Below, piece after piece: positions 1-64,000 of a stretch of DNA of 64,000 nucleotides. The notes under the pieces were generated by a model that searched no databases, was not told the DNA's origin, and saw only the letters and a list, made by a program, of their open reading frames with translations. Made by a program: the position numbers and the translations under genes. The DNA is from Marchantia polymorpha subsp. ruderalis (Eukaryota > Streptophyta > Marchantiopsida > Marchantiales > Marchantiaceae): assembly GCA_037833965.1 (NCBI GenBank), contig AP031354.1, positions 13,804,001 through 13,868,000 on the forward strand, written 5' to 3'. Position 1 is the stretch's first letter, and each line of letters starts with the position of its first letter.

Positions 1-953
1 CATACAGTCAGACATCCATACACACCACGCTGTCGCTGCTTGTGTAGTCAAAGGTGCAAGCATAACTGGGTTCTGGTTAAACACATGGCCTCATATACTG
101 TTCTATGCTATTGAACTCACCATCCACAGGCTCGATGGTGACCAGAGAATGATCCACATGATGTTCTTTGAGTCCTACAGCCCGAACGAATTAGTTGAGT
201 TTAGATTTAGGTTTCGGTCAGGAGGAGTGATTGATTGTCTTGAAAGATGGAGTGTTGAATATCAACCGAGAAAGGTCAAAAAGCGCCTATTTGCACGAAG
301 TTTCACAGCACCCACGTCAAACGGTTGTCGATACTTGGATCCGATCTACACGACTTCGACGGGGCTATGTCGTCATGATTCGGCGAAACATCCTCACGTA
401 TTTGTAAGAATCAAGTCCTTTCTCTAGACTCAGATCTTCGTCAACTGAAAGCAGCTTCTTGAGCAAACAGACGTGCTCCAATCTTGCATAGGTGGCTGTT
501 GATGCCCGAGCATTGCACTGTTGTGGAGTTTTAACTCCTGTAATTAGAAATCTTGTGAAGAAATTACACTGATTTCTGATCCGAAGAACTCCTCGAGCTT
601 TTGGATGAAGTCATGCAGATCGTACAACTGAGACCTAGTTACCCCACGAAGTGCATATCTAACCATAGTGCTCAAGAGACATGCTTCACACTTCTACAAA
701 CACCAGTGATTGAGTAGGCTGTGAAGATTTTGAAGCAGAAGATATGAGCTGAACGCTGAGGGTGATCTTTATTCCCCAATGTAGCCACTGCACATTGCTG
801 TACAACCTCCTGCTCTGCAGAGCGAAACAAGGATGGGAAACTAAAGCGTAAAGAGGTGACTTGGGTCATAAAGCTGCCATGCCCATCTTCAGCTGCTACG
901 ATATCTCGATCTGTGAAACATGCTCTAGTATATAGGATTGGATAACTATACTT
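1..953. other. No supported gene
   Basis: Ordinary plant-like composition with only short unlinked open frames on both strands. The stretch lies downstream (3') of the terpene synthase on the minus strand, so its right end may include that gene's 3' UTR. I see no domain, repeat or RNA gene. Confidence 0.5.
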
Positions 954-3262
954 TTAGATGATTCTGTGGTCTTCGTTGTATCTATTCGACTTTTGATGCC
1001 ATTGGTGAGAGCCCGTGACCCACTGTCTGCATACTCTCGTGTACTCTGCCACTGCGTTCTGACTCGAGTAGGGAGCTTCCACCTGCAAGTAGGCCGCCGC
1101 TGTCTCTAGGTCATTGATCCTGTTGTTGATCATTTCCATGGCGTGAATTGCTGCTTCCATGTACGAGCATCCATGTTCTTGACTGATGACGAAGACCAGA
1201 TTGTGAGGATCCCCACGCTTTAAGACCTCCTGCCATTTCCACAAAATTTTGTAAGAGTCCAGAAAGACTGAAATCCATCATTAAAAAGTACATTGCTTCC
1301 TATCCCAACAAAGGTGCAACTCAGATCGCTGGCACAGCTCTAGCTGAAATATCAACCGGTTCAAATGTACTCAAAGGTGACTGAGAAGCTCTTGTGACAG
1401 TCATGAACGGAGCTACTTGCTTGAACACAAGTCATACTCTACGTACTTTTATATTGTTACTACTCGGTGTTTGGATTAAACTATCGTCGATGCAGGGTCA
1501 ACTAGCATTGGCATCATACCTTAGGAAAGGAGTACACATCATTGTGCCACGCTGTAACATCAGAGAGAGCTCTCAGGAGTCTTTGCATGTGTGGACCGTA
1601 GAAAACATAATTTGGAATTTCGGGCCATTGTCGAGCTTTGACGAAGAGATCTGTCACGACCTGCAGACAGCTAAATCTTGTCAGACTGCTGAAAATCTAC
1701 CGTACCAACTGCGAAATGACAGTCTCAGATATTGCTATTCATGTCGCATTCAGCTGAGCTATCAAACTGAAGGTTCGGAAGGCAGAAAACCATCTATGAA
1801 GCCTCCTACTTGGGAACCACTAGTTACTTCTCAGCTTGATTAAATTCTCGCATCGATGAGCTGATCGTCATGAAGACATGCTTGAAGTATGAGGGCAGCG
1901 AGAGCCTTGCGTGTCATTTGTTGGGCTTTACCAACAGGTGATGGGCTGATGAGAAAGAAGGCTTACGATAAGGGGCTCCATGCCAACAGATTGCCTTCGA
2001 AGGGGAATATAATCAGCCAATGTAGTGGGAAACGCTTGCGACTTTCTATTCTTCGTCTCACTAATACATCCCAGTAAGTAGTTCTGTATATATCGCGCCA
2101 TTCTCAGGCCGCATTCATGTGGCAGGCTTTCACAGTACTCGAGCCACAAGTCCCTGAAAGCTGATGATATTGGTTGCAATTTCAAACTCATCAGTCCTGC
2201 AACAACCAACCATGCAAACATCACCACAGGTCAGCAGGCAGTTCTGATGTTAATGAACTTCCACTTCTGCAAGGTCTTGGCTTGTGATGATGGTTAGATT
2301 CCTCATGTCTCGAGACTAATTTCATGTTTTGAGTTCTACATCATTCAGAATGCAGACCGAGATATATCGCAACAGCATCTTTCCAATCCAAAGAGGATTC
2401 AAATGTGTGTGTGTGTGGAAACCAGATTACAGATCGCCAGTGTCTGAGGAAATTGCTGGCAACGAAGGTTAGAAACCAAGACGACAACTCGATCATTGTT
2501 TGTGTGGTGGGGTGCGTGAGACCAGCCCAGGAACGTGACGAAGACCAATCAATCACCTGAACGAGAGCTGGTATAGGCGTAGGCGAGGGATTTCGAGAAG
2601 GAATTAACAACATCGTCGCGTTGGTCGGCGGAGACACAATTGAACAAAGGCTTCAAGTACTGGCGGAGATGAGGGTCTTCAGAGAAGAACCACATGAGAA
2701 CCTTGTTGATTTCGAGGATGAGAGTGGCCGCTTTATTGGGATCCTCAATCACCTCCGGCTCGTCCAACACGTTATCCAGAATGACGACCAGAGCCACATA
2801 CTTGCAACACCAAAGAAACTCCTTGGGCTGCGTGTCCACGTACACATGACCTGCCAAGCCCGGGATTTCCTCGTCCATGAACTTGTTCCATGCTTGGGCG
2901 CCCACCTGCGTGTCGATATGGTGTCGAGCCAACCACCTGTACGTCTCATCGGAGAATTCCGCTGTCAGAGGATGCACTTCGCTGATCTCATAAGGCAGAA
3001 CGAACTCGGGTACATCGTACTCCTCCTCGTGATTTATCAACATCTGAGCCGACGAGGCTGCTACTTGCGTTCGGTGGCTACTTGCCTGCCAGTGCGAGAC
3101 GGATTCCCCCGTATACACGACCGCTCCGGCCTTGGATGCCAGATTGTTCTGCACCGCCACCTTCACCGCCTTCTTGCCTTTGCCACCTCCGGACATGGCT
3201 TTCGACCCCATGCTGAACACTCGCGAGAAATTCCGCTGCGCTTTCGCCGCCATCGAGTACAT
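954..3262 (-). CDS. Microbial-type terpene synthase-like protein (MTPSL), 4 exons
   Basis: Predicted class I terpene synthase of 450 residues that would ionise a prenyl diphosphate to make mono- or sesquiterpenes, probably in the cytosol. Exons read from the minus strand are 3262-2557, 2196-1967, 1660-1520 and 1229-954; each intron has GT-AG ends and the phases (1, 0, 0) give one uninterrupted frame of 451 codons. The Asp-rich motif is DNVLD (163-167) instead of the usual DDxxD. The second metal-binding motif is complete, NDVYSFPKE (N352, S356, E360), and is split exactly by intron 3 before E360. The C-terminal RY pair (R442, Y443) is present. Length and the single alpha-type domain fit MTPSLs and not canonical plant synthases of 550-850 residues. 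The start is the ATG at 3262; an ATG at 3328 would add 22 residues. No transit peptide is evident. Family assignment rests on motifs and layout, not on a search. Confidence 0.8.
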
Positions 3263-4740
3263 GTCGCTGACCCAACCCAACAAGGGCGACTTGTCCCCTG
3301 TGCACACAGCACAGACATACAGACGCACGGATCCTCAGAATTTCCACAAGCAGCAGGAGCAGCAAACAGAGTGCGACGATGATTGTCCAGCAACGCGGCA
3401 AGTCTCAAAGACTCCACTCTCTGAGTATGCATGCGAATTGCCAAGGCCCACCGAGGCTCAGAACATACCCAAGTCCTTGAGTGTATTCGAGACGTAAGAG
3501 CCGAGATTCTTCGTTGACTTCTGCCTGGATCTGATGATAGCCCCATTGTCCCTCGCAGACATGGAATGGATGGATGCTCTTACTTGTACATGCCTGGAAG
3601 ATCATGATCGAACGAGGACATGAATATTCCCCTTTGAACCAAACAATTCTGTCCATACATACAACGCAACCTGCAAAGCATGAGTTCCGAACTCACCGTA
3701 ACTCAGCTCCCGAGTCTGGCACTGCGTTCCTCTGATGCGAACTGTGCACGCCTGAGTGAACAGCTCGGCTAACATGTCAGCAGCAACCCAGATCCTCCCT
3801 CCACCCACCTCCAATCCGTTCGTGAGCAGGATGTTCAGACTCGGGCCTGTGTCAGTCAGAACCTCGGCTGCTGCTCCATCTGAAGCCAGCCAGCCAGCCA
3901 GCCAGAGAGTCAACCACGCAGTCGACCAGACATGTGGGTCGCAAAATCTGTCACTCGTTCAACTCCGATTACGAAAACCAGCTCCAGCTCGAGGGCGAGA
4001 ATCGCTGCGCGACCAGAACTCGCAGGTGCACACTTTCTCGAGCATAATTCGGTGGGATGGTGAGCCGGACGCACACATCGGAGTCGGGCTGCTCGGTCCT
4101 TCGCCGGGACTGGATTGGAGACGGATGTGTGCATGTTTGAGTTTGTAGATTGGTGCAACATTGCGAGGCCAGCTCAATCCTGTTTTTACTGTCACCGGCC
4201 TGACGACGAATCGAAATGTGTAATGATATGGAAGTATTGGTCGTGTATGATCATGTGGGGCCCCTGGGGCATGGGAGCATTTGTCCTCCGGTCCGTTCCC
4301 GAGATTTATCCAATATCTGGGTTTGACTTGGAGTCCTGGACGCAAGTTGAGTCGGTTATGGGCGAATGAGAGACGGACAGTCGTAGGATTCAGAGGGGAA
4401 CGTGCTTCTGAGCCTCATGATCCCATTGGCAACAGCTCCACTGAAAGAGGCCTCGTCTATTCTTGGCTAGAACGTCTGTAGGTCCCTGCCTATATACAAC
4501 GGGGATATGCCCGGCATAGAATTCCCGCTCTCTTGTCACATGCCCAAAAGCGGCCAGTCTTCCAGTGCAGTCGTTCTTACCCACTGGACGTGGTTACTTT
4601 CATCGCATCGGATTGGGTAAATAAGTGGATTACAGTACTGATTGTGACAATTTTGAGTCTAAAATCTGGTCAGAAGTTGGAACATTCTCACGAGAATAAG
4701 TATACAGGATATGATCACGCAAAAATCCGTGAATGAATTC
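3263..4740. other. Upstream region of terpene synthase, no gene supported
   Basis: Gene-like base composition, but the open frames are short and overlap each other on both strands without convincing splice structure. The part next to 3263 is presumably the 5' UTR and promoter of the terpene synthase. A short AGCC-repeat tract lies at 3884-3906. Confidence 0.5.
3884..3906. repeat. (AGCC)n microsatellite
   Basis: About five and a half uninterrupted AGCC units in the region upstream of the terpene synthase. Confidence 0.9.
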
Positions 4741-5700
4741 ATCCCCTTCGTTAGATGTACTGAGTACAATCACATGAAGATTGATCTATCAACGAACCAC
4801 TGTCGATAGGAAAATGTCAAAACTCTTTTTCTTTCAATAATGCAATGATCATATTCTAGATCTTCAATATCAGTAAGGTTTCTTTAAAAAAAGCTATAAA
4901 GATATTGATATGAAAATATATCATGAATATTACGAAGTTGTATTAAAATGTATAAATATTTATATACAACATCAAAAAATTATAAGGTTTTTTGTTAGAA
5001 CATACTTTACTTTATCTGATATTATGAAATAAAATTTAATTTTTTTAATAGGTATTTCAGTACTAGAGCTTTATATCGAGTAAATAGCATTACGTAACCG
5101 AATAAATCCAATAGGGGACATAAAATTGAAGTGATCTCAAAGCTGATAATAAAACACAGAAGATGAAAGCAAAACATGTAACATATTATTTGGTTTTAAA
5201 CTTAAATTCATTTCACTACGGGAAGAGATTCAGTCCTACATAATTCCATCAAGAGCAAAAGTTTGATGTAAAGCCAAAACTTATGGGATGGTCTAAGATG
5301 AATGACATTAAATAAGATATGAGAATTAGCCAAGGGTCATTGTTTCATTGTTACAATCAATATCCTTCCAACATTGGATTCAAATTTTCATTTTGACCAA
5401 TTTTAATACATTAGGAGTTTACGTAGAAATTTACCAGGTGCTCTCATGCATTAGATGGATTGCATGCCAATTGATGCCATTAGTGTACCATTGTATGGAA
5501 CTGTAATCTTATAGCTTTATCAGAAGTTGTTATATCCACCAAACATAAAGACCCAATTTTGGCATGAAATAATGATTCCTAGTACCGCTTATAAAGTGAG
5601 TGAAGTAATATCTTGACAGCAATACATCGTGATGCATATTAAGCTTACTACGTCTAGCTAGTTTTAGAATAGTTAATGACCGGTTGTATAAATTTCGTTC
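4741..5700. other. AT-rich intergenic tract
   Basis: Visibly AT-rich with scattered stops in all frames; no gene, terminal repeat or RNA recognised. Confidence 0.6.
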
Positions 5701-6211
5701 GATACCAATTGAGCTTTTGGTTTAATGAACTTTTTCTGAATCCTCGACGTTCGTCGTATTGGGTGGTATCTTTCTCAATTCGAGGTTCGGTAAGAGCGTA
5801 AGGTTTAAAAGCGGTTTCCTTGTTTCATCTTGAAGTCTTAAAAACTCAGATGTTATATATCGTTTTCCATACCGTGCCGTTTGAGTCCTGTGTCTCAGTA
5901 ACCGTGTTGTTAACATTGTACTCTTATTGACAGATCAAGCTTTTCGACATAGCTTCAAACTCGTCCTTACAGTGTTTCAAACTTGATTTGAATAGATCGA
6001 ATCTTTAATTGGTGATATTTCTTGAGTTGGATAGATTAACTTGGGTGTACTTCGTGCTACGGGTACTCGCACTGATGCATACTTTCAGCTACTCTGATGT
6101 AAAAGTAAATTTGTAGTTGCACTCTGGGCGTTGGTGGTGCCCATAGTCTCAAACAAGTTTTCCCTGGATTAATTTGACGTCTTGAAAGTGATTTGAAAGT
6201 CCCCGGTTTGT
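5701..6211. other. No supported gene; 3' flank of the next locus
   Basis: Intermediate composition. A 64-codon minus-strand frame (5722-5916) has no recognisable domain. This stretch lies just past the predicted stop of the minus-strand exon chain ending at 6212 and may hold its 3' UTR. Confidence 0.4.
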
Positions 6212-7134
6212 TCATGTTGGGGTATTGTTTTCCACAGAAATACAATGCGAGTGTGAAACACTAATGAGTGAAATAGTCGTCAGGTGGCAATTATAATCAA
6301 GTATCTCGGAAAACTGGTGGGCATTGGATTTTTGGTACTGACGGTGACTTCTGTCATGTGTGGACTCGAATGGGTCATGGTGATGATTACCAGCCTGAGG
6401 ACAATCCCAGTAGTGATAAACCAAACGATCTCTAGTGAGCAAAAACTCAAGAATGCACTAGAAGAAACCATCCCGGTGCTCAAACACAGAAAAGAGGAAA
6501 TGTTACCGAGAATCTTTTACTGATAATTCGTAGAAACCCTCCGCAAATTTCAACTGCTTTACCATCTTCTGTTTACACTGTTGAATTTCTGCTGTAATAT
6601 CTTTAATCAATATTGCGTTGCCACTTCTGGATTTCGGTTCACGTTCAATCTCTGTAAGACAGATTCCTGCAGCTGACTGTGGGGTCTTCTGGGCCACATT
6701 CAATACTTCGGATAGTGGACCTGTATTAAAGCTGGAAGAGAGCACCCCAAGTTTTGAAAGTGTTAAAACTCATACACTGAAATAAGTACTAGGTAGAGAC
6801 TTTGCTGAAGATATGTTCAACCAACCTTCAAATATTGCAAAACTGCAGATGTAATGTAATTTTACCCGACATAACGAGATAGTTTTGCACAACTGCTCCG
6901 ATCATGGACAGCAAAAAGAAAGACTCACCTTACTTCAAAACCGGTACTCTGCGACTCCTCGAGTACTCTGCAGACTCCTTGTACAACCCATGGAGGGATG
7001 TAAGCCCCGTAGGCATCCTTCACTTCAAGAGAGTACATCATCTCGGGGACATTGGTTCCCTTCATCCTTCCAGTCATGCTCCCGGCAAGTTGATTCCTGG
7101 CGGAAGAATCGTACTCCGCGCGTTTGCATTTGAT
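6212..7134 (-). CDS. 3' exons of an unrecognised multi-exon gene, partial
   Basis: Three exons chain in phase on the minus strand: 7134-6929, 6731-6507 and 6431-6212, with introns of 197 and 75 bp. Splice signals are clear: TAG before 7134, donor AG/GTGAGT at 6929, acceptor CTTCCAG before 6731, donor CG/GTAACA at 6507. The joined frame is 217 codons ending in TGA at 6214-6212. The first exon includes an EMMYSLEVKDAYGAYIPPWV segment; the second ends in a lysine- and glutamine-rich helical stretch that could be a short coiled coil; the last is histidine-rich. I do not recognise the family. It lies in the same orientation and about 2.4 kb downstream of the in-phase exon chain that stops at 9506, so it is probably the C-terminal part of one locus whose middle is disrupted or not fully solved here. 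Confidence 0.5.
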
Positions 7135-7350
7135 CTAGTGATACAAAAGAGGAGAACTGACATGTAAAGATATATAACATATTTGACAAGAACACATATA
7201 CCTCTAAAACCACACTACTGAGGAAAGGAAGCTCCATCCAGGAGGTCTCGCATTCAACAAAGTTTATGTAATTCGGTAGAGCATCCATGCTTGTAAAGTC
7301 TCTAGATCTCACAGCGAAGCACAAAGGGCATGTCGAATATATGCTCCTAC

Positions 7351-9536
7351 CTCAGGAGCGTGCAGAGTTGCCGTTTTAAATTCGACAGGAGAATAGAGAA
7401 CCGGAATTTCTTTCGCATTAGCAGATCCAACTACGAACCTGCTCAAGCAACCGATTGAAGTGAGTTAGGCATTGGAACATGTATTACAGACAGATATGTG
7501 AATTCCTCCGCATTGTAAGTAAAACATTTCCTTGACGTTGTCCTAAAAACAAGAGAAACCAGCCCTCAAACGTGGAGCATATGAAAGAGAGGACTCCTGA
7601 ATTACTCCTCTAAGTGAACCTAATACGTGGAATCACATAGGGTTTAGGATCATGAAGCGTTCACCTGTAATTAAGGAGAAAGTCAAATAGACGGTGGACA
7701 TTTTTCCCCTTAAATACCAAAACAGATTGTGGACTGTTGTCCATAACTGATGATGAGTCCATTACTCTTGTCTACATCATCCGAAGAAAAAAGCATGATA
7801 TTGATATCAGTAAGTCCTGAATAAGTTGATCAACTTAAGGGCTAGGAACTGAGAACCAGCGGTTTCTAATCCATGACAGTTGATGGACTGCTTTCAGCCT
7901 TCTGTTCTTCGTTGCTACGGTACTAGAAACATGACCGTACTTATTTTCTCCGTACCTTCTGGAATACAAAGGCAGACATGGTTGTAAATACGACATTAAT
8001 GCAAATAAAGTGAAATCTTTACCTGTCCCGGGTGCAACTGCTCAAATTCGGTCAGCTCCTGGAGTTCTTCCATTGTAGTAGTATCAGCTTCTGGGCTGCT
8101 GTAAGGCATCAAAAACTCTACACCCTGTTTTACAGAATCGTTGGTTGCACGACAATTAACATGTGTCTTGGATCTAAAGACTTAAATGTGATAATATCCT
8201 TCCTTCCCTTCATCTAAAGCATGATGGGGACCCCGATGATTTATGCAAATTCTTGAACTTGCTGCGAGAAGACACCCTTGAGCTGAAGCACTTGAACTAC
8301 TCTGACAATCTAAGCTTTATCACGACCATCTTATGGTTAATCAATATGGTTCAAAAACGAGACGCAATGCAAAAATCATAGAAGTAATAGCATGAGAGAA
8401 GTCATTCGCAAACAAGCGACGAAATAGTAGTAAGAAGCAGATATCAAACTGACGAAAGAGCAGAAAGAAGTACACCGTGAAGCATCCTAACCGAAAACAC
8501 TAGGTCAATGCTGGCCTTGACGTACTTGCTCTCTGAGTAACCTTCTCAAGCCCCGAGTGGATCTAGACCAGTAAGCATTCGAGGAATTATGATCTCTCCC
8601 GGCCACGTTTCCTCCCACGAACATCACCACGAATTGTTGGGTGCAAACTGTAAAATACAAATAATTATTAGTTCGGTAGTTTGTTTTCCACTACCATCAA
8701 TGACTTTTACCAAATGCCTGATTTGGTGTGACGGTGGAATCCTTATACTCTGAATCTCATCATTTTCAGTAGAAGAGACCGTGAAGCTCGAGCTAGAATA
8801 AACTAATACTGGATTCATAGTTAAAACCTATAGACATTTGTATGTCAGAATGTTCATCAAGTGCGGAATCTCACAATAAAATTGGTTGCAGACTCTGTGA
8901 TGGAACATATAATACAAAGAAGTGAAGGCATCCTCCCACATTTGATACAGTGCTGTGAGTTGTGGGTCTTTCCCTGCAAGAACATAAGTGAAGGGTCAAA
9001 CATTACAGAAGGTGTCCAACGGATAGTACAAAGAAGTGAAGGCATCCTCCAACATGAGATACAATGCTGTGAATTGTAGGTCATTCCATGTAAGAACAGT
9101 ATTGGAGGGTCAAATAATACAGAAGCTGTCTAGCTGTAGCTATGCACACCCGGCATGTCTTCTGTTTTGATTTTAATGAAAAAGACCGCACAATCAACGT
9201 TATTTGAAAGTTGAAAACATCAAGGAGAAAGCGGTGGTGACAGGGGACATACTGGAATCTCCTCGTGACGATGTCAAGGCCAGGTCGTACAGTCCCGAAT
9301 ATTGAGGAGAAGGATGTATCCAAGAGAAGAGAGCCTTGCAGAACTGAGCCCCAAACCGCTTTAAGATCTGCTTTTCAGCACATTCTTCAACCTGACTGTC
9401 CACATTTTCTTTGTTGCGTTCTTCTAGCCTTCTCACGAACTTACTGAGGCCTTCTGTTTCATTGGAAACAGTTGTTCTGTGACACCTACAAAGTTCGGAG
9501 GGATGTCAATTTCCTCGTTTGTGCAGCCCGATGCTC
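7351..9536 (-). pseudogene. Middle exons of the same locus, frames do not join
   Basis: Several exon-like blocks with good splice signals lie between the two in-phase chains. They are 9536 to about 9373 or lower, 8827-8711 (39 codons, phase 0 at both ends), 8173-8023 (50 codons, donor CAG/GTAAAG) and 7438-7351 (29 codons, donor GAG/GTAGGA). The block from 9536, read in the phase set by the upstream exon, meets TGA at 9508-9506. Coding-like sequence then continues: one frame reads EEIDIPPNFVG and another reads on through LSKFVRRLEERNKENVDSQ. This suggests one or two single-base indels. Phases between 8711 and 8173 and between 8023 and 7438 also disagree. Either the locus is a young pseudogene, or the assembly has indel errors, or small exons were missed. 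Confidence 0.4.
8895..9125. repeat. 114-bp tandem duplication
   Basis: Two adjacent copies share TACAAAGAAGTGAAGGCATC starting at 8913 and 9027, a period of 114 bp, with several mismatches. The period is a multiple of three and both copies stay open on both strands, but the position falls in what I read as an intron of the minus-strand locus. Confidence 0.75.
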
Positions 9537-12335
9537 CTGGTAAAGAACATAGATATTGAACGAATAGAGAACCCTACTTCCATATCAATGGCTTTTCATA
9601 TTTGTTTCCCATAAATGCTAGAGAATATGCCTCAGACCGACAACAGGAGTGAAACTTACCAGTGAAGAGAATCGGCTGACAAGAATCGTGCACTAAGCTT
9701 CAAGGAAAAATCAACAGGTGGAGTCTTCGACTTCAAAAGAGTGGTATGGTCGTCATGCACTAGCACGTTTTGGCCATTCGCAAGGCCTACAGGCTTAGTT
9801 GCTAACTCGTTCAAGCCTTGTCCCCATGATGTTGGTGCCATCATCTTCAGAGCCTCAACCTGAAAGACCAGTCAAAATTTGAATTGTATTTCTCCAGGGA
9901 CCCACACTCGTGACTTCCAGATACATTCATTATGGAACTCAAGCCGTTCTTTCATGACTGCAGAAGAAGATGACAATCTCAAGAGAAAAAGCACATGGAA
10001 ACCACTAAATCAAGATAAATCGACCCGTCCATGAAGAGAAGCTGAGCAGAACGGAAAGAAGACAGGTGTATTCACCATATTCAAACCAGACCCGGATGTT
10101 TCGAGTGGAGCCACAGTGGACATCTGAGTAACGTCTCGAAATTTATTCAGGATGTGAGCGGCATGCACTGAATGGTTCGCAACTCCACCCTCCGCAGCGC
10201 AATTATACGAGTCAACACCTGGCATCTCACCAGAAGCAGGCATCCTGTTTTCCTGATCGGTAGGCCTCCTAAAAAACCAGATTAGATTTCAGTACAACGA
10301 TAGACAGATATCTGGATACTCTGTATTAGAGATGAAGCAAGAAGCAAGTACAGGTAGAACAGGCAGACACAAACCTGATTGCAGCTGACGGCATCGGGGG
10401 ATGGCCGACCATGTCATCCTAGATATCACAAAACAGACCCAACACATATACTTTTATTGCCAGATTCGAGTTTCAATGCCTGACAAGTCAATTTTCCACA
10501 AGCCACACAAAACCTTGCTATAGTATTACCCGGCAGGAGCGAGCTCTAAAGCCTCCAGAAAATGATGCAGACCAAATATTGGCTTTCAAAAGGTTTCAAG
10601 AGCCAATTATCAGAAGATTTACCATTTGCTTCAGAGAAGAAAACTTCGGTCTTTCGTGGGGTTTTGTGGCCGCGAAAATATCAGCAACTCGAGTATCAAT
10701 TAAACGAGGCGTGACCTTCTTCGATTCTGTAGCTGATCTGCAGAGAGGGAAGAGACGAGAGTCAGCAGAATATGAGATCGAAAGAACATATTCCTGAAAG
10801 TTGCTGAAGAAAAACTACAAATAGAACTGCACAATCATTCTGTAACAGTCGTAGCTTGAAACCATGCACCCTGGCTGAGGTACACTGATCAGAAGAAAAG
10901 AAAAAGAAGAAGACGAAGACAACGGAGTAGGCGACAACGTAGGAAGAAAAGAGAGAAAACTACTTGTGACGGAAGAAAGTATCACGCATAGAGGTATACT
11001 CCCAAGGATGGTTCGAGGCTTCTAACAATCAACCAGGCAATCCTAATAAGTCATCCACTGACAATATTATTGCTGCTTTTATAATCATCGGTATAAGTCA
11101 TGAGGCTGCTTTGGGCCTTAGCCCAAGGCTGCCTTTGACTTCTCCATCATGGCGAGGTTTAGAAAAAAACAAGGTGTGATATATAGAAAGAGATAGATAT
11201 GAAGTGACAGGTCGAGAGCTGCATTCCATCAAATCATGCACGAGTGTTTCAAAGTCCCTGCCACGCAGTACGCAAGTTTCGGAATGGTTCCACCCTGAAC
11301 CAAAGCTGCCTACCCAAACAAGGAACACCAAAGAGGAGATTGAGCTTGAGAATCATGTGAGGTACAACGTCACTAGGTCTAGGAGGGAGAGGTCTGATTT
11401 GTGATTCGCTGCCTTCCTATCCAGTTTCTCTGAGAATCCATTGATTGTATCTGTCATTCAGTTTCAAAGAGCCATATTTCCATCTCCCATGAGTCTACTC
11501 CCGAAGACAAGTTTCTTGCGCTCCGAGTGTCCTTGCCTAACTCAGCAATGGTTTATCAAAACTAGTTCCTTTCGAGAGCTCGGAAGCAACTGTGAGGTAA
11601 GATCCGATTGAGCTGACTCTACTTTACTTTGTTAGCATCCTTACACATACAAAGAGTGTCACTCCGAATTCTTCTCCAACTCGAACTCCGGAATGACATC
11701 TGTGTACCAGAGGTTTTCAGCCGTACTACTTCTAGTCGGGCTTGTGGTATCGGCATTCCAGACTGCTTAAAAATCTAATTTGAAGGATAAGTGACCAATA
11801 TGTTTCGCTGTTAATTACGAAACACCGAAGGTACGTGGTAGTCGGTATATTAAACAGAAGGAAAGAAAAGTGCAAATCTGTTGAAGAACTTTCAGAATCA
11901 CCAAAATCTGATGATTAATCTCCCGGTTATCCAGGAGTGCGGAGAGGAGAGGATCGTACCCTTGGAATGGAAGGGCGCCAGACTCTCCTTCTGACGCTGT
12001 TCTTAGCCGCACGTTGCGCTTCAGCTGTTCTTGCTGCAGATGAACACATTTGTGGATCATCAAGTTGGACGTTGGAAGGGCTCAAAATAAGTGGAAATCA
12101 AATTCACACATTCATCACAAGATATCGTTTCAGCATTTAGGTACGATACAAAAGGTGTACGCATCCTGTAAATGAAGATAGAAGCTGAATCTCTACCAAG
12201 AGCAAAAAACAGTCGCAATTTATATCTCACCCGAAGTTCAGATGGAGTTTTCCTCCTTGCGGGGATAGAATAGCTCGAGGACGGGCCCATTGTGAGACCC
12301 TGGTCAGAAGGAGGAAGCATAGTAGCGGGTGGCAT
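9506..12335 (-). CDS. Unrecognised plant protein, 5' part, 6 exons plus start of a seventh
   Basis: Six coding exons chain in phase on the minus strand: 12335-12231, 12033-11960, 10737-10623, 10418-10375, 10268-10076 and 9859-9660. All have AG acceptors and GT donors, for example CGG/GTGAGA at 12231 and CTG/GTAAGT at 9660. Joining to the next block at 9536 gives 253 residues ending at TGA 9508-9506. The N-terminus is basic, RRKTPSELR continuing across intron 1 into QEQLKRN; I believe this pattern is conserved in plant proteins but cannot name the family. Exon 3 encodes a VTPRLIDTRVADIF segment; exon 5 is Ser/Thr-rich and probably disordered. No transmembrane segment or signal peptide is visible. 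Because exon-like sequence continues downstream, the 253-residue product is probably truncated. The start is the first in-frame ATG of exon 1; an upstream acceptor at 12365 suggests a preceding exon. Confidence 0.55.
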
Positions 12336-12365
12336 TTTTCGCCTTGTTCCAGCTACGCTCCAGTG

Positions 12366-13560
12366 CTCGAAATTGAATGCAGTAAAAAATTCGTTTTCAT
12401 GCCAGAGGAACGTTTTCACCTATAGGATAAATTTCATAAAACAAACTAGACACAAACCGCGCAGAGCCATGGCATTCCCTCCCAGAAACGCCTCTGATCG
12501 TATGATAAGGCGACGAAAGTACGATTACACTGCACAACCGGTGGTGAATATGATCAATTGAAACAAATGTGAAGACGATCCGGTACAACTCTTCGTGTTC
12601 TCCTACACAGCAGCTATCACGCAAAGGCAATCATCTTAAAGCTCCATCTATCCAACAAATTTAGTCAATTCCCCAGACGAATTCCCAGAAAACTCCGTGT
12701 CATGAAGAAACGGTGACAAGGGCAAAGACGTCATGCGTACCGTCCTCCGTCCGAAGCTCTGAAGGGTAGTAGACCCTCTTTTCCCATCCGAGAACAAGCA
12801 CATGTTTCGAAGCTTAGCTTCTTCAGGACACACGCGCTCTGCGCAAACGAATTCAGCCCAGCGGCTTCTGCATCCTAGCGCGTCTTGGATCCACTGAACT
12901 CATAGTCTACGCACTGCTGTGATCATACATTTTCCGAGAAGTCCAAACTCGTCGTCTAGAATCCACCATTATCAAAGCGAGGCATCCTCCGTGATGCACA
13001 ATAATCTCCGACCGACTCCCATGTCCCACAACGAGGAATTCACGCGAGAAACGAAAGCCGACTAATGACGCACATGGAACCCTCAAGCCCCTGCCCCTGC
13101 TCCCTCCACCTCCACTACCGGCTCAGCAGGCAGCCAGTACATTGACAATCGACAGCATCAACTTCTGGACGAATCGACGATCGGCGTTAGGGCGAAGATT
13201 CCGTTTTTGTTCGCTCTGATACAAGTAAGAGCCCCAAATTCAAAAATGTCCCGCCATTACCACGTCTCGCCCAGGTACGTACGTACCGGACGGGACGGGA
13301 CATCGTGGAGTCGTGAGAATGTCCATCTCTTTTTTACCCAACGTGGTTGGATGGAAAGTCCAGCGTGGTTTGGTTTCGTGTCTGGTTTCTGCTTTCGCTT
13401 CTTACCAGTTACCATCCTTCTTATCTTCCGGTCAATAGATCTATGTTTCACTTTATTCCAGTTTCCTGAATTATCCGTTCGATGAATACAGACACAACGC
13501 TAATGGCAATCGTGAACGCGATCGCTGAAGTTCAGGCAGTCTGCAGTTACTCAGGTTTCA
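12366..13560. other. 5' flank of the minus-strand locus
   Basis: Gene-like composition with pyrimidine-rich stretches around 13080-13130, consistent with a 5' UTR or promoter for the minus-strand gene starting near 12335. Small open frames on both strands (for example 13207-13485 plus) show no recognisable domain. Confidence 0.4.
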
Positions 13561-15015
13561 AATACTCAATATCTTAGTGTTGTTTAACAGAAATTTTTCA
13601 AAGAAAAGTATACAATTTGTGAAATTTTCTTTCATTCATTAGGTCATTACGAAATTTCAAATTACATGGGTGAATAATTTGAGATCTTATTGATGCATGA
13701 TTCATATAGTAATGTAGTTCGTTCTACTGCATATCGACTCGAAGGAAACGATATGTAGCACTCTCCCATCGCATTGATAACAAAGCTCTTCTTGCTGATC
13801 GTTTAATATAAGCATGATGTGTTAGTATCTAAAACTATGAATCTCAAGCTGTGAAATAAATTTCAGTTTTTGAAAGTGTCGCAAATTTCATAAATTATAT
13901 CACTTATTGTTTACTTAAAATGGTGATTTTCTCACAAATTTGCATATTTATAATATCATATAAATTGAAACACATTTTGAAATTCATTAAATTTTTTGAT
14001 CTTATGCCATCCTAGTTGATAGCATTTTAAAAGAAAGAAAAATGATAAGTTGAAAAAATCTTTTAAAAAAATTTTAGATCACAAACAAATCTATGCAAAC
14101 AATCATATTTAAAATTCGTTTATCTACATAATAAACCACCTGGAATTGAATAATTCGAAATAAGATGTTATCATATTTTCAAAAAATTATGTGATACATG
14201 CAGTTTCAACCATACTTACTTCACTTCTTAATGTGATTTATAGACAATTAAGCTGTATTTGTTTCGACTATGTAAACTATTATATGTTTGTCTCATTTCA
14301 AGTTCTGTCTTCACTTAATTTCGTGTTGTACAGCTCTATAAATGAACAACTTGTATGGAAAATAATGTAACTGTATTCGTAAATATATGGATTATTATTT
14401 ATCACCGTATAAATTAGTGGAAGTATAGACAAACTCTATACAATCACAGTTACTTCATGATCAGACTTGTTTGTATGTTATTTAGTCAATCTATCAAAAT
14501 ATATGTATAGAAAAACCATTTCTGTAAGACATATATGTCACAGATCTTATTAGATTAGCAGACTTTCAAAAATGAAACTAAGAAATAATTGGAGAAAAAG
14601 ACTTCCACGATTGATGGAATAATATAGAAATGACTGAAAAAAAAAAACTTTACTGGGCACTTTCCAAAAAAGTTATATGATTTATTTCAAAATCACTTAT
14701 AACTTCAATTCAACACATCGATCATGATTGCTAATCTTAATTTTTCATGTGCATTGTTATTGTATATGTTGATATAATTTTCTTGTCATTATGGATTTAC
14801 TAATGTGTGTGCTTGTACATTTTTGTTCACTATGTACGATTTATTTACTTGTGAAACAGTTATAAATTTTTCTACTAGAGGATTAATTAAGTGTTTGAGT
14901 AATGATATTTCCTTCCACTATGATTAATTTGATCAAATATAATGTACATGCTGTACTTTGTCTTACACTTAGTGTTAGATAAGTTTTTGCTTACAAGACA
15001 TTGTATGATTTATGT
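13561..15015. other. AT-rich intergenic tract
   Basis: Sharp change at about 13560 from gene-like to strongly AT-rich sequence. No open frame of note, no recognised repeat. Confidence 0.6.
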
Positions 15016-15144
15016 AAGGGCTAGTTATCCTTCACTTAGGGCTAATTAGCCCTCACCCTACTATAAGTTCTATCTACCAACAAGAAAACTGCTTATAATA
15101 GAGTGATGGCTAAATCATAGTAACGGCTATAACTTGCCACTCCC
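15016..15144. mobile_element. Foldback (MITE-like) element, copy A
   Basis: The left end carries the family terminal sequence GGGCTAGTTATCCTTCACTT followed by AGGGCTAATTAGCCCTCACC. The right end is a degraded inverted copy. No coding capacity. Its left end differs at only about two of 48 positions from the copy at 37.9 kb. Confidence 0.65.
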
Positions 15145-17156
15145 ATGATTTATAGTCTTCATCATAGTGTTTTCATAATTTATGTATGTCTTCACTTGAA
15201 CTTTGTTATTCTCAATGTAGAATCTTGAGAATATCCATCTGTAAATATATATATCTTAGTTTTTTCAGAACCTGGTATAATTTCACTCACACACATAGAT
15301 AAAGCTTGTATAATTTCTATATCTTATAGCACAAATACATAATCTGAAAAAAAGTATTATTTATGTAACACAATACACCAAAATTATTTGTATGCATTTT
15401 ATATAAGAAGACAAGATACTTAATTTGATTTTTTTATAAAATCTAAAAATCAGATGAAATTATAATGGACTTGATTGGATAACATATAATACAAAATTTA
15501 TTTATTTATATCTGATATAACATGATTAAAATACCGTGGCAACAAATGTATACAAAAAATGTCAATGTATTATTATAACTTTTGAATCTAGTCGTACTTT
15601 TAATATTTAATTTCAACTTATTTCAAACAAATTTTCAATTAAAAAAACATTGTAATATGTAAGGTTGAAATAATATATATTCAGAATAAAATTATATCAA
15701 AATAAAGTCAATTTTTGACATATTAAATTTTTTTAATATTTTCTCTATTGTTATCATCTATATTAATCATTATTGTATAATTCCCGAAAATATATTCTTA
15801 TATGATAATCGTATAAAAACCTTAGATTTCTAATGGTACAAATAAGATAACAACAAAATTTCAAAACATATATATTTATTTGTATTTTGATTATGCAGTA
15901 AAAAATATAAATGAATCTCAGACATCATTTTTTTACTAGTTACTAAATTCTAACTCTAAGCACACACAATTCTAACAAATTTTTAAACTAATAATTTATT
16001 CCGTAGGAAAAAAACGTTTTTGATGGAAAATGCGTATGAATTTATCCATGTTATATAGCAATTAATGCCATCAGTAATTAATTTTTTCCTGAATTTGAAT
16101 AATGTAATTATTCACATATATTATTGACCTCAGGCACATACATTTTAGTTTTTTTAGTTTTTGTAAAAAATAAGATTTTCAATACTTGATTATATTCACG
16201 TATTCATTAAGTTTTTTATTTACAATATATGCATAAAAAAACAAACCAAGTTATTTCCCCTACTTGGGTTACCATGTTTTTGAAATCTTATGTCTAAGAT
16301 ATATTTGATGTATACTAAATGAATGCACAAGATCCTTAAACATGTAACTTTTTAAGTATGTAATATATTCAATTCAACAAAAATGTTTATCTTAAAAAAA
16401 AACATATCAGATGAACACTAAAACTCCTTGTTTCATTACATATTTAGCATGAGCAAGCACATCACACATCATTCATATGATCGAGAAGAAGTGCAGATAG
16501 CATATCATTGGAACAATATAATAGTATCATTCAAACATGTTTTTCATTATTTGTTCAATCATCCATGATTTTTTTTCTTACTTTTTCATATCAAAATCTC
16601 ATATTCATGAGCTTTGGTTCATTTCAACCGACTTCTTTTAAAATTTGTCATATGAGTCATAGTTGATAAACAATTAATAACCATTATTTTTTATTAAAAT
16701 TACAAAAAAGCAATTTGTTTAAATGATCTTTAATGATTGCATCTTGCTCTTATATATTGATGAATTTAGTTTTTATTCAATGTGTATCCATACGCAAAGT
16801 TATGCACTTACAATTATTGGTTATGACCAACTTTACAAGTATTTAGATAATTTTGGGTTTGGAAGTATATTTTTACCTAATATCTGCTAATTATTAAATT
16901 TATATTTTAGATAATTAAAATTAATCAAATTATATCGAAAAATTAAATTTTTATATGATATAGCTTATATTCAAAATTTTATTTTCATGTTTTTTATGTT
17001 CCAAACACTATGAAAATCCTTTAAAAAAAATAGAGTAATAATTTTAATTTATCTATAGTTTAAATGATAAGATCAACTAAACAGTTTGATGTTTTAAGAG
17101 TGAAGCAATATCATTGCAACATCATTTGTCAAAACCATCTAATTGTAAGTAAAAAT
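15145..17156. other. AT-rich intergenic tract
   Basis: Strongly AT-rich, stops in all frames, no gene or clear repeat. It ends in AAAAAT at 17151-17156, which recurs right after the Copia-1 3' LTR and is the likely target-site duplication. Confidence 0.6.
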
Positions 17157-17351
17157 TGTTGAGATTAACTCCGGTTAAGAAGTAACCTCAAGCTCTAGCC
17201 ATTTATAGTTATGTGTGTCGCTGGCTTTGGGTATAAATATACCCCCAAAGCCAAGGTTTCTCGAATGAGGTGAAGTATTGTGTATTCACTTGTCAATAAA
17301 CCTCCTCAGTGTTCCAGCCGTGGACGTAGTACTCGAGGGTGAACCACGTTA
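17157..17351 (+). repeat. Copia-1 5' LTR, 3' end lost
   Basis: Matches the 3' LTR (21454-21705) from TGTTGAG through the CGAGGGTGAA region, then diverges after CACGTTA at 17351. The last roughly 55 bp of the LTR and the expected tRNA-Met primer-binding site are missing. The sequence that follows repeats AAAAGCTAC motifs and contains the hairpin ACCTTAGCT-AAA-AGCTAAGGT (17392-17412). Confidence 0.85.
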
Positions 17352-17542
17352 AAAGCTACACTAAAAGCTACGTTAGACTAAATTTTCAGCTACCTTAGCT
17401 AAAAGCTAAGGTTTAGTTTGAAGTTCAGGGTACGCGCTCACGTGGTCGATACATACGAGGTTAAAGCGCCAGCACTCGTTGTCGCGGGTGACTGATCTTT
17501 TCAGTCGCGGGCGACGGTGGTCATGGGCGACAAGAGTCGCGG

Positions 17543-18565
17543 GTGACGGATATAGTCACGGGTTACAGACGTAAAGTGCATCTTGACCATTTTCAGGAGC
17601 TGAAAATGCACTCAAAAGACGAAATTGCCGTGACAACAGACAGTATCTCTAGTTTTGGTCGAACAGAGATGGCCTCAAAACAAGTTGCAGGAACAGGGTA
17701 CAACATTCTTACTCTTGATGGCCGATCTGATTACTTGCTTTGGGAAAAGTAGGTAAAAGACAAGTTGAGATCTATGGGTCTCGCTAATGTGCTTAAAGAC
17801 AAACTAATGCACATTACCGACATTGATTGAAAGGATTCACAAGAGCAAGCAGTCTACATTGTGATGGGTTATCTCGATCCTTTGGTTATGAAGCAAGTTG
17901 AGGAGTATCTTGAGGTTACACAGCTTTTTGATGCCCTACAAAGACGGTTTCATCAGAAGAAAATCTCCCATGTGATGAATATCTACATGAGGCTATTGAA
18001 TTTCAGGATGAGGCCGGGCTCGAGAATTCAGGATCACATTCACGCCTACGGAGATTTGTTGGTAGATCTTCAAAGTATGGGAGAGAAGCTTTCTGACATT
18101 AAGAAATCTATGCATCTACTTCACTCATTACCTCCCTTTTATCAGACACTATCAAAGATTCTACTTCATCGTGATAACAAGGCTGCAACTTACAACGAGG
18201 TTGTAAGTGCTTTTCTGGAAGACGCAGTGGAACAAGAGATGTTGTCATTCTTTCGCCCATTCACTTCAAGTACTGCACTTACTGTGATCCGGGGTCAGTC
18301 GCAACCATCGGGTCAGGACAATCTGCAGCGTACATGGTTCAAGCAACAGAGATCGAGATCCCCTAAGCGTAGGAGAGTTCATTTTCAGGTTCCATCTCCT
18401 AACAAGAGTAACTTGAAGAACTTGGTGTGTTCAAGATGTGGCAAGAATGATCATATCAAGAAGTACTATCGGATGCAAATCAGAGATGTGAATCTTTCTC
18501 AAGTGACGAATGTTGCGGAGCATCTTCACTCTGAAGAGGAAGACGTGTTTACCGACGGTCTATGA
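17543..18565 (+). pseudogene. Copia-1 gag (UBN2-type) pseudogene
   Basis: One frame encodes a Copia capsid/nucleocapsid precursor, interrupted by TAG at 17750-17752 and TGA at 17828-17830; both positions normally carry tryptophan. The UBN2-like region covers about 17861-18240. A zinc knuckle CSRCGKNDHIKKYY near 18430 has tyrosine in place of the last cysteine of CCHC. A basic linker precedes the knuckle. The frame ends at TGA 18563-18565 and continues in the same frame into protease. Confidence 0.85.
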
Positions 18566-19738
18566 TGCTAGAGGTATGCCCTCTGTAGTTCACCAACAGT
18601 TCTTGGTGATGTATGGATTTTGGATAGTGCTTGTTCTTATCACATTCGCTACATTAGAGAGTTCTTCTATACTTTCTCAACATCAAACGGGTCTGTTCTT
18701 ATGGGAAATGACAAACCTTGTAAGATTGAGGATGTTGGATCTGTTAAAATCCGCATGTTTGATGGTGTAAATTAAACACTGACACACGTTAGATTTATAC
18801 TTAATATGAGAAAGAACTTGATCTTTCTTGGAGTGTTAGACTCACACGGCTTGGAGTGGAGCTCTAGGCATGGAGTGTTAGATGTCAAATCTAGTGATAA
18901 GAAGGTTATACTTAAGGGTCATAAGCACAATAACCTATACTTATTAGAGGGCACCACAATTTGTAGAGAAGTCAACTTTACCAGATCTTGCAGAGAGATG
19001 TCTCATTTATGGCATTCCGGACTAGGCCATATGAGTGATAGGTACTTGTCTCTTCTTGATGACAAGAAAGTGTTACCGGGTTTGGGTACACTTGACTTTG
19101 CATTTTGTGAACACTGCATCATGGGAAAACAACATAGGCGAGCTTTTAGCGTTGGAACTCATAATTCCAAGGAGAAACTGGAGTTTGTACATAGTGACGT
19201 ATGAGGTCCATCTCCTACTGCCTCACTCTTAGGAAAGCTCTACTATATTTCTTTTATAGATGATTACTCTAGGTATGTGTGGGTATATTTTCTTACCCAC
19301 AAGTCTGAGGTCCTTTCAACCTTCAAAACTTGGCGCATTCAAGTTGAGAATCAAACTGGCAATAGGGTAAAATATTTACGATCAGATAATGGCGGCGAAT
19401 ATACTTCTAAGGAGTTTCAAAGGTATTGTAAAGAGGAGTGGATTACTCGTCACTTCACGACAGTTTACACTCCCCAACAAAATGCTATTTCTGAAAGACT
19501 CAACAAAACAGTGTTGGAAAAGGTGCGGAGTATGCTAAGTGAATCTGGTTTACCATGAGAGTTTTTGGCCGAAGCCGTCAACACCGCAGTTCATCTGGTA
19601 AACCTCTTTACTTCTAATGCAATCCAATTTTCCACACCGTTTGAACTCAGGCATAAACGGATGGCAGATTACAGCCGCTTGAAGATTTTTGGCTGTACTG
19701 CTTATCCTTTTACGCCAAAGGAGCACAAAACTAAGTAA
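18566..19738 (+). pseudogene. Copia-1 protease and integrase pseudogene
   Basis: Same frame as gag. The aspartic protease motif WILDSACSYHI begins near 18612. The GAG-pre-integrase domain follows, with the HHCC zinc module (H...H...CEHC). The integrase core shows FIDDYSRYVWV (first D), LRSDNGGEY (second D) and QQNAISERLNK (catalytic E). Stops at 18773 (TAA), 19202 (TGA), 19556 (TGA) and 19736 (TAA) break it. The two TGA codons stand where relatives have tryptophan. Confidence 0.88.
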
Positions 19739-20512
19739 GACGCTACGTCCAAGAAATGTCGAAGAGTTTGATCATTATATCACTACTGATCTGTCACAAG
19801 AAGAAGCACCGGTTCATCAAGAACATGAGGAACTTGAGCGAATTATCATTGATGAACCTATTGCAATAGTTTCAGACAATAGAGATCAAGCTGAAACGTC
19901 TACTAGGAGATCGCATCGTGCTAGTAGGGCTCCTGAAAGGTTTGATGTGTGGGCAAATTCATCCATTCTAGAAGATTGTGACTTTGATATCAAATATAGG
20001 GATGGTATAGCGTTGATTTTGGAAGAAGGTGAACCTTCTTCATACAGGGAAGCTCAAACTTTGGTCAATAAGCTTGAGTGGAATACTGCTATGGAGCGAG
20101 AGATGGAATCCCTAATTGACAATAAGATTTGGGAGCTAGTTGAGCCTCCTACCAATCAAATGATGATTGACTCCAAGTGGGTGTACAAGCTGAAAGATAA
20201 TCCAGGAGGAGACGAGGCGAAAATCTTCAAAGCTAGGTTGGTGGCTAGAGGTTTCACCCCAGAGAAGGATGTGGACTACAACAAAGTTTTCTCACCGGTA
20301 GCTAAGTATGCTACAATTCGTCTGGTATGTGCACTGTCTGCGATCTTTGATCTTGTTAGGGATCAGATGGATGTGGTTACAGCTTTTCTCTATGGATATT
20401 TAGAGTAGTAGATCTACATGAGACAACCTGTTGGTTTTGAGGTTAAAGGCAAAGAGAAGTTGGTTTGTAGATTATTGAAATCATTGTATAAATTGAAGTA
20501 TGGACTCCTTTG
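19739..20512 (+). pseudogene. Copia-1 reverse transcriptase, N-terminal part
   Basis: After a frame change near 19738, the frame to 20408 reads through an acidic linker into the RVT_2 domain: SKWVYKLKDNPGGDEAKIFK, KARLVARGFTPEKDVDY, FSPVAKYATIR and DVVTAFLYGYLE. Two stops (20406-20411) separate it from IYMRQPVGFEVKGKEKLVCR and KSLYKLK. There the family sequence breaks off: the following roughly 190-200 residues, including YVDD, are absent. Confidence 0.85.
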
Positions 20513-21262
20513 GCAGCACATTTCAAACTCTTTGCAGCTCAATGTCATACGGATGCAGTGGAGAAAGGAAATATGTCATGTGTTCCCTATGGACAAGCTG
20601 TAGGCAGCCTCATGTATTTGATGGTGTGCACTAGGCCTGACATTGCTTTTACGATGGGCAAGGTGAACAGGTACATGTCAAATCCGAGGAAAGTTCACTG
20701 GGAAGCAGTGAAATGGATTTTGAGATATTTGAAGAGTACATTGGATTATGGCTTATTGTTTGATGGTCTATAGGACAATGCCAAATCCTTGTTTGTTTAC
20801 GTTGATGCTGACTACGGACAAGATCTATATAAAAGGAGATCTACAACTGGGTATGTACTTACACTTGGCGGTGGAAGCATTAGTTGGATGTCTACCTTGC
20901 AGAAATGCGTAGCTCAGTCAACAACGGAAGTTGAATATGTGGCAGCAGCAGAAGCGGCAAAGGAAGCTATTTGGTTGGATAGGCTTATCATGGAAATGGG
21001 ATTGAAGCAGGGTGTGGTTAATCTTCATTGTGATAGCCAGAGCGCTTTACATTTGGCCGCGAACCAGGTCATAAGATAGAAGAGTGAAGCACATTGACAT
21101 CAAGTATCATTTTATCAGACAAGCAGTGTCTAATAAAACGATTGAGCTAGTCAAGAGCGACGGTAAACTCAATCCAGCTGATGTTTTGACCAAAGTTATT
21201 CCATTGGAGAGTTTCAGGCAACACTATGCTACCATGCAAGTTGTGCATGGGGAGCACATGTA
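20513..21262 (+). pseudogene. Copia-1 RT thumb remnant and RNase H
   Basis: Begins at the segment that normally lies well after YVDD (PLAAHFKLF), then VGSLMYLMVCTRPDIAFTMG and HWEAVKWILRYLKSTLDYG. A TAG at 20771 is followed by the RNase H domain: VYVDADYGQDLYKRRSTTGY, CVAQSTTEVEYVAAAEA and HCDSQSALHLA. A stop and frameshift near 21077 precede the conserved C-terminus ending in VVHGEHM and TAA at 21260-21262. Confidence 0.88.
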
Positions 21263-21439
21263 AAATTTGCTAGCATAGTAACTCTTTTTAACTCTTTATG
21301 TTATTACTCTATCCTGTTATGGTTACGGTCTATTTCTAGTTAACTCTCGTGTAAAGAGGGGCCTTGTGATAGGTTTATGTTTAGAATTTCCCGCTGAGTA
21401 ATAATATAGGTTTCAGAGGTTACTGTTTCCTTAACACGA

Positions 21440-21453
21440 GTTAAGGGGAAGAT
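21440..21453 (+). other. Copia-1 polypurine tract
   Basis: TTAAGGGGAAGAT lies immediately upstream of the 3' LTR, the expected position for the plus-strand primer. The equivalent in Copia-2 is AAGGGGGAGAT. Confidence 0.8.
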
Positions 21454-21705
21454 TGTTGAGGTTAACTCCGGTTAAGGAGTAACCTCATGCTCTAGCTATT
21501 TATAGCTATGTGTGTCGCTGGCTTTGGGTATAAATATACCCCCAAAACCAAGGCTTCTCAAAGGAGTTGAAGTATTGTGTATTCACTTGTTAGTAAACCT
21601 GCTCAATGTTCCTGCCATGGACGTAGTCCTCGAGGGTGAAACACGTTATATGAGTGTCTTGTGTCTTCGTACTTGGCTTGAATGATTCTTGGTTTTACGT
21701 TAACA
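21454..21705 (+). repeat. Copia-1 3' LTR
   Basis: A 252-bp repeat starting TGTTGAGG and ending TTAACA, with the inner TATAAATA box-like motif near 21530. It contains the GGTTTTACGTTAACA end that also terminates the Copia-3 LTR. Confidence 0.88.
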
Positions 21706-21720
21706 AAAAATTATTATTTA

Positions 21721-21921
21721 AGTAAGCGGCTAGTTATACCTTACTTAGGTCTAAGCAGCCCTCACTCTAGTTATGAAGTTCTCTTATTGGTAGATACAGG
21801 GGCGTAGTAGATGCACGGTGACAGGGATGCAATAGCAACCATGGGTGTTCGACCAATCAGATGAGACTGTATACTAGGGTGAGGCTAATTAGCCCTGAGT
21901 GAGGGACAACTAACCACTCCC
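21721..21921. mobile_element. Foldback (MITE-like) element, copy B
   Basis: Inverted ends: AGCGGCTAGTTATACCTTAC on the left and, on the right, GCTAATTAGCCCTGAGTGAG followed by GGACAACTAACC. TTATTTA borders both sides (21714-21720 and 21922-21928), a possible target duplication. It sits about 15 bp from the Copia-1 3' LTR. Non-coding. Confidence 0.65.
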
Positions 21922-21928
21922 TTATTTA

Positions 21929-24632
21929 ACTACTTACATTATCATTTGCCGAATCTGAATCATGATCGTTGTAAGATTATTCAATGTAATATGTAACTAT
22001 TACATTGAATAATTTGTCAAATAATAAAAATGTTGAGTTTTAAAAAATATTTCTTATCTCTCTATACAAATTACCACCAATATCCTTCTAGCTTTATATT
22101 AATTGTAGATTATAATTGAAATTTCCAATGAAACCTCTTTTTGAAATGAAGACAATAAATATGTAATTTGATTGAGCCAAACAATTGTATGCAATACATA
22201 AAATCAAAAAATTTCACATACATTATTATGGAAAATAAAATTCATGTTGCATGCTTTTAGCATTCCCTTGGCAGGGCAAAAGGGTACTTAGTTTTGACGA
22301 CTACAATTGTAAAATACTGTCATACAAAACAAAGTGCAAAAGTCTTTCGTACCGCAAGTAGACCCAATAGACTCTGAGCTCCCATGTGTATACATGGCCT
22401 GTTACCAAATTTTTGACTTCACAATCATAGCAAATGATTATTACGTATACCTATATTTATTCATAATAACATAAATTGTGTTAAAATTTACATTATTTTG
22501 GATTTTTTCATTATCTCTTTTAGAATAACACACAAATATTAATATACCAACAATTTGAATTGCATAAAAAGTGTTGCTAAATTTTACTGTGATATAACAT
22601 TTTTTTAATAATAGTAAATTTTTTTATTTCGTTTATAATGAAAAAAAAACTAAAAAAGTATTTTGTTTTATATATCTATTTTTAATTATTCATTCTAAAT
22701 TTTAATCAAGAGTTTCACATTATTATTTTATTATTCATACATCCAATCAAATATTAACATATACATCTTTCTGAATTTATGTTGAAAATTCAAATTCGTT
22801 TTTTTATCAATTAGTTACGTGCATTCAAACGATCTTTTACATTCGTATCTTTAATAATCTTAAAAGTCTTATAATTTTGGTATCCTTATCAGTTTATAGC
22901 TATTTTTTAACTGAGTAAAAGATTTGTGTTATTTTTAATTTCTTTATGAATTTCTTGTTTGAATATTATCATACAATATAATTTCATGAAAAAAATTTAT
23001 TAGTTAGTCTTAAAATCTTAATGATTTTGATTCCAATTTTTTTTATCAAACATTATCACATTTATTGACATATACGTTTTGATGGTTTTGCTCTTTTGAT
23101 AACTCCATCATTTAAATTGCGCCAATATGACAAATTCAGTATGGTATCATATGATAATCAGAACTGTTTGTGGCATCATAGCAATCTATAACGATGAATT
23201 TCTATCATATCATACGATTTTTTGTGATTTACTTTAGAAAAACAAACATAAAAATATTTATCCATGTTGAACTTTAATTTCATTTTGATTATATTAATAA
23301 AAATTTAATTTTTTCAATTTGAATATATTTTAATTTTTTCTTCATTTCTATACAATTGTTGGCACTCATCAATCTAATACGAGTTATGTTGGACATCTAA
23401 ATGAAAAAATTACCATTCACATATACATAAATGCTATTTTTTATGAAAAAAATTGAACCAATCATTTGTTTGCTTATAAATATCTTTCAAAATACTAAAG
23501 AATCATATAGAAAATCAATGGCTTTTTGTAATGAATGACATGATAGATATTATGACAATACATTATGTGATGAATAAGAAGTTCATTTCTTGCAAAGTAA
23601 AGTATATGAATAATTTGTATGTATTTAAATTATTTTTAAATTATGAATATTAACATGATAAATAATATGATCTAAATGTTGCATCTGTTTCATTATTCAC
23701 ATAATGTTTCAATATTTAGAATTTTTCTAAACAATTTAGTGTATACATTTTAAGTATTGTGACTCATAATCATTTACTTAGAATATATTTGTTTCTAATA
23801 TATATATATAAATATATATATATAATTCAAAGTCAATCAACGTGAATTTATTTATGAAATAATAATGACGTTATGATGTGTTCAAAATTTGCAAAACATA
23901 ATGAAGAACTTTTTATTTGTGAATTAATTTGTATTGATTTTTTTATTCAAGTATCATTGTTTATGTTTTATTGCTCAAATATTTTTTGACTCCTTGATTG
24001 ACTTGTATTCATATCTTTGCTACTATAAATTGTAAAATTTATAAACTATGCTTTCATTTAAATTACAAATTTACATACATTGATGTAGCAAGCTTTATGT
24101 GATATATTACAAAATCCAGTTTAAGAATAAGATATACTTAATTTCTTGATATGCTTAGTTATGTACAGTATAAATTAATTACTCATAAGTTTTTATATCA
24201 AATATATTGAGATTAAAACTAGAATAATAGAAGCTTCTACATAATATGATCAAAATTATAAAATGATAAAATTTCTTCAACTAAGTTTGATTTAACTACA
24301 TTTTTTTATGGGTTTAATTTATACCAGTCATTATTTACTGATTTTTTTTATTTTGCTTTGATTTGATGACAACATTTTTAATTTATTGCATAAAATTTGA
24401 AAATTTAAACTTAACACATAATCTATTTTTTCGGAAGTTATGAAAAATCCAATTGTATAAATTTTTCGTTTGAGATTATCTTGTGCTCTATTATACAAGA
24501 GAAATATATTCCAAAAGCTATAAAACTTGTTTTTTATTTTTCATTCTATAAATGACCGAGTTTCATTGAGACTATATACGATATTGATCGCACCCAGTTG
24601 AATAAATATCTTTTGAAATATATATATATAGG
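21929..24632. other. AT-rich intergenic tract
   Basis: Strongly AT-rich with short TA-repeat runs (around 23800-23822). No gene, LTR or coding remnant recognised. Confidence 0.6.
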
Positions 24633-24732
24633 GAGCGGCTAATTATCCCTCACTCTACTCCAGGCTCTTCTCTCATTGGAAGATGCAGGGTTATAGGTTA
24701 CTCGGAGGAGTAACCTATAACCCACGCGTGAA
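24633..24732. mobile_element. Foldback element fragment, copy C
   Basis: The left terminus GGAGCGGCTAATTATCCCTC and CACTCTACTCC matches the family. It is followed by a perfect 16-bp inner palindrome, GGGTTATAGGTTACTC (24688-24703) against its inverse (24708-24723) with a 4-base loop. No right terminus is seen before copy D begins, so C is truncated or interrupted by D. Confidence 0.6.
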
Positions 24733-24954
24733 ACAAATTGCTTCGAGGAACTTATAAGATTATATATAAGGAGATGCTAGTTATCCCTCACTTATGATTA
24801 ATTAGCCCTCACATGCATCTCCCACGCGATTCTTTAATTGGTGGAACACCAATTAGAGAATTATGTGGACTAGGGTGAGGGCTAATTAATCATAAGTGAG
24901 GGATAACTAGCATCTCCTTATATATAATCTTATAAGTTCCTCGAAGCAATTTGT
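24733..24954. mobile_element. Foldback element with perfect 80-bp arms, copy D
   Basis: The left arm 24733-24812 is the exact inverse of the right arm 24875-24954, with a 62-bp centre. The inner part of each arm is the family terminus (GATGCTAGTTATCCCTCACT). The outer 30 or so bases (ATTGCTTCGAGGAACTTATA region) do not occur in the other copies, so the perfect symmetry extends beyond the expected element ends. The centre holds a smaller imperfect hairpin, TTCTTTAATTGGTG against CACCAATTAGAGAA. Confidence 0.85.
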
Positions 24955-27900
24955 ATATGCCACACACATATCACATTTTACTAAATCTTTAGTCTCTAAA
25001 AGTTAGTAAAACCAAACGTCCATTTCAGATAATGGATGCTAAAATACACAGTTTCCTCATTCAACACAAATTATCATGCTCTTTTATTCATTTTCTTCTA
25101 TATATCACATGTACATAATAAGGTGAAGTGCTTGTTTATATGAACATGTTTACTTCTTGAATTTCACATATTCTCTTTTGTTTGATGCAAATAGCACAAA
25201 GTTTTGGAAGTTTACGTTATACTGGATATAGAGTTTATTTTGAGCTTCACATAACTTTTTTCTTGGACAATTTAAACATACGTAGTCTGAAATGAAAATC
25301 ATGTATTGTGATCACTTCATCATTGTGATTGATGATGATTCTAGGGTTAAATAGTAGTGATCATTGATCATCTTGAAATTATCCAAACAGACGTTGTGCC
25401 ATAGGCTACTTAACAACAGTATATGATGTAATGGCAAGTGCACTGCAATTGCCGTTAACTGCTACATCCACTATTGGGTGCTCACATAAACGACGAGCGA
25501 AACTGGCGTATGTGGGATTTTTCTTCATTTCTTTTCTACCTCATGGACTTGACGATTGCGTATTCATCTTCGCAGTTTCTTGACCGTTTACGGAGATAAA
25601 TTTCTGGGGCCATATTCAAGTTTGATGAGCTAGTTTTAGCTACTACACTTGAAGCGGAAGTCACCTCACGGCCTACAGTATACGACATTATCCTAGTGAA
25701 GTCATTAAGTCCGGGAAAATCTACTTAGAAAAATGGGAAACGATGCTCTGGAACACAATGAAAGGCTAGCAGTGGATTCAAGAGAGTCGGTGACATTCAT
25801 GAGCTAGCTATGGCGGGATTCAGCTACAGATATGTAGTGAAATTCTATTATCATGAGAGTGAGTGGCGAGGAAACTCAAGCGATAAAAGTATATCTAGAA
25901 GCTATTTGAATGTCATGTAGACAAGAGATCAGTTTTGAACCTTTCAGATGGTCAAAGATTCTACTGGCTTCTTCAACAAGCAGAGATAATAATGACAACA
26001 ATTCAAACTGAAAGTCTTGGCGAGCATGTGAATGATTATCGTGTAAAAGGAATTTCACAAGTACTTTCACAATTATGGGAACTTTGATTTCGAGGGAGAG
26101 ATTCAAGGATGGAATGTATTTTGAATAGTATTCTTATTCGTTTGGTTGATTTTTTCTAAAAACAGTAGTTCGTTTCTCCTGAATACACGTATTCAGGAAG
26201 AAACGAAGGAAGTAAAATATTCATTACACTTAAATGCAAAAAAAAAGAAAAAGGAGGAGGTTGACATGGAGATCGACAGCGTAATGCTTTTTAGATTATT
26301 ATTAAAGAAAATCGATTTATTTAGCAGAAGTGAAGGGAAAACCTTCTTAAGTAATACAGGAATGAATCAAAGCGGGTAAGGTGGGCTTCGGCCTGAATAT
26401 CAACAATTTGGGATCATCACCAAAGCACGAAAAAAACTACCCCCTGGAGAATACAGGTTATATATTTCCACACCAACTTGAACGAGAAAAGTTTGAGGAG
26501 AATGGTTGATCTTATCGAGCTACACCGACTCTGTTGTTTTCTTGAAAAGACAAGGAGGTAATCTAGATGTTGTCCAAATATGGGATTCTTTTTGAAGCCA
26601 CATGAGACCTATATGTTACAATATATATCAGCAGGAAGACTTGAGCTTCATACTCACTCATGTCCTGATAGGTGTAGAATGAACAGCAAGTATTAATCCT
26701 AATGATTTTGAATCTGATGATATTATAAAACATGATATAATATCATCATAATGATGATATAATTTGAATAGAATAAAACATGGAAAGTTGAACTGGAAAT
26801 ATTTATAATTTCAATCAGAAGAGTTTCTTTTGGTATGTGCTGTATGAAACAATTTTTGTTCATAGCTTAATTGTCATTAACATTGAAATATTACTGACTC
26901 GTTCACCTTGCTATGTGATGTGTTCACATAAGTGAAGTTATTCTTGCATATGTTACAAGTGACAAATGTTTGACTGAACAAAATCACGGTCATGAAGTCC
27001 GGAGGAGCATATGAGATAATCAAATATGATCGGCGTGGTTTATATTTGTTTTTGGAGAGACAAGTCAAAGTCAAGCTCAAGGCTACGGGACTATGCAAAA
27101 CGTTCAGGCCAAAATCTTTGAACTATTATGAAAAGAAGGAAAAAAGAAGAGAAGAAATAAGTTTGGTTGTTATAGTTCATTTATGAAATTTTTTAACATA
27201 TTAGAACCTTTCAATTTATAACGTATAAAACTCTCTTTTTAAAAAATATTTATAGAATAGTTCATCAGTCTTTTCAAATCACACTTTCTTTGCTTGAATA
27301 TGATCTAAAGTTTCAATGATCCGTTAAAATAATTATACTAGATTTTTTACTTGTATTTATTCAATTCAAATGAAAAATATTAAATTCAAAATTTTATTCA
27401 TGATAGTATCGATTACAATGATTACATTTATCATTTCTGAAAAATCAGGTCATATAACATCGAATGGATATTTATGCATGAAATTGATGCACTTTGTCAA
27501 CTATCTCAGTAATTTGTTTCTAAATTCTCCAAAAAAATCTACTGTATCATATCTTTTTGTTCTTGCTTCCACCAAAATTATGATATTATATATGAAACAG
27601 TTGAATTTTGCTGTTTGTTTTTTCAAACATGCATATCAATCCATAAATATTTGCACAAATGCCTAAATGATCAATATTGTGACTAATTTTACTCATAACA
27701 ATGAAATCAGAATACTTTGTTAGACAAAATTTCTTATGATGGACACAATTGCGTTATCCAAATGACACAACAAACACAATTCCAACCTTTGCAACAAAGT
27801 GAAACACAATATAAACTTTCTTCTTTTCAATGAGTGTGAGTCTAAAGATGTTTTAGAATCCGTGACTTAAAACTCTACTTTCTTGGTATCATAAAATATT

Positions 27901-28440
27901 TATTTTATAATGTGAAATACCTCTGTATCGTAAGATAATAGTAATGTGTGTGTGTATATATATATATATAACATCCTTGGACATTCTACATATTGTTTTA
28001 TCTAAATAATGTCATTTTAGAGTTCTTTCAGATAATGGTTGTATTTTATTATAATATATCATCTGTGATGCATTGAGGATATATTATTCCTAAGATGAAC
28101 GTGTTCAATCTTGGAATTATTCCGACTTCCTTTGACTTAATATGGAAGATAATTGGAAACCCACATAAGTGGGTTAAGAGTTGGGTGGGGATGGGGGTGG
28201 TGTGGGGGTTCTGGTAGCGGATGTGGTACACTTGTCTGCAGAAAGAATGATATAAGTACTTCGTAAGTCAGTTTTCCAGGATAACTGAAAACACTTAAAA
28301 CACGAGGACAAGCGTTGCATTTTATACTAGACCGCCAAATCCCTGTCCTTGAGGACTTCTTCGTTACTCGAGGACAAGCTTAGGCTCAGCCAACCAACGA
28401 CTATTATATCATCATATGTCTCTCGTGAAGAATGTTTCTA
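24955..28440. other. Mostly AT-rich tract, no supported gene
   Basis: About 25440-26500 is less AT-rich and might be an old gene remnant, but no domain or splice chain could be read. Short frames at 25876-26106 (minus), 26146-26379 (plus) and 27370-27666 (plus) are not recognised; the last is hydrophobic and AT-driven. A GT/AT microsatellite lies at 27945-27970. Confidence 0.5.
27945..27970. repeat. (GT)n(AT)n microsatellite
   Basis: Short GT run passing directly into an AT run. Confidence 0.85.
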
Positions 28441-31337
28441 ACTTCCTACCCCCTGCAACATGAGGTCCGAGGATGCTGATTCACGTAGTGTTAGCAACCA
28501 ACTTCCTTCCAGGCGACAAGTGTAGACCAGGCATCCAAGAGGTTCTGTTTTGTCGAGCTCGTGGTTAGGTGGCAACCTTGGATGCTTAGGAGGAACCTAA
28601 CACAATGTATGAAATGAGTACACAATATTTGGAGCTGGATTTGATTGCTTTTCAGCACAAAAATCAACAAACTCGACAGATCTGACACCATTCTATCATG
28701 ACGTTCTCTAGCTTTAACTGTAAGTGCCAAAAAGCCCGGGAGCTCATAAAATACACCCGGGTCGAAACGGCAAATGGACCTACAATGTAGGTGTAAAAAG
28801 TTCCGCAGAGATTATGTACACAATGTTGTACAGAATATACTGTCTGACGCCCTCGGACGTTCTGTAGTTCGTAGTTTCTACTGCTGCCAGTCTGCCAGAA
28901 GATTTGAAAGAGCTGATATCAATCAATCTGATCAGTTGATAGCGGGATGGTGTCGATTATATTCTTAGTTTGGACGTGAGACACTGCTCTCGCCTTGTAC
29001 GCCACGTTGTAATTTGGTCGACGTCCCCTCGCCGGTGATTGGTCTACGTACTTACGAGAACATTGAGACGGACAAACGGCCACTCTGACACCCTTGAACT
29101 TGTGGATCAAAAGTGCAAGTTTGTCTCAAAGTCTGTTTTGATGTTATGGTAGTCTTCCAATCAGATGGATAGAAAATGATCCAAAGGGTGTCCATACTCA
29201 AACAATGACGGAGCCGGATTTGATCAGGAATAATTCTGCCTGCACTCCCCTCATTGGCTACAAGCATGACCACGCTCTTGTATTATATGTAAATCGTCTT
29301 GCGATGAGCCTTAACTTGCAATATGATTTTGGCAATTCTTGGCTTTTACGCTTCAATAATTGGACACTGTAAACCGAACCATCAGCAAACGGTCTCTTGA
29401 GATTCCTACTCTGGCCATTGTTTTGTCTCTGTCAAACTACACCCAAAGTTCCATTTACCGAAGGCAATCATTTTATGCTCCTGCTTCTATCATTCTGTCG
29501 TTTGATTATGCCTGAACTTTTTACCAGCTTTATAAGGGATAAAGCTGTACTAACATTAACATGTATCATTGGGTGTCCGCTACAAGGAAGTCTTTAGTCA
29601 AATCTTAGGTCCTTTCGCGGGCTGTCTTAGAGTAATCTCACCTGACTCAGCCATTTCCTTATGCGTTATAGCTAGTACCAGCTATCTTAAGGATACTCGG
29701 TTAAAAGGTACAGCACGCATCCATGCGCGTTCCTTATAGCACTATGATATCGCTTACGTCACAATCCCATGCCCGGGTTCAGACTCCCCCAAAGGAAGCT
29801 TGCAAGTTAAAAAATTACAGAATAATCAATGCCTGCATGTTTGGTACAGAATCAACTTCCATTGTCGAAGCTGAGGATTTGTCGTACATGTACTACAGTT
29901 TATCACTGTGAAAGAGCGAACAGAGAATTGTCCAAAAGTACGTTCGGGTCTATCTCTAGCCAGTTCTGGAAAACCGAAGCTATTTATCTGAGTGAGGCGA
30001 GTGGTTGATCAAGCTTGACCTCCCACTCCTGAGGGAACACTTGTGCGGAACCGTCCGAGGCATGGATTCTGCCTAAAGTTGAAGCTGTAAACAATCAGTT
30101 TTCTTCTCTCCTTCGTCTTTCTTCGCTAACTACCGGTTACAGCACAAAGTGTCGTGCAGCCTTCCTGATTCCAGAGGCAACGGAGAACCTCGAAAGCTCA
30201 GGAAAGGCGAGAAAAGGATTTGAATCCTGCATTAGCTGCAGCTCGAGAGCCTGTTGGAGCCCGCACATGTAAGATTTTGTACTACTCGACTGACCGACCA
30301 AGAGTGATATGGGTAGCTGGTATAGACCTTCTTTCTGGAAGAGTGTAGTAGGCCTTTGGGACCAGGAACATTGATCTGGAAACAGCTGAAAGTACTCCAA
30401 AACAGCCGACTTCATTCCAGCATTCAATGCAGTCATGTGCAACTTTACGACTGAATTTGTGGCCAACCATACTTTTAAGACGTACCTGCACGCGTCTCAC
30501 CATCCCAGTTGCAACTACGTTTGAAGTCCGACAGATATCACATGAGCGATTGTCGCATTAATATATTGTCCCGTCTTCTCGCACTTTATGTCATCAAAAG
30601 TTTGTACCTAGTCTGTTTCACATTTCATTTACATCAGAATGATGTGCACAAATTTCCCCCACCTTTCATACACCGCAGTCTGTTGCCGTGAGTGAGCAAG
30701 TTACCTCGGTTGAGCCCACAGCTGAATGATTGATAGTGATTCGAGCAATCATTTTGTTCGTATAGAGCCCATCTCTGGTAGTGTGGCTTCAGAATCAAGT
30801 GCGTTCAGTCAAAGCGGCGCGCTATTTAACTTCTCCAATCCTCCCTGTCTGCTCTTCTTCACGTTTACGAACTTGTTGTGCCCCCTCCACTCCTCCACAC
30901 ACTCCAGCCGTCTGAGAAATTTCTTGGGACCTAGTCAAGTGGGGAATAATTTCGATGCGGGACCTGAACTTACCTAGGAGTAGCTGGAGAGCACCCTGCA
31001 CATTTGCTTTACAGAACTGTTAGCAGTTATCAGGCTTCTGGAAACAGTTGCATGACACTTTCGAAAAGCTCCTTTTGTGTGGAGGAACAAGGCTTGCCTA
31101 ATGGTCATTTGGTGCTGACTGTAACAGGAGGTTATCAATCTTTACGTGACACATTACAAAGATCGTGGTTTTGATTATGCAATCCGACCACTGGCGCGTA
31201 CAGACAGTTGAATGCATTGCTGCTCGGTTGAAAACAGGGGAAAGTGCAAATAGAAGGTGGACAGTCGGTCCAATCGTTTAGTGTCATTCGAGAGCTCAGA
31301 CTGCTAATGCACATCTCCTTAAGAAGGTGCACGTGTA
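28441..31337. other. Gene-like composition, only isolated candidate exons
   Basis: The base composition returns to that of the gene islands. On the minus strand a short block near 29130-29050 ends in a consensus donor TCTC/GTAAGTACG. A 110-codon frame at 30466-30137 ends in TAA and could be a last exon. Neither matches a family I know, and they could not be linked into a gene. Confidence 0.35.
30137..30484 (-). CDS. Possible terminal exon of an unrecognised gene
   Basis: A minus-strand frame of about 115 codons follows an AG (GTCTTAAAAG) near 30485 and ends with TAA at 30139-30137. It contains SAVLEYFQLFPDQ and a leucine- and glutamine-rich stretch (LQQALELQLMQD). There is no known domain and no partner exon found. 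A second minus frame overlaps it (30503-30282), so the coding frame is uncertain. Confidence 0.2.
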   Translation of the reverse strand, partial: YVLKVWLATNSVVKLHMTALNAGMKSAVLEYFQLFPDQCSWSQRPTTLFQKEGLYQLPISLLVGQSSSTKSYMCGLQQALELQLMQDSNPFLAFPELSRFSVASGIRKAARHFVL

Positions 31338-32791
31338 ATGGAGTCAAGAAGGCGCGGTGATCTGAAATGGGCATCGCTTCGGTGTTTTTTGGTTCTGGCA
31401 GCGGCTCTTCATTGCTCTGCAGGTGGTGTATAGTTCTTTCCTGACCTCTGGTTTAGTCTCACATTTGAGAAGAATGATGCACTAAAAGCTGTGCCAATAA
31501 AAAGTACAGCTTTTCTGTCTATTTGTGATATTAACTTACATGAAATTTGCGTAGACAGTTCAATAGATTGTTGTAGAGTTCGATTATAGGTTCTTAAGCA
31601 TTAGCATAGGCATAGTCGTCGGATCTCAGATGATATGAGTTTTATCTATGAGTATCCTCAGTAATCATATGTATAAATTACATATCACATCGTTGAAACA
31701 TGACTTGATGCTTTTAAATCTGCTGTGGAGATCTTCACAGCTTACACATCAGTAGCTGTCATTACATCGTTTTCGTAGATTGATCTAACTCCTCATACTT
31801 CTAGTATTGTTCTTAGTGAACGCATTGATCCCAAAACCTGCGCTGTTTGTCATTATTCACAAATCCCGAATTAGAAAAGAATGAGAGAAAAATCCTCCGT
31901 TGCAACAGGAAGAGATAAGAAATACAGAGCATGAGCTATCTCTGATTACGAAATTCTACTAACAACGTAATATTCATTCCCATTAGCTAACTTCTTGCAA
32001 TATGTCCTCCAGATCTTTGAGCTCAATGAAATAAGATTCATCAGCGAAGCATGTGTCAAATCAGTAGGTTCCGTGTTTTCACCTCATGTCAATCATTGAT
32101 AGGTTCCTGTTTGGATCATCTGAGCTAACAACTCGTTACTATGTTGGATGCACATTCAGGTCGAGAAATCCGAACAACGGATCTCGCTACTTTTGCACAA
32201 GGATCCCATAAACCTGTCAATGTACGTGATGATAACCAATTGTTTCATTATAAGTAATCCCTGGACTTCGAATTTCTATATGTGGATTTATGGGAGGACA
32301 GAGAAGATCTTCGAAATTTAACAGTTTTCAGCATTTACATTCGATGTTTGTTTCGTGCCCACGAAGACTCACTAAGAAATATACGTCATTTTTCATGGCA
32401 GGTTGAGTCGAAAGCAGTGTCTGGCGCAAAGGAGGACTCTGCCCAGGAAGTTTTTTCAATGGATTATAGCTACAATCCAGGAAGTCCTAGACCCGTGCCA
32501 CAGGCTCCAAGAGGTCGCGCCCCACGCATTGGTGTACCGCCGTCACCTCCCACCACCGACATCACTCCTCAAGTTCCTCCCCCTCCTATAATTGTCACAC
32601 CAAGCCCCCCTCCACCTGCATCCGAATCATTCCCCCCACCGACACCTCCTTCGAATCAAGTCCCTCCATCCCTCCAACCACCATATGTCTCCCCGCCTAG
32701 CTTCATTCCGCCTCCGTTGTTTGGGGCGCCTCCATTGCCACCATTGAGTCCATTTCCATTTCCACTAATCCCTCCTCCCCCAATAGGTTAG
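31338..32791 (+). CDS. Small secreted proline-rich protein, 2 exons
   Basis: Exon 1 (31338-31422) starts at an ATG and encodes a basic N-terminus followed by a hydrophobic core (LRCFLVLAAALHCSA), a typical signal peptide with a small-residue cleavage region. The donor CTGCAG/GTGGTG fits consensus. Joining in phase 1 to an acceptor at 32417 (AAGCAG) gives exon 2 (32418-32791), total 152 residues. An alternative is donor 31427 with the better acceptor CATGGCAG at 32401. Exon 2 begins with an acidic segment, then a PRG-type basic stretch, then about 90 residues dominated by proline with PPPP runs and one SPPPP. That suggests a cell-wall hydroxyproline-rich or arabinogalactan-type protein. The terminus PPPPIG is followed by TAG; splicing at ATAG/GTTAGG into a later exon cannot be excluded. 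Confidence 0.45.
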
Positions 32792-35640
32792 GTAAAGCAA
32801 ACTCAACACTGATTGATATTTGTTCCTGCTATGGTGAATTCAATTGACTAGTTCAATGTCCCAAGTTCGGATTCAATGTTAGAGGCGACATGGGCTCTGC
32901 GAAGCTTGATCAGTTACATCACCGTTAGATGCCCAGGGTCAATTTCAAGAGAACTCTCAACATCAGCTGCACAAAGCATCAAGCCTGCTTCTACATCAGC
33001 TGTGAGAAAGCTTCGGTGGTCAGCTGTAATTTTACCGCTCTGTCCCTTTTACATTAGAGTCACCACTAGGATGGAAGAGGTTCGCTTGAGGTTTATAACG
33101 AGTTGCACTTCTACCAATAGGACATCTGTTCTGTAATTTATATTAGAAGCGTCCGTTGTTTCTAGATCATGAAGCCTGGAGATGCCTGAGTTCTCACTTG
33201 TTACCAGTCGGGCCGAGGAGTGTTACATAAGCATATCTCCAATCCGTGTACAGGTCATTAGAGCTCCAGTAACATCCCTGCTTTAGTAGCTGGGGTGCAA
33301 GCTGCACTGGATGAACCAGTTTTCATTTGTTCCTCAAAGTCGTATTTGATCTGTTGAAGTTAACATGACAAATATGATTCGTCTAAACAGAAGTATAAAT
33401 CTCGCTATGAAAGTGAGATAGTGTTATCTCATATATAAGAGCGATTCATTTTTGTTAGCAATTGTGGCGGAATGTTCTGGCTGCCATTTACTTATGGACT
33501 AAGTTCTATTTCTTTCAATCTTCCTATTGGCACTGTGAAATCGACAGTTGTTGGACACAATCTCCATAAATAACTGTGTATGCAGCTCATAATTAAAAAT
33601 ACCATATTTTCCTGTCTCAGATTTAATCCGTGTGAAGCCAGTGCTGGACACTGTGCCTCAAGACACATAAACATCAGTCAGAGTATCTTGATAATGCCGA
33701 TATGTCGGCAACCGTCTCAAGCTTCGCATCTGTTTTCTTTGAACCTGTCATGTATTGGTCGCTCATCAAAGGGTTGTAGATTTCTTACCAATTCTGCCAA
33801 GACCAAAGTATCCATATGCAAAGTATTTAATTGGCTGTACTCTATTCAGCCCGATGAAGTGTTTGGAGGAACATAGTTTAACCATGTTGCACATGGGATA
33901 GTTACTGAAGACAACAGTAGATGCATATTGTGTTATACTGAATACTGGAGTCATCATGCTTCGAACTGGACGACCGACATCATTAAATCATGTCAACCAA
34001 TTCTTTCAATTCAACGAGATTGATTGCTGTTTATGGAATCGATCTGGTTCATACGGGACGTTGCAATGATATAGACATACTTCGCACAATAACTTCCTGA
34101 GGGTGTAAATTTACCCAGGGTGTGAACTACGTTTATGTCGGGTTGCTCTAGGGACACTCAACACAGTTTCCAGGTTGTTGACTGAGTTTCTTATTTCCAA
34201 GAATGGAATTCTTACACAGTACGTGAGTACAGAGACTCAGGGTTTGCATTGGTGGAATTTGTGCCAAAAAACGTTGACCGACATATTTTACTGTTCGTAG
34301 TAAAACGAAATTATTAACTGCTTCCTGAGCCTTTGGAAGACGTGCCGATTATCTCTTCCAGGATGTACTGAATCATCTTGGTGGAAGTTAATTTATATAT
34401 GGGCGGTCTGTTTCGTTCACGTTGGTACATTCTACGCATCTAGTCATTTGACTTCTCATACCACAATTTTATTTTTGTTCGGATCTGAGTTGATAATGTA
34501 AATCATTCACCATATTTCTATGTCGGATTTATATGTGGCCCCGAGCTGTGAGCACCACGCCGAGACTTACACGTCAATCCAATGACAACAAAGTTTTCAA
34601 CTGACACTAGGCTTGATGTATTTGCATGTGCACGTCACAACTATACCTCAATTATCGTCATCATAATCTGAACGCAATACAAGATACAGTACTGTGATGC
34701 TCTTCAATCATTATGAATGCATAAAAATTTTACCTCGGCTGTAACTATGTATAAGAACTCTCTCCGGAGCCGGAAATGATTGACTAGAGAGTGTAGCAAG
34801 TCATCCATTCCAGCTAGTTGAAGTGAAGGGCCCCTTACCTGAGCACTGGTAGAATCAACTCCGCCTTCTAATAAACTATTGTTACTTTCCTAACCATTTT
34901 TGAAAATTTGAGGCACAATAAAATTCTTCTGTCTGTTCTTGATTTCTTTTGTAGGTATGGAAGCGCCGAAATCAAACCTCTTTCAAGTTAACTCCTACCC
35001 ACACAAACACAAACTCTCCTATACAGCTTTTTTAAAATTATTGTCCACCCAATTCAGCTATATTGATGGAGTAACTCCATCATCTAGGGAGGTGGTGGAC
35101 CTTGAGGATAATTTAACTACCTTTTCCTTTCTCTACAATTTCCTTGTCTTTATTTATTAATAACAAATAATTTTGTATTAAGAATTTGTGTCTGCTTTTA
35201 TAAAAGTGATTAACTACAACTTGATCTTAGATGCAGCACTCATTTCTAAGAGAAAAATGTTTTAAATGACATATTCAAGAACAGACTTTAGGCAAGACTT
35301 TGGTTTAGATTTTGTTAAAAGATTTGAGATCAATTCTCTATAAAAATCCTAAATCAGAATTGAAGGTTTAAGCAGATAATAACCACCTGTTTCAAGTGGG
35401 CCGCCATTCCACATATATGCTTATAGTCTTCCTCTGGAAGAATTTGGACACTACAATAATTACCTATGTTATCATTGATGAACAAAAATTGAGGTGTAAT
35501 TCAAATCAATATAACTTTACTGAATCTTGTGATAACAAAGAGATAAGAATCTCGTCTGTAAAAAATCTTTCCATCCAAAGAAGATATTTATTTCTGCTTG
35601 GTTTTCAAGGTATCATTTAATCATTCCAAAATATTCCAAA
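32792..35640. other. No supported gene
   Basis: Intermediate composition with short frames such as 32876-33136 and 33580-33876 (plus) and 34939-35160 (plus), none with a recognisable domain or joined exons. Part may be the 3' UTR and flank of the proline-rich gene. Confidence 0.45.
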
Positions 35641-35670
35641 ATTTAAATTGCAATGATTGGATGATTTAAA

Positions 35671-35708
35671 TTTATGAGATTTAATATTAAAATTTTAAAT
35701 CTCATAAA
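35671..35708. repeat. Palindrome with 14-bp arms
   Basis: TTTATGAGATTTAA (35671-35684) is exactly inverted at 35695-35708. It shares the TGAGATTT core with the larger palindrome just downstream. Confidence 0.8.
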
Positions 35709-35723
35709 ATGGGATCTCATTAT

Positions 35724-35797
35724 ACTACACATGGGATGGATATGAGATTTCAAAGGTAAATTTGCCCTTGAAATCTCATATCCATCCCATGTGTAGT
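35724..35797. repeat. Large hairpin, 30-bp perfect arms
   Basis: The left arm 35724-35753 (ACTACACATGGGATGGATAT...) is the exact inverse of 35768-35797, with a 14-bp centre that is itself partly symmetrical. No coding capacity. It may be a very short foldback element or a hairpin RNA source; no flanking duplication seen. Confidence 0.85.
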
Positions 35798-37847
35798 GTC
35801 CAGTATATACATTGATATAATTTCAAACATACATTAAGTGTACATCAATTGAACAACACTTTTTTTTGAAAATAATATTTATGATGAAACAGAGTATTTT
35901 ATTTCAATGACATGTCATTTTATGCTAAAAGAAATGCTTACATACCGCATAAGTTTTCTAAGCTAAATATTTTTAATTCTATATGTGTTTTTGTGAAAAT
36001 CTGTAGATGAAATTTTGAATCAAGAATTTTTATATGTGATTATTATATTTTATGGTTGAAATTTAACTTCACAGAATCACAAATATATGAAGGTTTTATC
36101 TCCGGATATTATGATGATAAATTAATTTTTATATGCATGCTTCAAGCTTCAAGCTTGAAGCAAATTAACATGAATTTTTTTAATACCATGTAGATACTGC
36201 TTATCATAAATGGAAAAAAGTTAAATATTATATTAAAAGTATATATAACTATCTGATTTTTACTAATAATCAAACCAATCGCTACGTACTTCTTATATCA
36301 CAAAGTCAGACAATACTTTCTATGATGTATAATACAATTTCACATGTTTAAGAAAAAAGGTTGAATTTTTATTCGGTTGGATGTTGATGATGTAATAAAA
36401 ATATATTTGTATGTAGATAAAAATAATTTAATGATACAGTCATTCCTAACAATCAATATTCATGTGCGAAGTGTTGTATCTTTTGCTATTGAGTAGATCT
36501 TATTTTAAAGCATAGTTTGTGACTCTTAATCATTCAAACAACTTCACATCAAAATCTGTATAATCCAAACATGATGAAATAATCATATTTTAGCTGACTT
36601 GATGAGTATGATTACTTTCTTTTTTTCAATATTGTTTTACATCAAATCATCATGGTTTGTGCACATACAATGATTTTTTGTTAATAGTCAAAGGAAAAAA
36701 AATCATGATCGAAATCACTTCATAAAAGCAACGAACTGAAGTATTGTATATTTTAGACACATAACAATATTTTCATATACAGATATATCTCAGAAGAAAA
36801 ATATTTTGAATACGTAGCTTAAATTAAAATTTAGATTTTCAATTGACATTCAAAAATGGAAATGGAAATATAATTTTCTGAAATAAAATAATTGATAATG
36901 TAATAAATATTTAAATATATTATATTCAAAAATCGATTCAAATAATTTATTCAAATAAATCGAAAAAGAAATGTCAAAGCGAGCATTTTTTATACGATTG
37001 ACACATATATTTTGTCATTTTTTCCAGCTATGTTTACAACCACGAAAAATAAGAACTCAAAAATTAAACTTGCATTATATTCTGAAGAGGTTTCATGTAA
37101 GCTCTGATAGATGACATCAAGTAACCTAGTCTAAATAATCTACTCTAACTAATTATAACGACAAATAAAAAAATTTGAGTTATATGTGAATAATTTTTTA
37201 TTGAACCATGTAAATATTTTATGCTATTTTTTATTATTACTATAATATTAAAACCTTCAACTTATATTTTTGAAGACACGGACTAAATTTAACATGGAAA
37301 ATGTACATAAGGACTAAGTTAAAATATAACAAAATAAAATAATCAAAATAAAAAATAAGTCTGAAGTTAACAATTTTATTTTTTGTATTATATTTGCAAT
37401 CTGAAATAATATTATGAAAGTAAATGCTTCGGGAGGGCCACTCTGAGTGCTTCGGAGTTTTTTCAAAAATTTTTGTTTATAAAGACAGTAGTTTCACTTA
37501 ATGTATCATCAAGATTGAGTAGGTCAAAATTTTTCTAAGAACAAGTGTTGAAAATTTTTTAAAAAGCTGATGTGAAAAAAAGAGAGAATATATATATTAT
37601 TATTTTCAAGTTATTTTTTCAATGAAAATATGTAAGAAATTATTTTTATGTTACAGTGAAAAAAATTCAAATTTTCAATGATGATTATGATTCATACCAT
37701 AAATATATTATAGTAATCAGACCTTTTTAAATTATTATTTTTGCTTTCGTATGAAAATGTGTATTTGAAATGCTTTACAAAATCATTTTGTGTATATTTA
37801 ACGTAAAATTACATATTTTATTTTTTAATTGCACTATTATTTTTGGT
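35798..37847. other. AT-rich intergenic tract
   Basis: Strongly AT-rich, no gene or coding remnant recognised. Confidence 0.6.
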
Positions 37848-38070
37848 GGGGCTAGTTATCCTTCACTTAGGGCTAATTAGCTCTCATCCTACTATACAGT
37901 ATTATGTGATTGGTCGAACACCCTATGATTTCTATTGCATTCTTACTACCTACAGCTACTACTACCCTGCATCGACCAATAATAGAACTGACTACCTTGC
38001 ATGGACGAATAAGAGAATTGTGTATAGTAGACTGAGGGCTATATAGCTCTAAGTGAGTGATAACTAGCCG
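37848..38070. mobile_element. Foldback (MITE-like) element, copy E
   Basis: Left end GGGGCTAGTTATCCTTCACT, then AGGGCTAATTAGCTCTCATC. The right end is its imperfect inverse, ending GTGATAACTAGCCG. A plus-strand frame spanning it (37843-38046) is an accident of the element. The interior contains CGACCAATAATAGAA and a similar copy CGAATAAGAGAA. Confidence 0.75.
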
Positions 38071-38416
38071 TTAACTTATTTTTTCATATAGTCTTTTTAT
38101 GTTTGATGTATTGAAAATCAGAAAAGTCATCTTCAAAATACTTATCACTAAAAAATATAGCTTTTGAATTCCAAGTTACATTCATTATCTTTTGATATTT
38201 ATTCAGTTATTGAAATTATGAAATAAATAAATGTTAAAAAATTAATTGATAATAATTATCTTTGATTTTTTTTAATGTAATTTTTATTTTATAAATCTTA
38301 TCAACGCATCAATTGGATTGAATTCACAATTAATCTTGAGAAACTCAACCTACTCATTAGAAATTGCATTTTTGATAAAATGATACATTATTACCATGTG
38401 TTTCACTTTGCTATTT

Positions 38417-38656
38417 TGTTGAGATTAACTCAAGTTAAGGAGTAGCCTCGTGTACTAGCTATTTATAGCTAGGACATTCGTTTGGACTCGGAATAAAGAA
38501 CTTGGGGTTCATCTTGTACGGGAACGTTTTCTTTTTTACAACACCTGAAGTAAAGTGTTGAGAGTTTTGGGTGAACGTAGCACTCTTTCTCGAGGGTGAA
38601 CCATGTTACATTGTGTGTCTCAACTATTCATGTCACTAGAGTGTTTTGGCGTTACA
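38417..38656 (+). repeat. Copia-2 5' LTR
   Basis: Starts TGTTGAGATTAACTCAAG and ends GGCGTTACA. It pairs with 46922-47148 (shared ACTAGCTATTTATAGCTA, TCATCTTGTACGGG and GAGTGTTTTGGCGTTACA), with visible divergence between the two. Confidence 0.88.
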
Positions 38657-38658
38657 AA

Positions 38659-38670
38659 TGGTATCACAGC
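38659..38670 (+). other. Primer-binding site for initiator tRNA-Met
   Basis: TGGTATCACAGC lies 2 bp inside the 5' LTR and differs at one base from the usual plant Copia site TGGTATCAGAGC. Confidence 0.85.
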
Positions 38671-38858
38671 ATGTTCGGTTCGGACTCGGTGTCAGAGTTT
38701 TTACCTAACAGATTTTATATAGATTTTTCAAAAAGAAATCCCGGTTTTAGTGGCAGTGTGTTTTCTTTTGAGAAGTCATTTTGCAATGGGAATTGTTTGT
38801 AGGTCTCCTTTGAACAAGTTGTGAACGGATATCTTCATGCCTGATCGTTGAAAAAATT

Positions 38859-39446
38859 GAGAATGAGAGAGGTCACCATAAGAGAGATAGGCGCAAGTTT
38901 AGAGATGAGTACGTTGCTAATGGCGCTAATTTGTGGCGCAATCCTCAATTGGAGAGCCGCGGCGTTGCTGGTGATGGATCCTCTCGGGGGAGGTTTGAGT
39001 GTAGAGATCGTCATGGGATTAGAGGCCCGGGTGACGAGAAACCTCCACAAGGTTCCCAATCTGATCCTTTCACAGACTTGTATCAATATTGATATTCTAC
39101 TGTGACCGAACTCCCTGATGTTGGTGACAAATTTGTGATGGTCTAGTATAATATCTTGGCCGATAAGAATGCTGCCAAACATTACAATGACATGTATTAT
39201 CATATTCCTTGAAGGCTTATGAATTGGAAGATGAACCAGTATGAAGACATGCGGAATGAGTTTGAGAAGAGAGGTCACCTAGACACTTACAAGGGCTGCA
39301 CATGAGGAGCACTTGACGGTTGTGCTATATTTTAGAGGTCTAGCATGTTCTGGTTGCTAGATAAACAAAGTATACAGTTTGACACTCTTGGGTCAAGGTA
39401 CAATGTTGTACAGTTGTGTGAGTTATTGGGGTTAGGGAAAACATGA
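38859..39446 (+). pseudogene. Captured CCR4-like deadenylase (EEP domain) fragment
   Basis: One frame (38859-39446), broken only by stops, reads like the start of the exonuclease domain of plant CCR4 homologues, which shorten mRNA poly(A) tails. An Arg/Gly-rich N-terminal stretch precedes TELPDVGDKFVMV, then YNILAD, MYYHIP, NWKM, YEDMRNEFEKRGH, ALDGCAIF, IQFDTLGSRYNVVQLCEL. The family pattern is SYNILAD, H-I-P-R, QEVD, DGCAIFWR and NVAQLC. The QEVD portion is missing between NWKM and YEDM, an internal deletion. Stops are at 39090, 39144, 39210, 39303 and 39333; those after HIP and IF replace the family's Arg and Trp. The frame has no intron-like gap, suggesting capture from spliced RNA. It lies about 190 bp inside the Copia-2 primer site. 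Not functional. Confidence 0.68.
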
Positions 39447-39537
39447 CTTCAAACATTGAAGTTAATATGCTAGATTTTGGGTCCTCAGGAAATGTTGTAT
39501 AGTGGGCAACATCCACGTGCTATTTAACCCCAAGAGA

Positions 39538-40092
39538 TGTGACATCAAACTTCAAGCGCAGGGAGAAGCTCAGAACCAGGAGCTGGGCAGAAGCGACAGT
39601 GCTCTCGCGGTCGCAGCGGTGTGGCCACCGTTACCAACAAAGCGGACTGAGCGGTTAGGACCGCACGCCCCCGAGCGGTGAGGACCAACCCCCTAACAAG
39701 ACCGCATGGGCGCCGTCAGCAGGTCCCGGCATTGAGAGACCTGCAACCTCCGAGCTGACTTTCACTCAGGTTTACCTCTGATGGCTTTGCGGTAGCGCAT
39801 CATGGTTCTAGAAGACTAGGATTCATCCTCACACTCATAGCCGAAACACTCACTCACACAATCACTCGAGGTAGCACTCCAACTCACACACACATCGACA
39901 CTCCAATGTATTGAAAATTCATCACTCTTTCATATATGAAACAAGTCTCTACATATGAACTCTCCAAACTTGCTTGAGAGGTGCTACTCCACCACTTTAA
40001 TTATACTACTTGAGAGGTTACCATAGTAACATGTGGTAATTTCTTCTAACTAACTTTTACCTAGATAAGTTTGACTTACCCTCTCTAATTGG
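39538..40092 (-). mobile_element. Left half of an insertion split by the LINE, LTR-like
   Basis: GC-richer than its surroundings at 39538-39800, starting TGTGACATC. Together with 44983-45425, which ends GGTCTTACA, it could be one minus-strand LTR-type unit (reading TGTAAGACCGGGTGTTGGAC ... GATGTCACA) of about 1 kb interrupted by the LINE. Terminal TG/CA fits, but no target duplication is seen. No coding domain was recognised, so the class is tentative. Confidence 0.35.
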
Positions 40093-40896
40093 TGGAACGC
40101 TGGAGTAGGGCAGGGCGCACGAGCCTCCAAAATTTCAGGCCGAACGCCATTCGGAGCGAGAAGTTGACGTGTCTTGGAGGTCTGAGCTTTTTGAGAGTGG
40201 AGGGCCAAATCTTGCAGGGGCCGTAACTTTGGGTTCGAGTGTGAACGGAGGCTGAAATTTTGTGGCGTTGTGAAGTTGGATAGAGCTCTCAAGCCTGTCA
40301 ATTTTCAGGTCGAACGGAGTTTCAGAGTCAGAGTGCGTTCAATTTTGAGTTTCGAGCTTTGAGTTTCAAGATTTGAGGGCAAGAGATTCTTACGTGAGCT
40401 GTATCTTCTACGTTCGGAGTGATCTGGAGCTAAAATTTGATGGAACGCTGGAGTAGGGCAAGGCGCACAAGACTCCAAAATTTCAGGCCAAACGCCATTT
40501 GGAGCGAGAAGTTGACGTGTCTTGGAGGTCTGAGCTTTTTGAGAGTGGAGGGCCAAATCTTGCAGGGGCTGTAACTTTGGATTCGAGTGTGAACGGAGGC
40601 TGAAATTTTGTGGCGTTGTGACGTTGGGTAGAGCTCTCAAGCTTGTCAATTTTCAGGTCGAACGGAGTTTCAGAGTCAGAGTGCGTTCAATTTTGAGTTT
40701 CGAGCTTTGAGTTTCAAGATTTGAGGGCAAGAGATTCTTGCGGGAGCTGTATCTTCTACGTTCGGAGTGATCTGGAGCTGAAATTTAGTGGAACGCTGGA
40801 GTAGGGCAGGGCGCACGAGCTTGCAAAATTTCAGGCCGAACGCCATTCAGAGCAAGAAGTTGACGTGTCTTGGAGGTCTGAGCTTTTCGAGAGAGC
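40093..40896 (+). repeat. 348-bp tandem units (2.3 copies) upstream of LINE ORF1
   Basis: TGGAACGCTGGAGTAGGGC begins units at 40093, 40441 and 40789, an exact 348-bp period with few mismatches. The third unit is cut off where the LINE ORF1 leader starts. This resembles the promoter monomers at the 5' end of some LINEs. Minus-strand frames of 83 and 114 codons across the units are repeats of one another and not genes. Confidence 0.88.
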
Positions 40897-40902
40897 ATTC
40901 AC

Positions 40903-41644
40903 ATGATGGCGTCTCAAGACAATTTCATACTCAATCTGTTGCAAACAGTTTTGGAAGAGTTGAAAGTACTACGTGCAAAATTCAAGGTACAGAGCTCTAC
41001 TTTAATTGCAGCTCAATATGAAATTAGAGAGTTGAAGCTCTCTCAAAAGAGTTTCGAGAAGATTATGGTTGATATTTCAGATTACGTAGAGGATATCCAG
41101 GAGAAAGTTGGTTCTCAAACTTCCACTGCTGCTACTCCTAGATTCCATGAAGTGGTTGAAAGTCTAGAGGTGAAGATGAAATCTTATGCAGAAGCCACCA
41201 AGTCTGCTCATATCTCTTTCTGTCAAGAGCAAGAGATTGAAAAGACTAATCAATTTGCTCGTAGAAAGAATGTGAGAATTTCTGGTCTACCTGAATCTGA
41301 GAAGGAAGAGGTGAAGAGTGTTGTCACCAAGTTTTTAGCTGAAACACTTGATGTTCCTAATGCGGATGGTGGCTCAAGCTTTTCGCATTGGAACCATAGG
41401 AACTCAACCTCGAGCCATCATAGTTAAGTTCAATGACCAAACTCAACGTGATACAGCTTTAGCGAACAAAGCTGTACTCAAAGGACGTAGGATTTGGTTA
41501 GATCCCGATCTCACACCTCTACAAGTAGAGGCAAGGAGAAAGGAGCTTGCAAAAGTCAAAGAAGCTCAAGATGCTGGATTTTTTGCTTATCTCCGTGATG
41601 GACAAGCAATTGTCACTCAACGGAAGAGACAATCATCCACATAG
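40903..41644 (+). pseudogene. LINE ORF1 (RNA-binding protein), one frameshift
   Basis: Begins with tandem ATGs at 40903 and 40906. Residues about 10-75 form a helical, probable coiled-coil region (EELKVLRAKFKVQSST...). The RNA-binding core starts with RRKNVRISGLPESEKEE and, after a one-base frame change near 41345-41380, continues as PRAIIVKFNDQTQRDTAL, KGRRIWLDPDLTPLQVEARR, FAYLRDGQAIV. This matches the L1-like ORF1p pattern (transposase_22 type). It ends in TAG at 41642-41644, just before ORF2. Confidence 0.8.
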
Positions 41645-41656
41645 CAATCCAAGAGC

Positions 41657-44600
41657 TTGAGGGTGTTAATGTGGAATATTAGAGGTCTTTCTACAACCAA
41701 GTATGTGAGTGCTAATCCGATTTGGAAGATGGCGGACATCATCAACATTGTGGAGACGTGGGAACATGAGAGCAACACTATTGGAGAGATATCAGGGTTT
41801 ACTTTGGTGGGATCCACTTGGAATCAGAGAAGTCAACGAGCTGGAAGAGGCTATGGCGGTATTGCTACTTTCATCAAATCTCAATTTCTACCTTTGATAC
41901 ATTTAGAAGGTCAGGATATTGGAGGTCAATATCATTGGCTTCGTCTTGGTTTGGTTGGAGGATAGTTATTTGGCTATTTGTTACTTTGCACCATTGTCCA
42001 TGTCTATCTACTCCACACGCACTTGCAATCGGAGTCAACCATTCCATCGACTTATAGGAGATGTTTTCAATTATCAGAGCAAAGGTGAAGTTTTTCTGGT
42101 TGGAGGATTTCAATGCTCGAATAGGTTGTGCACAATTTACCCAAGTTGGTGATCTCTTGATTTCTTCCTCCTTTGAAGAACTTGAAGATAGTATGTGGTG
42201 TAGAAAGTCTTCTGATATTTGTACAAATCCTTTGACAGAATACTTTCTAACCTTTGGAGCCACATGTAATTTGAAAGTTCCCTACGGTATCTCTCTCTTT
42301 CCCAACTCCCTTTCCAATACGTGCTTTTCTCCTACAGGTGTTAGCACCATTGATTATCTTCTATCCTCAGCCACTCATAGCTCTCTTATTTCGAAATTTG
42401 ATATTCTAGAACCTCAGCTAGAGTCAGATCATGCACCTCTCTTATTTACTCTCTTGTTATCAAAAACAATCTCTCTCTCTCCATGCCATTCTGTTTTAGC
42501 TTCTCCCAAGTTTCGTTTAGATACTAGTAAGAAAGAGCAGTACATGTTACATTTTCAAAACCTCTTGACTCACACTTCATGGAGCCTTGATCCACATACA
42601 GCGAGTGGGCAATTAATAGAGTTGCTCAAAGACACTGCTTCTAAGTTCTTTTTTACGACACAAGGATCGAAGAGCTAGGGGGCTTCCTTGCAATGGATGG
42701 TTTGACTTGGATTGTAAGCAAGCGAGAATGAGATCAGTTGACAAGTCTTTAGATTTCCAAAGTCGGCTTACCTTGACAAGGCTTTACAAAGACTTGGTGA
42801 AGTCTAAAAAAAGAGCTTTTTTGAGGACGAAGCAGGAATCCTTGACAAAGGAGTTGATGGAGAATCCCAAATCCTTTTGGATACGGTTAGGTGTAAGGTC
42901 TTCAAAACCTACTCTTGATCCTAAGAGTTTGATTGACTTTTCTGAAAAGCTTTATTTCTTTCCCAACGCTGCATCAATGCCTTCTTGTGAAGGAACATCA
43001 GGCTTATTTTCTAAATCAGAGGTGATGACTCAAGTTAGAAAATTAGCAAATGGTAAATCGGAGGATTTGGATGGTCTCTCTATTGAACTTTTGAAGTGGG
43101 GAGGAGATGTTATTGGACCAAGACTTACCAAAGCGTTAGAGAATGCAGCTATGTATGGTTTTCCTTCAGCTTGGTCATTACGGAAGATTGTGCATATTCA
43201 CAAGTCAGGAAGGAAGGACTTGGTGACAAACTATCGCACTATCATGGTGGGTAGTGTTTTTGCCAAGTTCTTTGGCAAATTGGTGGAGTCAAAGTTGAGC
43301 ATATGGACTGAATCTCATCGAAAGAGAGCGCGGTTTCAAGCAGGCTTTCGCCCCACAAACAACACCATTGACCATATCTTGGCTTTGCGTGTTTTATGGG
43401 AGAAGTCGAAGGGCAACGGCAAAGCTTTGTTTTGCGCCTTCATTAATTTTAGGAAAGCTTTTGACACCGTACCTCGTGAGCTATTATGGGAAAGGCTGCA
43501 AGTCATTGGAGTACCATCAGATCTTCTAGCAGCTGTGGCCACGCTTTACCAATCTGTTCGAGCCAAGATCAACACTTCTCAAACTGAAGAGGTTTTGAGT
43601 ACCATTGGAGTGATTCAAGGTTGTCATCTCTCTCCTACTCTATTTGGAGTTTTTATAGATGATATCGAAGAGTGGTTGGAGGCATATGATAGTGAAGGTG
43701 TCAAGCTTGGAAACTTTGTTATCAAAGCTCTCTTGTATGCAGATGATATCATATTACTAGCACGTGATGCAATTAGTTTACAGAAACACCTATACACTTT
43801 GGCTAGCTTTTGTACCCAGAATCAAATGGAAGTAAATATAGAGAAGTCCAAAGTCATGATAGTGGGCACTAGATCCAAGTTTTCCTTCTATTACCAGGAT
43901 CTACAATTAGAAGAGGTGAAGAGTTATAAATATCTAGGCATTGATTTTTCTAATGATTATAGTTGGGCACTTTGTGTGCAAAAGAGAGTAGAAGGTGGTT
44001 ACAAAGCTCTATATTCATTGCTAAATCGGTGTAGAAGGGCTCATCTTGTGTCTTGGAGTCTTAGGAAATTTTTATTCAGAAGCTTAGTGTTGCCGATAGT
44101 ATTGTATGGAACCCAAGTGTGGGGTCCTGGTTGTAAGAAGACAGGATGGGAGCGTGTGGAGAAGGTGCAGAAGATATTTCTACAAGAAGAATTGGGTGTG
44201 AGAAACCAAACCTCATATGCTATTCTTCTTGCGGAAACAGGTTGTTTACCTTTAGAGGCTGAAGCTCTATACTTGACCATCACTTACATCACAAGGGTGA
44301 GATCTCTTGATGCTTCTCGCCTTCCTCCTCAGGCTTTGAGTGCCACACGTGCCAAAGGATGGTTAGCGGATGTGATAACTTGGTCTTTGAGGTGGAATGT
44401 GACGGAACGCGATTGGGACCTACAACCTATAGCACTACGTGAATGTCTAAAGGAGGAGTTTTTGAACATTATTTGGAGCAAGCGCGGCACCAAGATGCAG
44501 TTTTATCAACTTCATGTGAATCCTATGCTTGTTTATTGTGAACAGGATTACCTACTTGTAGGAATCTCTACGTCCTTACGTCATATTATTGCTAGGCATA

Positions 44601-44866
44601 GAACTGGATCTCATAGGCTTGGAATTGAGGAAGGACGTTGGCTTAATATTGATAGGAGTGAACGTATTTGTAGGCTATGTGATGGAAGAGAAGTTGAGTA
44701 TGAAGAGCATGTATTTCTTACTTGTACTAGATATGCAGAGATTAGAGTGACTCATAATATAGATGTAGAGAATTTTAATTCTTTGTTACAGTTAGTTCCT
44801 TTTGATTTAGGTTGTTATGTTAGGGACATTATTAGTTATCGTTCTAGTGCTCTTGGCACTAGCTAG
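41657..44866 (+). pseudogene. LINE ORF2: APE endonuclease and reverse transcriptase
   Basis: The endonuclease starts MWNIRGLST with catalytic-type VETWEHES, then shifts frame near 41960, 42075 and 42670; DFNARIG and ESDHAPL mark its later motifs. From 42707 a clean 719-codon frame carries the reverse transcriptase: FRKAFDTVPRELLWERL (motif A), QGCHLSPTLFGVF (motif B), YADD at residues 344-347, and a C-terminal C655-C658-H668-C673 knuckle. Motif A reads INFRKAFD: the first, metal-binding Asp of the usual xDFxKAFD is Asn (AAT at 43445-43447, residue 247). The copy would be inactive for that reason as well as for the frameshifts. Confidence 0.88.
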
Positions 44867-44982
44867 GGTTTGGCCTTTGGGGTCTTTTCCCTTGTTTGTG
44901 GCTGTCGCTTGTATTGTGTTTTTCAGCCTTTTGACCCTTTGGGTTCCCCGGGCTTGATCTATTACCATTTACCATTTACTAT

Positions 44983-45425
44983 GTGGCAACATGCCATTGG
45001 CTTACCTAAACCTTCTAGAAGTTTCTGGAATCCAAGGTTGAGGTGGCGACATGCCATTGGAAGCTTTTAAACTTCTACAAGCTTCTTAGCCACTAAGTCA
45101 ACATTTAGACTTAATCTAGCCAATCATCTTTCATATATTGAGTCAAACTAATCAAATCCAAGCTTATAGTCAAATATTTAATCTTTTGGAATCTAGAACT
45201 TTGTAGAAGACAAAATAGAAGTGCTCACTCCACTCTTCTAGAACTCCGCTAATTCTTCCGCCAACTATAGACATCATAGCTAAACTTAGTCATGATTAGA
45301 TAAACTTAATTATAACTAATTAGTTTAGTTATAACTAGCTAGACTTAGCTATGTCTTGGCTAATTATCCCTAATTACTTGACGACTTCTAAGACTTAGTA
45401 CATATGTCCAACACCCGGTCTTACA
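44983..45425 (-). mobile_element. Right half of the split LTR-like insertion
   Basis: Follows the LINE tail. Contains a direct repeat GTGGC(A/G)ACATGCCATTGG at 44983-45000 and 45043-45060. It ends TGTCCAACACCCGGTCTTAC(A), which on the minus strand resembles the start of plant LTRs. See the left half at 39538. Confidence 0.35.
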
Positions 45426-46080
45426 GACTCCTTCCAGATTTAGAGATCCATCTACATGGTTTGTAGTGCCGTTTGAAGCACAGTTTGCAGCGCAATTTTC
45501 TACGCAATTTTGGGCACAACGCTGTTTTAGGTCAAACGTGATTGGTAGTCAACGTGGTCAATGTCAAACATGGTTGAAGTTAAACGTCGTTGGCAGAGCA
45601 ACACAATCAACAAGTGATGGTGACGGTGACGAACGGTGAACGACGGTGACGGTGACGGAATATTCTGTCAAAAATATTTATCATCAGAGTATAGGCAAAT
45701 TGGATATCGTTGGAATGCTCCCGACACAAATAGTGCATATGGATATTTTTCAGGAGGTGAATGATGACTCAAAAAGGAGGAAATTAACTCAGAAACTGTT
45801 ATTGTCTCTCCTTTTCAACGTGATTGCGGGCGACATAGGTCACGAGCAACAGATAGTCGCGGGCGACGATGGTAACGGATGATTGACAGTACAATTGCTG
45901 GTGATGGATCTTTGTACTAACAAGTGAAAATTTTCATTCACGTATGTAACTACATACGTGAATACGTGTGGGAGTTTTAATCATTTTTTGAATAATGATC
46001 GAGATAAGCACCGGTATGTAGTTGTGAGGAAGTTTGATCATTTTTTGAATAATGATCAAGATGTGCATGGTACAAGTTAA
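45426..46080 (+). repeat. Copia-2 leader-like noncoding segment
   Basis: Contains GTGACGGTGACGG and GTCGCGGGCGACG mini-repeats that also occur in the Copia-1 leader (17480-17545), showing common origin. A perfect hairpin, ATTCACGTATGTA (45936-45948) against 45951-45963, has a 2-base loop. ATCATTTTTTGAATAATGAT, itself a hairpin, occurs twice at 45980 and 46037. A 78-codon frame (45646-45882) has no recognisable product. Confidence 0.6.
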
Positions 46081-46084
46081 TTAT

Positions 46085-46410
46085 AGTACCGTGAAGCACA
46101 ACGATATCAGGTATTTTATTAGACAAGAGTGTCTGATAAAATGATTGAGTTAGTGAAGATGGATGGTAGATTCTGGTGATTGAGCTAGTTAATCTTGATG
46201 GTAAACTCTGATGATTGAGCTAATCAAGATTGACGATAGACTCTGGTAATTGAGCTAGTACATCTTGAAGGTAAACTTTGATTATTGAGCTAGTTAAGAT
46301 AGACGGTAAATTTGATCCAACTTATGAGTTGGTCAAAGTTACTTCTTTAGAGAGTTTCAGGCGACACTATGCTATCATGCAGGTTGTGCATGGGAAGCGC
46401 AAGTAAATTT
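46085..46410 (+). pseudogene. Copia-2 RNase H tail with 35-bp tandem repeat
   Basis: Matches the last codons of Copia-1 RNase H (AAGCACATTGACATCAAG region to GGTTGTGCATGGGGAGCACA). Between them the ATTGAGCTAGTCAAG segment is amplified: five units start at 46144, 46179, 46214, 46249 and 46284, an exact 35-bp period. The period is not a multiple of three and destroys the frame. Confidence 0.85.
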
Positions 46411-46449
46411 TGCTAACATATTATCTTTAGTTATATTTTTATAAATTTA

Positions 46450-46905
46450 CTTTATCCTGTGATGGCTACGGCTTAGTTCTAGTTAACTCTCATGTGAACA
46501 TTAGCCTTGTATTGGGTTTCTTTTTAGAACTTCTTGTAGAGTAATTATATAGATTAAGAGATTTATGTTCTCTTTATGCATGTTGGTATTTAGTTACCTC
46601 TTTATGTTATTACTCTATCCCGTGATGGCTACGGCTTAGTTCTAATCAACTCTCGTGTGAACAGTAGCCTTGTATTAGTTTTCTTTCTAGAACTTTCCGT
46701 GGAGTAATTATATAGATTAAGAGATTTATGTTCTCTCTATGCTAGCTGGTTTTTAGTTACCTATTTATGTTATTAGTCTATCTTGTTATGGTTAGGGCTT
46801 AGTTCTAGTTAAGTCTTGTGTAAAGAGAGTACTTATGTTAGGTTTCTATCTAGAATTTCACACGGAGTAATAATGTATGTTATAGAGGTTACTTTTCCTT
46901 AACGT
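46450..46905 (+). repeat. 163-bp tandem triplication in the Copia-2 3' UTR
   Basis: GATGGCTACGGCTTAGTTCT begins at 46461 and 46624, and its diverged form at 46787, an exact 163-bp period. Copia-1 has a single copy of this unit (about 21290-21440). The third unit, next to the polypurine tract, is closest to the Copia-1 version. Confidence 0.85.
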
Positions 46906-46921
46906 GAGTTAAGGGGGAGAT

Positions 46922-47148
46922 TGTTGAGATTAACTTTAGTTAAAGAGTATACTCGCGTACTAGCTATTTATAGCTAAGACATTCATCTGCACTCGGGATA
47001 AATACCTCGGGTTTCATCTTGTACGGGGACTTTTTTTCTGACAAGATCTAAAGTAACGTGCTGAGAGTTCTAGGTGGAAGTAGTACTCTTCTCCGAGTAT
47101 GAACCATGTCTCAAGTATTTCATGTCACTGGAGTGTTTTGGCGTTACA
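46922..47148 (+). repeat. Copia-2 3' LTR
   Basis: Preceded by the polypurine tract AAGGGGGAGAT (46911-46921). Starts TGTTGAGATTAACTTTAG and ends GGCGTTACA. Partner of 38417-38656. Confidence 0.88.
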
Positions 47149-49454
47149 TATCTATCACTTCATTTGCATCAATATGGAATGCACTCTTACTACCATACTA
47201 CCATAATGAAGATTCACAATCTCTATGCCAATCCCAATTTTTTGTTAAAATAATAGATGCATGAAGTTAAAATATAAAGTAATAAAACATTGTCGTATTT
47301 TTAAATATGACAAAAATTAATAAAATGTAAAAATATAATATGAATAACATTAAAAACATCATTTCCGAGTTACAAAAATTTGAGTTGACAGAATAATGAT
47401 TAATGACACAATCATGAAACAAGACTTTTTTGTAAAACCAAGAGAATCAATACATAAGTTATATCAAAATTGAATTATTTTATATATAGAAAAATAATTG
47501 TTATTTTAATTCAAAGACATATGATTTAAATGAAGATAATTCATAATATATTGCATAGAGTTATAATGCAAATTACATAAAGTTAACATCATACTATATA
47601 ATTGCATTAAACACATCATTTTTTTTACTTTTTTACTCATTGTTTAAAAGATTTGCTGAAGTATGATTGTTTTCTTTGTTGCAACAAAATCTTTTCAGCT
47701 GATTTTTTTTTTCCTACACTTTCAATATAACACAATATTTTGGTATTGAAATCTTTTTTAAATCTAGAAATAGTATATTATTTCAATATTTGTTCAATTT
47801 TCAAGTCTTTCACAATCTAAATTCAACATCGTATATCAATTTCAAAGTTACACACTAAATCCAAACATGTCAAGCTCTCTAAGTTTCAACCTATCAACAT
47901 CAAAACACACTAGGAAGTGAAGTATTAATTAAACAAAGTCTTGTAAGATATTATCAGCTTGTAAAATTCATAACGACTTGCATGAGTATACCACTCAATA
48001 AATCGGATTTGATGAAATCAAATTCAAATTCAAAACTTGATTAAATCAATGGCATGCATCCGCGATCAATGAAGATTTTTATATCACTTCATCTACTTTT
48101 TGAACAAACCTCAAGCAAATCAATAAAGTAGTTGAATCATATATCTAAAATAGTAGCACTACATAACAATTGCAAACCCACAAGAAAATGAGCTATATAG
48201 TTAAAGTTGTAGCACTCCACAACAACCCCAGTCCAATCCATTTTGCAATCGACACGTTAAAACAAAGAAGAAAGCTATATCATCAAATTCTTACCTCCAC
48301 TCTTTTCATGTGTGGTATAATATCATTTTGACTTCACTGAGATTTTTTTGAATCTAAAATCTCAAACACATGTTCAAAATCGTATTATTTGAAAGATGTA
48401 TGCATACGGAAATTATCTTTTTATCTCTTGAAACAATTTTAATGTTTGAAATGTATTAAGGATTCAACTAATTCTACTCAGTCTAATTATGAAAAGTTAA
48501 ATGAGATATGAAGCGTTGTGTAAAAGAACTCAGAATAGTTCTGTATGGAATTAATCAGAAAATGAGAGTTTTACATAAATCTACTATAGAAGTTGCGACA
48601 TGTTAGTTACAATACAGTTCAGAATGTTGGAGACACTCCCAACATTATGAACTGGATTGTGGTGCACCAGATTATACTTTCTATTGAAACTGCCATAAAA
48701 TGTGCTACAGATTTACATAATCGGTGGATTTGCTTAAAACAACCGTAAACCTTTGAACCCGCATTTTTGCATTTCACAAGATTACATTGTGCTGACTTTA
48801 TCCGTGAAAAACATAAACATTTTATGGACCAATATACCTGTACATTCATAATCCAAAAGTTGATATTGAATTTGATTATTGAGAATGCATTACTGTGAAT
48901 CCTCTTTCGCATCTTCTTATCCTGGCTTATTTATATACTCATGGCATATGGAGAAGTTTTTTCCTAATTAGGTGAATCCAAGAATGTGGTATACAATACT
49001 ACATTGATTTCTGCAACATGCTCTATACCACGAACAACTGCAATTATAATTTTGCAACCTTTCTATCAATTTGAAACTAGACATAGACCATATAGTTTAC
49101 GATCTGGAAGTATTTTCAGGAGTCAATAGCTCCTTTAAATCAACACTGCTTACCTAGTTGAATAACCAGAAATTGAATACCGGAGAGTTACGACACGCAA
49201 AAATACACGGCAGCACGAATTTGTAGAAAGAATACAAATGATACTAATATGGCCGAGAAAGTGGAATAGAACAATACGTGTCTCTCCAATTTCGTCCATT
49301 TTTCTCACTCCATAATATCTATTGTTCTCTCTGAGCTCGACTTTGCAAAAGTCAGGAGCCAATGGCACATAGATGGAAACTTGGTCAAGAATCCGGCACA
49401 TAATTCCGATTTTTCTACAATATCTGTACTCGCAGCCTGTGCAAGAAATGTGCT
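47149..49454. other. AT-rich tract, then 3' flank of the next gene
   Basis: AT-rich to about 48500 and more mixed after that. Short frames (48619-48912 and 49150-49401, both minus) show no recognisable domain. The right end is probably the 3' UTR of the minus-strand frame ending at 49455. Confidence 0.5.
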
Positions 49455-51137
49455 TCAGGTTCTAATTCCGGTGGAATCCAAAGTTTGAGTTGAGGCACAA
49501 GGATCTTTCAACATCGCAAGCCTTGTGGAAGAAGCCAGAGGATCAAGTGAACTGCAAGAGTAATCAAATGAAGAGATTCTAGTAGAGGAAGACAGAGAAA
49601 TCTCTGGACTGCAAGAGAAATCACTTTTCTCTGAACTAGATATGACGCATGGCGACTGCTCGTGAGAATCAGAGTAATCATCAACCTGCGTCCATATACT
49701 GCCGTAGTCAGGTAAAGCTGGTCCCAGCGACCTGGTTGACAAATAATTAGGAATCTGATCTGTACTCTGCCACCAAATCTCTGTCTTACTCTTACTAGAC
49801 GCCCTTTGCCTACATGGTGAAGCTTCTAGGTCTCCGGGTTTTGCTCTATACGATGCAGTCGATGAACCTGCTAAACTGTCCATCCATTGTCCTAGCTTTT
49901 CGCAGCTCAACAGTGGATTCTGACCTGACTGGATAGATTGGAGTGGATTGCAAGAGTCTTCCAAACCAGCAATCTCCAAATGGCCAAACAGATCCTTCGG
50001 CTTTGTTTCACAAGCTTCAACTCGAGAAGGCTGTTCACTCGACCGAGCAGAAAAATGCGCAGCAGAAAGAAGACTTTTGCTGTCCCCAAGATGTAAACCA
50101 GAGATCTCTCCTGACTGCTTTCCCAAAACATTGCTAACATTTTCCTGCTTTTTTCGCATTAGAGTGATGAACATGCTAGGGTTCTCTGCACGATCATCAG
50201 AAGCCGAACTGAGATTGCTTGATTCTTCACTGCAGTATCCACTGCAAAGAGCATGAGAACACTTATCGTGTTTAGAAGAGGAGAGGTCTTCTGCTGTGTC
50301 TGTCTTTACTGCTCTTCCACTACTCTTTTGATTCCTTGATGGCTTTTCGCGTGTTGGAAGTTTAAACAGTAGCGATTTGCTTCTCTTCGCGGAATCCATT
50401 TCCAAACACTGGCGATCTTTCTTTGATGGCACAGCCATGGGATTGGCTGAGCGCGATATATCTGCCAGTGCTGCATCTAGGTTTTTCAATAAGCTGGTGC
50501 TATCAAGGCGAGAGAGATCAGTATTTGGCAACATTTTTCCGCGATTGATCTTGGTAGGTCCAACGGGCTGAGACTCGTCGCCGCTCTGCTCCTGGATTTT
50601 CTGGACACTGGACGAATCTACATGCTTCTTCGATGGAAAATATAACTGGCTCAATGAGATTGAGGGATCAGGCCTTTTGAATTCATCAACAACCTCAACT
50701 CGAGAAGGTTTTGATGGCAGATCTTTGAAGTACCTTAATATATCTGCGGTGCTTGGCAAAACTTGTCTGTAATTTGAACAAACATATCTTGCTTCAAAAC
50801 TTGGACATGCCAACTGCTCCTGTGAACTGTTGTGACTAATCTGACCTTCCGGCGAGCTTGATCCGAGGGACTTTAGTAGCTCATCCAAAGGATTAGACAT
50901 TTCAGGCCTGCCGTCCTGAATGACGTTCTCTTTTCCATTCCGGGAGATCGTTTTCATTTTAACCTGTCGTGAATCACCGTCAAAATATACGAAGGTCAAT
51001 CTCTCCACAATCCTTTTTTTCTCCTCATCTAAACAGGTTTTGCCTCGTGCAAGTGTTGACAGGCTCTTGAAGTTATGTTTCGCTTTCCGACAAATTTGCC
51101 AAGTATATTTGCCGTATGTTCCGCATTTGAGCCACAT
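49455..51137 (-). CDS. Large serine-rich protein of unknown function
   Basis: An uninterrupted 560-codon minus-strand frame, far longer than chance in this window, so very likely a coding exon. The N-terminal part is basic with an acidic/lysine cluster (DEEKKRIVERLTFVYFDGDS). After that the protein is Ser-, Pro- and Lys-rich with little hydrophobic content, typical of disordered nuclear or cytoskeletal proteins. Short leucine motifs stand out (NPLDELLKSLG, LLKNLDAALADI). The last 60 residues repeat SSSTR- and SSLDPLASSTR-like units before TGA. The true start is unclear: the first ATG is at 51137, an in-frame MKTISRNGKEN occurs about 60 residues in, and a second minus frame (51321-51073) overlaps the 5' end and could be an upstream exon. 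I do not recognise the family. Confidence 0.65.
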   Translation of the reverse strand: MWLKCGTYGKYTWQICRKAKHNFKSLSTLARGKTCLDEEKKRIVERLTFVYFDGDSRQVKMKTISRNGKENVIQDGRPEMSNPLDELLKSLGSSSPEGQISHNSSQEQLACPSFEARYVCSNYRQVLPSTADILRYFKDLPSKPSRVEVVDEFKRPDPSISLSQLYFPSKKHVDSSSVQKIQEQSGDESQPVGPTKINRGKMLPNTDLSRLDSTSLLKNLDAALADISRSANPMAVPSKKDRQCLEMDSAKRSKSLLFKLPTREKPSRNQKSSGRAVKTDTAEDLSSSKHDKCSHALCSGYCSEESSNLSSASDDRAENPSMFITLMRKKQENVSNVLGKQSGEISGLHLGDSKSLLSAAHFSARSSEQPSRVEACETKPKDLFGHLEIAGLEDSCNPLQSIQSGQNPLLSCEKLGQWMDSLAGSSTASYRAKPGDLEASPCRQRASSKSKTEIWWQSTDQIPNYLSTRSLGPALPDYGSIWTQVDDYSDSHEQSPCVISSSEKSDFSCSPEISLSSSTRISSFDYSCSSLDPLASSTRLAMLKDPCASTQTLDSTGIRT

Positions 51138-54100
51138 CTACTCCCCAATACTGATCCAGCCGCCTCTGCCGTTGCGTCTTGAAGGTCCTAGATCCTAGCA
51201 GATTTCCAGCCAACTGCGTGGCGCTACAGACATTAGGGCAAGACTCCACACACAAACAAAACTCCATCTTGGAATCTTGTTCCATCTGTATTGCAAGATT
51301 GTATGTATCAAGTAAGGGCAATGTGAGAAATTGTAGAGATCTGCGACTCTGGGTAATGGAGCTGCCCTTTCTTGATCTGCGCTTTTACTGCTGGATTGCG
51401 ATCGTTTGTATTTCTACTACAAATCAAGTAATTCCCGGATATTGATAAATGTGTTGTACAAACTCATCTAGGTATCAATATTCTTATGGCTGGGACTGAT
51501 TTCAGCATTCTCGTATGTCGTCAAAGTAGGGCAACATGAGTAAAAGGCTGCAAAGGATTCCTGACACCAATTTCCCGACTATGGATATCATGCCAATATT
51601 GGAGAAATTGACTCGGTTTCAGCAATTTACCACAATTATGACGTACTATCTGTTCCGCTAACGGTAACCAGGGTAAAAGCGATGTTCGTGTAGATTCTTA
51701 CTCGATAGGAACCATTTTGTTTCGAAGTAGGGTAGGTTTAACTGCATTAAACAAATTGAGTTATGAGGCATGCAACAGACCAATCTAAACTTCGATGTGA
51801 TGCACCACATTCTTCTACACAACAGAAAGCATATGAATGCACATGGTGGGGTAGAAGGCCAAATTGATGAAGCTAAGGTCGTTCTCGCACGTAGGATTTT
51901 CGCCATGAAAATAAAAATAATAGCAGGATAGAGATGCTAGGAATCACTTAAGAGTAATTAGGCACGTAATGATTTCAACTTCCACCGATTTGAATATCTG
52001 TCAACTGGTATGATCTATAAATACTCAATGGTGACGGGCATCTTGAAAACTCGATATCCCAACGTAGAGTGCACCACGTCAAATTCGATAGAGGTTTTAG
52101 TGATCATCCACAGTCAGTCTGGCGTTCACATACCTGTAGGGAGAGTCTCCTTGTTTGACAACGTACAATATTCCAGCAGCAGGTAAGCACATCTCGATGT
52201 CTCGATGGCGGCCAGCAAGTTGGCAAGCCACTTCGATCCAGCACTCAATTGTTGAAAGATTACCGATCCTATTCGAACCGTCCATAGATCACGGGGAGAC
52301 TGGCGGAAACAGAGACGTACAAAATAATATTTTCTGAATACGTTTCGGAAGCCTTTTCCACAAGGTCAGGCGATCCCGGTAAAGCAGACTGGTGTTCCAT
52401 CGCAGCTCCTCGAGGCAGCTCGTACAGAAATGACAGGAGATCAGTTCACAGCATTCAAAATCGGCGCGCCGGTTTCTGCTGCATCTTCGTCATCGAAGCT
52501 CAAGGCTCCTATACCCTGAACCCCAGACATTCCTGCGGACGATGCTGCTCAGCCAGACTCCACAGCCCAGACGGAGAGTATGCCAAGCATGCCATTCATT
52601 TAGTATACCGCCATACGTCCGGGTTGGCACGTGCAACTGTCGCGGGGAGACTCCAGCACATCCGGGTCGTACACTACTGATGCAAATCTTCAGACTGGTT
52701 GCTCATGGTTAGAATCCGGCGTCGCAATTGTCTGAACCGTATACGAAACGACGACGCTCGTCTCTGACGAGCGTGTGACTGCCTGCCACCATCAGAGCGG
52801 AAATTGGCGACTTGTTACAGAAAAGAAGGAAGATGGACCTGCAAGATCATGACGACTTTCTGAGGACCATGGGCTTATTTCGCAGTTGATGGAGGGAAGA
52901 CGACGGTGTGCATGCCCTTCGATGATCTGAAGCAGCGGCGGAAGAGCATGCATAGAAGTTTCCGTCCCTCGTGCTGCAGCGTTTCCAAGAGAGAGTGTTC
53001 CTTCCGTAGAATCTAAATGCCCTCTCAGATGCGCAGGTTGATGCACAAGCCCACTTCAAGGCACATTGTCAGATCGTCTTGCAGAAGTCCTGCTGAAGCA
53101 AGCGCCAGACCTCTCTCTCTCTCCCTCTCGGCCGAGGCAGAAGAGAGAAGGCGAAGTGAGCGTGCTTATAACTGCTGCTCATCTCTCCACGCGGCTCTGG
53201 AACGAACATGAATGGAAAGCAAAACAACCGGAGCAAATGATTCCCTGTGCGAGCTGCTTTTACCCCTGTTGTTACATGGCGACACAAAGGCCACAATCTT
53301 ACTTACCAGAAACTCCAGGAGCAGGGTGGAAAGGGACAGAAAGCCGCCAGTTATTTCTGATGTACGTGATGTGACGCACTTCTGTCTGCATCCCAAGCAC
53401 GTACGTGTCTTATCGCCACCATTAACTAGTGAACATGGGCTCGATCGACGGCTACAGATCCTCGTTCGGAGTATCGGCTGAAGATTGGTAACGACTAGAA
53501 GTCCGAATCGTCGAAATTTGTGGAAGAGAATCAGTTGTCCAGCAGCAGGTAAACTCGTCATAAAGAGTAGAATGGGACTGTCTAGTCCCGCCGTAGATTG
53601 TAGATAGTACAGTTAGTCTAAATTTGTGTTCGAATCATTAACTTGTTGCTGTCGGGATGTTTTTCCCTGTTCCTAGGCCTGGTCCCACACGAGCTCCACA
53701 TATTGCTCTCGTGTACATATGGAAGGGGACACAATAATTTTCCTCTTCAGGATGGGAACACCACATCGAGTACAGAAGTGTGAAACCAAATTGTCGTGCC
53801 CACCTTTGGACAAGGAGAAAAATAAGCATGGGAATACCCATTGAACCGTACGATGAGAAATGCCCCCAACATGCAGCTATGGCCTGTTAAACAAGTGTTA
53901 CTCGCTGCAGGCGCACAATAACACGAGCCACCGCTTCCGAGAGTCTCAGTGTTTAATTGATTTTGACACGGGAAAAGTGTTTGAACACTCTAATTTCTTT
54001 AAACACCATCTCTTTAAATCCTGCTTTTACTGTGAACTTAGTGAAGCCATGTATTTCGACTCGACCTGTATAATTTCTGAAATGATTACTCCTTTAACCT

Positions 54101-54140
54101 AAGTTAACAGTTAACAATTAACTTAAATGGTTACTCCTTG
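51138..54140. other. 5' flank of the serine-rich gene, no other gene supported
   Basis: Gene-like composition with many short overlapping frames on both strands and no consistent exon chain. A pyrimidine-rich CTCTCTCTCTCCCTCTCGG tract near 53110-53130 resembles plant promoter or 5' UTR CT repeats (on the plus strand; a GA tract for a minus-strand gene). Confidence 0.4.
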
Positions 54141-57100
54141 TTTACAGTCACAACCCACTCTTCCCTGTTTTCCACACTAGCCATGCAGTACCTGCTTTAT
54201 CATTTAACTTTGTGAGGTAACTACTTTGCCCGAGTACAGGGTTCAACCAAATGAACAAAGTCAACGGTGATGTATTTTCTGGTCCAGAACAATGACGTGT
54301 AAAGTAGTTTGTATTTGCATATGAGATGCACAAATGAAAGGTTAGTTTCATAGAGAGTCATGAAATCAATTTGAATAGTAGAACTACAAAATACCAACAA
54401 ATGAAGCAGTTCAATTCATCATTTACTCAAAAGCAATTCTTGAATTAAATAACACTTATAATTTAATGATACGATTTGTGCCTCATGTATGTAGCAATGT
54501 ATGTATATCCACACATTTTTAATACATATATTTGTTTCAAAGGAATGAATCATGAACGAAATCGATTTCAAAATTGAATACTAATATAATCTCATTTCTT
54601 GCTTTAAAGTCGCAACTACCACATGATTTATGATTGAAAGTTCAATTGGATATCCAATTCTGAAAAAAAAACAAAACGTCAATATGTCAGTTCTTTAAAA
54701 CTAATTGCATCAAATGACACAGTCATATTCTATTATAATTTTTTATTTTTAGAAATAAATAAAAAACAATGAAATAACAAGTATATACAAAAATACTTAA
54801 GTATATTGAATTATATTAGATACAACAGATATATATTTTCATCAAAGTTTGAAAAACTTTGAAAATCTTTAATAAATATTTATACATGTACATCATGTAA
54901 GTAATATTTTTTTTCAAATGTGTACAAATGTCTATTTTACCATGAAAATGTTCTTATATGTGAATTTTAATATATTTATCATGGAAAATTAATAATAAAT
55001 TATTATATTTATAATTTTATCAACAAAAATTGATGAATCCGGAAATCAAATATGTTTTTTCATACATTTTTTGAGTTTATTTTATTTTATTAATAATTGA
55101 TTATATAATTTAAGCTGTGTGAAAGAAAATGACTTTTATGCGAAATCTCAGCTAATAATATGCACTGTATTTTCATTTTTATTTAATTATTTTTTAAATG
55201 TATATATTGTACTTGTAGATCCTCATTTACAAGATTTTTTTTATGTATGTCGCTGCACTCATATATTTGAACTGTAACCGAATCTTTGAGCTTTGGTATC
55301 TATCAAAGTATAAATACTTTTTTCAGATTTTTCCAACTCTTTCAAAATCTCCATGTGTTTTATGAAATGCAAATTTGCTTGTTGCCTACAGAAATCAAAT
55401 AATTAGTTTAGCAATAAAAAAAAATTATGAATCGATTTGTCAGCGTATTGATTTGTTGGTTATGAATTGCTATTTGGTAAAAAGAATACTCCCAGCTATT
55501 ATACACAATTATTTTGATTAATATGATTTGAGTAAGCAATAAATAAATAGCTAGGGGTATTTTTATAACTAGTAGCAATTCACTCCCAACAAGTTTCCAA
55601 CAATTATTGTTAAGGAGCAAAATTTTAGTAGAAATCAATTTCACATGTTCAAACTTGACTTTAACTCAGGCCTACTAAATTCTGGCAAATGCCAGGTTTG
55701 CCAAAATCAAGGTAATTCAGGCAATTTTTTTTACTTAATTCTGGCATTTCAATTTCTGGCATCAACGCTATAATTTTATTATTTTGTGTTCGATGTTTTG
55801 GTGATAATCGTTTGAATTGCTTCGCATGTATAATACTTGACAAGTAAAGTCTCGTAAGGCTGCTGCGGGAGTCAAATTTCTCCCATTTGATATGAAGAAG
55901 TCGCTCCCAACAAATTTGGTATTTTGAAAATGTTGAATGAATGAAAAGTATATGAAATTTACCTGGACCTTATAATCTAGACAAGAAAATACTCACAATG
56001 ATCAAAACAAACATGCTTTAGAAATGCTATGAAAAAAAATGAAGTAAAAATATGCAATATACTTGGTAACTTCTATTACAGTCAAGATAATAGTCATAAT
56101 GATCAAAACAAATGTGCTACAAAAATGAAATGAAATAAAAAAAATAGAAAATCATAACTTGAAATGTATGTGAGCTGTAATTTTCTCACTTCTTCTCTTT
56201 GTTTTGTGTGTAAACTGTTCTCTACTTCTGATATATTGTTTTACTTCTTGCACTCATAGGTTATTTCGTGAACACACAATCCTACCCGAACTTATTACTC
56301 CTGGATTTCCATTGCCATAGAATAAATTTCATATGATGTATAGAATTTTGACCAGATTAATTTTGGCAAATTGGCCAAATTATTTTTGGCAATTTTGGCA
56401 TCTAAAAAAATAATGCCAAATTTTATGCCAAATAAATTGAAAGATCAAGTTCATTTAACGTAAGCAAGAACAAATACATGACAAGAAATACGACAAAAAC
56501 ATTTTGAGCCAAAATACTTTGATTTGAATGAAAATAGTATAGTATGATTTAATGACACTAATAACTAAAAAGAGGTTGAATGCACATATGTTGGAGCAAA
56601 ATATGAACATAATGAAATATATTGTGTTATAAAGCGTTGTGGTAGTTGAAATTAATAAATATAATTAGAAAATATGAGCACATTTAACAGATTGTGTGGT
56701 GTTTTTCAAAATGTTATTTTTCTTAAAAAAGGCTTATTTTTTTATAATAATTACCAATATAATATATAAAATCTGAAAAAGTTGATACAATAAATGATAT
56801 AAAAAATTGTGCAAGATTCGAAGATGTCAAAATTGGAAGAATTTTTTTGAAAACATTGCGGGCACAAGATGAGATTATTAAAGAAGTGAAAAATTAATTG
56901 TTCTATTAATAAATAGTTTTCTCACTTCTTCTAATCAACTTTGAACAATTAAAAACAAACAGTACTAATGTGATGAAGAAAAAAATTAAAAGTACTAATT
57001 CCTACAAATGTACCCAAAATGCTATATTGATAATGAATTACATAAATGAACAATATACATCAATTATAAATGCATCAAATAACTTGTTATGTGCAAATTC

Positions 57101-58516
57101 TACACACCAAAAAAAGAAGCAATTGAGTTACGTACTCACTTTGATTGCATGTAGCATTAAAAAGGTTGATTTTGTTTGCTATCTCTATCTGATGATGAAT
57201 CTGAATCTTTCTATAAATAAATAATTTAAAGTTTTCTGAAGTAAAAAGGTTAATAATTTTGTCAACAAAATCAATTGTTTGAGGTCATGATTCATAGAAA
57301 CTACATCTTGATATAATCTGATAAATTTTTTATCTTTTTTTTTAAGATAAAGCATTTTTGTTTTTTATGAACAAAATATTGTATAATATATTTGTTGTTT
57401 TATCCAAGAAAACATAAGAAAAATTAGTTCTAAGATGATTTATTAAAATTCAAATAATTTATTCATGAAAAATATTTGCATCTCTGTTTATGAATAAAAT
57501 ATCCTGTTAGAAATATATTTACATTTACAATTTGAAACTCAAAACTTGACATCATTACAAAACAAAACTTATATCATAACAAATGTTTTAGCATCATATT
57601 CACAATTCTAATTGTTTGTTGTTTTGTACAAATATGTTTACAACTTGCTAATTCAGAATGTATAACATGACATTTGATCAAAATTATCATTTATATCATC
57701 AACTATTTTTAAATTTCAATATGTAATTGTGAAATGATGGATCTTTTTGTTTGCTTTTTTAATTTAATTTGTGTTCATAAATCAAATAGCAATTGCATAA
57801 TGATACAATTAAGTTTTTCATTGACTTTTACATACATATTCCTAAAATTTAATCATTGATTATATAATATATATATATATATATATATTCTTTTATTTTT
57901 TTTAATACATCATCAATTTATAATAATTTTGTAATCACAATCTTCTAGTTTTTCAAGTTTTTCATTTTTTCAATGATTTGTTGTAAAAGAAAGCTTTTTT
58001 TTCTAAAATTAATAATACTTTCATTTCTTAATTGCCATGAAATCAAAAAGATGAAAATGACGCCAATCTTTATTAAATTTTGATCAAACCTTTCGATCAT
58101 TTTTGTGGCTAACAAAATCACTTTCAATTTACTGAATAGTTAACATCATTTTTGTTGAAAAAGTTGTGTGAATTAAAGCATCAATATTATAAAAAAAATT
58201 AATTTTGGATTTATTTATAATAAGTTTATATTTTTTCATAGCAAATTTTTTTTACCTTTAATAAAATGAGCCAAAAAAATGTTTCAATTACGTAATTAAA
58301 AATAGATAAATTCTTGTAATTTGATACTATTAATCATTCAATTGTTTATTTGAACAAAAAATATTCAAAAAATAAATTGTATTCTGTTAATAAACTTCTT
58401 GATCTAATTAATTTGACTTTGATCTATCATATTTTTTTTTGTTGACATATATTTATTATTTCATATCATATGAATTGTACTTGTAAATATTGGATATAGA
58501 AGTTTAATGTTCTCAT
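54141..58516. other. AT-rich tract
   Basis: Strongly AT-rich. Two clusters of TGGCA/TGCCA words occur at about 55675-55765 and 56345-56430, possibly remnants of one repeat. A TA microsatellite lies at 57861-57888. No gene recognised; small frames such as 56970-57224 are AT-driven. Confidence 0.55.
57861..57888. repeat. (TA)n microsatellite
   Basis: Nearly uninterrupted TA run in AT-rich DNA. Confidence 0.85.
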
Positions 58517-58762
58517 TGTAACTGCATAAAACCAAGAATCAAACTTATATAGGTAAACAAAAAATGCACAAGTAAGAGTTATCACTAAAAACACTAGCTT
58601 TTTAACATGTTTCACCTAGAGTGTTACTTTCATGATATAAGGAAAAACGCACTTCGTATAATGAGCAACTTCAGAGTTATAGAAGTTCTAGGGTTTAAAA
58701 CCCTAGAACCATGCGGTTTCAAGCTATATCTAAAGTTTAAACGGATAAGAATGAAGCCATCA
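58517..58762 (-). repeat. Copia-3 3' LTR
   Basis: 246 bp, read on the minus strand from TGATGGCTTC, after the degraded polypurine tract AATTAAAGGAAAAT, to GATTCTTGGTTTTATGCAGT(TACA). The end matches Copia-1 (GATTCTTGGTTTTACGTTAACA). It contains a near-perfect palindrome, GTTCTAGGGTTT-A-AAACCCTAGAAC (58685-58709), with telo-box-like AAACCCTA halves. Confidence 0.7.
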
Positions 58763-59267
58763 ATTTTCCTTTAATTCATGTTGAAGGAACAAGAACTCTT
58801 TGTAACCTATATAATTACTTTGCAAAAAACCTAACACAATATACTAATTATAACTAGAGTTAGATAGAACTAAGTTGTAGTCACAACAAATAAATTACTA
58901 TTATTAAGAGGTATTGAAAAAATTGCTAGCAAATTTTAACTATGTTATCCATACAAAACAAACATAGAAGTACAATGTCGTTTGAAACTCTCATAAGAAA
59001 TAATTCTAGTCAACACATGAGTTGAATTGAGTTTACCGCTGTCTTGACTAGCTCAATACTTTTCACAAACTGCTTGTTTGATAAAAGGATATCTAACTTT
59101 GATGTGCTTCACTCAAATGTACATAAACTGATTTGAAATCAAATAAATAGCATTCTCTCCATCACAATGAAGATTAATCAAAATCTGTTTCAATCTCATC
59201 TCTTTATGATAAGTTTATCTAACAAAATAGCTTGCTTTGTTGCTTATAGTGTTGTTACATATTCAGC

Positions 59268-59720
59268 TCATAGTGTTGTAGATTGAGCTACGCACTTATG
59301 TAACATAGGTTTCCTACTAATATTTCTATCATCAAGTGTAAACACATACACGATTAGAGATATATTTTTGTTAAGATCTTGTCCGTCGTCATCATTAACA
59401 TAACATAACAAGTATTTAAAATTGTCTAATAAAATATCAAACAATAAGACATAATCCGTAGTACTTTTCAATTACCTTAAAATCCATTTCACTTCTTTTC
59501 AACAAATTTTTCTTGGATTTAATATGTATCTGCTCATCTTGTTCATTGCTAAAACAATATCATGCATAGTACACACCATCATATACATAAATATGTCCAC
59601 AGCTTGCTTATAGGAAACACATGACATTAATACTTTTGCAATGACATGTGTAGTACATTGATTTGGAAAATATCTTAAATGTGCTGTCAAAGTACTCCAT
59701 ACTTGTTTATATTTGACCAT
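59268..59720 (-). pseudogene. Copia-3 RT end and RNase H remnant
   Basis: Frames read LTAHLRYFPNQC, SYKQAVDIFMYMMVCTMHDI and VLAMNKMSRYILNPRK, then TDYVLLFDILL, YVNDDDGQDLNKN and MLHKCVAQSTT. They align with Copia-1 VGSLMYLMVCTRPDI, STLDYGLLFDG, YVDADYGQDLYKRRS and TLQKCVAQSTT. RNase H catalytic-type Asp positions are partly changed. Confidence 0.75.
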
Positions 59721-59765
59721 GTTAAACTCATAAAGTATTTAACAAATATACTTGACCTTAATCAA

Positions 59766-60660
59766 TTATTGTCTCTTAATCTCAAAATAACCATGAATAC
59801 ATATGCCTCGTATACTCTTCAATTTCCCTAAATACTTTATCTTACATGCAACATTTATCAACGTCAAATTGATTTTTTCTAAAATGAGCATATAATCTAT
59901 GTAGAATACTAGAATAATGCACATGAACATTTCATCAAATTTTTTTAAATGAAAACACAAAAATCATACATCATGAAAAACCTTGTGATTTCATGAACCT
60001 GTGTTCCATTGGCTACAAGCTTGCTTCAATCCATATGATGATTTTAGCAATTAACAAACCAACCTATATTTATATTTTACCTCAAAGCCAATTGATTGTT
60101 TCATGTGAATTTTTTTTTCTAAATATTAATAGCTAAAAAATTCAAAACTACGTCAATTTGATCCATAACAAAACTAAATATTGCATCAAGGTCACATACT
60201 AGACAAAGTGTAGCATAATTTTTTTAAAGATAATTTTTTTTGTTCTAGTTTACATCTTTCTCCAATGTGAAAACTCTAGCCATCGAAATGGTTTTGAAGA
60301 TTCTCGCATCGTCACTTGTTTCAGTCTCCTTCAACTTGTACATCCACTTGCAGTGAATCCACGCCTCATTCCTAGTAATATCAACTAGCTTTCAAGTCTT
60401 GTTATCAATCAGCAATTATATCTCACGCTCTACAACAGCATTTTAGTCAAGTTTATTGATCAAAGCTTGAACTTGCCAATGTATAGAATATTTCACTTCT
60501 TCCAAGATTAACACAATATCAATCTCATACTCTTTATGAATGTCACAATCTTCAAAAATGGATGAAGTAGCTCATACAATATACATTTCAAAAGCTCTAC
60601 TAGCATGATTGGATTATCTCCTAGTTGAAAATTCTGATTGATTGCTATTGTATGATGCAA
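59766..60660 (-). pseudogene. Copia-3 reverse transcriptase remnant
   Basis: Minus-strand blocks align with the Copia-1 linker and RT: STRR, then ASRAFEMYIV, SIFEDCDIHKEY, LINKLD, VVEREI, LIDNKT, CKWMYKLKETETSDDARIFK. The catalytic block that Copia-1 lost is present here as VFYIDYMLILEK, where the family has FYVDDML; the second Asp is Tyr. TGA stands where Copia-1 has Trp after LVNKLE and after LIDNKI, and within DVWANSS. Confidence 0.72.
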
Positions 60661-62139
60661 ATAGGTGAAATTCATCAATAACAACTTGCTTGTCTAGATC
60701 ATGTTACTAGTAATTTGCTTCACCTATATCAGTGGTGCTTCTTGTGTTAGATAAATTAATTACATAATAATTAATTTGTTCATAACAGCATCTGCGGGTG
60801 TAAATTTTTCTATATCAATAAGTGAAGCATAAAAACTTTCTTACTCTTTCAATGATATAGGCTCATCAGAAGAAACATACTAATGAACAATAAACTTACA
60901 GGCTACTGGATCCCACATTTTGTAACCTTCACACTACTAGTATATATAATAAATAACACTTCTTGGATGTAGGATATATGTAGCACTAACTTAGTCATAT
61001 TCTTCTTGGGTATGAATGGATAAGCAATACAACCAAAAATTGTCAAAAAGCTATAATCATCCATTTTTTGTGCTTCAATTCAAACGTTGTAGAGAAATTG
61101 ATCGCACTAGGATGAGAAATGTTTATCTAATAGTCCGCGTGTTTACAATTTTGGTCCAAAATTCACACGATAAACTTGATTGGCTCAATATGCTTCATAT
61201 TTTTTCCAACATTGCTCAATTAAGCCTATCAAAAATAGTTATCTATTGCAAACTATAAATCATAATGAGATGACGAGGCTTGGTGGTCTCTTTGCAATAA
61301 CTGTGAAAAATCTCAGAATTATACATTTTGTTATTATCTATGCACAAATATCTCATATTTTGTCTAGTCTTACTCTCAATTTTGACCTGCCAACTTTTAA
61401 AAATTAGAAACACTTAAGACTTGTGTGTGAGAAAATACATCTACACAAACCTTGAATAATCATACATGAATGATACATAGTACAATTTTCACGAGAGTGA
61501 GGCAATAGTAGAATATGTTCACACTTAATTATGTATATACTCAAGTATTTATTTGGAACTATGTGTTTCAATACCAAAAGCTCTTCTACGATGTTTGCCC
61601 ATGATATAATGTTTATAAAATGTTAAGTCATTTTTTTCCAAATTTGTTGACATTTTCCTTTCATCAAAGAATAACATGAATCTATCACTCATGTGATATG
61701 AAATTACTCATAAACATTGATGTACTTTAGCAAGTATAAATTATTGTGCTTATATACTCAAAGTTTAATCTTATCACATGATCTAAAACACTTTTTTTTG
61801 GGCTCCACTTTAAGTCGTGTTAGTCTAACACATCAAAATAGATGAAGTTTTTTTTTCATGTTATATTTAAACCTAACTTGAACTAATGTACGTTTGATGT
61901 AATCAAACATGTGGATCTTCACAAATTCAACATACTCAAGTTTACAAGACTGATCAATTCTCATAAGAAACTTAGTACTCCAATCTTGAAAAAGTACAAA
62001 AGAATTGTCTTTAATGTAGCAAATGATGTGAGAACAATCATTATCTAAAATTCATATGTCACCAACAACCTTTAGTGAATTTTAGAGTGCAAAACTATGA
62101 TATCATAGATCATAATGTAGCAAATCATACTCCTTGAAG

Positions 62140-62640
62140 TCAAAATAGTTTGTAATGCTTGCCACTAGAGGGAAATCTTCATCTTTAATCTTCACCCAAC
62201 AGTCTTTTGTGATGCGATAGTTCTTGCAAAATTTTTTTAAAACCATCATCTTACTCTTATAAATTTTACCCTATATTGAGATATTTTTTTTCTCTCAAGG
62301 GTTGTACTGTTGGATCTAGATTTTGTACTCTTTTTCAACATGTTTTCAATCATTATGACCAACCTGAAATCTCAGTCAGTGCCAATACGGAGGTGTAGCA
62401 AGATGATGACATAATCTTTCTTCATCAGCTACACCTCATATGTCAAGAGAGCACTTAAAACCTCTTTTTCTATGATGATCTTCCTATCATGATAAAGGAG
62501 TATACATGATAGCATATGTTATGATGACGCAGCGAGCTAAGAATATATAAAACCTTCTTCTTGTTGAAAATCTACTCATCTGAATTTTCAAGATCTCTCA
62601 TTAAATCATCAAAAGTATGGATCTTATCATTTATTATATA
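62140..62640 (-). pseudogene. Copia-3 gag remnant
   Basis: The minus strand reads DKIHTFDDLMRDLENSDE, then KKKVLYILSSL, the usual Copia gag order. Further on, FCKNYRITKDCWVKIKDEDF is a degraded zinc knuckle (first Cys pair reduced, final Cys kept). Several stops interrupt it. Confidence 0.65.
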
Positions 62641-64000
62641 AAATGCAATGTCTTTCAAAATTAAATTTCATAAAAATTTTAAACTAAAGAAATATTTAGA
62701 AATATTATAATGACAATTTTAATTTTTAATGATAATAAATTTTATCTTGATACTCATTTTAATGTTAAAAAACATTTTAAAAAATTCTATGAAGTATTTT
62801 TTAGAATATTTGAAGACAAATTATGCAGAATAAAATATTCATAAATTTGTGAATTAAAAAAAATGATATTGACTTAAATATATCCATGTGTATTGTTTTT
62901 TTGTTCCATTATTTAAAGATAATCATAATAATACTTTATATTTTGAAATTTTAACATACACATAAACCGTATAATAATTAAGTATTTATTTGCATAAATT
63001 TCTTTTAGATCAATATATTGATAATGAATCAAATTATTGTTTAATGTTTGATTTCTTTTGTATTTGATACAATATTTATCAGTTTGTTAAAGTTGTGTAA
63101 CTTTAAGATGATTTGAAAAAGTTTGCTTGATATCATTCAAAGTCAACTTTGTTCTTACTTTTTAAAATTATTATACTTAAAAAAATCAAACTTAATCAAT
63201 CACATCTCTCTGAAAAATAATTTATTGGAATTATATAAATTATCTTGAAATATTCTTCATCAAATTGATGTATTAAAACAATCAATCCATGCAACTAGAT
63301 TTTATTTTTTAAATAGTTATCTCATTCGTTATAAAATTATTTATGCTAATTTTTTTTATCAATTGTCTTTTAATTTTGTTTATACATAATTGATTTTTTC
63401 ATTATTGAAATAATTTTCTGATACAATCGTAATCTATGAGCACATTTTAAATTTCAGTTATGCCTTGTTTGACATTAAAAGTGTATTAAATTATCATAAT
63501 GTCTGATCTTGTTAAACATGTTATGCATTTGAAATTCATTAAAAATAAAAGACATTGCAACATTTCATACATGATCTCAATATTGTTTGAGACATCAATT
63601 TCTAGTTTGTTTTTTTTCCTTCAAGCTAATAGTATCTTTTGAATTATATTGTTTAAACTATAATGTCAATTTGTTTAATATATCCAAGTATTTTAACTTT
63701 AGATGAGCAAATAAATACTAAGCTTATTTCAAAAAACAAAAACGTTCAACAAATATATATGATAATCAATTGTGTATTTTTCATGCTCCAATGAAACTAT
63801 TTGGATTTTATCAATGATATCAACTCTTAATATCTTGCAATTTCACGTGTTTCTATGATGTCTATAACATAAACATAAACATATTATGAAAATAATCATT
63901 TTATCAACAAATTAGATCATGAAATATTACAACAAATAGAAAAGAATCTGCAATACATTTGGATGAATCGTATTATTTAATTAATATTGAAGATAATAAA
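62641..64000. other. AT-rich tract to the window end
   Basis: Strongly AT-rich, no open frame of note. A 5' LTR for Copia-3 would be expected near the left part but could not be recognised. Confidence 0.55.

Follow-up and report, generated by a model that had tools for sequence, protein, structure and literature searches.

Capture of host gene sequence by plant LTR retrotransposons has been described in several systems. The maize element Bs1 contains segments of three host genes (PMC13317346, PMC4717578, PMC8616336), and abnormal template switching is described in a review (PMC13317346). In soybean and Medicago, 30 gene-bearing TRIMs from seven of 289 subfamilies contain exons only; two TRIMs have exons of more than two genes (three genes in GmaRetroS15), and the average size over the 289 subfamilies is 685 bp (PMC4717578). 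In maize B73, 425 gene-bearing LTR elements with at least 189 captures were recorded, and under the authors' conditions no element held more than one standard nuclear gene (PMC2774510). Retroduplication in pepper placed spliced mRNA, mainly of NLR genes of certain subgroups, into mostly non-autonomous LTR elements; purifying selection was reported, and two or three genes inside single elements are also mentioned (PMC5664825). Pack-MULEs and Helitrons are non-autonomous, DNA-based systems of serial gene-fragment capture (PMC13317346), and Pack-MULEs contain exons plus introns (PMC4717578). In these papers, plant LTR elements that each captured more than one gene are rare, with Bs1, two TRIMs and unspecified pepper cases as the examples.

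Here we analysed a 64,000-nt stretch of Marchantia polymorpha subsp. ruderalis DNA (the window), which contains a gene-capturing LTR element, together with relatives of that element in the same genome. Like Bs1, the family has several host-gene segments fused inside an LTR element, and Bs1 likewise has exons only according to PMC4717578. However, Bs1 is described as one chimera, whereas here the mosaic differs between the seven searched relatives, each of which draws on at least two loci; the window copy adds a further, single-source capture. Short LTRs, the lack of coding capacity and the restriction to exons recall these TRIMs, but the relatives here are mostly longer (LTR pairs spanning 3.2–4.5 kb), retain 163-nt repeats as well as a remnant of pol at the 3′ end, and are mosaic in every copy searched. 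Gene fragments lie inside LTR elements in maize B73 too, but multi-locus content is the rule among the copies tested here and not in B73. As in pepper, spliced mRNA appears to have been copied into mostly non-autonomous LTR elements, although the fragments here come from unrelated loci and the one measured, in the window, decays neutrally. The capture route, apparently via RNA, differs from that of the DNA-based Pack-MULEs and Helitrons.

The window copy alone is a further case of the already known gene capture by LTR elements. Multi-gene capture is known as well, but a family whose tested copies all differ in their multi-locus mosaics seems to be new; such a family was not described in the literature searched, and most subscription journals lay outside that search. 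A family in which seven of seven searched copies are mosaic would record template switching in retrotransposon particles naturally and in replicate. With such a family, the packaged mRNAs, the length of common sequence at switches and the rate of element-RNA splicing between cycles could be measured. The family would also shuffle exons by way of RNA, in a style similar to that of Pack-MULEs.

Captured host fragment in the window

The genome of 241 Mb (9 contigs) was searched with the captured DNA. Apart from the window itself, five matches of exon size came up, every one of them on contig C6 and far beyond chance (E = 8.7e-81 to 1.4e-13), and local BLAST on the C6 locus added two more, giving seven collinear blocks of 86–93% identity. 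Compared exon by exon, window positions 38882–39551 were 89% identical to seven host exons. An earlier note, made from the letters of the window, had placed a CCR4 deadenylase fragment at 38859–39446, just inside the primer-binding site of an element that it called Copia-2. The homology is real, but its true span starts 23 nt and ends 105 nt further on, and its placement was loose, with about 210 nt of element leader between the primer-binding site and the capture. The four landmarks of that reading (YNILAD, MYYHIP, DGCAIF and NVVQLCEL, starting at 39147, 39192, 39315 and 39402) do share one frame, but five stops interrupt it ahead of NVVQLCEL, and it is shifted thereafter. Because of these five in-frame stops, we regard the fragment as a relic and not as a working gene.

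The captured exons follow one another on the plus strand: the 3′ part of host exon 1 at 38882–39126 (host junction GTG|GTAATC...CATCAG|ACA), exon 2 without its last 66 nt at 39127–39227, exon 3 at 39228–39293, exon 4 at 39294–39346, exon 5 at 39347–39424, with a 3′ end blurred by a small deletion, and exon 6 at 39425–39480, the limits of exons 2 to 6 being taken from the junction analysis. Exon 7, delimited by sequence and BLAST, occupies 39481–39551 and ends before its donor, without poly(A). The single deletion noted previously corresponds to the missing end of exon 2, but further small indels lie near 39422 and 39499. Local BLAST from 45428 onward, past later insertions, found no host homology.

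The parent gene and its missing introns

The parent EEP gene lies on C6 at 15797.0–15799.3 kb, so the parent that the earlier note had proposed to look for exists in the same genome, and the copy has its exons fused. Put together, the host exons form an open frame of 309 codons and match Exo_endo_phos (PF03372) at E 8.1e-7, above the cut-off. Among solved structures (PDB), the parent protein matched Angel homolog 2 (E 7.3e-20) ahead of CNOT6 (E 4.2e-15). Since Angel homolog 2 is the closest solved relative, "CCR4/Angel-like EEP protein" would be a safer label than CCR4 deadenylase.

Six parent introns of about 140–720 nt each are missing from the window copy, in agreement with the absence of any intron-like gap noted before. 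Each join was placed by a junction script, which searched the host for GT...AG on either strand. Joins 1, 2, 3, 4 and 6 were exact sense GT-AG joins, and join 5 was blurred by the small deletion. For join 5 the script offered a second exon-5/6 donor, TGC|GTTACA, which the copy fits only with mismatches, and the join was therefore classed as ambiguous.

At join 2 the copy passes from host base 7484 to 8007 (L007) and so omits the last 66 nt of exon 2, a segment that begins GTGAGG and ends TTTACAG. Because this segment has GT...AG ends at the end of exon 2, it looks as if it had been spliced out. The gap may stem either from an upstream donor in the mRNA, or from later cryptic-intron splicing of element RNA, or from chance loss. 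We give even chances to a genuine alternative host mRNA with the upstream donor TGG|GTGAGG: the gap starts at a GT, stops exactly at the host acceptor and preserves the frame, but the segment's own GT start and AG end mean that splicing after capture would give an identical product, and a plain deletion is a further candidate.

Age and decay of the capture

Copy and host differed at 68 of 614 aligned sites. The differences were spread over codon positions 1, 2 and 3 as 23, 24 and 21, and 44 of the 68, read with the host as the starting state, were G>A or C>T. This even spread and the predominance of G>A and C>T in the host-to-copy direction indicate that the window copy has decayed neutrally while the host gene has changed little. 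The K2P distance was 0.121 between copy and host and 0.214 between the two LTRs, or 0.107 per LTR. Given the closeness of 0.121 to 0.107, capture and last insertion look close in time, assuming even decay of the element and a near-unchanged host gene.

Anatomy of the element

The features of the element were delimited on the plus strand. A 5′ target-site duplication, TATTT (38412–38416), is followed by a 240-nt 5′ LTR with TG...CA ends (38417–38656), placed by alignment with the 3′ LTR and other copies, and by the primer-binding site TGGTATCACAGC (38659–38670), which presumably pairs with initiator tRNA-Met; the corresponding site of the sister copy L022 reads TGGTATCAGAGC. The element leader occupies 38671–38881, and the stretch 38818–38887 is 80% identical to L022 (C5:842363–842294) and ends in AGAGAGA. 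Behind the capture, the unassigned stretch 39552–39737 is perhaps part of the following repeat (one of nine copies, L055, matches 39657–39709). That high-copy repeat, solo-LTR-like by eye, is a later insertion whose two halves (39738–40087 and 44979–45427) enclose a LINE at 40088–44978 with 348-nt tandem 5′ units and an RVT_1 ORF (42620–44866). The tandem units at the LINE 5′ end (40089–40893) number three and are 94–96% identical over the stretches compared, and the RVT_1 frame is open over 748 codons. Further on lie the "leader C" block common to other copies of the family (45524–45965), a 3′ remnant 77–79% identical to the Copia-1 3′ end, with the remaining gag-pol absent (46083–46425), three 163-nt tandem repeats (46426–46914), a polypurine tract (46910–46920), the 3′ LTR (46922–47148), placed by LTR alignment, and the 3′ target-site duplication TATCT (47149–47153), which matches TATTT at four of five bases in this old copy. 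In the BLAST alignment the two LTRs are 79% identical across 253 columns, a count that takes in gaps and several bases of flank. The number of 163-nt repeats varies between copies, with six in L030, and one such unit also occurs in the Copia-1 element of the window (21283–21445).

The high-copy repeat and the LINE arrived later than the capture, and the repeat may have severed its 3′ end. As the 3′ edge of the capture adjoins this later insertion, the original 3′ join is probably lost.

With paired TG...CA LTRs, a primer-binding site at 38659 and a polypurine tract at 46910, the element is an LTR retrotransposon. A related Copia element (Copia-1) at 17152–21648 on the plus strand has matches to Retrotran_gag_2, rve (integrase) and RVT_2 in that order, in broken frames, and is possibly of the type of the helper. 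In comparison with it, we found no Copia gag-pol in the window element beyond the 3′ remnant. The name Copia-2 is thus apt for the 3′ end, which is 77–79% identical to that element, but a gag-pol with integrase before reverse transcriptase, as in the Copia superfamily, is lacking, and we take the window element to be derived from Copia, short of full membership. TRIM LTRs are roughly 100–250 nt long; the 240-nt LTR and the lack of coding capacity fit that class, and the size of 8.7 kb, repeat and LINE included, does not. The loss of gag-pol apart from the 3′ remnant bears out the non-autonomous status that the earlier note had assigned. Intron-free host sequence between LTRs, with a parent gene elsewhere, defines a gene-capturing LTR element, and the note's reading as gene capture by a non-autonomous LTR retrotransposon is supported by an intron-bearing parent, fused exon junctions, LTRs, primer-binding site, polypurine tract and near-matching target-site duplication.

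Sister copies and their mosaics

We scored the best 40 of 406 candidates in an LTR search and the best 40 of 951 in a 3′-end search, and these candidate numbers indicate a large family. LTR matches without element sequence behind them (L012, L023) and 3′-LTR matches were dropped before counting, which left twelve 5′-LTR copies besides the window. Internal segments of seven were searched against the genome (L013, L014, L016, L019, L022, L026 and L027); L010, L017, L018, L020 and L024 were left out of that search, L017 and L024 having little room for a capture. The relatives sampled are those most similar in LTR sequence. The L019 query comprised 1156 nt and excluded a high-copy repeat at one end. 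Matches to sister elements (L063/L064, L079) and to C4:4162730, which is copy L018, were dropped as sources.

The results showed that all seven searched copies matched two or more unlinked loci. L022 matched C8 and C2, and part of its C2 piece had a weaker second match on C9. L027 combined four exons of an aminotransferase gene on C2, a C5 gene, two exons of a second C2 gene (4426 kb; WD40-like by eye) and shorter pieces. L013 matched C7, C9 and C2; L014 contained one C3 gene in three pieces plus a C9 piece; and L026 matched C5, C7 (with a C6 relative) and C4, with a short, weak match to C5. L016 matched two exons on C3 and five more pieces on C2, C3, C2, C4 and C8, and L019 matched C7 twice and C9, with weaker matches to C4, C6 and C4; most sources of L016 and L019 are given here as loci that may or may not be genes. 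These two copies match neighbouring C4 stretches (C4:12840365–12840466 and C4:12840601–12840703), and one C4 source may have been captured twice. Pfam searches named four of ten source-gene pieces (EEP, aminotransferase class I/II, IQ and Prp3_C), and the IQ-named piece also matched BAG below its cut-off.

The start of the foreign sequence varied, lying roughly 50–230 nt downstream of the LTR. L022 has the window leader in common as far as AGAGAGA (38887), beyond which its sequence is different. In an all-against-all BLAST of 11 internal segments, the window included, common stretches were short (21–91 nt) and mostly at the leader end; a 64-nt stretch common to L020 and L026 lay deeper. Same-strand pairs of LTR matches elsewhere span 3.2–4.5 kb; the copies L017 and L024 are about 1.5–1.6 kb long. 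Pieces of the Copia-1 ORFs matched 6 of 38 loci (L020, L029, L033, L036, L040 and L041). Only L020 among these belongs to the twelve copies, and for it alone the position relative to the element was judged: the match falls outside it, ahead of the 5′ LTR. No Copia-1 gag-pol ORF match was found in the seven searched copies within about 1.5 kb behind the LTR.

The L027 mosaic has transposed since its capture, as a sister at C2:23947 kb has the same mosaic between separate LTRs. The earlier note had also suggested looking for other copies with the window fragment, and none appeared among the three scored candidates of the genome search. That the seven searched relatives would have captured other sequences instead had not been foreseen in that note.

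Intron joins across the family

For source loci whose sequence was compared, we examined 17 joins between exons that derive from a single source gene, drawn from six elements (window 6, L027 4, L014 2, L013 1, L026 3, L016 1). Fourteen were sense GT-AG joins, one was a sense GC-AG join, one was ambiguous (join 5 of the window) and one was not an intron (L026 against C4:29290, L086), the element having 30 other bases there. The GC-AG join, in L013, was read by eye where the junction script had offered nothing. At its host locus (L071, C9:20937.7–20938.0 kb, minus strand), a gene matching Prp3_C has an apparent GC-AG intron that is absent from the L013 copy. Eight source genes had at least one intron removed. 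None of the 17 joins needed an antisense reading, although CT-AC was also searched. Antisense capture was rejected: the sole CT-AC alternative sits 4 nt from a sense GT-AG reading.

A capture at the DNA level, Pack-MULE-like or through break repair, would also bring unlinked fragments between terminal repeats, and both L022 fragments do match sources without introns. Yet an intron is missing at 15 or more of the 17 joins, and wherever introns reveal the strand of a piece, that strand is sense; this leaves the DNA route scarcely credible. L022, with its intronless source matches, and L019, in which no evidence on introns came to light, are not proof of an RNA origin.

A processed pseudogene made by a LINE, which landed by chance in an older LTR element, would equally lack introns, and LINEs do lie nearby, one of them 536 nt from the capture. 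But the copy begins within exon 1 and ends within exon 7, no poly(A) follows 39551, and its 5′ join coincides with AGAGAGA, the leader motif of the family, directly behind which L022 has foreign sequence too (the C8 match starts about 12 nt further on). Fused pieces from several loci in seven other copies are likewise unfit for single LINE events. On the strength of the truncation at both ends, the missing poly(A) and the sister mosaics, we rejected this origin as very unlikely.

Joins between pieces and the route of capture

Short common sequence is the usual sign of template switching. We found it at three joins, as GAGAGA between window leader and host (with the leader taken from L022), GGTGA in L022 and AGGTA in L013, and single common bases at two further joins. 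Five of eight inter-gene joins were assessed, the remaining three having gaps of 11–312 nt. Three of the five are compatible with a GT donor and an AG acceptor at a single cut, as in GGACG|GTGACG with TTCAG|GTGAAG and AAAAG|GTATAT with TACAG|GTAGTC; shifted controls were so in 3–5% each. The other two, AlaAT>C5 and C5>C7 of L026, do not fit splicing, and the L026 join would need a GC donor.

The three fitting joins favour a route in which splicing came first, by trans-splicing or read-through transcripts, and the reverse transcriptase copied a ready-made chimeric RNA. Against it stand the two joins that do not fit, the C9 fragment of L013, which begins inside an open host frame, within a Pfam domain and away from an exon start, and the window capture, which begins and ends inside exons. 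Moreover, the same joins are explained by splicing after switching, and the L027/L063 pair displays such a loss. The sister of L027 keeps 161 nt of captured C5 sequence with GT...AG ends, 94% identical to the host, and the same 161 nt (L063:2536–2696, compared with L027 and L065) are exactly missing from L027, a likely exitron-style loss from element RNA. The sister's older join beside this stretch has no splice signals. We therefore consider splicing first improbable, whereas all of the join evidence would be accounted for if templates were switched first and the element's RNA was spliced afterwards.

Taken as a whole, the captured stretch in the window is very probably the dead cDNA of a spliced host mRNA in a Copia-derived element that lacks gag-pol, formed by switching and splicing. 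This reading is built on features of the DNA itself: intron loss, sense orientation where introns are readable, sources that are not linked to one another, the anatomy of an LTR element and two sister copies with one mosaic. From these we infer the steps of packaging, supply by a helper, template switching and splicing after capture. Particles made by a helper Copia would package the element's RNA along with host mRNAs. During minus-strand synthesis, the reverse transcriptase would leave the element's RNA either at the shared 3′ block or upstream of it, copy one or more host mRNAs in sense and return to the element leader at a short common sequence, and the product would integrate like a normal LTR element. 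Mosaics that transpose again would pass the nucleus as RNA, and cryptic GT-AG segments could be spliced away.

It is also quite probable, though less so, that the whole family acts as a serial mRNA trap, in which nearly every sizeable copy has, between the 5′ LTR region and the common 3′ block, its own patchwork of spliced exons from several unrelated host genes, reshaped by splicing whenever the element is transcribed. If so, the family would be a genomic archive of the host mRNAs and splice forms packaged in retrotransposon particles.

Two further features were observed elsewhere in the window. A serine-rich frame of 560 codons is open on the minus strand at 49455–51137 and is perhaps part of an ordinary host gene, and two direct tandem repeats of 113 nt, 83% identical, lie at 8904–9130.
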